DNA from: a virus
DNA: 43,855 bases
IMG/VR virus record: IMGVR_UViG_3300044699_000046
Span: 1-43,855 of that record
Strand: one strand, 5' to 3'
In this document: positions 1-43,855 of the stretch, piece by piece
How positions within the stretch are numbered: position 1 is the stretch's first letter
Layout: each line of letters begins with the position of its first letter
The notes under the pieces: generated by a model
What the model was told of the DNA's origin: nothing
Database searches by the model: none
Seen by the model: the letters and a program-made list of their open reading frames with translations, nothing else
Program-made: the position numbers and the translations under genes

Positions 1-3000
1 CGGCGATTATTGGGGCGCAGGCTCCGACGAACCTGGCACGGCGTGAAGAATTTGGGGGATGACTAAGGCTGCTTTGCATCGTTCGGGCTGGACTCGAGTA
101 CGGCAGCCTCGCGGCGAGTGCTCTGGAGACACCCGGAGGCTTCCATTCATGCGCACTGTCTACGGGCTCGCTATGCCTACTCCGCGGCTGGCGCCTGGAT
201 CAATGCCAACTTAGAATCCATGGAAGCGTTGAGGGGCTGGACTCTGTCTGCTCGAGCAAAGCTCCTACGGTCCAAGAGCTCGTCAATGTCTAGACTATAT
301 GGCTCTACGCTCACAGCGTCCGATTTGCCCGAGACCTGAAGTGGGGCGGGCTGATATGCTGCGACTTCCGAGCAGACTCGATGTTGTAATCCATTCCGCG
401 GAGTGAGCCTGGCGCCGCGCGTCAAGACCGGCTGGCATGTCATCAGCCACTCTCGGCTGAGAACATGCGCGCCGCAACGCGCTGGAGTTCCGGGAGCCTG
501 CTGCGTCGATTGAGCGCCGGTCGGCGCTCCCATTCGGTAGGTCAGCGGTGAGACCGCAATCCCTGACTGACCAAGACCACCGAGTTATCGCCTTTCTGGC
601 GACGTCCAGGACTCGCTAATAGCCAACTCCTTCTTCAGGCCTTCCAGGGTTGCTGTGCGTACGTCGTTATGCCTGTCCTGCGCAGCTTGGAAAGCGCAAT
701 TCCAGCCGTTTCGTGCTCGGGCTCATCTAAGCGGGGGTGCCAGATTACCTCGGTTATAGGTGCGTTCTGATGGAGGCTCTTATTATATGTCCGTACAAAA
801 ATCGTTTGACAAGTCTCGCTGAGCGATCTATATTCTGTCCGTACGTAAATACAAAAGAGCACGGAGACAGAGTCCCCCCCTGCAATGCAAATCCAAATCA
901 ATCGAGGATTAAAAAAAGCGAGTACGGCACCTCACCCACAATGGAGAAGCTCGCTTGCACCAAGACCACTGGCTTATTCACGCAGTCAACATGACGGAAG
1001 CGTCCAAGGTCTGCGCTTACAACGGCCTCGCACAATGGTTTGGAGGGTCGCGCTGTGCAAATACTACGACTCGCACAAGCCTCTAAGCAGTCTTGAGTAC
1101 ATTCCTGCCAGCGCCGAATGAAGGCATATCAAACGGGGGCCGCCGCTTTCGAAGGACGGTTTCGCTAACACTCCTGCAAACGGAACCAGCACTAATGAGG
1201 CCGATACACCACGTGCATGTCAGAGAGTGAGCGCGGCGATGGCTGAAAGAGTTACCACTACACCATGATGATCTAATAATCGATCCGGGGTTCACCAGCA
1301 CGAGAAACACGAAACTGAAGATCAAGGATGCAGGAAACGGATGTACGTGTTTAACTGCTTCGAGCTGCGGTCTTCAATGTGGCCGATATATCACATTTCT
1401 ATGTGAGAACGAGGTGTGCTGTATCTATCCCGTCTAGTCGACAGCGATTGCTGAATGATTCGAAGACGTAGTCATCAGAATTCGGCACTACGTCCAGAAC
1501 TTCTATACGCATTGTGAAGCAGCATAGTGAACAGCCCCAATAGCTACGAACCCCGAGAAGGATACACCTGTCCCTCAAGATGGGCACGCTGAAAGGTGAA
1601 CTTTGACGAGGCCCGCGAGGGCCTAGACGGCTGCACCCAAAGGTTATTTTGCGATCTCGAACGTGTGCTATGTCGGCGGCTGATGCAACGTGACGACACC
1701 GGAGCAGAAAGAGCTGCTCTGCGCAGATCACGACGAGTGCGGCGCTGACGAGATTTCGCTCGACTGGGGACGGACTTATAACTCGCTCCAGATAGTAGGC
1801 TGAACAACTGAAGTACGCTAATTCATGGAAATACGCTAAGGAAAAGACACCATGTGAAGACTGATAACCAGCTAAATATGGCGAAGAAGCGCCGTCTAAT
1901 GGTACAGAAGGCAAATCCAGCCGCCTTATCCGCGGCTGGAATGGAGTACGCGCGCTCCCATTTACCCAGAAGATGAAAATGACATCTGCACTATGGGGGG
2001 GGGAGGAAGGGCTGGGTCCCCAAAGAAGCGTATGCGTGATAACTCTGCGCTACGGGCTCATTGCTGGCGTACCAGCAGTTTGAGTGCGTTCTAACAGAGA
2101 TAAGAAAGGGAGAACCTAGTGCGAAATGACACTATGCTCTATCTATTGGACGAGAGATGCGAGAGGGCCTCCAGCACAGCTAAGCTTCGTAGAAACGGGA
2201 CGAACGCTCAGCCCCTATCGCGCGGGTAGGCCGTGCTTAGCATATCCGTACCTATAGAACGTCAGATCACAACCATCGCGGCGCGATGCTATTCTGAAGC
2301 GATTGCAAGAGCAAGTGCATACCCCCGAACGAAAATAAGGCGCTAGAAACGCGACCTTGCAACGCCACGCATTGCTCGATCCAGATTAACTATCGGACGT
2401 GCGCATGCATACCTACAATCCAACGGAGTGTGACGCGCGACAGATGCATGAGATTGCGCCGCGATGTCGAGTCCGATAGTAGACAGTCGACCGAACTGAT
2501 GGCCATGAGTTCTACACGGCATTGGACAAGGGGGGGGAGGTCGGGGGGGGGGGGGGGGAGGGGGGGGGGGGGGGGAGGGTGGGGGGGGGGAGGTGCGGGG
2601 GAGGGGGGGGGGGGGGGGTGGGTTGAGGGCAGGGGTGAAGCGAGTGGGAACGAAGCCGCGACCCGACTACTGCAAAAGATCCGCCTCCTTCCCAAAGAAT
2701 CTCGCGCCCGAACTTAGCCAGCAAGGCGATTACGAGCCCAAGTACCGCAAGCGGATAAAGTAGATAATGTATATAGCCGAACGCCGCCGTAATCCGGTTA
2801 CACACGTGGCACGCCTAGGTAGTGCGCGCCAGCTGTTGGCACCGAGGCATTTACGACATAGCTACAGCGACATTACGATGGTATAAGACATACAGCGTGA
2901 GGCCCAATACCAGATTCTTACAACTCAAATGAGGAAGTAAGTCAGCAAGGCCATAACAACTGCTACACTGATGAAGGACGGGCTAAGCCAGCCGAGAAAA

Positions 3001-6000
3001 GCTCGCTGAAAGTGACTGATGTCCCTTGAATAACTGTCCGAAAACGATAGGCCTCGGCTCGAAAAACACCGAGTGCGGCTCGCCCAAATGACATGACTAC
3101 GTACATCAGGAACAGGCCTGCCAGTAAAAAGAACCAAGATCATACAAGACTGAGTACACGAGCGGCCAGAAGGGTCTTCGTCGCGGCTCGAATCTGGACA
3201 GGCCTCCGATAGTCTGTGATTCGTAGCATCGGAAACACGCTATAGGATATTCCGTAGCAGCAGCAGTAGTGTTCCAGCCAGCGAGACTCTGTGAATCGAC
3301 TACATCACTGTAGGCTGGGATACAAGATGAGTGGAAAGAGAAAACCCATTTCTCATCCAGGGATATCCTAACAGAAGGGTGGATAGCCAGTGGCGCGATG
3401 GTTCACGATTCAGTTTGATAGCAAAGTCACGTGCTACATGAATATGGATGTACAAGCTCATCCAGCAAAGGCCTCAGAAATGACGCAGTCGAATTTGTAC
3501 GAATAGAGAAGCGTATCGTGATGCGAGCACAAGCTAGCAAGATATTGGAGCTAACAGCCTAGTTCCTCTGAGCGTTGGAACCGCGCCGCGAGCCAGCATA
3601 AGACGCCAGTCGTCTGGAGGCTTCGAGTCGGAGTGACGCCTGTCGCGCAAAAGTTGCAAGCTCGGCCTAGCTGAAACAGATGATCACAACTGGCGATGAC
3701 AAAAGCCCCACGCCAGATATTAACGTCAGAAGAAATAGGGAGACATTCTGTACGTCACTGATGTCGCGCAGCGCCGAGGATTCGAATATGTCGGGCGCCG
3801 CCCATATTCAAGAAGGCTTGGTCGCCTCTCTGCGAAGTAGATCACGTGTCAAGCATCGCGATGGCTATGAATCGCGGCCGAACAATAACAGCTCGCAGGC
3901 ACTCTAATCCCTACCAGAAAACCCGGGCGCAAAGCTACCGACCCTGAACTAGAGTCAAATGCTGGAGCAAGCGCAGCAACAGATTCTGCCTTACGCGTAA
4001 AGGTCGTCATGACTCGTCGCAGAACTGCTAACACCCATCCTCTAATTGAAGCCCCTGCCAAGTCCCCGTCGCAAGCGACAAATCAACCTAGTGTCTGTGT
4101 TTAATTCACTGCGCTTAGCACGTCCTCGGTCAAAATATCTGCCTGACATTAGCGTAATCCATAAGTCTAAGCATAGAAACGACTCGCGCGCATTTTGCAT
4201 CAGACTCCCAGCAAACAACGCGAAGCTAACAACGAAGACATGAGGAAACCATCTAAGCTCGATCATCCGTAGGGCGATGCTATGCACGAGCTGCTGGCCC
4301 ATCCGTTACCGCCGTCCTGAATGAACAGTCAAAAATGACGAGCAGTGGCTAAGAGCCTAATTACCGATACCAAAACGCCGGGAGACTGCGGACGTTCAAC
4401 TAGCTAAAGAAATAGCCATTCCCTGGTGTTCAGTTATCGGCGGATGCGACAGCGGAACAAACGAACGGCTCAGTGGCGAATAATCGCTCTTACACCATCG
4501 TCTTTTTAATAGAACTAGATCGGGATCGAAGCAGAGGCACGTCATGCTGAATGGACTCGCTTGCATGTTTTCGGCGAACGTGTAGGCAAAAACTAGCCAT
4601 TACTACCCCTAGCGGCGAGCAAGCGATCGCATACTACAGACTGGACGTAAAACCTCGGACAGTGAACGTGAAAACACGGTCTGAGCGCAATGTTGATTCA
4701 GCAACTGCTGTAGAGTTGGGTGTCGACAGGTTGCGGACTGGGTTCTCGCAATACTGGGCAATAACCTACACCGTACCAGGGATGCGTCGACTTAGATATA
4801 CGCAGCTGTAAGAAGCAGCATTTAGATATATAAATCATGCGATAAGCATGAAGAACAGATGTAAATAAAGGAAGGCACGTCGTGATCTTATTCTAACGAA
4901 TACTGAACTTCCGGCAAGGCGGCCTCAGAAGCGCTACGTGGCGCGGTACATTCACTAGAAGACTAACGGACGCAAATGTTACGGTGCATGGACAGCTGAC
5001 TTACGAGACTGGAGACATAACGGAAATTGATCCCAGCGCAGGCGAGCCGTGCATAATTTATATCAGACCAAGAACAGGAGACAGAGAGGACGCTGATCGC
5101 TAGCGCATGGGGCGGGACGGCGATTGTACTTGCTTCAAGAGCTCGTACGCCTGCCCCGACCAACAAGTCGTGGTGAACAGAGGCAACGACTTCCAAAGAC
5201 GGACACACAGTCATGTGAAGATTCTCGATAAGGTGTAAGCTAAGAACGGACGATGACGTTAGACCTGAAAAATACGCACCGAAAAGATTCACGAAGCAAG
5301 GCTCCACGTCATCCAGCAAAACAATTGGTTGCACGCAAACTGCTGGCCGCTCGTTTCCTAACCGGGACGATCACTAATAAACGTGCCTCGATCATGGATC
5401 GACCGCGATCGACGTCATAAGGCAAATCCAGTCGACACTCGTCTGAGCGCATTTTATCGTCGACGCTCAGCGTACCAGTGCTTCCAAGTTGAGAACTATC
5501 GTAATTAGAGATAAGGAGTGATCAGCGGCTGAACGGAACGAGGCCGTAGAGACAGGTGCGACGCGATCGTGAGGCATAGGAGGTTTATGTATGGTTGAGA
5601 GTAGTCGAAGAATCGAGCATATGGTACAAGCGCGTCAAAGAGCAGTCCGTAGCGCTCTGGATCATCCATAACGGAGTCTAAATATAGAGCCAGCGCGTGA
5701 GAATCATATTAAGGGCCTAACGATACTAATGCGTGCAGAGGCATAGAGAAAACCATTGTCGGCAGGATAAGATTAAGACGCGAGCCCGGCAAGCGGCCTA
5801 GTGCAGGGGAGTCGCTCTCGTCATTGATGAGTCGAGAGTAGCCTACCTCGACCAAATAACTGCTCGGGGTCCCTCAAGCCATTAGCAGCGAAACAGTTTT
5901 AGACTCATCTAAGGAAGCAGCTAAAGCGTGTATGTCTACTGATCGTCGGAGGCCCGCATTGTGTACAGCTGCAATAGCGGCGCTTGTCTGATGTAGCTGC

Positions 6001-7140
6001 TAGCGCGCCATCATAAGTTCACGGTAACATGGAATGGGTGGAGCAGTTTGCGCCTAGATTCCAAGTATTGAGCTGCTGTATTCTTCAATCCAGCATATGG
6101 GAATGGAGCAGTACGACGACTCCTTCGATAGGTCAAAGCGTTGGATTCATCGCTTGACACTACTCCAAAACTTGCGGCCAGAACCTTAGACCAGCGAGAT
6201 TATGAGGAGCTGCAGCTACAGCGCGTCTGAGGAATGAAGAACGGCTCTACAGGTGCCAGCGACTCGCTTGTATTGGGATTCGACGCGGGAGCCGATAGGG
6301 GCTTCACAGAAGGCATTAGACAACAAGCCTCAACGTGATAGAGAACGAAGCAATAGCTTAAGTTTAAACGGGCGCAAAATGAATGAAGCGCAATTGACAG
6401 ACATATCAACACCTGGAGCGAGCAAAGTGGACACTGCACAATGACCGAGAAAGAAGATCTGGCGTACGATTTCTCCAAAGCGCGCTTAATGAGTAATATC
6501 AGTGAGATGCACAGTCAAAGCTATTATCCGATGCAAATTGAATCGCGCATATCAAACGCGTCTTTGGGCGCGCTACTAAAGCTAATCGCGAGCATGCGGG
6601 GCCGACCTACTAACAAGAGCGCTCTACCAACCAACGATCTGATGGTAAAAATGGAAACTCGCTATCTAATCCGTCACGAAGGATTTGTCTCGCAGATATA
6701 AGGCTAGAGAGGTACTGAGGGCTTGAATGGGAGTCAGGTCGTTCGCGCGGCGGCTTCGTGGCGAAACTATCTCTTCACGTGCAAAGAGGTCCGTGCCTGT
6801 GGCGTGCAAGGGGTATACAGAGCCAATATGACAGGCTAGCCATCGCCGGGAGAGTCGAGCGTAGCCGATCGCTGCTCCGTGCATGATCCGAGCGACGGCG
6901 AGCGCCGCCCTTAAGAAAGCACGGAAGAGGATATGCGATGGCTAGCCTTGCATCGGAGGAGAACGGGAAGACGGGTCAAATAGTAGCAAAGAGCACAGGC
7001 CGATCTGCGAAATGCACCTTTCGATTCGCGAGCGTGGCTCCAAACTCTGCTGGTGCAGAGGCCCGCAACCAAGAGCATCCCATCACGAAGTATGAGGGCT
7101 GCTGGAATGCACCGTAGATGAGCGCTGGAAGCTCGCAGTG
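1..7140. other. Noise-like left flank without supportable genes
   Basis: I see no gene here that I can support. All open frames are short (the longest is about 170 codons, at 1399-1914 on the minus strand), start and stop without ribosome-binding sites, and translate to proteins with no recognisable motif or sensible composition. Neighbouring frames do not rejoin into a coherent protein, unlike the split genes from 9 kb onward. Base composition looks closer to even than the GC-rich phage core. Together with the G run at 2530 this suggests low-quality or uncorrected sequence. A genuinely non-coding accessory region cannot be excluded from sequence alone. Confidence 0.6.
2530..2630. repeat. Low-complexity G run
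   Basis: About 100 bases that are almost only G, interrupted by single A, T or C bases. It creates artificial open frames coding poly-Gly on the plus strand and poly-Pro on the minus strand. Such a run is unlike anything else in the window and is typical of a basecalling or assembly artefact. I do not read the Pro-rich or Gly-rich frames as genes. Confidence 0.8.
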
Positions 7141-7157
7141 AACGGCCACAAGACACC

Positions 7158-7279
7158 AATGGTGTGCAGCCTGTCGACGTGCCGATCGAGCCATTCGACT
7201 GCTACGTCACGTTCAACGGCTGGCCGCCTTTATCTTCAATCCGTATGGCGCGGCGGTGCGGCTGGTGAAGCGCAAATGA
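7158..7279 (+). pseudogene. C-terminal fragment of a small phage-type hypothetical (frame broken)
   Basis: Two adjacent plus-strand frames join across one missing base near 7228. The first reads VPIEPFDCYVTFNGWP and the second FIFNPYGAAVRLVKRK followed by TGA at 7277. The Y-x-x-FNGWP core resembles small conserved hypotheticals in phage and prophage early regions; I recognise the style, not a named family. It is the leftmost stretch that reads as real protein, so usable phage sequence seems to begin about here. Start and upstream part cannot be placed. Confidence 0.35.
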
Positions 7280-7351
7280 AACGACGTTTCATCGCCCAGC
7301 GGTGAATAGCGGCAACCGAGCGCCTTCACACCTCAGGGTAAGCCCCGAGAA

Positions 7352-7611
7352 ATGAGCCAACTCGCCGCAATCGACCGCCGAACCGCTGGGGCAGCAAGCC
7401 CGATCAGGAATGTGTGCGTGAGCACGACCTTACCATGGAGTGCAAGCACGGGATGTCGCTGCGTGGCTCCGCACGCTTGCAAGAGCGCACCGATCGGTTC
7501 GCAGAACAGTTCGCCGCATCAACCCCGAGGAGGGAAAGTGAAAGAAGACTCTACAAATCGAGAAAGCCGAAGCAAGAATGCAAATTGAGTTTCGAGCGCA
7601 CAGGGCCTTAA
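7352..7611 (+). pseudogene. Frame-broken plus-strand coding fragments
   Basis: An ATG at 7352 opens a frame beginning MSQLAAIDRRTAG. After about 60 bases the better-looking protein continues in another frame (LTMECKHGMSLRGSARLQER, then TDRFAEQFAA). The pieces are charged, helix-prone and plausible as one small phage protein interrupted by indels. No domain is recognised. The purine-rich stretch near 7530 (GAGGAGGGAAAG) could be the ribosome-binding site of a following small gene. Confidence 0.25.
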
Positions 7612-7640
7612 GCCGAAAAGTATCTCGCTGAGGCTCAACC

Positions 7641-7861
7641 GTGGCCTCGCTGTACGAGCTTTACCGGAAGCCTTTCCGACAGCTTCACGGAGTTTCGGCG
7701 AGACGCTTTTCCACGATGCCGAGATGTTTTTTGTTAAAATTCCAGCAAAGGCAGGCCGGCGATTTCACGCAGGCAACGCCGGACGCTGTGAACGCGATGA
7801 AAAGGTTGCTCTGGCCGCAATCGAGCTTGCCAAGGCGGTCGCTGCTAAAGGCGAAAAGTGA
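7641..7861 (+). pseudogene. Frame-broken small hypothetical ending in an Ala/Lys helix
   Basis: Three overlapping plus-strand frames give consecutive pieces of what reads as one protein: FGETLFHDAEMFFVKIPAKAG, DFTQATPDAV, and DEKVALAAIELAKAVAAKGEK ending at TGA 7859-7861. The last piece is a strongly amphipathic helix. Its stop overlaps the GTG start of the next small gene (GTGA at 7858-7861), an arrangement seen repeatedly in the intact operon and an argument that both are real. At least two indels are needed. Function unknown. Confidence 0.3.
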
Positions 7862-7986
7862 ACGGTGAAGCCGAAATCTTGATCGTAATCGTCCTTATGG
7901 CGTGCTGGCACTTCTGCTTTGGTGGCTGTGCGCGAGATACTAAAACACGCACGCGCCATTCGACGAATGAGTCACACTCTGGATAA
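7858..7986 (+). CDS. Small putative membrane protein (42 aa)
   Basis: A 42-codon frame with GTG start coupled by a GTGA overlap to the preceding gene. Residues 6-22 form one hydrophobic segment (ILIVIVLMACWHFCFGG), followed by a short, Thr/Arg-rich polar tail. This fits a single-span phage membrane peptide. It lies in error-rich sequence, so the tail after residue 27 may be out of frame; the hydrophobic part is the reliable portion. No family recognised. Confidence 0.35.
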   Translation: MNGEAEILIVIVLMACWHFCFGGCARDTKTRTRHSTNESHSG

Positions 7987-9157
7987 AGCAACGAGGAGTG
8001 AGCAATGAAGTGACATTCAGCCGGAAATGGTTTCGAGAAGGTGCGTATCCCCCTCTGGCATGCGCGTGCCGTAACAATGTGAATGCGCCAGAGGACACGA
8101 CATCGGAGTAGCTGATGCGAGGAATACGGTACTCTGCGAAGCCGTGACGAGGAGGGCATTACTCTGGCTGCAATGGCACGAGGAGGTAGACAACGCTAGT
8201 TTTCGTGTTCGATACTCGCTGACCTCGTGTGCTTCTGATCCTATGGAACGCATACATTACCGCCCCTGTTCCGTCCACCTACGGAGATTGTATCCGATTA
8301 CATGAGCCGCGCCTTGACTCCTGACCACGGCGGCAAAGAACCCCGCGTGAATGGTGCAGGATGCCCATTGGGCGGCCCGGACCGAACTATCGGACGATGT
8401 GGTGGGGCCGGCGCTTCATGGACTACACGAGCAAGTTACAACCCGGTCCCCTCTTCCAAACCGTGGCTGCTAAGATGAGGCGGCGCCGGCGGGCTCTCGT
8501 CTCGTGGCGCTCAAGTTAGAACCGTAGGGGGCGTCCGTTCCCATGAGCGATTAGGAGCGAAGCCAAGGCCTCCCGAGGACATGGCGGTAATTGCGGCTGT
8601 GGAAGCGCAAACCCGCGCGGTTTGTCGCGTGAGCTTTTTCGGCTGTACGATACTTTCGAAGAATCGCACTTGCAAGAAGCCGAAAAAAAAAGATGGACGA
8701 TGAGCGCAGATCTGCAAGGACGCATCAGCACTACGTCGCGCTTTCATAGTGCCGGCGGCAGCAAGGACATTTCCGGGAGCCCGCTACGTTCGAGCGAGCC
8801 TGCAAGCGTATGGCCTATGAACCACTCGTGAGCAATCATGGATTGAGACAATCACTACGTTCATCATGGGTTTCGTTCCTTCGGGGTTTTGTTTGGCCGT
8901 CTGTACATGACCAGATGGGAAGAATGAGAATGAATTTATACGGGAGCGGACCTTTCGATCCATCCGAGCGTGCTGCCCGAGACGTGGCCGCACTCCACAA
9001 TTTGAACTGGCTAAAGATCGCCTTTTCAACTGAAGCTTGCCGGTGTCCGATGGATTCGCTTCCGGAGGCGATGGCGAGGCTCGAAAAGGCGGGCTCGAGC
9101 AGCGCGAGACGGGTACTCGATTCGCCGCGCTCCCATCTCAAAGGAAGGCCCGAGCGC
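7987..9157 (+). other. Error-rich stretch with plus-strand coding traces upstream of the excisionase-like gene
   Basis: No complete gene can be drawn. Traces include a GTG-initiated MSNEVTFSRKWFREGAY near 8000, an ATG frame at 8302 beginning MSRALTPDHGG, a frame at 8622-8750 reading ELFRLYDTFEESHLQEAEKK, and ALHNLNWLKIAFSTEA near 8990. These are coherent for 15-30 residues and then lose frame, as expected for real genes with uncorrected indels. They probably represent small early or lysogeny genes on the plus strand. I assign no functions. Confidence 0.3.
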
Positions 9158-9388
9158 GTGAGCGCACCGATCCCATTCGATCGCGTGATCTGGAACGCGC
9201 AGGAGTGCGCGGACTATCTGAAGCAGTCGCGCCAGGAGTTCCTTCGCATCACGCGCCACAACGAGACCTTCCCGCTCGAGCTGCCGAATCGCCCGCGGCA
9301 CTGGCCAGCGCTCGCGGTGACGGAATGGGCCCTCTCCGGTTCGGTTCCCTCTGAAAATTCCCCAAAATCTACGCAAGTCGCTGCGTAG
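9158..9388 (+). CDS. AlpA/excisionase-like small DNA-binding protein
   Basis: A 76-residue frame immediately upstream of the integrase. Residues 9-55 read as a winged-helix AlpA/excisionase-type domain: VIWNAQECADYLKQSRQEFL (helix-turn-helix), then a basic turn RITRHNETFP and a wing ending RPRHWPALAVTEWALSG. Proteins of this kind bind attachment-site DNA and bias integrase toward excision, or activate integrase expression; that role is inferred from family and position. I chose GTG 9158 because AAAGGAAGG lies about nine bases upstream; the same frame is open further upstream (ATG 8810) but that part looks incoherent. The stop falls at the end of an inverted repeat (9369-9388). Confidence 0.65.
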   Translation: MSAPIPFDRVIWNAQECADYLKQSRQEFLRITRHNETFPLELPNRPRHWPALAVTEWALSGSVPSENSPKSTQVAA

Positions 9389-9538
9389 GTCCAGATAAAT
9401 CAGCATCTTAGGACGTTGTTTTGGTGCCCTTCCTCGGCACACCGACCGTCCTTTGACGTGCTCATACAGAGTGAAAACGCTGCGAAAGAATGCGCCTGGA
9501 TGCGCTGTTCTGCGTAACAATTACCCAAAATTTACGCA
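9361..9538 (+). promoter_or_regulatory. Repeat-rich integrase leader, possible attP arm/operator region
   Basis: Between the excisionase-like stop and the integrase start lie several ordered repeats. CCCAAAATCTACGCA (9361-9375) recurs as CCCAAAATTTACGCA (9524-9538), one mismatch in 15. CTACGCA (9369-9375) pairs with TGCGTAG (9382-9388), and TGCGTAA (9511-9517) pairs with TTACGCA (9532-9538). TGCG also occurs at 9481, 9491, 9501 and 9511, exactly ten bases apart. Repeated, helically phased sites next to int are typical of arm-type integrase/excisionase binding or of a repressor operator. No attachment core could be identified without the host sequence. Confidence 0.45.
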
Positions 9539-10451
9539 TGGCAACCTTCAGCAAGTATGGCGATGGAATGGAGGGCGCAGGTTGCCCGCCGCGGGGTCCG
9601 TAAGTCTCGCACGTTTCCGTCCAAGGGTGCCGCAACGGCTTGGGCGGGGCAGGGTCGAAGACGAGATTATGGCCGGCGTGCGCGGCGAGATCCCAAACCT
9701 GACGGTAGCTGAGCTGTTCAAGCGCTACGAGAAGGAAGTCTCCGAGGGCAAGAAGGGGAAGCGCTGGGAAGTCGTGCGCCTGACGGCCCTGGGACGCGAC
9801 AGGCTGGCCGCTGTGAGGCTGCGGCAGTTGGACACCCCGCACGTCTCAGACTGGCAGCAGCGCCGCCTAGAAGCCGTTTCCGGGGCTTCCGTGAGGCGGG
9901 AGCGGAACCTGCTGAACAACGTCTTTGAGATCGCCCGCAAGGAATGGCACTGGCTTAGGAAAAACCCGTTCCTCGGGATACGGCGCCCGAAGGATGGGAA
10001 GTCTCGCAAGCGCACTGCCTCGCCGGCCGAGATCGCCAAGCTGACCTTGAGGGCGAGCGACAAGATGCGCCGGGCCATCACGATCGCCCTAGAAACCGGG
10101 ATGAGGTGCTCGGAGATAGCGAGCGACCCGCGGATAAAGGGACGCGTTGCCAGCCTCGTGGACAGCAAGAACGGGGAGGAGCGGGATGTGCCGCTCTCAG
10201 AGAAGGCGATTGAAGCGTGGCGCGAGCCGATCGCCCTTACCGCGGGCTCGATCTCAGCCCTATTCGCTCGGCTGTGCGATGACCTGGACATCGAGGGTCT
10301 GACCTTCCATGACCTGCGGCATACAGCCGCTACGAGGCTCGCGAAGAAGCTGACCCTGCTCGAGCTGTGCAAGATGTTTGGCTGGAAAGATCCTAGGCAC
10401 GCCCTGATCTATTACAACGAGGGCGCGGACCAGATAGCGAAGAAGCTATAA
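9538..10451 (+). CDS. int: Tyrosine recombinase integrase (two frameshifts near the N-terminus)
   Basis: Phage-type tyrosine integrase, about 304 residues, catalysing site-specific recombination between attP and the host attB. The true start is ATG 9538 (MATFSKYGDG); an extra base at about 9568 shifts to WRAQVARRGVRKSRTFPSKG, and an extra G near 9650 shifts to the long frame VEDEIMAGVRGE. Then come the SAM-like core-binding domain (about residues 55-150) and the catalytic domain: first Arg in ETGMRCSE, Lys in DSKNGEERDVPL, HxxR as FHDLRHTAATRL, and the nucleophile Tyr in HALIYYN. The segment after the first Arg looks a few residues short (a small deletion is possible). The only large plus-strand gene of the core; it converges on the late operon. 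Confidence 0.9.
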
Positions 10452-10460
10452 GTCGCCTTC

Positions 10461-10477
10461 CCGACATTGAGTGTCGG
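10461..10477. terminator. Hairpin between convergent genes
   Basis: CCGACA-TTGAG-TGTCGG forms a perfect 6-bp stem with a 5-base loop exactly between the integrase stop (10451) and the end of the convergent HTH gene (10478). Position and symmetry suit a bidirectional terminator, but no U-tract follows on either strand, so it may instead be a barrier or simple structure. Confidence 0.4.
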
Positions 10478-10729
10478 CTACCGACCAGGCACTCGCCTCC
10501 CGCATATCTCAGATACGAGCCGAACCAGTGCCTGGTCCCGAGCTTGGCGTTGATGAGGGTGAGCTGGGTATAGACCGTCGCCGGCTTGATGCCGAGCTCC
10601 GCCGCCGCCTCGATAGGCATGTTTCCACGGCTGATCGACTCCATGAGGGCGCTCTGAGCGGCGGGTTAGCTGTACCGGCTCTTGGCCGGTTGCGAACCAG
10701 CGCGGATGATCCTTACTTCTGCGCTCCAC
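10478..10729 (-). CDS. LuxR/GerE-type helix-turn-helix protein (frameshifted)
   Basis: Small DNA-binding protein of about 80-90 residues. The frame opening at 10729 gives MERRSKDHPRWF and then LTRRSER; near 10645-10660 the coherent protein moves to the other frame, reading ALMESISRGNMPIEAAAELG and KPATVYTQLTLINAKLGTRH. This is the GerE pattern: LTxRE, a small helix, then (I/A)AAELGIKPATVYTQL as recognition helix, and the closing INAKLG. No receiver or ligand domain is present, so it would be a stand-alone HTH. It is the last gene of the leftward late operon and converges on int. The C-terminus after KLGTRH is uncertain because either frame may be right. A role in lysogeny or late control is inference. 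Confidence 0.6.
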   Translation of the reverse strand: MERRSKDHPRWFATGQEPVQLTRRSERPHGVDQPWKHAYRGGGGARHQAGDGLYPAHPHQRQARDQALVRLVSEICGRRVPGR

Positions 10730-10730
10730 A

Positions 10731-10970
10731 TCAAGTCAGCTTCGGAGTGTTCGGATCTGCGAGCGTGTCGTTGTACTGCTTGAGGGCGTCTGCCTCGATC
10801 TCGTCGTCGGAATCGAGCAGGCCCTTCAGGTCGTCCGTGGTGAGCGTCTTTCCTTCGGCGTGCCGCCGCACAATTAGGTCCGAAACCCCTTTCGTGAGAA
10901 TGACCATGTTCATTCCAGCCTCCGCCGCAGCGGCAAGAAATTGCACCACCTGAAGTAGTTGGCCCATCAC
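10731..10970 (-). CDS. Small hypothetical protein (79 aa)
   Basis: Intact 79-codon frame whose start overlaps the stop of the upstream lipoprotein gene by four bases (ATGA). The first 30 residues are hydrophobic and Ala-rich (LLQVVQFLAAAAEAGMNMV), the rest acidic (TTDDLKGLLDSDDEIEADAL). It has no recognised domain. Its place at the end of the lysis-like cluster and the tight coupling suggest co-expression with the lipoprotein. A membrane-associated helix at the N-terminus is possible but not strong enough to call a transmembrane span. Confidence 0.65.
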   Translation of the reverse strand: MMGQLLQVVQFLAAAAEAGMNMVILTKGVSDLIVRRHAEGKTLTTDDLKGLLDSDDEIEADALKQYNDTLADPNTPKLT

Positions 10971-11353
10971 ATACCGCCTTTCTGTGCTTTCTCTAAGCTG
11001 CGTTCGACTTCGATCAGCATGGTTTCCGCGAGCCGCAGGCAGGCCTCCGGAGTGCTCGGCTCACCCAGGCAAGAACCACCTTTTACCGCCATGACGCTCG
11101 TGTCCTTCACCGCGGCCCTGGCCTTGGACAGTTGTTCGTGCCAGCCCTTCGCCACGGCAGGGTGCAAAGGCCGGCCTTCCTCTTCGCAAGCACCAGACAC
11201 CGCATACTTCTTGCACGTCTTGTCCGCGATCGTCTTAATGACCCCCGTAATCGTGGCGTCGGTATAGGCGATCTTCTCCTGGAACGTCATGGGCTTCTCG
11301 AGGCCCACCGTGGCGCATCCAGCTAGTAAAACTACGAATAAGAGTCTCTTCAT
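10967..11353 (-). CDS. Lipoprotein (128 aa), lysis-region
   Basis: Begins MKRLLFVVLLAGCATVG: a basic n-region, hydrophobic core and a textbook lipobox LAGC, so Cys-13 should be lipidated and the protein anchored in a membrane facing the periplasm. The mature part is mostly helical and contains four further cysteines (KTCKKYAVSGAC, GGSC, EAC), which could form two disulfides. It overlaps both neighbours by four bases. In phages a small lipoprotein beside holin-like genes is often an o-spanin, but this mature domain is longer than usual Rz1 proteins and not proline-rich, so spanin function is only a possibility. Confidence 0.75.
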   Translation of the reverse strand: MKRLLFVVLLAGCATVGLEKPMTFQEKIAYTDATITGVIKTIADKTCKKYAVSGACEEEGRPLHPAVAKGWHEQLSKARAAVKDTSVMAVKGGSCLGEPSTPEACLRLAETMLIEVERSLEKAQKGGM

Positions 11354-11760
11354 TTAGTCCTCCGGTTGGTTCCCGTTCCCTCGGCTGAAACGAGCATTTC
11401 AAATTTGTTTACCTCTGCCGTGAGGTGCATGAATTCTTGAAACCCTCGAGCATAATCGGCAACTGCGATTTTCCCATCCAGCACCGCGAACGATTCCGCG
11501 ATGATCACGCAGGCTTTCGACTGGTTGCCGAAATTGCCTTTGTGGAAAAGTATCCGGTCATGGCCATCAACTTCAATTTCAAAGGTCGGGTATCCTCCCT
11601 TATGGTAGAAGTCTCTGTGGCACCTGTAGATACCGTCCACGAGAACCGGCGGCGAAATCTCTACCGACACGGCGAACGGCTCATCATTCCACTTGAGCAC
11701 CGAATACACGCCATGCGGGCGGATCGCGACCGTCTTTAACTCAAGTACCGTCTTTGACAT
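11350..11760 (-). CDS. DUF5675-like protein (136 aa)
   Basis: I chose ATG 11760 (MSKTVLELKTV); the frame continues upstream but reads as low-complexity Arg/Ser. Motifs match my memory of the DUF5675 family found near lysis and tail genes of many phages: a beta-rich N-terminus, VDGIYRCHRDF, then the conserved RILFHKGNFGNQSKACVII, where HkGN and a following Cys are the family's hallmark, and SFAVLDGKIAVADYARGFQEF. The function of the family is not established. Its coupling (four-base overlap) to the lipoprotein gene and its place among small membrane proteins suggest a part in lysis or host-surface interaction. Of all genes here it is the one most worth testing as an atypical lysis enzyme. Confidence 0.65.
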   Translation of the reverse strand: MSKTVLELKTVAIRPHGVYSVLKWNDEPFAVSVEISPPVLVDGIYRCHRDFYHKGGYPTFEIEVDGHDRILFHKGNFGNQSKACVIIAESFAVLDGKIAVADYARGFQEFMHLTAEVNKFEMLVSAEGTGTNRRTK

Positions 11761-11761
11761 C

Positions 11762-12046
11762 TCATGCTTTCGGCGCGATCGGCTCTGCAACAGGATCTGC
11801 GGCCACCCGGCCAGCGATAACCTGCGCCTCGTTACTCGCAGGCTTCTTCGCAAGGTGCGCCCATACGGTTGCGATGGCCGCCATTGCCAGCCCGCCTAGA
11901 GCCTCAACCAGCGGAATCGCAAGCTCGCTCATGGCCGTGGCCGCGTCCGCATCCTTGGTGGTGATGTAGCCAAGCGCAACGAGCAAAGCCCCGCCGTATT
12001 TCATCGCGTCTCGGATGTACATCAAGGTTTCCGGTGAGAGTTTCAT
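11762..12046 (-). CDS. Holin-like small membrane protein (94 aa)
   Basis: Starts at ATG 12046 (MKLSPETLMYIRDAMKYG). The same frame is open upstream to 12502, but that part belongs to a separate gene joined by an indel. Two hydrophobic segments: about 18-32 (GGALLVALGYITTK) and about 45-66 (IPLVEALGGLAMAAIATVWA), followed by a polar, Ala/Pro-rich cytoplasmic-type tail. Size and topology fit a small phage holin or antiholin. It sits within a run of five small membrane proteins, so which of them is the true holin cannot be decided from sequence. Confidence 0.6.
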   Translation of the reverse strand: MKLSPETLMYIRDAMKYGGALLVALGYITTKDADAATAMSELAIPLVEALGGLAMAAIATVWAHLAKKPASNEAQVIAGRVAADPVAEPIAPKA

Positions 12047-12054
12047 TTGATCCC

Positions 12055-12502
12055 TTAGTTTGTTTTCAGATATAGCCCAACGACTGCGATCAGCAGCATC
12101 ACCGCGCCGAATATCCATCCATACATATCGCGCATTGCCCTTGCTCCCGCCCTGCTGCGAAGCGACGTAAGAGACAACTGGGGCCATCGTGGCATCGATC
12201 TTTTCAACTGCGCCCTTGAGATCTGATTGCGTGACATACGTCCCGCGTTCCCGCTCAATCTGCGAGCGGAGTTCGTTTGCCTTCTCGTCCTTATAAGTCT
12301 GTATTTCCCGAGCAAGACCAAGGGCGGCTTTGTCGGCCTCCTCTTTGATCTTCAGCGCCTTCTCACGCTCTTGCGATACTTCCGTATTACGGCGATCGCG
12401 CTCTGCGTCAAACCGAATATCCGCATCGCGCAGAGCTTTCCAATGCTCGCTGAGCGTGTCTATCGTCCACCCGCTCTCCTGCTTGGCGGTCTCGCCGCTC
12501 AC
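12055..12502 (-). CDS. Coiled-coil protein with C-terminal membrane anchor (frameshifted)
   Basis: About 149 residues once an indel near 12130-12155 is bridged. The N-terminal 115 residues (from MSGETAKQESGW) are a long charged helix with heptad-like spacing (ERDRRNTEVSQEREKALKIK and onward), then AMRDMYGWIFGAVMLLIAVV gives one transmembrane span ending GLYLKTN at stop 12055. Without the correction the frame fuses into the following holin-like gene, giving a misleading 246-residue protein. A long coiled coil plus one span recalls i-spanin-like or holin-accessory proteins, but the anchor is C-terminal rather than N-terminal as in Rz, so I leave the function open. Confidence 0.6.
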
Positions 12503-12503
12503 T

Positions 12504-12698
12504 TCATTTCCAAACGTGGAAGCTTGCGAACTGCGGAAAGAACTGGGAGAGCAGAATCATCAGCAGGATCACCCCAACTATTACTAGCGCAATGGTCCGC
12601 GCTGGCTCGCCTGTAAAGAACTTGGTGATAATCCAGTAGGCGAATAGACCGACCACGAACAGCACGAGAAGCAGGACCACCAGCGCGCCTAACGTCAT
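12504..12698 (-). CDS. Two-span small membrane protein (64 aa)
   Basis: Nearly entirely hydrophobic. Span one is about residues 2-24 (TLGALVVLLLVLFVVGLFAY), a short polar loop KFFTGEPAR follows, and span two is about 36-54 (IALVIVGVILLMILLSQFF). This two-helix hairpin of 64 residues is the shape of a class II holin or pinholin. It lies directly downstream of another membrane protein gene and is followed after one base by the coiled-coil anchor gene. No sequence family recognised; the holin role is inference from topology and neighbourhood. Confidence 0.6.
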   Translation of the reverse strand: MTLGALVVLLLVLFVVGLFAYWIITKFFTGEPARTIALVIVGVILLMILLSQFFPQFASFHVWK

Positions 12699-12708
12699 TT
12701 GAATCCTT

Positions 12709-12981
12709 TCATTTGGGCAAATGCCCTCCGAGTCCTAGCCAAGCAGCAACCAAAGTAAGAATGCCCCCGACGATAAGTACAACTTTCTTAAACGTTCCTT
12801 CGCCGACCATCGCCATGAACTTTGCGATGGATTTGTCTGATCCGCTCTGGGAGGAAGATTCGAGAAGTCTGGGAAGCTCATCTCTGAGTCGGTCGATCGC
12901 CTTCTCAACTGCGGCGTCGATGTATAGCTGGACTTCGGCAGGCACCTGGTCATGCTTTCGCCTCTGCTCTGGCGGGCTCAT
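12709..12981 (-). CDS. Holin-like protein with one C-terminal span (90 aa)
   Basis: I start it at ATG 12981 (MSPPEQRRKHDQVPAEVQLY), which overlaps the stop of the preceding 26-residue peptide as ATGA. An amphipathic acidic helix (DAAVEKAIDRLRDELPRLLE) and a Ser-rich linker precede one strong transmembrane segment, KVVLIVGGILTLVAAWLGLG, ending GHLPK. This domain order resembles phage holin-superfamily proteins with a soluble N-terminal helix. It is one of several candidate holins in the cluster. Confidence 0.6.
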   Translation of the reverse strand: MSPPEQRRKHDQVPAEVQLYIDAAVEKAIDRLRDELPRLLESSSQSGSDKSIAKFMAMVGEGTFKKVVLIVGGILTLVAAWLGLGGHLPK

Positions 12982-13058
12982 CGATGCCTCCGAAGCACCA
13001 AGGCCAAGACAAAGAGATAACAAATGAGGTCACGGATTAGCGAAAGTGCGGTCTTCAT
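12978..13058 (-). CDS. Tiny membrane peptide (26 aa)
   Basis: MKTALSLIRDLICYLFVLAL followed by VLRRHR: one hydrophobic segment with positive flanks. The start is supported by GGAGAG five bases upstream of ATG 13058 and by an ATGA overlap with the next gene. Very small single-span peptides are common in phage lysis cassettes, but one this short is easily spurious, so confidence is moderate. Confidence 0.45.
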   Translation of the reverse strand: MKTALSLIRDLICYLFVLALVLRRHR

Positions 13059-13284
13059 CGGCTCTCCGAATGTGAATATGCACAACATTCTTGAGCCGAG
13101 TGGTGGTAGCGTTCCCTGCGTACGGCAGCGTACACGGGGGCCTGCCGCTTGTAAGGGGCAACGGTGGCTCAATCACCGGGGCCCCCTCCTTTGCTGCTGG
13201 TATAGTTCCGATAATGGGAACCGTCTCCTTTAGAGCCGCCCTCTTGTCCGGCGCGCTCAGCCTACTGTTCCAGTTGATAGTCAT
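13030..13284 (-). CDS. Doubtful 84-aa hypothetical in the fibre/lysis gap
   Basis: The gap between the tail fibre stop (13337) and the small peptide start (13058) holds a minus-strand frame of 84 codons starting MTINWNSRLSAPDK. It is Pro/Thr-rich with no span or motif, lacks a good ribosome-binding site, and overlaps the downstream peptide. On the opposite strand an ATG at 13214 opens a frame with one clear transmembrane segment (LLSGALSLLFQLIVIWLYAN), which would be a convergent small membrane protein running into the fibre gene's 3' end. I cannot decide which, if either, is real. Confidence 0.25.
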   Translation of the reverse strand: MTINWNSRLSAPDKRAALKETVPIIGTIPAAKEGAPVIEPPLPLTSGRPPCTLPYAGNATTTRLKNVVHIHIRRADEDRTFANP

Positions 13285-13336
13285 CTGGCTCTATGCCAAC
13301 GATTACTGCTTGAGCGAGCCTGGACCGGGATGCGGT

Positions 13337-14472
13337 TCACAGCTTGATCATCACATTGAGGAACACGGTCGGCTGCAGGTTCGCGCCTGTGCCGCTCGCG
13401 CCGGAGCTGTCAATTGAAATTCCGGTAGTCGCGCTCCCAGTGTTTGGCAGCGGCTGAGTGTTTAGATGAACGAACGCCCCAGACCCTCCGCCAATCAGGT
13501 TGACAGTGTTGTCCATGCCTCCCGTGTGGACGTGCCCGGGGTCGGTGATGGTGTGCGTGTGGGCTACGTTGATCGCATCTTCGGCGCCAGCGGCCTTGGC
13601 TAGAGCTCTCGAGGTAAGCCCAGAGCCAGCTCCGGCGCCCGCCAGCGCCCGCCCTAGCGCCTTCGGGAGCGCGATCGTCTTATTGGCCGCATAGTCGGCC
13701 GCTGCGTTAGCGCCACGCCCGCCGCTCACAGCGCAATCTGCATCAGCGGTGTTGTTGTAGAGCAGCGTGAACAGCGGCAGCGTGTCCGCGTTGGCGCGGG
13801 TGGTGCCGCCGCTCGCCGCGTTGCCGATGGTGCCGTCGTTCATCATGACCCAGCCAGCGTCGGCTGTCGTCTTGATCGTCAGCTTCACGTCCCCGGTCGT
13901 AAACCCCGTAGGCGATATAGCGGCTCGGAACCAGCCAAGGCACCGTACAACGCTGCCAGCATAGCCTGCGAATATCCCGTAGTCTCCGGCCGCAGCTACG
14001 ATGTCTGACGCCCCGGGCAGGATCAGCGACGCCCCATTTGTCAGCGTCGGCGTCCCCGTAAAGCGAACGACGCGCCAGTGGCCCTGCGACAGCGTTATCG
14101 CCGTAACAGGCCCCGTGCTTCCTGTCACGTCCACCACGTTCCCTGTCGCGGTCTCGAGGTTGATCGTCGCCGCACAAACGATGTCCGCACCCTGTGTCGT
14201 GTCTACGCGGCCGTCTTTTAGAAGCACGCTGTCGAGCGTGACGCCGGTATCTGCCGTTTTCTCAGTAACCGTGTCGGTCGAGATCCCGGCTGCGAACGGA
14301 AACACGCTGCGTCGCTACCTGCTGACCGTCCTTATAGATCGCGCTGGCGAGGATCGTATAGATGTCCGCGATGCTGGTATTCGCCTTCGCGGACTGAATC
14401 AGCGTGCTAGGGACTGCGGGGTAGAGACTACCGACCGGCTGAGTGGACGCCGCCGCTTCCGTTTAGGGGCAC
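13337..14472 (-). CDS. Tail fibre / collar-type receptor-binding protein (two frameshifts)
   Basis: About 378 residues after joining. The start is GTG 14472 (MPLNGSGG), preceded by AAAGGAGG at ideal spacing and overlapping the upstream stop by one base. Indels near 14430 and 14305 separate the N-terminal pieces (SLYPAVPSTLIQSAKANTSI, AIYKDGQQVATQ) from the long C-terminal frame of 322 codons. The N-terminus with DGQQV is typical of podovirus fibre/tail-collar proteins that attach to the tail. The C-terminus has a collar-like domain with HTHTITDPGHVHTGG and the closing PTVFLNVMIKL, characteristic of fibre tips. HxH pairs may bind metal. It probably recognises the host surface. It is last of the virion genes. 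Confidence 0.8.
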
Positions 14473-15664
14473 TAGTTGCCCTCCTTTTGCTGTTCCGCTA
14501 TCGCTCGCGCGATTGCCTGCTGCTGAGGCGTCATCGCTGGCGCCTGTCCTGTTTGAGCCATGACCGCCGCGCCTGCGCCGCTGCCGATAGCCTGCGGGAC
14601 GCGCTCTTTGCTGACGTTCATGATTCTGCTAGGATCGCCTTTATCAGGTCGCTCTTGTCGGCCAGGAACCCAAGCCCGGCAGTTTTGCTATCGGCGAGCA
14701 AGCTAAGGCTCATGGGGTTTCTATTACCGGACATCATCACGCGCCGCTGCGCGATGTCCTTGGCGTTTATCAGCGCCGAAAGAAGCTCGTTGCGCTCTGC
14801 TAACGCCAGGTACCGCCTTCGAGATTTCCTCTTTCAGCCCGCGCGCAAGCTGCTTCTGCGCCTCGTTGGCCGCGCCGCTCAATTCTCCGTAAGGCTTATC
14901 CCCTAGAACGCGGTATGTGCCCTGCTTCAAAGCCTGCGCGAGCTGCACAGGGAAATTGATCTTGCCGACGAGATCAGGATGCGCGAGGAATTCTGACCAC
15001 GCATCCTCAATAGTTTTTAGATCGGCTTTCGGGTTGACTTGCGACCTGAATTTGTCGATCGCCGACTGGAGCCTTGATGCGACATCGTTCTTGTTTACCA
15101 ACGCTGGAGAATTCTTGATCGCGTCGGTGATCTCATCGCCAAGCGCGGAGATGCGCTGTTGCATCGCCTGCACGCCACCCTTCGTCGGGTTGTAGCCCTC
15201 CTGCAGCATGGTAGTGATCGCTTTTGCCGCGTCCCCGCTCTTTTGGGCTTCGTATGTTGGCTTGACCGCGCTTTGCATGAGCGTGCGCGCCCCTGCTTCC
15301 ATCAGCGGGCCGCTTTCCTCCTGCACAAACTTGCCTGTCATCAGCGCGGGGACCGCCTGCGTGACCACGTTCGCGGCGTAGCCGGCACCGGCCGCTACTT
15401 CTGGGGACGCGCCCATGCTGGTCGCAGCATCAGTAACCTTCCCGCCTGCGTCGTAGGCGACGCTCGGTAGCCCAGAGCCCCATGGCCTTTTCTGCATGTC
15501 CTCGACCGCTGCGCGAGCCTGCGGGCTCATATTTGCGCTCCGGCAGCAGCCCGGATAGGAATCCTGACTTCGCGGGCGCGGCCGGCTCATCTACGACAGG
15601 CGCAGAAAGCCACGCCGGTCCAGCGGCGGCTTGTCTCTACCACTGGAGCGTCTTGCCAGCCCAT
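14472..15664 (-). CDS. Internal virion / DNA-ejection-like protein (several frameshifts)
   Basis: About 397 residues spanning at least four indels. It begins MGWQDAPVVE at ATG 15664, overlapping the upstream stop as TAATG, passes through DEPAAPAKSGFLSGLLPE, then the long frame 14724-15590 (MSPQARAAVEDMQKRPWGSG onward; GAGYAANVVTQAVPALMTG), and ends MAQTGQAPAMTPQQQAIARA up to TAG at 14472. The protein is Ala/Gln-rich and helical with a Gly/Ala-rich possibly membrane-active stretch. Position between tail and fibre genes and composition fit a podovirus internal (ejectosome) protein. No exact family is recognised; the role is inferred from context. Confidence 0.6.
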
Positions 15665-16838
15665 TACGGCTTGCGCCTTTTCTTGCCGTCAGGGCCGACA
15701 AACTCTGCGCCTGATGGGAGCGCGTTAAACTCTGCATCAGAGGCAATGCGCGGAACGCCTTTACCGCCCCTGCCGACTGCGGCGGCTGCTTTTCATAGCC
15801 TCCGGTGTCCATCGGCTCAAGTCCGAAGTTGGTCCGGATCGAGTCCACGTTCATCTTGCGCAGGTTCACCGCGCGCTCGTTGATCTTTTGTATTTCGGCT
15901 AGGCGCTGCTTGACGACGCCCTTATCGTTGATATTGGCTACCAGCTCGTTCCACGCGCGCTGTGCGTCGCCCTCGGTTTGCACGCCCTTATTGAGGCGCA
16001 GTGAGTCGTTCCGAAGCTTCTCGAGCGTGGACTTGAATGATGCGAGGTTGCGGCTGTTTTCATTGCTGATGCCGATCATGTTCCGTACCGTGCCGGCCGC
16101 GTTGCTCGCCGCGCTGAGGTCCAAATTCCCGCTATCGATCTGATTGGCAATACCCCCAAGGTCCGCATTGATGCTCGAGGCCGTGCCGATGGCGTCAAGC
16201 TCCTCCTGCTGTAGTTTCAAGGCCGGCGTAGGCAGCTTCGGCGTATATCTTCTGGGCGCGCTGCGCTTCAGCCGCCGCAGCAATCTGGCGCCCGCGTTTC
16301 ATCAGCCTGTGTCGCAAGATCACGCCTTGTCTTGTCGGCTTGGGCTGCTAGTTTCTCGGCGCAGCTCGTCCCCTGGTGGCGCATTCGGATTCACGGAATC
16401 AGGCTGTCCAGGTGTCTTGCGGATATCCCCTGGCTTGAGCGTGTATGGCTCGTCCGCCTTCTTCATGTGCCCATACTCGAGATCGCCTACCCGGCGCACT
16501 GGCGCGTACTGGCTCAGCATCGCGGCTTGCACAGCGGCGCGCGGATCGCCAGGCTGCGCCGGAGCCGCGGGGCCGCCGCCAAGCTCATTCGGGCCGGCGC
16601 CGGGATCGCCTCGCGACCCTGCCGCATGGCCGAAATACGCTTTATCTCCTCAGCGAGCCCTTCCTGGTAGCGCTTGGCGAGGCCGGCGCGGTCCTGGTCG
16701 GCCCTTCTCCATCATCTGATTGCCGCTGTACAGGTTGATGAGCCCGCCGCTCGCCCCGCGCGATAGCAGCGCTTGCGCGATGGCGTGCTGCCGCGCAATG
16801 CGCTCCTGCTCGGCCCCGAGCTCGTCTAGATCGGCCAC
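15664..16838 (-). CDS. Large helical internal-virion-like protein (several frameshifts)
   Basis: About 390 residues. GTG 16838 (MADLDELGAEQERIARQHAI) begins immediately after the upstream TGA. Later pieces are LAKRYQEGLAEEIKRISAMR, VGDLEYGHMKKADEPYTLKP, a long coiled-coil frame at 15800-16230 (LQQEELDAIGTASSINADLG; TLEKLRNDSLRLNKGVQTEG), and a corrected C-terminus with DAEFNALPSGAEFVGPDG and KKRRKP before TAA. That ending is common in phage structural proteins I have seen annotated as internal or DNA-transfer proteins. Strongly helical content supports an internal virion protein released into the host at ejection; this is inference. Confidence 0.6.
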
Positions 16839-16839
16839 G

Positions 16840-17666
16840 TCACCCGCCGCCCATTGCAATCCTGGTTATCCCGCCCGTCGCGAGCTGCTTCTGGCCCAGG
16901 GCGTAGTTCAGGTCTGCCTTGTACTGATCGAGCTGGTGCTGCCCCTCGGCCGCCGTCGCCCCGAAGATCGGCGCAGCGCCTACCTGCTGTGCTGCTGACC
17001 CCAGAGAATTGCAGCGGATTGAGTTGCGAGCCGCTGCGCAGGCTGGCGATTTCGTTGAGCGGCGTCTGGCGCTGCAGGAGCGCCTCTTGATCATCTGGCG
17101 CCGCGAGTCCAACGCCTGCGCCTGCGCCTGCCCTGCGCCAAGCTCGGCCTGCTGGCGGGCATCCGTGAGCCTGCGGTCCAACTGCGTCATTTCCCGGTTG
17201 TAGGCTTCGCTGCCCACGGGATTCCCTGCGCTACAAGATTCGAGCGGGCCTTGTCGCGGTCAATCTCGTTGTCCTGAGTAGCCCGAGCGACCAGCGAATC
17301 GCGGACGCTGTTGCGGTCGATCCCAGTCTTGTCGATGCCCTGGATGCTGTTGATGTCGAACGATTGCCCGAGGATTCCCTGAGCGTTCTTAGCCCCCGTC
17401 AGGCTGAGATCCGCAGTGGCTTGCTTCGCCTGCTGCGTGGTGTCGAAAATGCCCTGCTCGGTTGGCGAGAACGACTGCTTGACATACGGGACAGGGTTAC
17501 CGGTCGTGGGGTCGATCCGGTACTCTACGGTTCTGGTCGCCGTAAGGATTCGAGACGTTCGGATTGGAAAGCTGCGAACTGGCAATCGCCGCGTCTTTGT
17601 TGGCGATTCCCTGCTCTTTGCGGCACCCTTGTAATCGGGCGGGGGTGGTGAATCAGGGGTGCACAT
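16840..17666 (-). CDS. Podovirus tail/neck-associated structural protein (frameshifted)
   Basis: About 275 residues. It starts MCTPDSPPPPDYKGAAK at 17666, overlapping the end of the GNAT gene in another frame. An indel-rich N-terminus leads to VEYRIDPTTGNPVPYVKQSF, a helical middle (LSLTGAKNAQGILGQSFDIN; SLVARATQDNEIDRDKARSN), GSEAYNREMTQLDRRLTDAR, and a C-terminus ending RIAMGGG at 16840. The order Cys/Pro-rich start, 'TG..V.Y.QSFSP', 'R..L..QG...GSEAY' is that of a structural protein widespread in podovirus-like genomes next to nozzle and fibre genes. Its precise place in the virion is not known to me. At least three indels are present. Confidence 0.65.
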
Positions 17667-18174
17667 TCTCAGCCTCCACTGCGGGTTTCGCGTGGGTGCT
17701 GTCGGCACCGCCTTTGACTTGCTTACTCCACTGGGATGCTATCACCTTATAGCCAAGGCGCTCAAGCAGCGCGCCCTTGCCCTTTTTGTCGGTCCAGCCT
17801 ATCTCGACCGCCCCGCGCTTCAGGCACTCTGATTCGATGAACTTTAGGAACCGGATGGCATTCCAGCCTAGCCGGTAGTCTGGCAGCAGGAAAAACGTGT
17901 CCTCTGAGGCAATCGTCTTTTGCGTGTGCATCGACGGCATGGCCCACATACCGCCGTAGCCGACCATCGGCGTCCGCACCACGCAGGTATCGAACGGCCG
18001 CGCTGTGCACATGAAATACCAGCCCGCGGCATCGCTTGAGAAGTACCGTTTCCAATCGGGGCTATACTTCTGCCCATGCCGGTATTCCTCGGTTTCCAGC
18101 CAATGCTGCCTCGCCAAGGCATCCACTTCCGGCCAGCAGGACGCCAAGGGCTCGACGGCGAAGCGCAGGCTCAT
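17653..18174 (-). CDS. GNAT-family acetyltransferase-like protein
   Basis: Intact 173-residue frame from ATG 18174 (MSLRFAVEPLASCWPEVDAL). The C-terminal half has a GNAT-like core: the acetyl-CoA-loop region FFLLPDYRLGWNAIRFLKFI and helix, then the beta-strand/helix IGWTDKKGKGALLERLGYKV typical of motif B. Such genes occur among tail genes of several podoviruses; the substrate is unknown and could be a virion or host protein. Its start is divergent from the plus-strand lipoprotein gene (12 bases apart), and its end overlaps the next tail gene by 14 bases. The N-terminal third is conserved-looking but unassigned. Confidence 0.7.
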   Translation of the reverse strand: MSLRFAVEPLASCWPEVDALARQHWLETEEYRHGQKYSPDWKRYFSSDAAGWYFMCTARPFDTCVVRTPMVGYGGMWAMPSMHTQKTIASEDTFFLLPDYRLGWNAIRFLKFIESECLKRGAVEIGWTDKKGKGALLERLGYKVIASQWSKQVKGGADSTHAKPAVEAENVHP

Positions 18175-18185
18175 CGGAGGTTCCC

Positions 18186-18422
18186 ATGAAATATCTTCTT
18201 CTGGTCCTGCTTTTGGCGGGTTGCGTAGCTCAGCCAACGCAGGAGGAGCGCGCGCAGTACGCCATAGATAGGTATGGGCCTTACTGCGAACGGCTTGGCT
18301 TCAAAGATACGGCGCTGCGCGACTGCATTCAAAAGGAGGCTAGCGTCGCCTCGCAGAACAGAGCCGCCAGAAGGTGCGGTAACGGTCCGGTTAAACCCCT
18401 TTTCGGCCCTTGCTCTGAATAG
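18186..18422 (+). CDS. Plus-strand small lipoprotein nested in the late operon (78 aa)
   Basis: Starts MKYLLLVLLLAGCVAQPTQE, a clear lipoprotein signal with lipobox LAGC (Cys-13). CGGAGG five bases before ATG 18186 is a strong ribosome-binding site. The mature part is short and polar (DRYGPYCERLGFKDTALRDC) with four further cysteines, consistent with two disulfides in the periplasm. It is transcribed against all neighbours: divergent from the GNAT gene, and overlapping the 3' end of the nozzle-like gene by about 30 bases if that gene ends at 18391. This layout is typical of an independently expressed accessory gene (moron), for example a lysogen surface or superinfection-exclusion lipoprotein; function is inferred only from class and position. 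Confidence 0.75.
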   Translation: MKYLLLVLLLAGCVAQPTQEERAQYAIDRYGPYCERLGFKDTALRDCIQKEASVASQNRAARRCGNGPVKPLFGPCSE

Positions 18423-20002
18423 CCGCAGGCTCATATCCCACCCGCCGCCCTCAAACATGATGTCGCTCGCCAGCATGTGAACCTCGAGCCTGTTGGTCGA
18501 TACTTTCAGCTTGCCGGCGAACCACGTCCCGATGTTCTCCTGCGGGCTCGACCACTGCCGCACGATGTCAAGACTCGCTGCCCAATAGGCGTCGTCCCAA
18601 GTGCTTGAGTCCCATACCGCTCCGGACGTAACCGTATAGGTCGCCTCGCCAAGGATTGGCGTATCCCTGAAATCTACGTCGATGCCGGTCAGGTAGTTAA
18701 TCGACCCGTCCACTTGCAGAATGGGGCGATACAGCGTCGCGCGCTTTTTGCTTGCCGCTGGCCGTATTTTTGGAATGCCTCTTTTATACTCGGCGACGAT
18801 ATTTAGGCCATCGTCTGCCATCGTCGTCCACGCCTTTTGAACAGCAGTCCCGAGGCCGTAGTAAAGCTCGTTGTTGAATAGCGCGAAGCATGTCGCATTC
18901 CAGCCAGAAAACTCGCACCACGGCTTTTTAGGCGAGCTGGTGTTGAGAACGTACTGGATAGATTCGGTGCCTGTCGCCGTTGGGATATTGAAGATCAGCG
19001 CAGACTGCGCCGGATAGAAGATAACTTCCCAGCCGACATTCCCTTTATAAAGATTCGACGCCTTGATGAAAGCATTTTCTATTTTGTTCGTGACGGCCAG
19101 TTTTGGCTCGATGGCCGCAGACTGCAGCACCGAAGACATTGGGAATGCGCCGTTTTGCGTGATGATGATGAGGTCACCGCCGTACTTGAACGCGCAGCGC
19201 CGGCCGATTGGCTTGCCAAGATAGAACGTCCCGCGGCGCACCCCAATCTGCGGCCGAGGCTGGATTCGTCCCCTTGTAGACGATTACCTGCCCCTCACTG
19301 GTTATGAAGGCAATGTAAATCGTCAATGCCGTCGCCGCTGTCCACGGACCATGTGCCGATTGCTAGGAGGTAGCCGCCGCGATTAGCAAAAGATGACAGG
19401 TCAAATGCTGTCAGCGCCCCGCCAGCAGCGGCAGCGGTGAGATACCAGAACTTGAGCTTGTCTTTTTCAATGAAGAAAAGCCGCCCGTTGTATTCGGCTA
19501 CTCCGATGATGCTTGTCGTCGTGAGGCCCGTCAGGGCTGGCGTGCTTGCACCATCAACGGCGGTCCAAGCAGCACCGGAGTAGTAATTCGGCTTATCGGT
19601 GCCGTTGACCATGATCAACCAGTTGGTCGTGCCGTCCCCGAAGTTGAGCCATTGCCAATATCCGTTTGTGGAGGTTGCTACAGATGCGCCGACGGCCCCC
19701 GCTACCGAAACGTCATAGATCCCGCTGTCGGACGCCGTAAACATCTTGTTTGTCCCGCTGGCGCCGTTGTAGACCGCTAGCGTCTTGACTGTTCCGGTTA
19801 CTCCGCTAGCGTAGTCCGCCTGCCCGCCGCGGATCACAACTTCCGTTGTGAGCGGGTAGAAGTTCAGCATTTTCACCGCCTCGCCTGGCTTCATGTTGGC
19901 GAGTGCGTCGCGCGCGTTCCAGCCTCCGGTCGGGGCCTGCTGCGATACGATCTGCGAGATTTGCTGCGAAGGCGATCCGCCCTGCTTGAGCGGCTTACGC
20001 AT
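18391..20002 (-). CDS. Tail nozzle-like beta-rich protein (two frameshifts)
   Basis: About 537 residues. It begins MRKPLKQGGSPSQQISQIVS at ATG 20002; an indel near 19290 joins it to the second long frame (RGTFYLGKPIGRRCAFKYGG; GLNIVAEYKRGIPKIRPAAS). The text is beta-rich with repeated short blades (TKTLAVYNG-like, WLIMVNGTDKPNYYSGAAW, RLFFIEKDKLKFWYL), as in podovirus nozzle or stabilisation proteins. Near 18440 one frame runs on to 18171, but the other gives the natural-looking end GYEPAAIQSKGRKGV with TAA at 18391, which I prefer because it leaves room for the plus-strand lipoprotein gene. It follows the gatekeeper-like gene with a TGATG overlap. Confidence 0.7.
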
Positions 20003-20716
20003 CAAGGCACGTTCCAGTTACCGCTCGGACGATGATTCCTGGCCTCGGACCATCGCAGCCAGAGTCGCCCATGCGCAGGTCGGCTTGCCGCCGTCGCGCC
20101 CCGCCGCGTCCTTCAGCATCGTCTCGTAGGTTCTAAATTCTTCATCGTAGGCCAGCCCCTTTTCCCGCTTCCAGATCCAGCGCAAGCCCTGCAAGAGCAC
20201 TACGTCCGGCAGGAGGATCGTGTCGTCGTCGGCGCCGAAGAATTGCCGATAGGTGGTGCCGTTCAGAATCCAGTTGTAGCTCACGTACTCGAAGGCCCAG
20301 GTATGTCCGGCAGTCGGCGTCGGATTGACGAGCAGCTTCCCGCCACGGATGCGGAATTGATAGCGCGGACCCGTCGTAACGATCGCCTTCATCGCCTGCC
20401 AGCCGCGCGCGAACATGGGGCCGAGGACCGGGAGCCTGTCCGTGCGGTCCCATATGGTTTCGTTCTTGATGTACTTGAACCCGTTCGCGGCAATGGTGGT
20501 GATAGCGCCCTGGTCCTCCGCGGCGATCGTCGTATGCGTTGCCTCGAAGGTAGTCCCCTCCCAAGCTACCCGGCTTGCCATGTCGATGCCGATCTCCTCC
20601 AGCAGCGCCTTGATCTGCACTACCTGCGGATCGGACGATCCGATCACCGTTGCCGGCGAAGCGAGGTTCGTCCGCTCGCAGAAGTGAACTACCGTCTGCA
20701 GGAGGGTGAGCGCCAC
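20002..20716 (-). CDS. Tail gatekeeper/adaptor-like protein (frameshift near the end)
   Basis: About 237 residues from MALTLLQTVVHFCERTNLAS. The body is intact (DPQVVQIKALLEEIGIDMAS; LLVNPTPTAGHTWAFEYVSY; RWIWKREKGLAYDEEFRTYE), and an indel near 20090 moves the C-terminus to a frame ending PRPGIIVRAGNWNVP with TGA overlapping the next ATG. The pattern, an N-terminal helical part that counts residues 'IK.LL.EIG', a beta middle and a C-terminal helix with W..EKGL.Y, is that of T7 gp11/P22 gp4-like head-to-tail adaptor proteins in podoviruses. Placement directly before the nozzle-like gene agrees. Confidence 0.7.
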
Positions 20717-21443
20717 TACGCCGCCTTACCTTTGGCGTGCAGCGTAGGACGCCGCGGCTCTTGCTCCGGCAAGATGTCGCCTGCCTCGATTCCGGAGGCT
20801 GGGGCGGCGCGCTCGAAATGCACGCCTCGCTCCAGGCCTCCGCGCTGCAGGATTTCGAGCCGCTCGGCAAGCTCCTTGTTTCGAGCTCCCAAGCTCTCGA
20901 CCGTCGCCTTGAGAGTGATGTTCTCCGCCCGCAGCGTCGCGTTCTCCTGCGTGAGCGGCCCCTTGTCTTTCATCTGAGAGAGCCACGCCTTAGCCTTGTC
21001 GCGCAGCTCGCCGCCGCCCATGCCGATGCGCCGCACGCCCTCGTCGTTCACGCCCGCAAGATCCTCGACCGTGCGGATATTGATTGCGATGAGGTTCGAC
21101 TGCTGCGCCGGGGAGATCACGCCCCAGCCCAGGATCGGCTCGCCATCAAAGCGGCATTTCCTGCCCGAGCAGCCACTTGTCGTACTGCTGCCGGTAGCGG
21201 TTCCAGCCATTCCTCCGGCAACCGTCCATTACGAACCTCGGCCCCCATCTGCTCGAGCCATTCCGCCGCCACAGCCTCGAATACGTCTTTCGAGTACGGC
21301 GGCGTCACGAGCGCGTAGTCCACGTCCTTTTTCGGCCAACGACCTCCGACGCTCTTAACCGATCGGTCCTCGATAGCGCGGCGCACAAAGCGCACATATG
21401 CCGGCCGGTCCTTTCTGTCGCTCATCATCCCTACACTGCTCAT
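20716..21443 (-). CDS. Conserved phage structural hypothetical with coiled coil (frameshifted)
   Basis: About 242 residues. ATG 21443 is preceded by GGAGGG; an inner ATG at 21425 is possible. N-terminal piece: YVRFVRRAIEDRSVKSVGGR and DVDYALVTPPYSKDVFEAVA. An indel near 21210 joins it to GEPILGWGVISPAQQSNLIA, IRTVEDLAGVNDEGVRRIGM, a helix and a leucine-rich coiled coil (LTQENATLRAENITLKATVE). The middle motif (P.LGW..ISPAQ, T.EDLA..ND.G.R.IGMGG) recurs in many phage genomes between capsid and tail genes; the helix-hairpin-helix-like 'TVEDLAGVND..RRIG' suggests nucleic-acid or protein contacts. Its function is not established. Confidence 0.65.
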
Positions 21444-22210
21444 GCAGCCCTCCGTTGTTGAACCGTCATCAGCCACGCCGTTATACGGCAGCAGTCCGTC
21501 ACCGTGAACATGAATTTCGCACCCGAGGTCCGCGAGATACGCCGACGTTTGCTGAAAGTCTTGGACCTGCCCTCACCATCCAGGCCGCAGCTTTGAAGCG
21601 CCTGTTTCTTACTATGGCTTCGACGCAGTTTTCTTTGTCATTTCCGGCCTGCGCATAGGCGTGGTGCCTATCGTCCATATAGCTCGAGTCGTAGCCGTAC
21701 AGGTGGACGCGCCTGAAGCCTGCGTATAGGCGATCGACATGGCGATCATCCCGACAGTCGAGCCGCCGCCGACCAGCGTTACCCTCGCCAGTTCCGATGA
21801 TGTATTTTTCGATGTCGCCGATGTGCGGATGGAAAAGAATCACAGGCTTCCCATGCACCGCATCAAACACTGACGGATCGCATTGCGAGGCAACGAAGTA
21901 CCCGCCAGCAACCCTGCTTTTAACGAAATCCACGTTCTCCGGACGGGCATCAAGAGAAACTTGCCAATCCACCTGTATCCCGCGAGCGTTTAGATAGTCG
22001 GAAGCCCCATTGAGGGCCAGCACTATCGCGCCATTGCGGCTCTTTTCCTCGATCTCGGATATTGAATCTTCAACAGACGGCCCGCCGCCGACAATAACCG
22101 CCTCGCCGGCATGCGCTGATTGCATGGTCAGCCAGGGAAGTTTTCTAATAGCAGGCAGACCGGATATTTGCTATCACCCGCTCCCTGTCGGTGTTTGACA
22201 GCGTCAACAA
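21440..22210 (-). CDS. MptE-like / DUF115 Rossmann protein (frameshifted), sugar-modification cassette
   Basis: About 255 residues. The N-terminus (LSNTDRERVIANIRSA, possible TTG start near 22210) joins across an indel to AGEAVIVGGGPSVEDSISEI, a glycine-rich Rossmann-like loop, followed by ALNGASDYLNARGIQVDWQV, LDARPENVDFV and VASQCDPSVFDAVHGKPVIL. After another indel come LYGYDSSYMDDRHHAYAQ and the end IHVHGDGLLPYNGV. This is the 6-hydroxymethylpterin pyrophosphokinase MptE-like/DUF115 pattern, which in phages and flagellar-glycosylation loci accompanies glycosyltransferases. I infer a role in sugar attachment to a virion or host surface component. It is followed by two transferases upstream in the same operon. 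Confidence 0.7.
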
Positions 22211-22862
22211 GCTCGGTCGCCGTTCCACCGCCTACGCGCCAGATCATCTGGACCCAGCCATCGCAGTCATGCGGACGAGGTAGGCCGTGGAAGCAGACTA
22301 TTGAAGCGCCTTTCGGCGGATAAGGATTGCAGTGCCCCTTAAACGAGACAAAACCGACCTGGTAGCAAATCTTGCAGCTTTGGAGCGTCCGGCATTACTT
22401 CGTTGATCCAAGCCCCGTCGCCGCCATTTACCAACGGGCGCCCAGCAGCAATCCAGTCGGTCCATATAAGATCAGCGCACCCCGCTCTCCAAAGCATCGC
22501 GCCAGACGCGCCCATCGAGTCCTTGTAGAAGTCGCGCAGGAGGGCGAACTCCTGCGAGCACTCCATGATCTCCTCAAGCTTCCCACGATCAGCGTATCGA
22601 GGTCGAGGAATAGAATGCGCTCGCCGTCCTTGAACGTACCGGGCTTGAATAGCGCCAGCTTGTTCCACCAGCCTGTCAGGCCCTCGACTGGCAGCGGGCG
22701 AGCTTCGATATCTTCGTCAAGGCCGGTAGCGTCATCCGTGAAGCAAACGAATGTCCCGGGAAACCCGCTTTCAAGGTTCCGCCTCACCATGTCGAAAAGC
22801 GTGTTCACGTACTGAGCCCCGCGGCCGCAGTAGTTCCCAGCCTGCACGCAGCAAAACCGTTA
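22204..22862 (-). CDS. GT8-like glycosyltransferase (frameshifted)
   Basis: About 220 residues; both ends approximate. The first piece reads NYCGRGAQYVNTLFDMVRRN, FPGTFVCFTDDATGLDEDIE, GWWNKLALFKPG and DGERILFLDLDTLIVGS, where DLDT is a DxD-type metal/sugar-nucleotide site. After an indel near 22575: LEEIMECSQEFALLRDFYKD, SGAMLWRAGCADLIWTDWIA and NGGDGAWINEVMPDAPKLQD, then VCFHGLPRPHDCDGWVQMIW. A GT-A fold of the GT8-like type is likely. The stop is uncertain: one frame gives TGA overlapping the next gene's TTG start near 22206. Part of a three-gene cassette with MptE-like and GT2-like genes. Confidence 0.7.
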
Positions 22863-22906
22863 CGTGCCCCCTGTTCTTAGAGGTGCGCGCGATCTCTCGC
22901 ACATTT

Positions 22907-23576
22907 TTAGGAATGACTTTCCGAAAGCTTCCGCAGCAGCCCAGGCTTTGTCTTTTCCCTCCATTCCCGCATTGCGTGCAAATCGCTGTCTGCGTAAAGC
23001 TGCCCCTTGTAGATCCTCTTGTGGTTCTCGTCTCGCTGGTACGGACCTACCGACAATTCCTCGACGCGCACATCATCGCGAACGCGGATCAGTCCAAGCT
23101 CCCAGCCGATGTCTTCCCAAGCGTCATCGCCGCCAAGATGCACGCAGAAGTCAGCCAAACGTATCCGCACGCGCGGGCCAACTCACCGCCTATGCAAATA
23201 GCTGACGTGCATCGCACGAACCCGCTAATCCTGTTAAGGCGCGGATTGCCATCTTCGCAGAATGCGATATTCCAGTCGCCGGCAGTAGCTTCTAGCTGAG
23301 CCGCCCAGCCCTTGCTCAGCGGCTTCGCGTGATCGGTGATAATCCCATAGCAGGCTCATTCGGATGCAGCCTGAAAAGCTCGTTCAGGCCGCGCTGCATT
23401 TCAAGATGTTCCGCACTCGAATGCACATGCCAGTGCTCCGGCCACTCTACCTCTCGGTAGAGCGCCGGATCACAGTCAATCATTACTGCTGCCGCAGGCA
23501 CATCGCCAGCCTCTCGCATCGCTGCGATCAGCTCGCGCATAGCCTGCGGCCTATTGCGTGTGGGGATCAGCCACAT
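22907..23576 (-). CDS. GT2-like glycosyltransferase (frameshifted)
   Basis: About 223 residues from ATG 23576. N-terminus MWLIPTRNRPQAMRELIAAM is the typical start of GT-A family 2 transferases, followed by VMIDCDPALYREVEWPEHWH and, after an indel near 23345, CYGIITDHAKPLSKGWAAQL with a DxxxxP acceptor-loop-like segment. Further pieces are NIAFCEDGNPRLNRISGFVR, then after another indel VRLADFCVHLGGDDAWEDIG and a C-terminal IYKGQLYADSDLHAMREWRE. First gene of the sugar cassette, immediately downstream of the head protein gene. Donor and acceptor are unknown. Confidence 0.65.
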
Positions 23577-23579
23577 TAG

Positions 23580-24090
23580 TTAGATGATCTGGCCCTGCAG
23601 GAACGGCCGGTTGATCTGGCAGACCACGGTCGAGGTCGAGGAGACAATCGTCGTCAGGTTCGCCGTCTTCGCGCCGAGAATCTGACGCCCAGGGACAGCA
23701 GCGTCTTCATGCGGCCCGCGGTCGCCGAGAAGAAAATCGGAACCTGCGGAAAGCGCCGCAAACCGTCGTCTTCTTGATGACAGCCAAGCCGGTGATTTGA
23801 TACCAGCCGAACTGAGATCCGACGTTTGCCGACATCGCCACAGCAACGGAATTCCCGTTGTAAGGGGCAGTCGGCGCGGCGGTCGGGCTCAGCGTGGTTT
23901 GGTACGTCGTCGCGTTGTACGTCACCATAAAGCCCGTCAACGTTCCCGTGACGCCGAGCAGGTAGATGAACTCGCCTTGCCCGAAAATCGGGTCCGTGGC
24001 GAGGACGATGGTGCCAAGCGGATGCTTTTGCACCGTTTCGGTATTGGCGATGGGCTGCGCGCCGGCAATGCTGTGAACTGAATAAGCCAT
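23580..24090 (-). CDS. Head-associated structural protein next to major capsid (frameshifted)
   Basis: About 169 residues from MAYSVHSIAGAQPIANTETV. The reading is beta-rich (HPLGTIVLATDPIFGQGEFI, GTLTGFMVTYNATTYQTTLS, NVGSQFGWYQITGLAVIKKT); one or two indels near 23700-23765 join it to GAKTANLTTIVSSTSTVVCQ and the end INRPFLQGQII. I know this style (A.TETVQ.H.LGT.., GQGEFIYL.G, F.I.RPF at the end) as a small phage protein found directly downstream of the major capsid gene, sometimes called a head decoration protein. Twelve bases separate it from the capsid gene. Confidence 0.65.
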
Positions 24091-24101
24091 GATTTTCTCT
24101 C

Positions 24102-25075
24102 TTACGCCTTGGCGACGCCTTGCTGCTTACGGTTGGAGCAAGTGAGGTTGCCCATCCACAGAATCGGGATCACGACGCCATCCTGATTCACCGGCCGCTG
24201 CTCCTCGACCTGCTCGAGATCCGCGTCCTTGTGCACAACGAGCTTCAGGTACTCCGTGTTGAGGAAGTACGCATGGCTCGCCGGGATCTGCGCGTCGTAA
24301 AGCACGTCGGCGCCCTTGTACTTCAGCGACACGAATCCGGCGTTCGCCTGCTGCTTGTCGTTGTAGCGCTTGATGGATACCTGGCTACCCTCGAAGAACT
24401 GGTAGTAGATGTTGTCCATCACGATAAGATCCGGCGCGTCATCCGGGCCGCGGTCAAGCGCGAGCCAGAGGGGCAGCATGATCTGGTTCTCGATCGTGGT
24501 TGCGCTCACCGTTACCGCGCCGCCTCCCTGCAGTGGCGCAGCCGCCGATTGCACAGTGGATAGCCAGAACGAGAAGCTGCCGGAGTCGATGCCGCCGACG
24601 GTGCCAGTGCCGGCGTCCGAGACGAGCGCCTGCAGACCGTTCACCTGGTTCGTTCAGCGTCCCGGCCGAGTACATATCGGACGAGAAGTTGTTGTTGAAC
24701 GTCCGCAGCGCGTTTTTGATGCGCGCCTTGGCGAGGTTCAGGATGCGCGAGTCGCCGCTGTTGATGCGGAGCTCTCGACCGGAGGCGACGACGTTGATTG
24801 CTACTTGGCGCCACTGGTATTCAGCAGCGGAGATCACGTCGGAAGCCCGCGATGTTCAGCAGATCCCAGTCCGAATAGCGCTGGTAGGTGCCATTGGTCG
24901 TGTAGTCGAGGGGGCACGCGATCGTGAGGCCGCCGTCCTCGGTGAGCATGTTGCCGCGGCGCTTCATATACTGAAGCAGCGCGATCCGCAGGGAGACGTT
25001 ATCCTTGATCTCCCTACGGTGTTTACGGAAGGTCGTTGAGACCAGTTCCGTAAAGGTGCTGTTGGGCGATGCCAT
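24102..25075 (-). CDS. Major capsid protein (two frameshifts)
   Basis: About 324 residues, presumed HK97 fold, forming the procapsid shell. N-terminal frame: MASPNSTFTELVSTTFRKHR, IKDNVSLRIALLQYMKRRGN. An indel near 24835 joins it to VISAAEYQWRQVAINVVASG and IKNALRTFNNNFSSDMYSAG; another near 24645 joins to VNGLQALVSDAGTGTVGGID and the long C-terminal frame (NQIMLPLWLALDRGPDDAPD; LIVMDNIYYQFFEGSQVSIK; VLYDAQIPASHAYFLNTEYL). The motif series 'GG.TI..PL.Y..N.TY..YS..D.LNI', 'GL.ALV.D.GTGTVGGID' is typical of a podovirus/siphovirus capsid family. The scaffold gene lies directly upstream. Confidence 0.85.
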
Positions 25076-25092
25076 TTAAGGCTCCTTGAAAG

Positions 25093-26067
25093 TCAATGGG
25101 TTCGTGCCTTGATGTCCTTCAGGATGTCTTCCATCCCGTCTTCCCATTTGCCAGTTCTCGGAGCTGTAGGCGCCCGCCTGGTGTCCTTTGAGTTGACGTT
25201 CGTACTGCGGCCGTTTCTCGCGTCTTCCGCTTCTTTCTTCGCCTTCGCGCGCAGGGCTGCGGCGCTCTCCGTTTGGAGGCGGGCTAGCTCTTTGGCTCGG
25301 GTAACAGGATTCGCGTATACGGCTTTCTCATACGCTTTTTCAAGCGTATGTCCTGCGTTGATGTACGCCACGATGTCTTCGTGGCATTCATCGAAATAGG
25401 GGTGCTTCGCGTTGCCTTTTTCGTCCTTGGCGTCGGCGAACGAAGTCACTTCGCTTGCCGCGCGCTCTCTGGCCGCATTCTTCTCGGCCTCCGTGCGAGT
25501 GCTTTGCTCGCGCTCTAGACGCTCGGTGCGCTCGCGCAGTTCCTTCGCGTAGGCGGGCTCCTCCGCGCCGTTGCCGGTAGCCGCAGCAGCAGCCTTGGCA
25601 AGGTCAATGCCGTAGTTCTTTGCGACCTTGACGAGGTACGCCGTCTTCTGCTCCGGCGTGCCTTCGGCCAGATTCTTGTGCGCCTCGAATAGCGCGGTAA
25701 CGGCGCGCGGCGCATCGATGCCGTTCGCCTTGATGTAGGGCTCGTAGGCTCGGGAGCGCCTTTTGGATGGAGTCCGCGCATTCGCCTTCTCGCTGTACGT
25801 GCCCTAGGCCCGTCAAGTACCCTGCTTTTCCTCGCCGTTCCGATGTAGTCCTGCAACCTTGGGTCGAGCTTCGGACCAATGCTCGTGTTGCTCTTTGGCC
25901 CATGCCTTTGGGGGGCTGGGCGGGGCTGCGTTCCGTTGATTGACCGCTTTTAGGGAGGCGGCTATCGTCTCGTCGTCCGATCTGTCAATCGGCGCTTTGT
26001 CTTCTCTTGAGACGTTTCGCCTAGATGCGCGCGTCCAAGGTCCGGTTGGCTTTGTCTTTGGCGGCAT
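25093..26067 (-). CDS. Scaffolding protein (frameshifted)
   Basis: About 325 residues starting MPPKTKPTGPWTRASRRNVS at 26067. Pieces: PPKAWAKEQHEHWSEARPKV, then after indels near 25830 and 25760 KANGIDAPRAVTALFEAH, NYGIDLAKAAAAATGNG and KELRERTERLEREQSTRTEA, then the intact C-terminal frame (HPYFDECHEDIVAYINAGHT; ELARLQTESAAALRAKAKKE). It is highly charged, helical and without cysteine-rich or membrane parts. Composition, size and its place immediately upstream of the capsid gene are those of a phage scaffold, which chaperones capsid assembly and leaves before or during packaging. Confidence 0.7.
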
Positions 26068-26747
26068 TTCGAGCTCGGTGTCACTTGTACCGCCGTGTCG
26101 TCCGCCCGCTGCCAAGGGCCAAGGTCGGCCCAATGTCCACTGACCCCTGGCTGCAATATCAAAGCTCGTGCCAAGCAAAACCTCCCACTACTGCGGATTT
26201 CCCACGGCCTCACGGCGTTGGTGCTCGCGATCAATTACCCCATTGCGCCCGCACCTGTGGCGGCGTTTAAAAAACGACTCTCGGCGTCGGCGGTCAAGGC
26301 CACCCTGCAATTCCTGCTACCATCTTCGCCCTTTTTCGCTGCCGGCATCAAGCGGCAATCTCGCGAATCCACCACCGTCTCGTCTACCGACCGCTCTAGC
26401 GCTTCATCACGCGCAGTCAGCGTTCGTTGCTGCTCCTGATCCTCCTTAATGGCCGGATTCAATACACCACCATATTGCTGCGCCACCGACTAGGGGGTCT
26501 GACTAAATGCTGCTGGTAGTTGGTGATCGGCCGCCACGGCTCTTATCGGGGACTCGTCAATGCAACGTTCCTGCGACACCCACGCCATCCGGAAGCGCGT
26601 ATAGCTGCGCTCCGCAATAGGCGCCGCAGGAAACAGTTGCTGGGGAGCGTCCAGAGCACTACACCTCAATGAAAACGCTCGAATACAGATCCCGAGGGCT
26701 GCAGGCAAAGCGGTGATCGTCGCATAAAGGCAACATTCTGTTCATCC
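26068..26747. other. Stretch without a supportable gene, locally error-rich
   Basis: Between the scaffold start and the small gene at 26748 I find only short minus-strand pieces that do not join well, for example SRNCRVALTADAESRFLNAA (near 26290) and AERSYTRFRMAWVSQERCID (near 26590). Flanking genes are closely packed elsewhere in this operon, so a real gene or two is likely here but masked by local errors. I see no promoter, repeat or RNA. Confidence 0.4.
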
Positions 26748-27070
26748 TCATGACAACGGGGACCATGCCGCTCTGATTATTTCTGCGCAATGGGTCAGGT
26801 CGTTGTGCCGCCAGCTTTCGATTAGCCGTACGTCTTTCGCCGCCGCCATGATCTGCGTCTTGTCTCGGTCGAATATGTTTCTGGGCCCAATAGGAAGTGC
26901 GAAACGCGGTTAGGCCATGAATATAGGGTGCGCGTCCCTGGAACTCTTCGTCGTAGCTCACGATAGCTTCCAGCATGACCCACGCGATCCCGCCTCGGCG
27001 TTCGGTCCTCATCCTGCGCCAGCGCCAACAGGGCGCGCAGCTCGGCGGTTGCGCTGCTCGTCCTCAGGCA
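26748..27070 (-). CDS. Small hypothetical protein (frameshifted, about 105 aa)
   Basis: Joined pieces read TAELRALLALAQDED, GGIAWVMLEAIVSYDEEFQG, RAPYIHGLTAFRTSYWAQKH, then after an indel near 26880 NIFDRDKTQIMAAAKDVRLI and ESWRHNDLTHCAEIIRAAWS ending at TGA 26748-26750. It is helical with many aromatic residues. The exact start is not clear; it may overlap the end of the repeat-protein gene. No family is recognised. It lies between the repeat protein and scaffold genes, so a head-related role is possible. Confidence 0.45.
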
Positions 27071-27661
27071 GGGCGGCTATGCACGGAGCGCGCGGCCCTG
27101 GCGTCGGCCTCAGATACCGCCGCGTTCGCTGCCTCTGCGATGGCATCTACCGCCTGCTCGGCCTCCGCAGCCGTGCGCAGGTCGAAATACTCGTTGATCT
27201 CGTCGTAGACCTTTTTGTGCGGGCGCTTGTACTGGATTAGGGCGCCGCCCACGCCTTTCCCATCGTGGGTATCGGCTGGCTGCTGATCGGCCTGGATCAC
27301 GGTCGCGGCGAAGGCCGCTACGTCCGCGCTTCGTTCGCAGCAAAGTCTGCGGTGATAGTCTGCGTAATCGAGGCAGTGAACGCCGCTATGTCCTTGGGCC
27401 TCTGTAGCGGCAAGGTCTGCGACGTGTACCAGCGTTCCGCTGAACGCAGCTACGTCCTGTTGGCTCTATTGCGGCGAGCGCTGACGTGTGTACGAGTGCT
27501 GCCGAGAATGCGGCTACGTCCTTGGCTTCGGTCGCCGAGAACGTACCTACGGTCAGCCGACGGCTGCGAACGGCCGCTACGTCTTTCGCCTCAGTAGCAG
27601 AGAGGTCCGCAGTGATCGTTGCCGGACCGCCGCCGCCCTGCAGCGCAAGTAGCAGGCTCAT
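27064..27661 (-). CDS. Tandem-repeat structural-type protein (21-residue repeat, frameshifted)
   Basis: About 199 residues from MSLLLALQGGGGPATITADL. At least five copies of a repeat near 21 residues follow, each around (S/A)ATEAKDVAAFSA; the DNA core GCTAYGTC recurs at 27317, 27385, 27449, 27513 and 27576 (spacing 63-68). Indels explain the spacing scatter and put copies in different frames. A helical C-terminal part follows: RPHKKVYDEINEYFDLRTAA and EQAVDAIAEAANAAV. Similar repetitive Ala/Thr-rich proteins occur among head-region genes of other phages. Its role is unknown; repeat number may vary between relatives. Confidence 0.65.
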
Positions 27662-27678
27662 GTGAGAGCGCCCATATT

Positions 27679-28157
27679 TCAGCTACCGTCCAGCGGTATT
27701 CCCATCACATAGATATCGGCGGACGCGGGCAAAAGATTGGCGACGGTCAGGCTAAGAAACAGCGTCGACTCGGTACCTTCGTGGCAAGCAGAAGACCCAA
27801 TACGCTGCTCACCGCGGCCAACGCTGTGTATAGCTGCGCGGCAGAAACCAGCGCGACTCCACCCTTGCTCGCCGCTGTATAAAATCCGCCTGCCGCTAGC
27901 CCAAACGTCCCCACTGGATTAACCACCAAGATTTCTCGGAGAACGTAGTTGCTACTAGCGATCGGTATAGCCTGATCCGCAGTGCTCTGGAAATTCGCCC
28001 CGAGCAAACTACCGATCAGCATACTCCCCGGGAAAATCAAGCCATCGTTTGCACCTAGCCAGCATGGCCTGTCCCCAGCTACCGCATCGCGCATGACGCC
28101 GCCCAAATCTTGCGGCGTTAGGGGAGCTTCCCTTACGACAATTCGTCTCGCCGTCAC
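27679..28157 (-). CDS. Structural-type hypothetical (frameshift near C-terminus)
   Basis: About 159 residues from MTARRIVVREAPLTPQDLGG, overlapping the upstream gene by four bases. Beta-rich, Gly/Ala-rich text (LIFPGSMLIGSLLGANFQST; VLREILVVNPVGTFGLAAGG; FYTAASKGGVALVSAAQLYT) as in virion surface proteins. An indel near 27755 shifts to the likely true end LFLSLTVANLLPASADIYVM and GIPLDGS with TGA at 27679. Part of a run of beta-rich small proteins between portal and scaffold genes; probably a head fibre, decoration or tail-attached protein. No family named. Confidence 0.55.
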
Positions 28158-28930
28158 GATATGCCCCTGACTGTTATGCGAGTGCCTACGTCAAAATTTC
28201 CAGCGTCCAAGAGCAGGGTTGCGCTTGTAATTGCGCCAAGGCTCCTATACCGACCATCAGCTACGCCTGCGAACATTCCGGCAGACACGTCTGTTACGAT
28301 CACACCCCATCTCGAATAGAATGTCTGATACCAATTCGTCTCTGTGTAGTTGTGTAAATCTACGATGCAAAATCCGGTGCAAGATGTCGGCGCAAGCGTT
28401 CCGGATGCTTGCCCAACGAATAGCGAATTTCCGGAGAAAATTTCAACAGCTCCAGCACCACCGCCAACGAAATATCCTACCTGGCTGAAATAAAGCGCGC
28501 TGGTGTCGCCGTTGAGTTGGCACCTTACATTCGTCTTATCGGCAACTGCGGTACTTCGTCCGCTGAAGGAAATCTCCAAGTTTCGGTATCTCTGCGGAAT
28601 CGGGGGCGTCGTGATGCTGGCCGTCGCAACCGTCAGAGTGGAGTCGTAAATAATGTCGTCCATCTTGCTGAAATTTGGACTGAGCACATCGTTCTCGGCC
28701 ACAGTTATGCCAAAGGTCGCAGCAAGCGCAATCACAGCAGCGACGATCAAATCTCTCAGTGCTGTATAGTCATAGCTCGTAGGCACCTCAACAGTTACGT
28801 ATTGTTGTTCCCCGGTTGCAATGTCCGCAGGAACGTCGGTCCCGAAAAATGTCACAGCGTAGGTGTTCGTCTGCGATACCCCGGCTCCAGGACCGGAAGT
28901 GTCGAGATATTTAGCAATGGCCTGAGCCAT
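28154..28930 (-). CDS. Structural-type hypothetical protein (258 aa)
   Basis: Intact frame from MAQAIAKYLDTSGPGAGVSQ. The N-terminal 90 residues (TYAVTFFGTDVPADIATGEQ; YTALRDLIVAAVIALAATFG) look like a small alpha/beta domain; the C-terminal 160 residues are a beta-sandwich-like stretch (VRCQLNGDTSALYFSQVGYF; SLFVGQASGTLAPTSCTGFC; NWYQTFYSRWGVIVTDVSAG). The two-part organisation resembles small head fibres or decoration proteins with an anchoring domain and a beta tip. It is coupled to both neighbours. No specific family recognised. Confidence 0.6.
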   Translation of the reverse strand: MAQAIAKYLDTSGPGAGVSQTNTYAVTFFGTDVPADIATGEQQYVTVEVPTSYDYTALRDLIVAAVIALAATFGITVAENDVLSPNFSKMDDIIYDSTLTVATASITTPPIPQRYRNLEISFSGRSTAVADKTNVRCQLNGDTSALYFSQVGYFVGGGAGAVEIFSGNSLFVGQASGTLAPTSCTGFCIVDLHNYTETNWYQTFYSRWGVIVTDVSAGMFAGVADGRYRSLGAITSATLLLDAGNFDVGTRITVRGIS

Positions 28931-29749
28931 CTACGCACCGACGTAGTAAGAAATATTCCAGCGCCAAATAGTTGATGTAGTCGCTGGGCCCACAAACGTA
29001 GTGTTGGTTCCAACTACCAATGATTTGAGAGGGTTCCCAGTCATCGGCGCAAGGTCATATTGAAAAATTGCCCCGACCGCCCCTACCGTCGCATCACACG
29101 AATAAACTGGCGTGCCGGGTAGGTTTGTCGTCGTCGCTAGAACCGGCGTCGCCGCCGCAGTCCTGGCAGCGACGACGAACTGAATTAGGTGAATTTTAGT
29201 GATGTAATGAAAAAGCCCGGTAACAAGAGGAAGCGTTGCCGTCACGGCAGACCCTGACGTTCCAGTCGCCGTAACGTGAAGTATGGAAGGAATCGGCCGG
29301 TTGTAGATCGCAAAGTCAGCACGGCTTGCGCGAGCGCTAACAACCACGTTGCCGGATGTGTAAGCAGAGACACGACACCGAACTCGTCTAAACCCGCTTA
29401 CGCCAACTATGTATGAAGATGCCGCCGTCGTAGCTATGACGACGCTTACAACGAACTGCTCTGCTATTACCGTCGCCCCCAGCGTTGAAGAAATGGCAAA
29501 GCCAGGCAATCCGAAATAGTTGGTCCCGTCTGTAGTTGCCTCGAATACCAGCGTAAGGTTTCCGGCGGCCGTTCGAACATCGAAATTCGCAACGGCTTGG
29601 CCGTTGAGATCCATAACGATCTCAGCATTTGCCGCACCCAGAGTTGCCGAAGATACCCGCGCATCTGTGACGGTCCCGCCGCCGATCTGATCTAGCGACC
29701 CTAGAAACTCATTGCCGCGTGCGTCTACGATGTTTGCTGGAAGTGACAT
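28931..29749 (-). CDS. Beta-rich structural hypothetical protein (272 aa)
   Basis: Starts MSLPANIVDARGNEFLGSLD. Two apparent beta-sandwich halves: about 30-150 (IVMDLNGQAVANFDVRTAAG; LTLVFEATTDGTNYFGLPGF; VGVSGFRRVRCRVSAYTSGN) and about 160-272 (PSILHVTATGTSGSAVTATL; HYITKIHLIQFVVAARTAAA; TIWRWNISYYVGA). The first half resembles the small beta domain 'V.V.V.G...ATV.FEGS.DG..W..L' that many phages use in fibre-like proteins; that parallel is from memory. Intact and clean. Its likely role is a virion surface component. Confidence 0.6.
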   Translation of the reverse strand: MSLPANIVDARGNEFLGSLDQIGGGTVTDARVSSATLGAANAEIVMDLNGQAVANFDVRTAAGNLTLVFEATTDGTNYFGLPGFAISSTLGATVIAEQFVVSVVIATTAASSYIVGVSGFRRVRCRVSAYTSGNVVVSARASRADFAIYNRPIPSILHVTATGTSGSAVTATLPLVTGLFHYITKIHLIQFVVAARTAAATPVLATTTNLPGTPVYSCDATVGAVGAIFQYDLAPMTGNPLKSLVVGTNTTFVGPATTSTIWRWNISYYVGA

Positions 29750-29758
29750 CAATAGCTC

Positions 29759-30040
29759 CTAGACATACGCCCAACGAATTTTGAAAGTGCCCTGCAACTT
29801 TTCAGGCGCTCGCCCATAAATCGTGAAGCTCGTAGAGGCCACGACATTCCCAGCAGTGAAGCTCGCGAACAGAGGCAAATATCTGTGATCCTCGGCCGTG
29901 TGATCGGCAGTCGTATCGCTCGCCATCACAAACGGCTCTATGAGGCTGAGCGCGGCAACGCTGGCATCGGAGACAACAACGGAAGCCTCGTTTGATCCAG
30001 GCCACGCGCCGAAGTCAATTGTTGCTGTTCCGGTAGCCAT
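29759..30040 (-). CDS. Small beta-rich structural hypothetical (93 aa)
   Basis: MATGTATIDFGAWPGSNEAS followed by VVVSDASVAALSLIEPFVMA and a C-terminal strand pair ending FKIRWAYV. The start overlaps the upstream stop by one base (TAATG). The composition (G, T, S, V; 'IDFGAWPGSNEA') resembles small phage proteins that carry a short beta domain and sit next to head genes. I do not know a function. Its position between two other beta-rich genes suggests that they form one multi-part surface structure. Confidence 0.55.
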   Translation of the reverse strand: MATGTATIDFGAWPGSNEASVVVSDASVAALSLIEPFVMASDTTADHTAEDHRYLPLFASFTAGNVVASTSFTIYGRAPEKLQGTFKIRWAYV

Positions 30041-30414
30041 TAGCCGTGCGTGAGCGTTCCCGAGTTAATTTGGAAAATGTCGTTGACCGCGATGCCAACG
30101 CTAGACACGATGAAATCAGTCCCGCTAGTGCCGACCGTTAAGCCGCTTGCGCAAATGGTTCCGCCACCGTCCTTAATGCGCGCCTCTGCTGCGGTGCCGG
30201 CGCCCGTCGCCGTTCCTGACTTAGGAGCGCCGGCCATCGTTAGAATTGCGCCCGCGAGCGTGAACGACGGGTCTGCCAGCGTGACCGTGACAAGCACCGC
30301 ACCCATGCCAGCCGTGCCTATCTCGATAAATGCAGGGCTCGCGTTGGCGTCGATCGCCGTAAGCACAGCCTGCATCCGAGTGTTCTTGATCGCCGCGCTG
30401 TATGTGACGCTCAT
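30040..30414 (-). CDS. Small structural-type hypothetical (124 aa)
   Basis: MSVTYSAAIKNTRMQAVLTA and IDANASPAFIEIGTAGMGAV, then VTVTLADPSFTLAGAILTMA and a Gly/Thr-rich C-terminus ending NDIFQINSGTLTHG. The initial pattern (Y...AIK..RM.AV...IDA) is shared by a small protein found near head-completion genes in several phages. It overlaps the portal stop by four bases, so it is coupled to portal translation. Function unknown. Confidence 0.6.
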   Translation of the reverse strand: MSVTYSAAIKNTRMQAVLTAIDANASPAFIEIGTAGMGAVLVTVTLADPSFTLAGAILTMAGAPKSGTATGAGTAAEARIKDGGGTICASGLTVGTSGTDFIVSSVGIAVNDIFQINSGTLTHG

Positions 30415-32889
30415 GCCGCGCTCCCTACAGGCGTACTACGCCCGCCAGTAATTTTTCCGTCCTTGCGCTGAACGGTAAGCTCGCGCCCTCCAGCGAGCAC
30501 CGCCAACGTATCGTTGAGCTTTCCGACCACATCCTGGAAGCCCTTCATCATTCCTGCCATCGCCTGCTGCGCCTCTTTCGACTGCGCCTGGGCCTTCGCA
30601 TTCTTAGCGGCATCGGCATCCTTCGCGCCCTGCTGCTTCGCCGCGGTAGTGGCATCGGCTGCGGACTTTTGCGCAAGCTTCAGATTGCCCTCCAGCGTCT
30701 TAACCATCAGCTTTAGATCGTTGGCGATCTTGTCGCGCGCGGGCAGCGTCCTTGACCATCTGCGTCTCTAGGCGAGCGTTCGCAAGCTCCTCACGCAGCG
30801 CGCGGGCTTCTTCCTCTTTGGCCAGCGCCTGCTCGCGGCGGTCCAGTTCGGCCTTACGCTCGGCCATCTGTCCGGCCATATCCTTCAGCTTCGATTCGTT
30901 CTGGATCTGCGTCGCCTGCGCGCTCGCTTTCTCAACCGCTTGCTGCGCCTTGATCTCGGTCTGCGCGGCCTTCAGCTCGGCGGCCTGCGCCTTGCCCTCC
31001 GCAGCCTGCGCGGCCTTGTCCTTGCCGTCGTCGGGCGGCTTCGGCGGAACCATCGCCTTGATGTAGTCCTCGATCTCGCTCCCGAACCTGAAGCGCCTTA
31101 CGATCGCAAGCATCATCGCCTGCGCGGCCTGGAAAGGCATGGCGCCGGAAGTCACTAGCGGCGTGATGCCGTTCAGGTATTGCCCCAGCGCCGTCATTAC
31201 GTCGCTGATATTTTTCTGGTCCTCGACTGCCTCCGGCTCGACGGTCGAATTCGTTTCGATGTCGATGCGGTAGGCGCGCTGCATGTCGTCGCGCAGAGCG
31301 TCCAGCACCATCGACCAGCGCGGCGTCTGAAGCTGCTGCTGGACCTGCTGGAGCTTCTGTACGGACGGTCCTGGCTGTGACGGCTGCCCCAGCATCGCTG
31401 CTTGCTGCTGCTCCTGCTGTACCTGCCCCTCGAGCGCCCTAGCAACCTGCGTCAGCTCGTTGTACTTCTCCTCGAGCAGGAACGGGAGCCCGGTCATCTG
31501 CGCCCAGGTGCGCTCCGAGAACTTCTGCGCCGCAACGTCGAGCATCATCCGCAGCATGTCCCGGGCGTAGCGCTGGACTTCCTTCTGCAGCCGCTTCAGC
31601 CGCAGCGTGCCCCACTTCTCTTTGATCTCCTGCGCGCCTAGCGTCTCGCTCGCGTTCGTGTTGCCGCGCAGGATGTCGGCAATGCCGGTAATCTCGTAGA
31701 TGACGTGCTTGCACTGCTCGCGGGCTACATACAGCTCGCGTAGTACGACGATCAGCTTATCGACCGGCCAAAACCAGACCGCGTTATCCATGCCCTTCTC
31801 GGCGGCGAGGGATGAGGACTTGTCGGCCGGAGCCAGTACCAGCTCGTCGTCGTCCATCAGCTTTTTAACGTCTTCGCTCAGCTCTGCGTCGAATAGGGCC
31901 TTAGCCTTGATCGCGGAAGTTATCGCCTTGATGCGCCGCGTGAGGTTGTTCAGTTCCTCGGCCTGCTCCTCATAGAGGCCGTAGATTGCGACCGGAAGCA
32001 GATCGCCAGACTTCTCGAGGAATTGAATCGGGCGCGGGCAGTTGAAAAACCCGGTGATCCCGAGAGGGTCATCCTCGACCTTGCAGAAATCTTCCTTGTA
32101 CTGCGGGCAGAGGTAGCGCACCTTTTGGCCGCCGTCCTTGTCCCATATCTGATAGAAAAGTGCGGTCTTGCGCTCGCCGAGGTTGCGCTCGTCTTCGTTC
32201 TTTCCTTCTCCCTCTTTCGCCTCGTCGTCCTCGGACTCTCCCTCGGTAAAGGTGATCTTCGCGACCATCTCAGGAGCGAATTTCAGCTCGTCAATGCACT
32301 GGTCCTTGTCCAGGTGCATCTCGTAGCTGATCCACGGAACTTTCGACCACTTTTTAGCGTAGCCGTGTAGGAATCGGTCCCAGGAAACGCTGTCAGGGCA
32401 GACGGTTTCCCAATTCTTTACCGGGATGGGCTCGGCGCCTTCGGCCGGCGCCGTTTCCTGCACTTCGGCCTCGTACTTCACCGCCGTAATGCCACGACCA
32501 GGCAAGAGGCCATCCAGCACTGATGCGCGCATGGCGCTATCGAATGTCTCGTACCCCTGCGTGTTCGTGTCGAGCAGGAATTCCAGACCGCGCTCGCCAG
32601 CCTTCGCTGCGAGCTTCCCGAGCGGATCTTCGTCCTTGAATCTTCGCTGCACGACCGGACGCGGCACAGCCGAATAAAGCGCCGGCAGCATCGTTTCAGT
32701 ATTCGAGTAGAGGATCGCGAACGGGTTAGCTTTCTTCCCCGTGTACAGGTCGATGATGTCGTGGCCTTCCTTGCGAAAATCCTTCTCGCGCTTCGAAGCT
32801 GCGGCGATCTCGCTTATGAAATGCGCGACTTTCTCGGCGCGTTTCTTCGCGTCCTTTTCGGCGCCATCGGATGTGGTATCGGTGCTCAT
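30411..32889 (-). CDS. Portal protein, P22-like, with long helical C-terminus (one frameshift)
   Basis: About 826 residues; forms the dodecameric vertex through which DNA enters and leaves the head. The body 32889-30700 is intact: KAEKVAHFISEIAAASKREK-type N-terminus, LYSNTETMLPALYSAVPRPV, YETFDSAMRASVLDGLLPGR, WDRFLHGYAKKWSKVPWISY, LYEEQAEELNNLTRRIKAIT, AREQCKHVIYEITGIADILR, SETLGAQEIKEKWGTLRLKR. These are portal landmarks in podoviruses. An indel near 30745 shifts the frame, and the protein continues as DKIANDLKLMVKTLEGNLKL to TGA at 30411. The last 230 residues are Ala/Gln/Lys/Glu-rich coiled coil. ATGA overlaps tie it to both neighbours. Confidence 0.85.
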
Positions 32890-33149
32890 ACTGGAGCAGG
32901 CCAGCCATCGAAGGTATGATCCGCCGTCAGCAGCGCCGATTTCGGCACTACGACAGTTACTTGCCCTGCCGCATTCATCCTGGCCGCATAGAGCGCTCCG
33001 ACCGGGACAGCCTTGTTTCCATTGGGATCGTCAACGATGTAATCCACGTTCAGGCCGCGCGTGATGATGTTGTCCGCCGTGCCGCCTAAAGTCTTAGTCG
33101 CCTCTGTTAGACTTGCCGCCGGGATAATCACGCGCAAAACGGGGGTCAT
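32886..33149 (-). CDS. Small hypothetical upstream of portal (87 aa)
   Basis: MTPVLRVIIPAASLTEATKT, then VDYIVDDPNGNKAVPVGALY and QVTVVVPKSALLTADHTFDG ending WPAPV. Compact alpha/beta composition without cysteine or membrane segment. Stop overlaps the portal start as ATGA. No recognisable Shine-Dalgarno precedes its own start. No family recognised. The neighbouring upstream 115 bases carry a gene on the opposite strand. Confidence 0.55.
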   Translation of the reverse strand: MTPVLRVIIPAASLTEATKTLGGTADNIITRGLNVDYIVDDPNGNKAVPVGALYAARMNAAGQVTVVVPKSALLTADHTFDGWPAPV

Positions 33150-33275
33150 GTGGACAAGTACGCTTCAAACGAGACAGAAGAAGATTTCGGCATATATTGC
33201 GGCGCGGCGCTCATCGTCGTGATCCCAATCGTTTTCATGCTCATCGGCTTTGTAATCTCGAAGCTCATGCTGTAA
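33150..33275 (+). CDS. Plus-strand single-span membrane protein (41 aa) inside the late operon
   Basis: GTG 33150 opens a frame reading MDKYASNETEEDFGIYCGAA then LIVVIPIVFMLIGFVISKLML and TAA at 33273. An acidic N-terminal head and one very clear transmembrane helix (about residues 18-37) are what a real small membrane protein looks like. A G-rich stretch (GGGGG) lies five bases upstream as a weak ribosome-binding site. It fills the only gap between two minus-strand genes here, is divergent from one and overlaps the other's 3' end by 11 bases. Too short for certainty; like the lipoprotein at 18186 it would be an accessory gene with its own promoter. Confidence 0.45.
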   Translation: MDKYASNETEEDFGIYCGAALIVVIPIVFMLIGFVISKLML

Positions 33276-34764
33276 TGCTCACAAGAGCAGCGTCAGAAAT
33301 TTGACGCGTCCAGAGGCGAGCGTTTTTTACGGTCCCGAACCATTGGGCCACCGTGGCACCGCATCCAATTCCTATTGAGGTTGTTTGAAAAGATCCATCA
33401 AAAGACCCCGCGGTAACTGCAACTCCATCTCCTGTTATTGAGATTCCAGAGCCCCAAGATGACGCGCGCTTCCTCACACCGGTTGACATGGCTGTCAGCC
33501 CACTCTTGCTGACTACGGTCGTGCCGTCGAAAGCTAGGATTTGCGTGTCCGCAGCCGCTTGCGCTCTGAGCGGACCTTCGCTAGTGCCAAACATGATTGC
33601 TCCGGCCGTAGTTGGTCCGGTACTCCAAAGCGTGCTTACTTCCGCATAAGCACCCCCCACGGTCGCATCAGCATTCCCGGCCAAAACGTAGTTCAGTACA
33701 TCCGCGTTCCGAGTAACCGCAATGGTCGTTGTCGGGATAGGCGTACTCGCGAAGCTCGCGGTGTCCTCAAGCTGCGCTACATCCACGTCGATTGCGTCGG
33801 CGCTCGTGACGAGACGAATTCCGACAGTCGGGTTCGCCAGCGTTTGCGTCATCTGGACCAGCGTGAAAGTGCTCGAATTGATGAGCGCGGTTACGTCAGT
33901 ATTCGTGACGAAGTTATCCAGGCTGATCTGCACAACGCCTGTGCCAGTAACGCGCTTCAGCCATACGCTGAACGTCTTGGCCGCGCTCACCAGAGTAATT
34001 GCTTGCGTAAGCGTAGAATTTGCCCCAGCAGCAGTGCAGCGGGTGCAGGAGCTTGCAACGCCATCAATGCCTGTGGAAGTCTTGGCGGTCGTCATCGTGA
34101 CGTTCGTCCAGGCTACGTTCGTCAAGTCGCGCGACTGCAGACATGAATTCGTCCTGGCGCCCTCGGCAAGATAGCCGCCGTAGGCCCCCACAGCAGTCGT
34201 CATCCCGAGGTATTGCGACCTCGCTACCCCGCTCGCAACATCTAGCTTCCACAGCCCCGTAGAGAGCTTCGCCGCCGCAGCCGTGGCGCGCGTGAAGGTT
34301 GCTGTTCCGGTTCCGAGCGCCAGCGTCGTATCGACCGCCCCGGCGCCAAGATCACGCAGCGGTAGAGCAAACGAAAGCCCATCTCCGCCGACATACGCCG
34401 CCCGCGTCGAGCCGACATGCGCCCAGCCACCTATAACCGGGTCCGTCGCCGCCGGAGCACCGCTCACGACCAGCAGCGCCCCGTCGCTCCTGACCTTGTG
34501 CCCGCCAATGCTCGCGAAGGTTCCGCTCGAGCCGTCCTGCGTCAGGTAGATCGCCCCGTCCTGCGTGAAAGCAATACCGCCAAGCTCTACGGCCGCGGCA
34601 GGAACCGCAGCGCCAGCAGGTTCAAAATAGGCAGCGTTCAGAGCAGACGCAACAGCCCAGCCGCCGTTTCTAGGCTCGGTAGATGGCACCCCGGTATCCG
34701 GGCGAAGCTGGACCTGTAAGGCGCCGGCATCTGAAAACGGGATTCCGCCGAGCGCGGTGCTCAT
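33265..34764 (-). CDS. Lectin/fibre-like protein between terminase and portal (499 aa)
   Basis: Intact. The N-terminal 130 residues hold repeated short beta units (ALGGIPFSDAGALQVQ; ELGGIAFTQDGAIYLTQDGS; VGSTRAAYVGGDGLSFALPL). From about 130 a carbohydrate-binding/concanavalin-like region begins: LALGTGTATFTRATAAAAKL, YLAEGARTNSCLQSRDLTNV, WLKRVTGTGVVQISLDN. The 'F.RAT.A......G..YL.EG.RTN...QS.DL.N.AW' string is widespread in phage fibres and surface proteins with lectin-like folds. It would bind sugars on the host or coat the head. The place between terminase and portal is unusual for a tail fibre. Coupled to neighbours by ATGA. Confidence 0.7.
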   Translation of the reverse strand: MSTALGGIPFSDAGALQVQLRPDTGVPSTEPRNGGWAVASALNAAYFEPAGAAVPAAAVELGGIAFTQDGAIYLTQDGSSGTFASIGGHKVRSDGALLVVSGAPAATDPVIGGWAHVGSTRAAYVGGDGLSFALPLRDLGAGAVDTTLALGTGTATFTRATAAAAKLSTGLWKLDVASGVARSQYLGMTTAVGAYGGYLAEGARTNSCLQSRDLTNVAWTNVTMTTAKTSTGIDGVASSCTRCTAAGANSTLTQAITLVSAAKTFSVWLKRVTGTGVVQISLDNFVTNTDVTALINSSTFTLVQMTQTLANPTVGIRLVTSADAIDVDVAQLEDTASFASTPIPTTTIAVTRNADVLNYVLAGNADATVGGAYAEVSTLWSTGPTTAGAIMFGTSEGPLRAQAAADTQILAFDGTTVVSKSGLTAMSTGVRKRASSWGSGISITGDGVAVTAGSFDGSFQTTSIGIGCGATVAQWFGTVKNARLWTRQISDAALVSITA

Positions 34765-35252
34765 CCGGTCGCAGCCTTCATGATCGCGGCCATGCGTCGC
34801 TCGAATTCGTCGCGCACCCCTTTTGCAGCGTCCTCCAGGGCAACGATGTCATGCTCGCGCTGCGATACCAGCCGCTCTCTCTTCAGCATCTCCTCCGCGG
34901 CGACACGCGCACGCTCGTTCATCGCGTCGTCGGCGCGGATCAACTCCTGCGTGCGCTGCGAAAGATCGGCCTTCGACGCCGCGACCTGGCGCTGCGCCTC
35001 ATCAACCTCTCGCTTCGTCGCGTCAAGCTTCTCCTGCGCAGCGACGAGTTCAGCCTTGGCGAGCGTCGCCTGTTCTGCGGCTCGTCTCGAGTCCGCCGTC
35101 GCAGCCGCGGCCGCCACGCGCGCAGCCTCAAAAAGCTCCGTGCGCAGGATCATCTCGTCTAGCTGCTTCTTCGCCGCGATAGGATCGGCAAGGAACTCAT
35201 CGAGCGCGGTTTTCTGCCGCTCGTAAGTGCGGATGTCAGCGATGCCGCTCAA
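34761..35252 (-). CDS. Coiled-coil protein with likely TTG start (163 aa)
   Basis: SGIADIRTYERQKTALDEFL followed by an almost continuous charged helix (AAEQATLAKAELVAAQEKLD; AQRQVAASKADLSQRTQELI; EEMLKRERLVSQREHDIVAL), so an elongated coiled coil is likely. The first codon of the frame is TTG at 35252, overlapping the terminase stop (TTGA), with GGGGAG seven bases upstream; no ATG or GTG lies nearby. It could be a packaging or head-assembly accessory. No family recognised. Intact and in the cleanest part of the window. Confidence 0.6.
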   Translation of the reverse strand: MSGIADIRTYERQKTALDEFLADPIAAKKQLDEMILRTELFEAARVAAAAATADSRRAAEQATLAKAELVAAQEKLDATKREVDEAQRQVAASKADLSQRTQELIRADDAMNERARVAAEEMLKRERLVSQREHDIVALEDAAKGVRDEFERRMAAIMKAATG

Positions 35253-36701
35253 TGCACGCTCTCCCCTGCGCGCTCGCGGCGCTTCTGAGCGAATAACTTC
35301 TTGCGCACGTCGCCCATCGTGACGTTCTGAATGCTCGCCGCTTGCATTCGCTCAATAAGCGGCGGCTTTGGTTGATCTGTTCTTGGGTGTTTCCAGGACA
35401 GCGAAAGCGTGCGAAAGGCTGAAGCTCCGTGCGATGACCAGTCGTGCGCTGGCATGTTGCTGAAAAACCTTTTTTTCTTCGTCCCACTCGTAATGATAGT
35501 TGCGCAGTACTTCAATTCCGTATTCGCAGTTTTTCTCGTCAATCCAACAATGCGGGAATGTGGCCCGCGCTGCCTGGATGCCGTCAACATGATCTAGACG
35601 CTTCGCAACCGCAATGCGACCTACCCTCTCGTTCGTTAACTGCTGCTGAATTGACTTACCACCGGCCGCAAGGGTTCGGGCTCGCGCGTCGTGCGGTATC
35701 CAGTGCGTTCCGTAGCGGTACTTTTTCGTGCGTTCTTTCAGAGCTCGCACATCATCGGAATCTGCAGACCTCGCCTCGCCTCGCAAAACCGCAGCGTAGA
35801 AAGGAATGTCCTTCAGGTTCGACTCGTGATAGTCGAGGATGCGAATTTCGTTCGCATAAATCTGAAACCACCAGATCGCCGTGGAGTCGGTGCGCCCTAG
35901 ATCCCAGCCGGTGTGTACCTCGGCCATCGGCTCATGAGGCACCACGCCAATGCGCCCGGCCAACTGCACCTTATCCAGACAGTCGCCCCAAATGCTTCCA
36001 GGAATCGCTGCGTCGAAGGATACGTAGTACTCCTGCATCCACAGCGCTTTGCCGTAGTCGTCACCGTGCGTAGCCTGCAGCTCGCGCAGGATGCGAAGCA
36101 ACTGCTCTTTTGAGTAAACGCCGGTCTGATCCGCGGTTAAAGAGCTATAGAACCAGCCTGGCTCATGCTCCGCGAATTTGCAGTGATTTTTGAAGTGATT
36201 ATTTCCGCGCGGCGTCGAATTGAAACCAGCCCATCCTCCGTTTTCCTCAACGATCGGCATGAGATAGCCCCACGCAGCAGGATTTGACAGGGCGTATTCG
36301 CTGAAGGTAAGACCTATCGGAGGCGACCCAACGAGCGAGTCGAAGTTGTCGCTGCCTACTAGCTGAAACGTCGAGATCCCGCCAAGCCCGATCTTCATCT
36401 CGTGCTCGTTGATGCCGCTGCGAACCTCGTGCGGGAAAACCTCGTCTATTCTTTTCTTGCCGGTTCTCGGGTTGATCGAGTCCCACATGCTTTTTCTCGC
36501 CTGCGCGTACTCGGGAAGCAGATACCAATAGTTGCCGGGCCTCTCGAATGCCGAGCACGCTGTGTGGTGCAGGAAAATCTCATCTTTCCCGCTTCTGCGA
36601 TGCCACTTGGCAACGGCCCTTTTCCCACCGCCAGCTAAGTAGTCCCACAGCGGCTGCTGATATGTCCGCGGCTTCCAGTTGTGCGGAAGCTGCAGCCTCA
36701 C
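35249..36701 (-). CDS. terL: Terminase large subunit (one frameshift near the C-terminus)
   Basis: About 483 residues, the ATPase/nuclease motor that packages DNA. GTG 36701 start (MRLQLPHNWKPRTYQQPLWD). The Walker-A-like P-loop is AVAKWHRRSGKDE at residues 29-41, with Asp where Ser/Thr is usual. The adenine-binding YQQPLWD precedes it. The Walker-B-like IGLTFSE is at 129-135. The C-terminal nuclease domain opens with HTGWDLGRTDSTAIWW, whose Asp is the expected first metal ligand, and continues through IPHDARARTLAAGGKSIQQQ. An indel near 35395 shifts to the true end (KHPRTDQPKPPLIERMQAAS) at TGA 35249. Next to the small subunit and upstream of portal, as in most tailed phages. Confidence 0.9.
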
Positions 36702-36880
36702 CGCAGACCAACGCGCGCCGCCGCGGCATCAAGCTCCTGCTCAGATCCGAACCGGAACCTGCAATAGCGCTCGAGGCGCTCGTTTCCGCCGCGCAGGATC
36801 TCGGACGCCTGGTCCTCACTGCATCCTGCGCCTACAAGAAAGCGCCGCACAGCGTTCAGCCTGTCCTGCAACTCATTCAT
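36698..36880 (-). CDS. Small hypothetical between terminase subunits (60 aa)
   Basis: MNELQDRLNAVRRFLVGAGC, SEDQASEILRGGNERLERYC and RFRFGSEQELDAAAARVGLR. Short, helical and basic, overlapping terL by four bases and the upstream gene at its start. It might be a small packaging cofactor, but there is no recognisable motif. The tight overlaps on both sides and clean sequence make it likely to be translated. Confidence 0.55.
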   Translation of the reverse strand: MNELQDRLNAVRRFLVGAGCSEDQASEILRGGNERLERYCRFRFGSEQELDAAAARVGLR

Positions 36881-37104
36881 GCCGGCCCGGCCCGCAGCGC
36901 CGCCAGCACCGCAGCAGCCTGCGTCGCCGCATTGTCCGCCGCCGTCGTCCTCACGAACTTGATCGCCCCCGGAATCAGCGCCCCTCCGCTCACGTACCAG
37001 TCCTGCACCGTCCCGTTATTCGGCCCGAATGAAGTAATCACCCTCGGACCCATCGCATTCCCATCCCCAAGGGCCGCCTGCAGCGCCGCCGCCGTGATCG
37101 CCAT
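36877..37104 (-). CDS. Small hypothetical (75 aa), read here as separate from the small terminase
   Basis: Starts MAITAAALQAALGDGNAMGP with GGAGG eight bases upstream of ATG 37104. It is Ala-rich with FGPNNGTVQDWYVSGGALIP in the middle. The upstream small-terminase frame runs into it without a stop, giving a 248-residue open frame, but the strong internal ribosome-binding site and the change in composition suggest two genes whose boundary is hidden by an indel. If the fusion is real this would be its C-terminal domain. No family recognised. Confidence 0.5.
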   Translation of the reverse strand: MAITAAALQAALGDGNAMGPRVITSFGPNNGTVQDWYVSGGALIPGAIKFVRTTAADNAATQAAAVLAALRAGPA

Positions 37105-37106
37105 CG

Positions 37107-37623
37107 TCATCCCCTCCAGTATTTTTTCGCCCAGAACGGGCAAGGCTTCCGCACTGTTCCCCAGAGGAATTCGCGCTGTAGTCCCCCCGGTCGAAATCTC
37201 CACCGTCCCACCGCATGAGCGGTCCACAATCACGGTCATACCACCACCGCGCTGCGATTCCTTCTCCCCGTAGCGCTCAGGTGCCCACTTCTTCGCGGTG
37301 CTCTCCAGTACATCGCAATCGAGCTTCGCCGCCATCACATGCGCCGGCACTTCCGTCTTGCTCTGGCGCACCCCGCGCGCTATCGCTAGGCGCTCCTCCA
37401 TCATGTCGTGGCCGACTGCCGCTATCGCCGCGTCGTAGCGCTTCTGCATCACCCCGCCATCGTGCAAAAACGGGTACATCAGCCGATACGGAACCTTCAT
37501 CGCCACGCACGCATCGCGCATGCGCTTCCTCTCCTCAACGATCAGCCGGAAAAACTCGGCTAAATTCGCCTCATCGAGCTTCCACTTCTCGAAGGCACGT
37601 ATCGTCTTAAGCCGGACCTTCAC
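37107..37623 (-). CDS. terS: Terminase small subunit-like protein
   Basis: About 172 residues, GTG start at 37623 overlapping the upstream stop (GTGA). N-terminal part: FEKWKLDEANLAEFFRLIVE, then a small helical DNA-binding-like region around MKVPYRLMYPFLHDGGVMQK and YDAAIAAVGHDMMEERLAIA. The closing segment LDCDVLESTAKKWAPERYGE is the hallmark of small terminase subunits, which recognise the packaging site and regulate the large subunit. After YGEKESQRGGGMTVIVDRSC the frame continues into the next gene; I place the end at a TGA overlapping its start (one indel required). Confidence 0.75.
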
Positions 37624-38021
37624 GCCGACTCGCCCCTCGCCATCCGCGCCACCAACTCCGCCTCCGCCTCGTCCTGCACATCCTCCAGCTTCTGCCCCTT
37701 CAGACCCTCGGCCTTCCCGGTCATCGCCGCCTTGTGCCGCGCCGCCTCAATCTGCGCCTTCGTCGGCACCGCCGCCTTCCCGCGCGTAACCGTCATCGTC
37801 TCGTCCGAGGTCGGAACAACTTCCGGAACAAACTCCGCCGCCGAGATCGTCGCGTCCGGCAACTGCGCCTGGCCCCTCACGCCCTCCGGACTCACTACCG
37901 GGTCCACCAGGTCATGCCGAAACACCACCTGCTCCGTCGGCACATCCACCGTCAGCAACTCCCCCGCACGCCCGCGGTACGTACCGCGCTGCCCTACCCT
38001 CAAATCCTTCACGCTCGCCAC
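37620..38021 (-). CDS. First gene of the late operon, hypothetical (133 aa)
   Basis: GTG start at 38021 with GAGGAGGG seven bases upstream, a strong site. MASVKDLRVGQRGTYRGRAG and ELLTVDVPTEQVVFRHDLVD form a beta-rich N-terminal domain; the C-terminal half is charged and helical (PTKAQIEAARHKAAMTGKAE; LEDVQDEAEAELVARMARGE). It overlaps terS by four bases. A virion or packaging-associated role is suggested by position only. It is the most upstream intact gene of the leftward operon, so the late promoter should lie to its right. Confidence 0.6.
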   Translation of the reverse strand: MASVKDLRVGQRGTYRGRAGELLTVDVPTEQVVFRHDLVDPVVSPEGVRGQAQLPDATISAAEFVPEVVPTSDETMTVTRGKAAVPTKAQIEAARHKAAMTGKAEGLKGQKLEDVQDEAEAELVARMARGESA

Positions 38022-38640
38022 AATCCCTCCTCAAGAAAAAAGAGGACAGGCGAACCAAACAGCGGGTAACAGCGAGATGGCTTGGCACTGACCCACAGGC
38101 GCGCATGTCCCATAGGTCCGCAATTCATACACCGGACTTTGAAAATGTGGGAAAAACTACGCGGGTGAGACAGTAGCCGTCGGGTTCCCTAAACAGCCGG
38201 CCCGCCTGCCGACAAGTACCCCGGGGCCTTCGCCTCCAGGGCTACTGGTGAGCACTCGCTATCGACAAGAAACGCATAGCCCAATAATCATTATGTTAAA
38301 TAGCATCGTAAGCTATTGATTATTGGGGCCTGAAGATCGCATGACTACGAAACAACACTGAAAAGCGCTTGTTTGTACCATTCGCACCACGCTTTCGGAG
38401 GTTGGATTACGGCGCTCAGCAGGGGTACGAGCTCGTAGGCAGTGGGACTTAGCTTGGGCTTTACTACACGCGCGGACGTACGAGAACCAGCGAGCGGAGG
38501 TAAATGCTCTGCGTAGTGGGCTATTGCGTTACCACAGCCCCTGTATTAGGGATATGTGGGTACGCGGTACAGACACGACATAATGCGTGTGCAACACGGA
38601 AGTTACAACCACGCATGTAGAGTACGCAGTGACATCTAAA
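38022..38640. other. Gene-free region upstream of the late operon
   Basis: No supportable gene on either strand. It should contain the promoter for the leftward late operon, but I see no convincing -35/-10 pair. The notable element is the inverted repeat with a XerD-arm-like sequence at 38274-38326, listed separately. From about 38100 rightwards sequence quality appears to fall, so promoter elements may be corrupted. Confidence 0.4.
38274..38326. repeat. Nested inverted repeat with dif-like XerD arm
   Basis: CCAATAATCA (38281-38290) is repeated inverted as TGATTATTGG (38317-38326), and inside it AATAGC (38299-38304) pairs with GCTATT (38312-38317). Between them TTATGTTAAAT (38291-38301) is identical to the XerD-binding half of the Escherichia coli dif site as I remember it. 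The sequence on the other side of a 6-base spacer (GCATAGCCCAA) is a poor XerC arm. It could be a Xer-type recombination site, a regulator operator or a transcription terminator stem. Confidence 0.35.
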
Positions 38641-38959
38641 GGCCATGATTGAGTTACGGTTATATGAGCTGCTCTACCGACCGTTCTTCCGTTTATTCGG
38701 CCTGGTCGACCATCAGCCGATCGCATCGCGCCGGGTCATGGATGCGGCTTTGAAATGCGCCGCATACGACTTAGTACTCGACACGACCAGCTATTCGAAG
38801 CAGAGCAAGTTCGTCGCGACGTTGTGCCGTCTGAGCCGTAGGATTGCCCATCCGCGGTACAGCTTCGGCAAGGCCGTCCTATCTCGACCCGTCCGCCCTG
38901 CCGGCCCGTGATTGCGCGCGAGGATGGATGTCGCTCTGGACCTTCGGCGACATCAGGGG
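38641..38959. other. Stretch without a supportable gene
   Basis: A plus-strand frame from 38645 (MIELRLYELLYRPFFRLFGL) is open for 88 codons but has no ribosome-binding site, and its second half is antisense to equally plausible minus-strand text. I do not call it. The region may hold the 3' neighbour of the RepA-like gene, masked by indels. Confidence 0.3.
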
Positions 38960-39770
38960 TCAACAGCGCCAATCAGCAATAGGTGACCTGCGCCTGTCCT
39001 TCGGGCTGGTAGTGCGCCTTGCGCCGTGCTAGGTAGTCGCACGTTGTCGTGCGGAATCGGCTCCTGGGTTGGGCCTCTCGCCTGGCCAGCGGTATGCGCC
39101 CCAGGAATCGGCGGCTGTACGCCTACGATGCTACCCACGCTCCGACCCCGGCGGTTTTCGCTGGCCGGCTTGATCCTTTGAGGGGGTAGTGCAAGTAAGC
39201 TGCACAGCGCGGCAATCCCTGGTAACCGACCCGATAGCGCGTTCAGGAAATGCGGTGACGGAAATGCCGATCGTTCTGCGCCTCCCCCGTAGAGCTGCCC
39301 ACGTTGTCCGAGTCACGACTTCAGGCGGCTCAGATCGCGCCTTGCTCACGGCTATGCTCGATGAATGAGACGGCGAATTAGGAGAGTTTGCCCGAACTCC
39401 GGCCGACACCAGGGTGATGCTCGCAAGCGCGTGGCCGCGGAGACGAATCACGTGGCTGCGCCGGCGATGGCGCTCGAGCCCGCTTCGCCACAGCGGGCAG
39501 GGCTGAGCGCCACGTGCCGGCGCCAGAGCTCGTCTGAATGGTCTTCCTCGCATGACCCACCAGCAGCACGTTTGCGCGGCCTTGATTCATCGCCGATGGA
39601 ACGATCGCCCAGCGCGAGGGCATTGAGGCCCGATCTGCTGCGCGATGAGCGTTCTTGCCGAAGTGCGCCAGAGTCCACGAGCAGGGTGACATGCCCGAAC
39701 CCAAGCCATCCACGAATCGGCCAGCGCCGCGTCGGGCGGTTTCATCGCCGGCCGAGCGACGGGCCTATCT
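38960..39770 (-). pseudogene. RepA-like AAA ATPase / replicative helicase, shattered by indels
   Basis: Short minus-strand pieces in successive frames follow the order of a RepA/AAA_25-type ATPase. GHVTLLVDSG then RTLIAQQIG (39640-39700) fits a P-loop of the type GGTGKTLIAQQI with two bases wrong. CEEDHSDELWRRHVALSP (39510-39570) matches the family's 'ED..DE..RR..A'. VIRLRGHALASITL follows. FLNALS then PGIAAL-like text and LAHP-like residues (39170-39260) fit the Walker B/sensor region, and DYLARRKAHYQPEG (about 39010) fits the closing KxNY segment. No single frame exceeds about 40 sensible residues. I infer an intact gene in the phage, broken here by sequencing error. Confidence 0.45.
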
Positions 39771-41542
39771 ATGCGGGATGGCGCCTTTTGCGCTCGCCTT
39801 GCGGCGATGGGTGGCGCGTGCTGCGTCGGCTGTGATGCCGTGGCTCTGCCACATTGGACCTGCGCGCGGCTTTGCCGCGAGAACTCTTCGCGCCACTCGA
39901 AAATAATCGATACGGCGGCCAGAATCGCTTCACTCCTGCGCCTCAGCGGCTAGGCGCTGGAGTGCTGTGCCCATGGCGTGCGGGTATAGGTGCTCTACGA
40001 GCCAATACGATGGGAGGCTGCGTCCCAAAGCGCATAGGTCTGTGTCTTGCATGTCGTAGGCGCCTGAAATCTCGCAGAAAGCATCGTAGTTGACGCGGCC
40101 TTCCCAGCTATCGCGCGATGTTCGAGCAAAGTCGGACAGTCAGTGTCCGCACTGTGCTGCTCGTTCTCGAGCTGCACGCTTCTGGTAGGCGCCGGCCGTT
40201 AGTCTTCGCTTTCGCCACGGCTGGCTTTGCGCCTCGTCTCGTAGCGCGTCTATGTCCGCGCATCCCCGCACTGCGAAGCGTCCGGTGCGCCCACCTTACC
40301 GGCCAGGCTTGCGGTGGTGCTTGGGTTAATCCCCCTATTGGATTCGGCCATTTGCTCCGCTGCATGCGCAGCTACGAGACTTTGAGGGAGCTGTACCGCG
40401 TATGCGGTTTTCTCTTCGCTGCTGGCGCTCGAGCCATTGCGCAAATCGGTTCTAGCCGGGCAGGCTTGATGCACTGCCTATGTTCACACGGCGCCGAGAT
40501 AGACGGCGCGTAGAGGCGCTGCAGCCGCGCCTGGCTTCTCACGAAGATGCACAGTGACGTAGGGGCGACGGGTGAATCGGGGCTCATGCGCCACAGCCGA
40601 GCCGCGCCTGCAGCCCTCCGAGCAACGGAGAAGGTGCCGGTCGCCCGCAGCAGTGTTAGGCGACCGCCTGCCGCTTGCCTCGTGTATTCTTGACGATCGC
40701 CTGCTCTGCGGCCGCGCCAGCGTAAGTGATGCGAGCGGCTTTCGTTCTCGGTGAGTGCATGGCCTCGGTGACTCTTGCGTTCCAGGGCGCCGTCCTTCAC
40801 TTGCAATTGCGCTGGCCTCCGTCCTCGTAGCCGACGATTTGATCGAAGCCGCTGGCGCAGCCGCAACGTCCACTTTAACCGGAGCAATGCCAGGCGCTCC
40901 GAAGTACGGCCCTTATATCCGCATGTTTTCGTCGCGGCGGGCGGCGGCGTCATCACTTGCTTTGCGCGGCCTTTCCACCGCCTTCCGAGGGCCCTCGGAA
41001 CGAGCTCGATAGAGAACACGGACTCATGCCACTGCACCCGACAACGGCCTTTTTCAAGCAAACGAGGCTGCAAGTTTCGCAGCGATCCGGCCAAAATCGC
41101 GCGTATGCGGCGTTGATCGCGAGCTTTATCTTGACAGATTCCGCTAGCAATGAGAGAGCCGGACCTCCTTACCGCGGTATGTCTCATCTAGACCGCCTGT
41201 TTTTGGCCGTTTGTTGCCTGTATCGGGCCGATAAAGCACGGCAATTCAGTGATCCTGTGTCGGCCGTAATATTCGCGATCGTTCTCTGGCCACCTCGCGG
41301 CTGCACTTACCATCGCGCTCGATGCCGCCAGTAGTTTGCCCTTGTAGTCTATCTCTAGATCGCGGGGCTGAACTTTCGGGACGTAGTTTGTGCCCGCGCG
41401 TGTTACGCCGAGTTTCCGGTGCGGCGACAAGAACCTTGGGCTATACTTGAGCTGTGTACTCAGAGCATGCTGCGCGGTCTCATGAGTCAAGCGCGATTCG
41501 CGCCGGGACTGCGCGTGTGGGTCTCCGAGTGCGTGGATCAAG
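39771..41542. other. Error-rich region, no gene resolved
   Basis: GC-rich sequence with long but conflicting open frames on both strands. The longest, a 271-codon minus frame at 40372-41187, is Arg-rich and of low credibility. Coherent traces on the minus strand include KIKLAINAAYARFWPDRCET (near 41100) and DVAAAPAASIKSSATRTEAS (near 40840). These suggest early genes on the same strand as the RepA-like gene. I assign no products. Confidence 0.35.
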
Positions 41543-41940
41543 ATGGCTAAAGCCCCAAGCCCCCAGCCGAGGCTTACGAGCGGATTTTCCTGCACGGTTC
41601 TGGAGGACATCATCAAGCGCCGCGCGGAAGCCTGTATGATGTGCCGCAGGCCCTAGGCGCGGGCGACAGCAGCCAGGCGAACATCTCGCGCCTTGAGAAA
41701 GGCCGGCAGGGCTTGACTCGAATTTTTGTTTCAGTTGTGTGCGATGTCGCTGCGGGTAGACTTGGCGACTTTTTCGCCTTCACGTAAGCCACGGGAGGGG
41801 GCTTGCACTCGAAATCCTCGCACCTGAAGAGTACAAGCTGCTCCAGAACTTCCGTCAGACTCAAGCCGGACGCCAAGACGATGCGCAATGGTACGTCTCG
41901 GCGAAGGCCAATTCGCACCGCAGCAGGCGACGCTGGAAGT
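41543..41940 (+). pseudogene. XRE/Cro-CI family repressor-like gene, broken by indels
   Basis: From ATG 41543 (MAKAPSPQPRL) one frame reaches LEDIIKRR; the next reads GSLYDVPQALGAGDSSQANI and SRLEKGRQGLT, a classic Cro/CI-type helix-turn-helix in which SQANISRLEKGRQG is the recognition helix and following turn. Then RLGDFFAFT ends at TAA 41785. A further piece, LALEILAPEEYKLLQNFRQT, resembles the linker after the HTH of phage repressors. The direction (plus) is opposite to the RepA-like gene, as expected for a divergent repressor/early-gene switch. Several indels separate the parts. Confidence 0.5.
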
Positions 41941-43855
41941 GAATCCCCTGCAGTCCGAAAGGACCAAACCCCGCAAGTAGCCGCCTGGGGGGCCGCAAGT
42001 CGCCCTACTGTTTCGCAGCCTCAAAATGCGCTTGACTCCTGCACGTGATTATGCGCTATACTCATCCTCATCGCCCGCCATTGGGGCCAAGGGGCCAGCA
42101 GATGGACCGCTACCAATTCAAAGCGCAAGCCGAAAGTGGCGCGATGACTTTGATTCTGCTGGCCGGCTGATCGCGTTGGCGCTGTTCGCGACCGGCTGGC
42201 CAGCAACAGCCACGAGCGCGTCGAAGGCTGGCCGAAGCTCGAGATCGTCGAGCACTACGTGGCGCACAACGAGATGCGCCAATCCGCTGCCACCTGTACG
42301 CCGCGCTCGGCTTCTGTCGCCCGAAGCCTGCGCTCTGTCTTCAGCTTCTCGGCCGCGCGCCTGCGACCATTTGGCTTAGCGCCGACTTCCCGCCAGCGTC
42401 CTATGTTGTTGCGCACGAGCGAACAGCACTGCGCCGGGTATTTCGCAATATCGGGTGACAACTCATGTAAGTCCTCATGCTCGCTAAACTTACAGGGGGA
42501 AGTGATGGGGCAAAGCCGACCAATCTCTTCGATTTGAAGTGCTGGCCGTCCATGAGCGGCGACGCAGCGCAGCGCCTCGAAGAATCAGATCAACGCCTTC
42601 GCGAACAGGTTGGGTGCTCAGCGCGACAAGGATGCTCGGAACGGACACACGTGCAGGCCCCGAGCTCGATCTCGATTCTCGTCGGCCGCATTCTGAAAGC
42701 GGGGCACTGATATGGGCTTACGAGGACCGCTACTACGCAGGGCCGCGCAGGTACGCTAAGTCGCCGCGTGGAGTCAGGATGAGAGGCCAGGCTCGAGGCA
42801 TGCTCGAAATCCAGCGCACACCGCCGCGCGCCGAGGATGACCGGGACATGCTTCGCGCGGCTTGGGCTATACCGACTGCTGGTTGCGTTTGTGAATCGGT
42901 GCCGAAGTGAATATCGACTGCTCGACATGAGGATTTTTTAAGTACAGCCTGCGAAGGAATGGGCGCCGACTATCTGAGCCAAGTGAAGTATGTCGTCTAC
43001 TGACACGCAATCCGCGCGCCGAGAAGGTGAAGAGGCCGAGACGCAGCCGTAGGTTGCGCGCATCACAGAGTTCTAGGCATACCGGGAGCCGCGATGATCC
43101 AAGGCATTTATCCGTGCACTAGGTTGCGCGCCTACGCTGCTACGAAACTGGCGGGCACTGCGGCGCCGGCTGCATGGGGCGTCGGCTGCCGGCAAGGAAA
43201 ACAGAAGGCGGCGCGCTGGTGAAAGCCTGGATTTCACTTCGGCTCATCCAGCCGCGCGACTATCACGCCGAGTTGGCGCCGCAGGCCGTGCTTCTCTAGT
43301 CGTCTACCGCGAAGACACTTAGTTACCGAGTCGCCTTGCAAGGCATGGTTCTTGAGCCACGGCTTGAACCGGAATTACCGCGAAGAGCCGACCCGAAGTT
43401 CGATCGCGGCACCGCGGGCGCCACTCCATGATTTCTCGAGGACGTAGCGAGCAGCCCTTGAAGTTGTTTACGGCGCGACTGGGCACCAAGGCTGCAAAGG
43501 GAACAGCGGGATCAGGCGAACGCCGCATCGGTAAGACAGTCGAGTCCTCGAGCGCCATTTCGAAGCGTGGAGCGCAATGGTTGCTGCGGCGCTTGGTTCA
43601 TCAAGCAATCGGAGTCGCAGGGTTATGGCCGACTGACGAGAGCGAAAGTGACAAGCATTGGCCGATGGGGGAATATTGACAGAGCGGCCCGGCCGCTATC
43701 GATCACGACGTACCGCCGCGAACCCTCTTCATCTGTCACCCTATCCCGCCATCCACACCGCAACACGACCCCCCCGTACCGACGCCAATGGCCCTTCTCG
43801 CCGCCAGATTCCGCGCATGCCACTATCACATCTCAAGAGGGTTCTATCGGGAACG
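41941..43855. other. Right flank without supportable genes
   Basis: Only short coherent traces are visible on the plus strand: MDRYQFKAQAESGAMTLILL (42103), VEHYVAHNEMRQ-like text near 42260, SGDAAQRLEESDQRLREQVG (near 42560) and MGLRGP (42712). They probably represent small early phage genes downstream of the repressor, but no boundaries, domains or functions can be defended. No repeat, RNA gene or terminator was recognised. Quality declines toward the end. Confidence 0.35.

Follow-up and report, generated by a model that had tools for sequence, protein, structure and literature searches.

The window analysed here, a stretch of 43,855 nucleotides from an Mx8-like phage, carries a lysis-like block at positions 10731–13284 and raises the question of which gene, if any, encodes its endolysin. 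We assign a probability of about 0.66 to the reading that this block is a holin/endolysin/lipoprotein lysis cassette, in which the DUF5675 protein is the putative endolysin.

Gene content of the lysis block

The cluster of small transmembrane (TM) proteins, a lipoprotein and a DUF5675 protein that a preliminary description had placed here is real, and every feature of it lies on the minus strand (Table 1). The block contains three clear small TM proteins and a fourth TM segment, plus the lipoprotein; with three clear cases, the earlier count of at least five small membrane proteins is reached only by adding the lipoprotein and those TM segments that are doubtful or out of frame. The Cys-rich lipoprotein has a lipobox-like start, and profile searches with it returned no family above chance.

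Table 1. Features of the lysis block and its borders (absence of a TM segment in the 79-aa and 84-aa ORFs was judged with a 19-residue hydropathy window)
Position	Strand	Feature	Basis and remarks
9453–10451	+	Phage integrase bounding the block	PF00589, 7.4e-15, in 1 of 117 scanned ORFs; position deduced from its C-terminal sequence
10731–10970	−	79-aa protein, final gene of the block	No TM segment (hydropathy); profile searches
10967–11353	−	Cys-rich lipoprotein, 128 aa	Translation and hydropathy; LLAGC lipobox-like start; overlaps DUF5675 stop
11350–11760	−	DUF5675 protein, candidate endolysin	PF18925 match and predicted YkuD fold
11762–12046	−	Holin-like protein, 94 aa	TM at 43–61 (94-aa reading); stop overlaps DUF5675 start
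12055–12502	−	Coil-like ORF	GTG start at 12502; translations and frames; coil judged by eye
12504–12698	−	Two-TM holin-like protein, 64 aa	Hydropathy; weak profile matches only
12709–12981	−	90-aa protein, single C-terminal TM at 62–80	Hydropathy; no family above chance
12978–13058	−	26-aa TM ORF, doubtful gene	Translation and hydropathy
13030–13284	−	84-aa ORF	No TM segment; no family
13337–14305	−	Tail-type protein, immediately upstream of the block	phrog_8763 tail protein, 1e-11

The 94-aa protein finds its best match in Phage_holin_10 (PF23987; Pam3 gp28; E 0.0014), at a score of 19.1 bits against a cut-off of 27 bits, taken on a 246-aa ORF that contains the protein. This longer ORF arises as the frame of the coil-like ORF continues through the holin-like gene, and tblastn at E 0.01 detected no homologue of it in phages. 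The hydrophobic segment at 12055–12135, which follows the coil-like ORF, lies in a different frame. The candidate material for a two-component spanin consists of the lipobox-like lipoprotein and a coil-like ORF with an out-of-frame hydrophobic segment, with no family match; the lipoprotein could serve as the outer-membrane part. Scans of the window for Rfam families and tRNAs returned nothing.

To search for a conventional endolysin, the window was divided into stop-to-stop fragments of at least 70 aa in six frames, giving 311 ORFs (161 minus, 150 plus) that were scanned against Pfam in sets of 107, 117 and 87. No known endolysin family was found among them at E ≤ 0.001, and at this scope the earlier statement that no endolysin is recognizable holds. 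A conventional endolysin hidden within the cluster was rejected for want of a Pfam match. Elsewhere in the window, the gene at 18174–20005 matches phrog_5107, a PHROG labelled ‘amidase’. This label was rejected, as the protein shows no Pfam amidase domain and matches no PDB sequence at E ≤ 1; the names of its homologues in Mx8-like phages conflict (‘phage stabilization protein’, ‘tubular tail B protein’, ‘head closure protein’ and ‘amidase’). Queried with its MW202489 homologue, this gene was covered over at least 80% of its length in all 21 records that matched, a total that includes MW202489 itself. Single-sequence scans of IMG/VR with the window DUF5675 protein and with the 18174–19241 protein confirmed no relative.

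Predicted fold and active site of the DUF5675 protein

The DUF5675 protein was correctly assigned: it scores 28.9 bits (E 1.1e-6) against PF18925, above the curated gathering cut-off of 26.7 bits, and the same match was obtained by genome search. The family also corresponds to phrog_1501. Across 42 aligned members, H, G, N and C are invariant (H-x-G-N ... C), and the His and Cys are conserved in all 80 DUF5675 loci. The window protein is a divergent member, which lacks the SCIPxGxY motif and carries KAC in place of xGC; its conserved pair is His72 and Cys83, numbered from the residue after Met. It displays no visible signal peptide and no wall-binding family. Among the 42 members, 12 weakly match Tlde1_dom (PF10908; best 0.0024), while the YkuD profile PF03734 is reached by two at E ≤ 1 (best 0.055), and searching PDB sequences with a profile of DUF5675 gave one chance match (E 0.54).

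Structure prediction, which had been proposed as a check, points to a YkuD fold. The AF2 model of the window protein has a pLDDT of 87.3, and in VIA-align the first 43 of its 50 matches are all YkuD-fold proteins with Z scores of 9.1–6.2, where values below 8 prove little by themselves, followed by the next match at 2.5. The top matches are 6xj6 (Z 9.1, rmsd 3.8, 110 aligned) and YkuD itself (4a1i; Z 9.0, rmsd 2.7, 95 aligned), and above Z 2.5 the model is matched only by YkuD-fold peptidoglycan enzymes. The model of a homologue, L016 (pLDDT 95.9), behaves similarly, with the first 41 of 43 matches all of the YkuD fold (Z 10.5–6.6; next match 2.1) and a best match to 6xj7 (Z 10.5, rmsd 2.7, 113 aligned). 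These fold matches rest on VIA-align, because Foldseek alone found no PDB match for either model (best E 0.17 for the window protein and 0.32 for L016), its lists being headed by unrelated proteins such as RNase E. As a predicted model, the window protein adopts the fold of YkuD-type L,D-peptidases.

Profile alignment by hhalign with the E. coli Ldts, including LdtB, is weak (probability below 1%, E 0.07), and only the His/Cys stretch of DUF5675 pairs with their His/Cys motif; in the negative control, a terminase alignment shared one aligned column with the DUF5675 profile. This weakly suggests, at the level of sequence, that the DUF5675 His and Cys are the counterparts of the L,D-transpeptidase catalytic pair, in the same order and place. 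The sites differ in detail. Of the 80 loci, 77 have a His–Cys distance of 11 or 12 and the other three one of 15 or 19, and Arg at Cys+2 occurs in none of 62 distinct DUF5675 homologues, as compared with all four of E. coli LdtA, LdtB, LdtC and LdtE. DUF5675 therefore does not conform to the L,D-transpeptidase motif HXX14-17(S/T)HGCh with Arg at Cys+2. DpaA carries Ala at Cys+2.

Genomic position and alternative explanations

In the Mx8-like relatives, GH108, lysozyme or M15 enzymes sit downstream of the tail genes, as seen in eight of them (W03, W06, G002, G004, G008, G012, G020 and G021). The window covers this stretch up to the integrase, and its DUF5675 gene lies there beside a small-TM holin-like gene. 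DUF5675 is present in the window but in just one of 42 relatives. Seven canonical lysin families were detected in 12 of 18 DUF5675-negative relatives as compared with 2 of 32 DUF5675-positive records (p 1.0e-5), in a comparison that sets one lineage against many without tree correction, covers those seven families and draws on records of unknown completeness. The remaining 6 of the 18 negative relatives likewise lack all seven families.

Beyond these relatives, a single tblastn query found DUF5675 in 242 of 50,697 phage records; among the 60 matches listed, 39 carry no annotation beyond ‘hypothetical protein’. A small-TM gene adjoins DUF5675 in 14 of 22 groups, against a background of 45 of 254 ORFs (p 2.3e-6), and is missing in the other eight. 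Certain DUF5675 genes (crAss cr10_1, L012 and L021) stand outside obvious lysis cassettes. In two Vibrio phages and three microviruses, no other known lysin was found at 1e-5 (Pfam) among 73 mostly unannotated proteins, a set that excludes most CDS under about 75 aa and those with another annotated function.

These data bear on an unlikely alternative, that DUF5675 is a YkuD-fold wall modifier, detaching lipoproteins like DpaA or trimming tetrapeptides like Tlde1, which aids lysis or excludes other phages while the endolysin is encoded elsewhere. YkuD enzymes do include DpaA, a lipoprotein-detaching enzyme, and Tlde1a, an LD-carboxypeptidase (PMC12729407, PMC9638812), both of which occur among the structural matches of DUF5675; PMC12729407 also notes that two purified enzymes have an LD-endopeptidase activity not seen with other YkuD-type enzymes. 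Against this role stand the near absence of the canonical lysin families from DUF5675 records, the 73 proteins with no other known lysin, and the occupation by DUF5675 of the position that lysins hold in the relatives.

Less probable still is that the endolysin lies in missing or unreadable flanks, as the preliminary description had allowed, with DUF5675 as an accessory. The record may indeed be a genome fragment, and its left flank is poorly coding (density 0.22 over 1–8700), with no family matches in its ORFs and no match to plasmids; in the relative BUCT555, the M15 enzyme is placed among head and tail genes. By comparison, the eight relatives above have their lysin in a stretch that is present in the window, and neither the flank ORFs nor the rest of the 311 contain a lysin family. 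Lysis by a small membrane protein alone, whether single-gene or spanin-type, is very improbable: several small TM proteins have no recognizable family and the coil/holin ORF has no phage homologue at E 0.01, but 12 of the 18 relatives encode a wall enzyme and the block itself encodes a predicted wall-active one.

The DUF5675 protein is probably the missing endolysin of the window phage, because it combines a predicted wall-peptidase fold with the lysin position of the relatives; perhaps the same holds in many other phages. Its computed features, namely family, predicted fold, invariant His and Cys, position and near-exclusion with seven lysin families, together with the adjacency to small TM genes, support the earlier choice of this protein as first candidate for lysis.

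Proposed lysis pathway and comparison with known systems

In the proposed pathway, one or both of two small TM proteins, the Phage_holin_10-like one of 94 aa and the two-TM one of 64 aa, would open the inner membrane, and DUF5675, in which no signal peptide is seen, would then gain the periplasm in a holin-dependent manner. There, the Cys83–His72 pair of the YkuD-type fold may hydrolyse a bond at the meso-DAP of the peptide stems, so that the enzyme would act by hydrolysis instead of transpeptidation, as an endopeptidase, carboxypeptidase or amidase, and loosen the wall. The final step, at the outer membrane, may fall to the lipoprotein and the coil/TM protein in a spanin-like role.

A broader proposal, to which we give even odds, is that DUF5675 proteins form an unrecognized class of endolysins, widespread in phages, whose YkuD site is shortened and has no Arg; they would serve ssDNA microviruses as well as crAss-like, Vibrio, Salinibacter, Microcystis and Mx8-like phages, and would have been exchanged in lysis cassettes with lysozymes, GH108 and M15 enzymes. 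Assigning such a function would supply a lysis enzyme for phages that have no annotated one, and the enzyme would be small (about 135 aa) and wall-active, with a Cys catalyst and a fold unusual for an endolysin. The microvirus phiX174 lyses its host via a small inhibitor of wall synthesis; should the proposal extend to microviruses, some of these phages would lyse by an enzyme and not solely by such an inhibitor, and their lysis would become directly testable. We found no published function for DUF5675 and no paper naming PF18925 or phrog 1501.

Among known systems, the YkuD-fold L,D-transpeptidases and carboxypeptidases YkuD, Pgp2, Csd6 and LdtMt2 resemble DUF5675 in predicted fold and in the order and place of His and Cys; Pgp2 and Bd1075 are YkuD-fold enzymes. 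DUF5675 differs from this group in its shorter His–Cys spacing, the missing Arg at Cys+2, the lack of a significant PF03734 match and the absence of a visible signal peptide or of a wall-binding family. PMC9638812 describes Csd6 as an LD-carboxypeptidase and places the His and Cys of Tlde1 at H121 and C131. The latter, a type VI antibacterial LD-peptidase (PF10908), is similarly small and single-domain, with a YkuD fold and short His–Cys spacing, but it is delivered by type VI secretion and paired with an immunity protein, whereas DUF5675 is encoded by a phage, next to holin-like genes. DpaA (LdtF), described as a YkuD-type hydrolase without the Arg conserved in the transpeptidase site (PMC12729407), shares with DUF5675 the fold type and the absence of Arg at Cys+2; unlike DUF5675, it is a chromosomal periplasmic amidase working on the lipoprotein link. 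PhaLP already lists YkuD as a lytic-protein domain type with 10 proteins, and a passage of PMC8310338 places PF10908, cd16913 and PF03734 under YkuD, with PF18925 not among them. Finally, the GH108, PF00959 and M15_3 endolysins of the Mx8-like relatives belong to sequence families unrelated to DUF5675, yet they are similarly located downstream of the tail genes and, in several cases, beside small TM proteins.

Gene block and search for a conventional endolysin

The structural module of the window (terminase, portal, head and tail genes) occupies the minus strand between about 38 and 10.7 kb. A tail-type gene stands last in this module, followed by the block 10731–13284 and then by an integrase on the opposite strand (Table). 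Searches with the portal and with the MW202489 homologue of the tail-tubular-B-like gene both group the window with Mx8-like phages, comprising Myxococcus phage Mx8, Sulfitobacter, Rhizobium, Bradyrhizobium and Stenotrophomonas phages, and MW202489. We read the block as most probably a lysis cassette whose predicted endolysin is the DUF5675 protein, and give this reading a probability of about two in three. The preliminary description had recognized a lysis-like cluster here, which stands, but its count of at least five small membrane proteins needs correction. A stop–start overlap links the holin-like gene to DUF5675, and another links DUF5675 to the lipoprotein gene, so the three are probably coupled. 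The coil-like frame is stop-free through the holin-like gene (246 aa); a 26-aa hydrophobic peptide and the 94-aa holin-like protein each have a start inside it. The coil/TM frame change may reflect a short overlapping gene that has a start of its own, or a sequencing error, because the tail-tubular-B-like gene is also in pieces in different frames; its MW202489 homologue is a single gene, which suggests indel errors in the contig.

Features of the window and of the records compared
Feature	Location	Strand	Remark
Tail-type gene	13337–14305	minus	last of structural module
Block	10731–13284	minus	genes below in transcription order
84-aa ORF		minus	first; no TM
26-aa TM ORF		minus	second; doubtful
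90-aa protein		minus	third; C-terminal TM
64-aa protein		minus	fourth; two TM
Coil-like ORF, then hydrophobic segment in another frame		minus	fifth
94-aa holin-like protein		minus	sixth; directly before DUF5675
DUF5675 protein	11350–11760	minus	seventh
128-aa lipoprotein		minus	eighth; after DUF5675
79-aa protein		minus	last
Stop-free coil/holin frame	11762–12502
Tail-tubular-B-like gene	18174–20005		phrog_5107
MptE-like match	21502–22125 (likely)
Microvirus DUF5675, L003	7–384		sources differ for L003, L203, L209
Microvirus DUF5675, L203	3009–3419
Microvirus DUF5675, L209	3649–4041
PF05838	W03, W06, G021
PF00959	G002, G007, G008, G012, G020, G042
PF08291	G004, W05
PF00182	G019
PF01464	G007, W05, G047
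PF13539	G016		below its cut-off

A Pfam scan (E ≤ 0.001) of all 311 stop-to-stop fragments of at least 70 aa from all six frames of the window (batches of 107, 117 and 87) matched six families: MptE-like, Sf6 terminase small subunit, DUF5675, SU10 adaptor, Yip1 and Phage_integrase. None of the six is a lysozyme, amidase, transglycosylase or peptidase, consistent with the earlier remark that no endolysin is recognizable. That remark left two options, an endolysin in unreadable flanks or an unrecognized lysis protein with DUF5675 as first candidate, and the second is the better. The MptE-like match (2.7e-11) probably falls inside the structural module, as do three ORFs that match glycosyltransferase PHROGs. 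Coding density, counted in frames of at least 120 aa, is 0.22 in 1–8700, against 0.91 for the core and 0.70 for 38101–43855. The left flank (1–8700) holds glycine-rich low-complexity frames, and neither the Pfam scan of its ORFs nor a search against plasmids gave a match; it may be non-phage DNA, and the virus record itself, 43,855 bases long, may be a fragment.

The sole PHROG 'amidase' label in the window, phrog_5107, falls on the tail-tubular-B-like gene. It is probably a misannotation, since homologues elsewhere are named 'phage stabilization protein', 'tubular tail B protein' or 'head closure protein' and the Pfam scan of window ORFs found no amidase domain in this gene. The family, with Mx8 p52 and Sulfitobacter homologues, is called 'amidase' in phrog_5107 and in several RefSeq phage records, a probable misnaming that could mask missing endolysins.

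Lysin position and distribution of DUF5675

Downstream of the tail genes, GH108 is found in Sulfitobacter phage pCB2047-A (E 1.3e-28) and Rhizobium phage RHph_I3_18 (E 2.2e-27), with a few other genes between, and a peptidoglycan-binding protein in a Bradyrhizobium phage; the M15 enzyme of BUCT555 sits amid head and tail genes. In IMG/VR relatives found by terminase search (G-handles), with tail genes assigned from position and similarity to window genes, the tail genes are shortly followed by lysozyme in G002, G008, G012 and G020 (flanked on both sides by small TM genes in the latter two), GH108 in G021, an M15 enzyme in G004, and DUF5675 in G011, as the last ORF listed on the contig. Judged from gene order, DUF5675 would stand as a replacement in the lysis position of these relatives' lysins. 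It is a rare variant among them, as 1 of 42 carries it by both the Pfam profile and our own.

Seven lysin families (PF05838, PF00959, PF01510, PF08291, PF00182, PF01464 and PF13539) were searched at E ≤ 0.001 in 50 records, namely 18 DUF5675-negative relatives (23 others were left out) and 32 DUF5675-positive records; PF01510 matched none of the 50. Matches occurred in 12 of the 18 negative relatives (11 counting only those over cut-off) versus 2 of the 32 positive records. The Fisher p values of 1.0e-5 (12/18), 4.6e-5 (11/18) and 0.0019 (positive records collapsed to 16 groups at 50% identity) compare one lineage with many, are tree-uncorrected and come from records of uncertain completeness. 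The two matching positive records are G042 (871-aa open frame) and G047 (633-aa open frame; a further SLT match, below cut-off, lies in a frame of 171 aa). The seven families were absent at this threshold from the negative relatives W01, W02, G001, G003, G005 and G010, of which W02 has the peptidoglycan-binding protein mentioned above. The main rival, that DUF5675 acts as a helper at the wall, we consider unlikely.

A small TM neighbour accompanies DUF5675 in 14 of 22 IMG/VR groups (from 23 non-redundant ones, those having a neighbour on the same strand) versus 45 of 254 background ORFs (80–200 aa, same loci; p 2.3e-6). A TM-helix gene directly follows it in Vibrio phages R21Y, 1.215.A, 1.226.O, PG11 and 230E39-1; in 230E39-1 both genes and one small hypothetical gene run opposite to the surrounding strand. 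In a Salinibacter phage it is preceded by a very large protein and lies upstream of two TM genes. In crAss-like phages it is annotated as 'transpeptidase' or 'L,D-carboxypeptidase/transpeptidase', and microviruses MW202581, MH992181 and Dulem virus 260 also encode it. Two of the tabulated microvirus genes lie between major capsid and minor capsid/pilot genes and the third after pilot. For Vibrio phages 1.226.O and 230E39-1 and three microviruses, a scan of 73 of their proteins, most of them unannotated, matched no other known lysin at 1e-5. The best viral structural match, BFVD A0A1L7N1E2 of Ralstonia phage RP31 (named DUF5675 domain-containing; Foldseek E 1.6e-8), is a 1,251-aa modelled piece, indicating that very large proteins carry the domain as well.

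Predicted fold and activity of the DUF5675 protein

The window DUF5675 protein scores above the family cut-off. Across 42 aligned sequences (window plus 41 IMG/VR homologues), E33, V63, I69, L70, H72, G74, N75 and C83 are invariant (window numbering after Met), and the H-x-G-N...G-C motif is present in every one of the 80 loci fetched, which comprise 62 distinct sequences; His–Cys distances in them are 11 (39), 12 (38), 15 (1) and 19 (2). The AlphaFold2 models had pLDDT values of 87.3 (window protein) and 95.9 (homologue L016). Foldseek against the PDB gave nothing useful for either. VIA-align, which re-examines the 1000 best Foldseek chains, placed YkuD-fold enzymes in rows 1–43 of the 50 shown for the window model (Z 9.1–6.2; the remainder unrelated, Z ≤ 2.5) and rows 1–41 of 43 for L016 (Z 10.5–6.6; remainder 2.1). 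The window matches include Pgp2 and Bd1075, themselves YkuD-fold enzymes, together with YkuD, Csd6, mycobacterial Ldts, DpaA, LdtA and Tlde1a. For the modelled YkuD fold, the Z gap to the next rows is the persuasive part, and not a lone Z below 8. In Pfam, 12 of the 42 members weakly match Tlde1_dom (best 0.0024) and 2 weakly match YkuD (best 0.055). Comparing the DUF5675 profile with five YkuD-type proteins of E. coli gave no significant match (E 0.07, probability <1%), and the only stretch aligned was the catalytic motif, His to His and Cys to Cys; with a terminase as control, just one column aligned.

The papers searched mention DUF5675 by name and assign it no function. YkuD is already among the phage lytic domain types in PhaLP (10 proteins), and one YkuD-containing protein is mentioned in a gut endolysin survey, so the idea of a lysin of YkuD type has precedents. 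Within the literature searched, a stand-alone divergent YkuD-type family in the lysis cassettes of many phages appears to be new.

YkuD-family enzymes act as transpeptidases, carboxypeptidases or endopeptidases, and DpaA, without the Arg conserved in the LD-transpeptidase site, works as an amidase, according to PMC12729407. As described in PMC9638812, Tlde1a is small, has the YkuD fold with His121 and Cys131, and can kill via tetrapeptide trimming and D-Ala exchange. The residue at Cys+2 is probably the position of the Arg in question, and the DUF5675 enzyme is predicted from its sequence to be a hydrolase rather than a transpeptidase. At this position DUF5675 resembles DpaA, neither having Arg (Ala in DpaA, Ile in the window), whereas E. 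coli LdtA, B, C and E all have Arg, which occurs in 0 of 62 distinct DUF5675 homologues.
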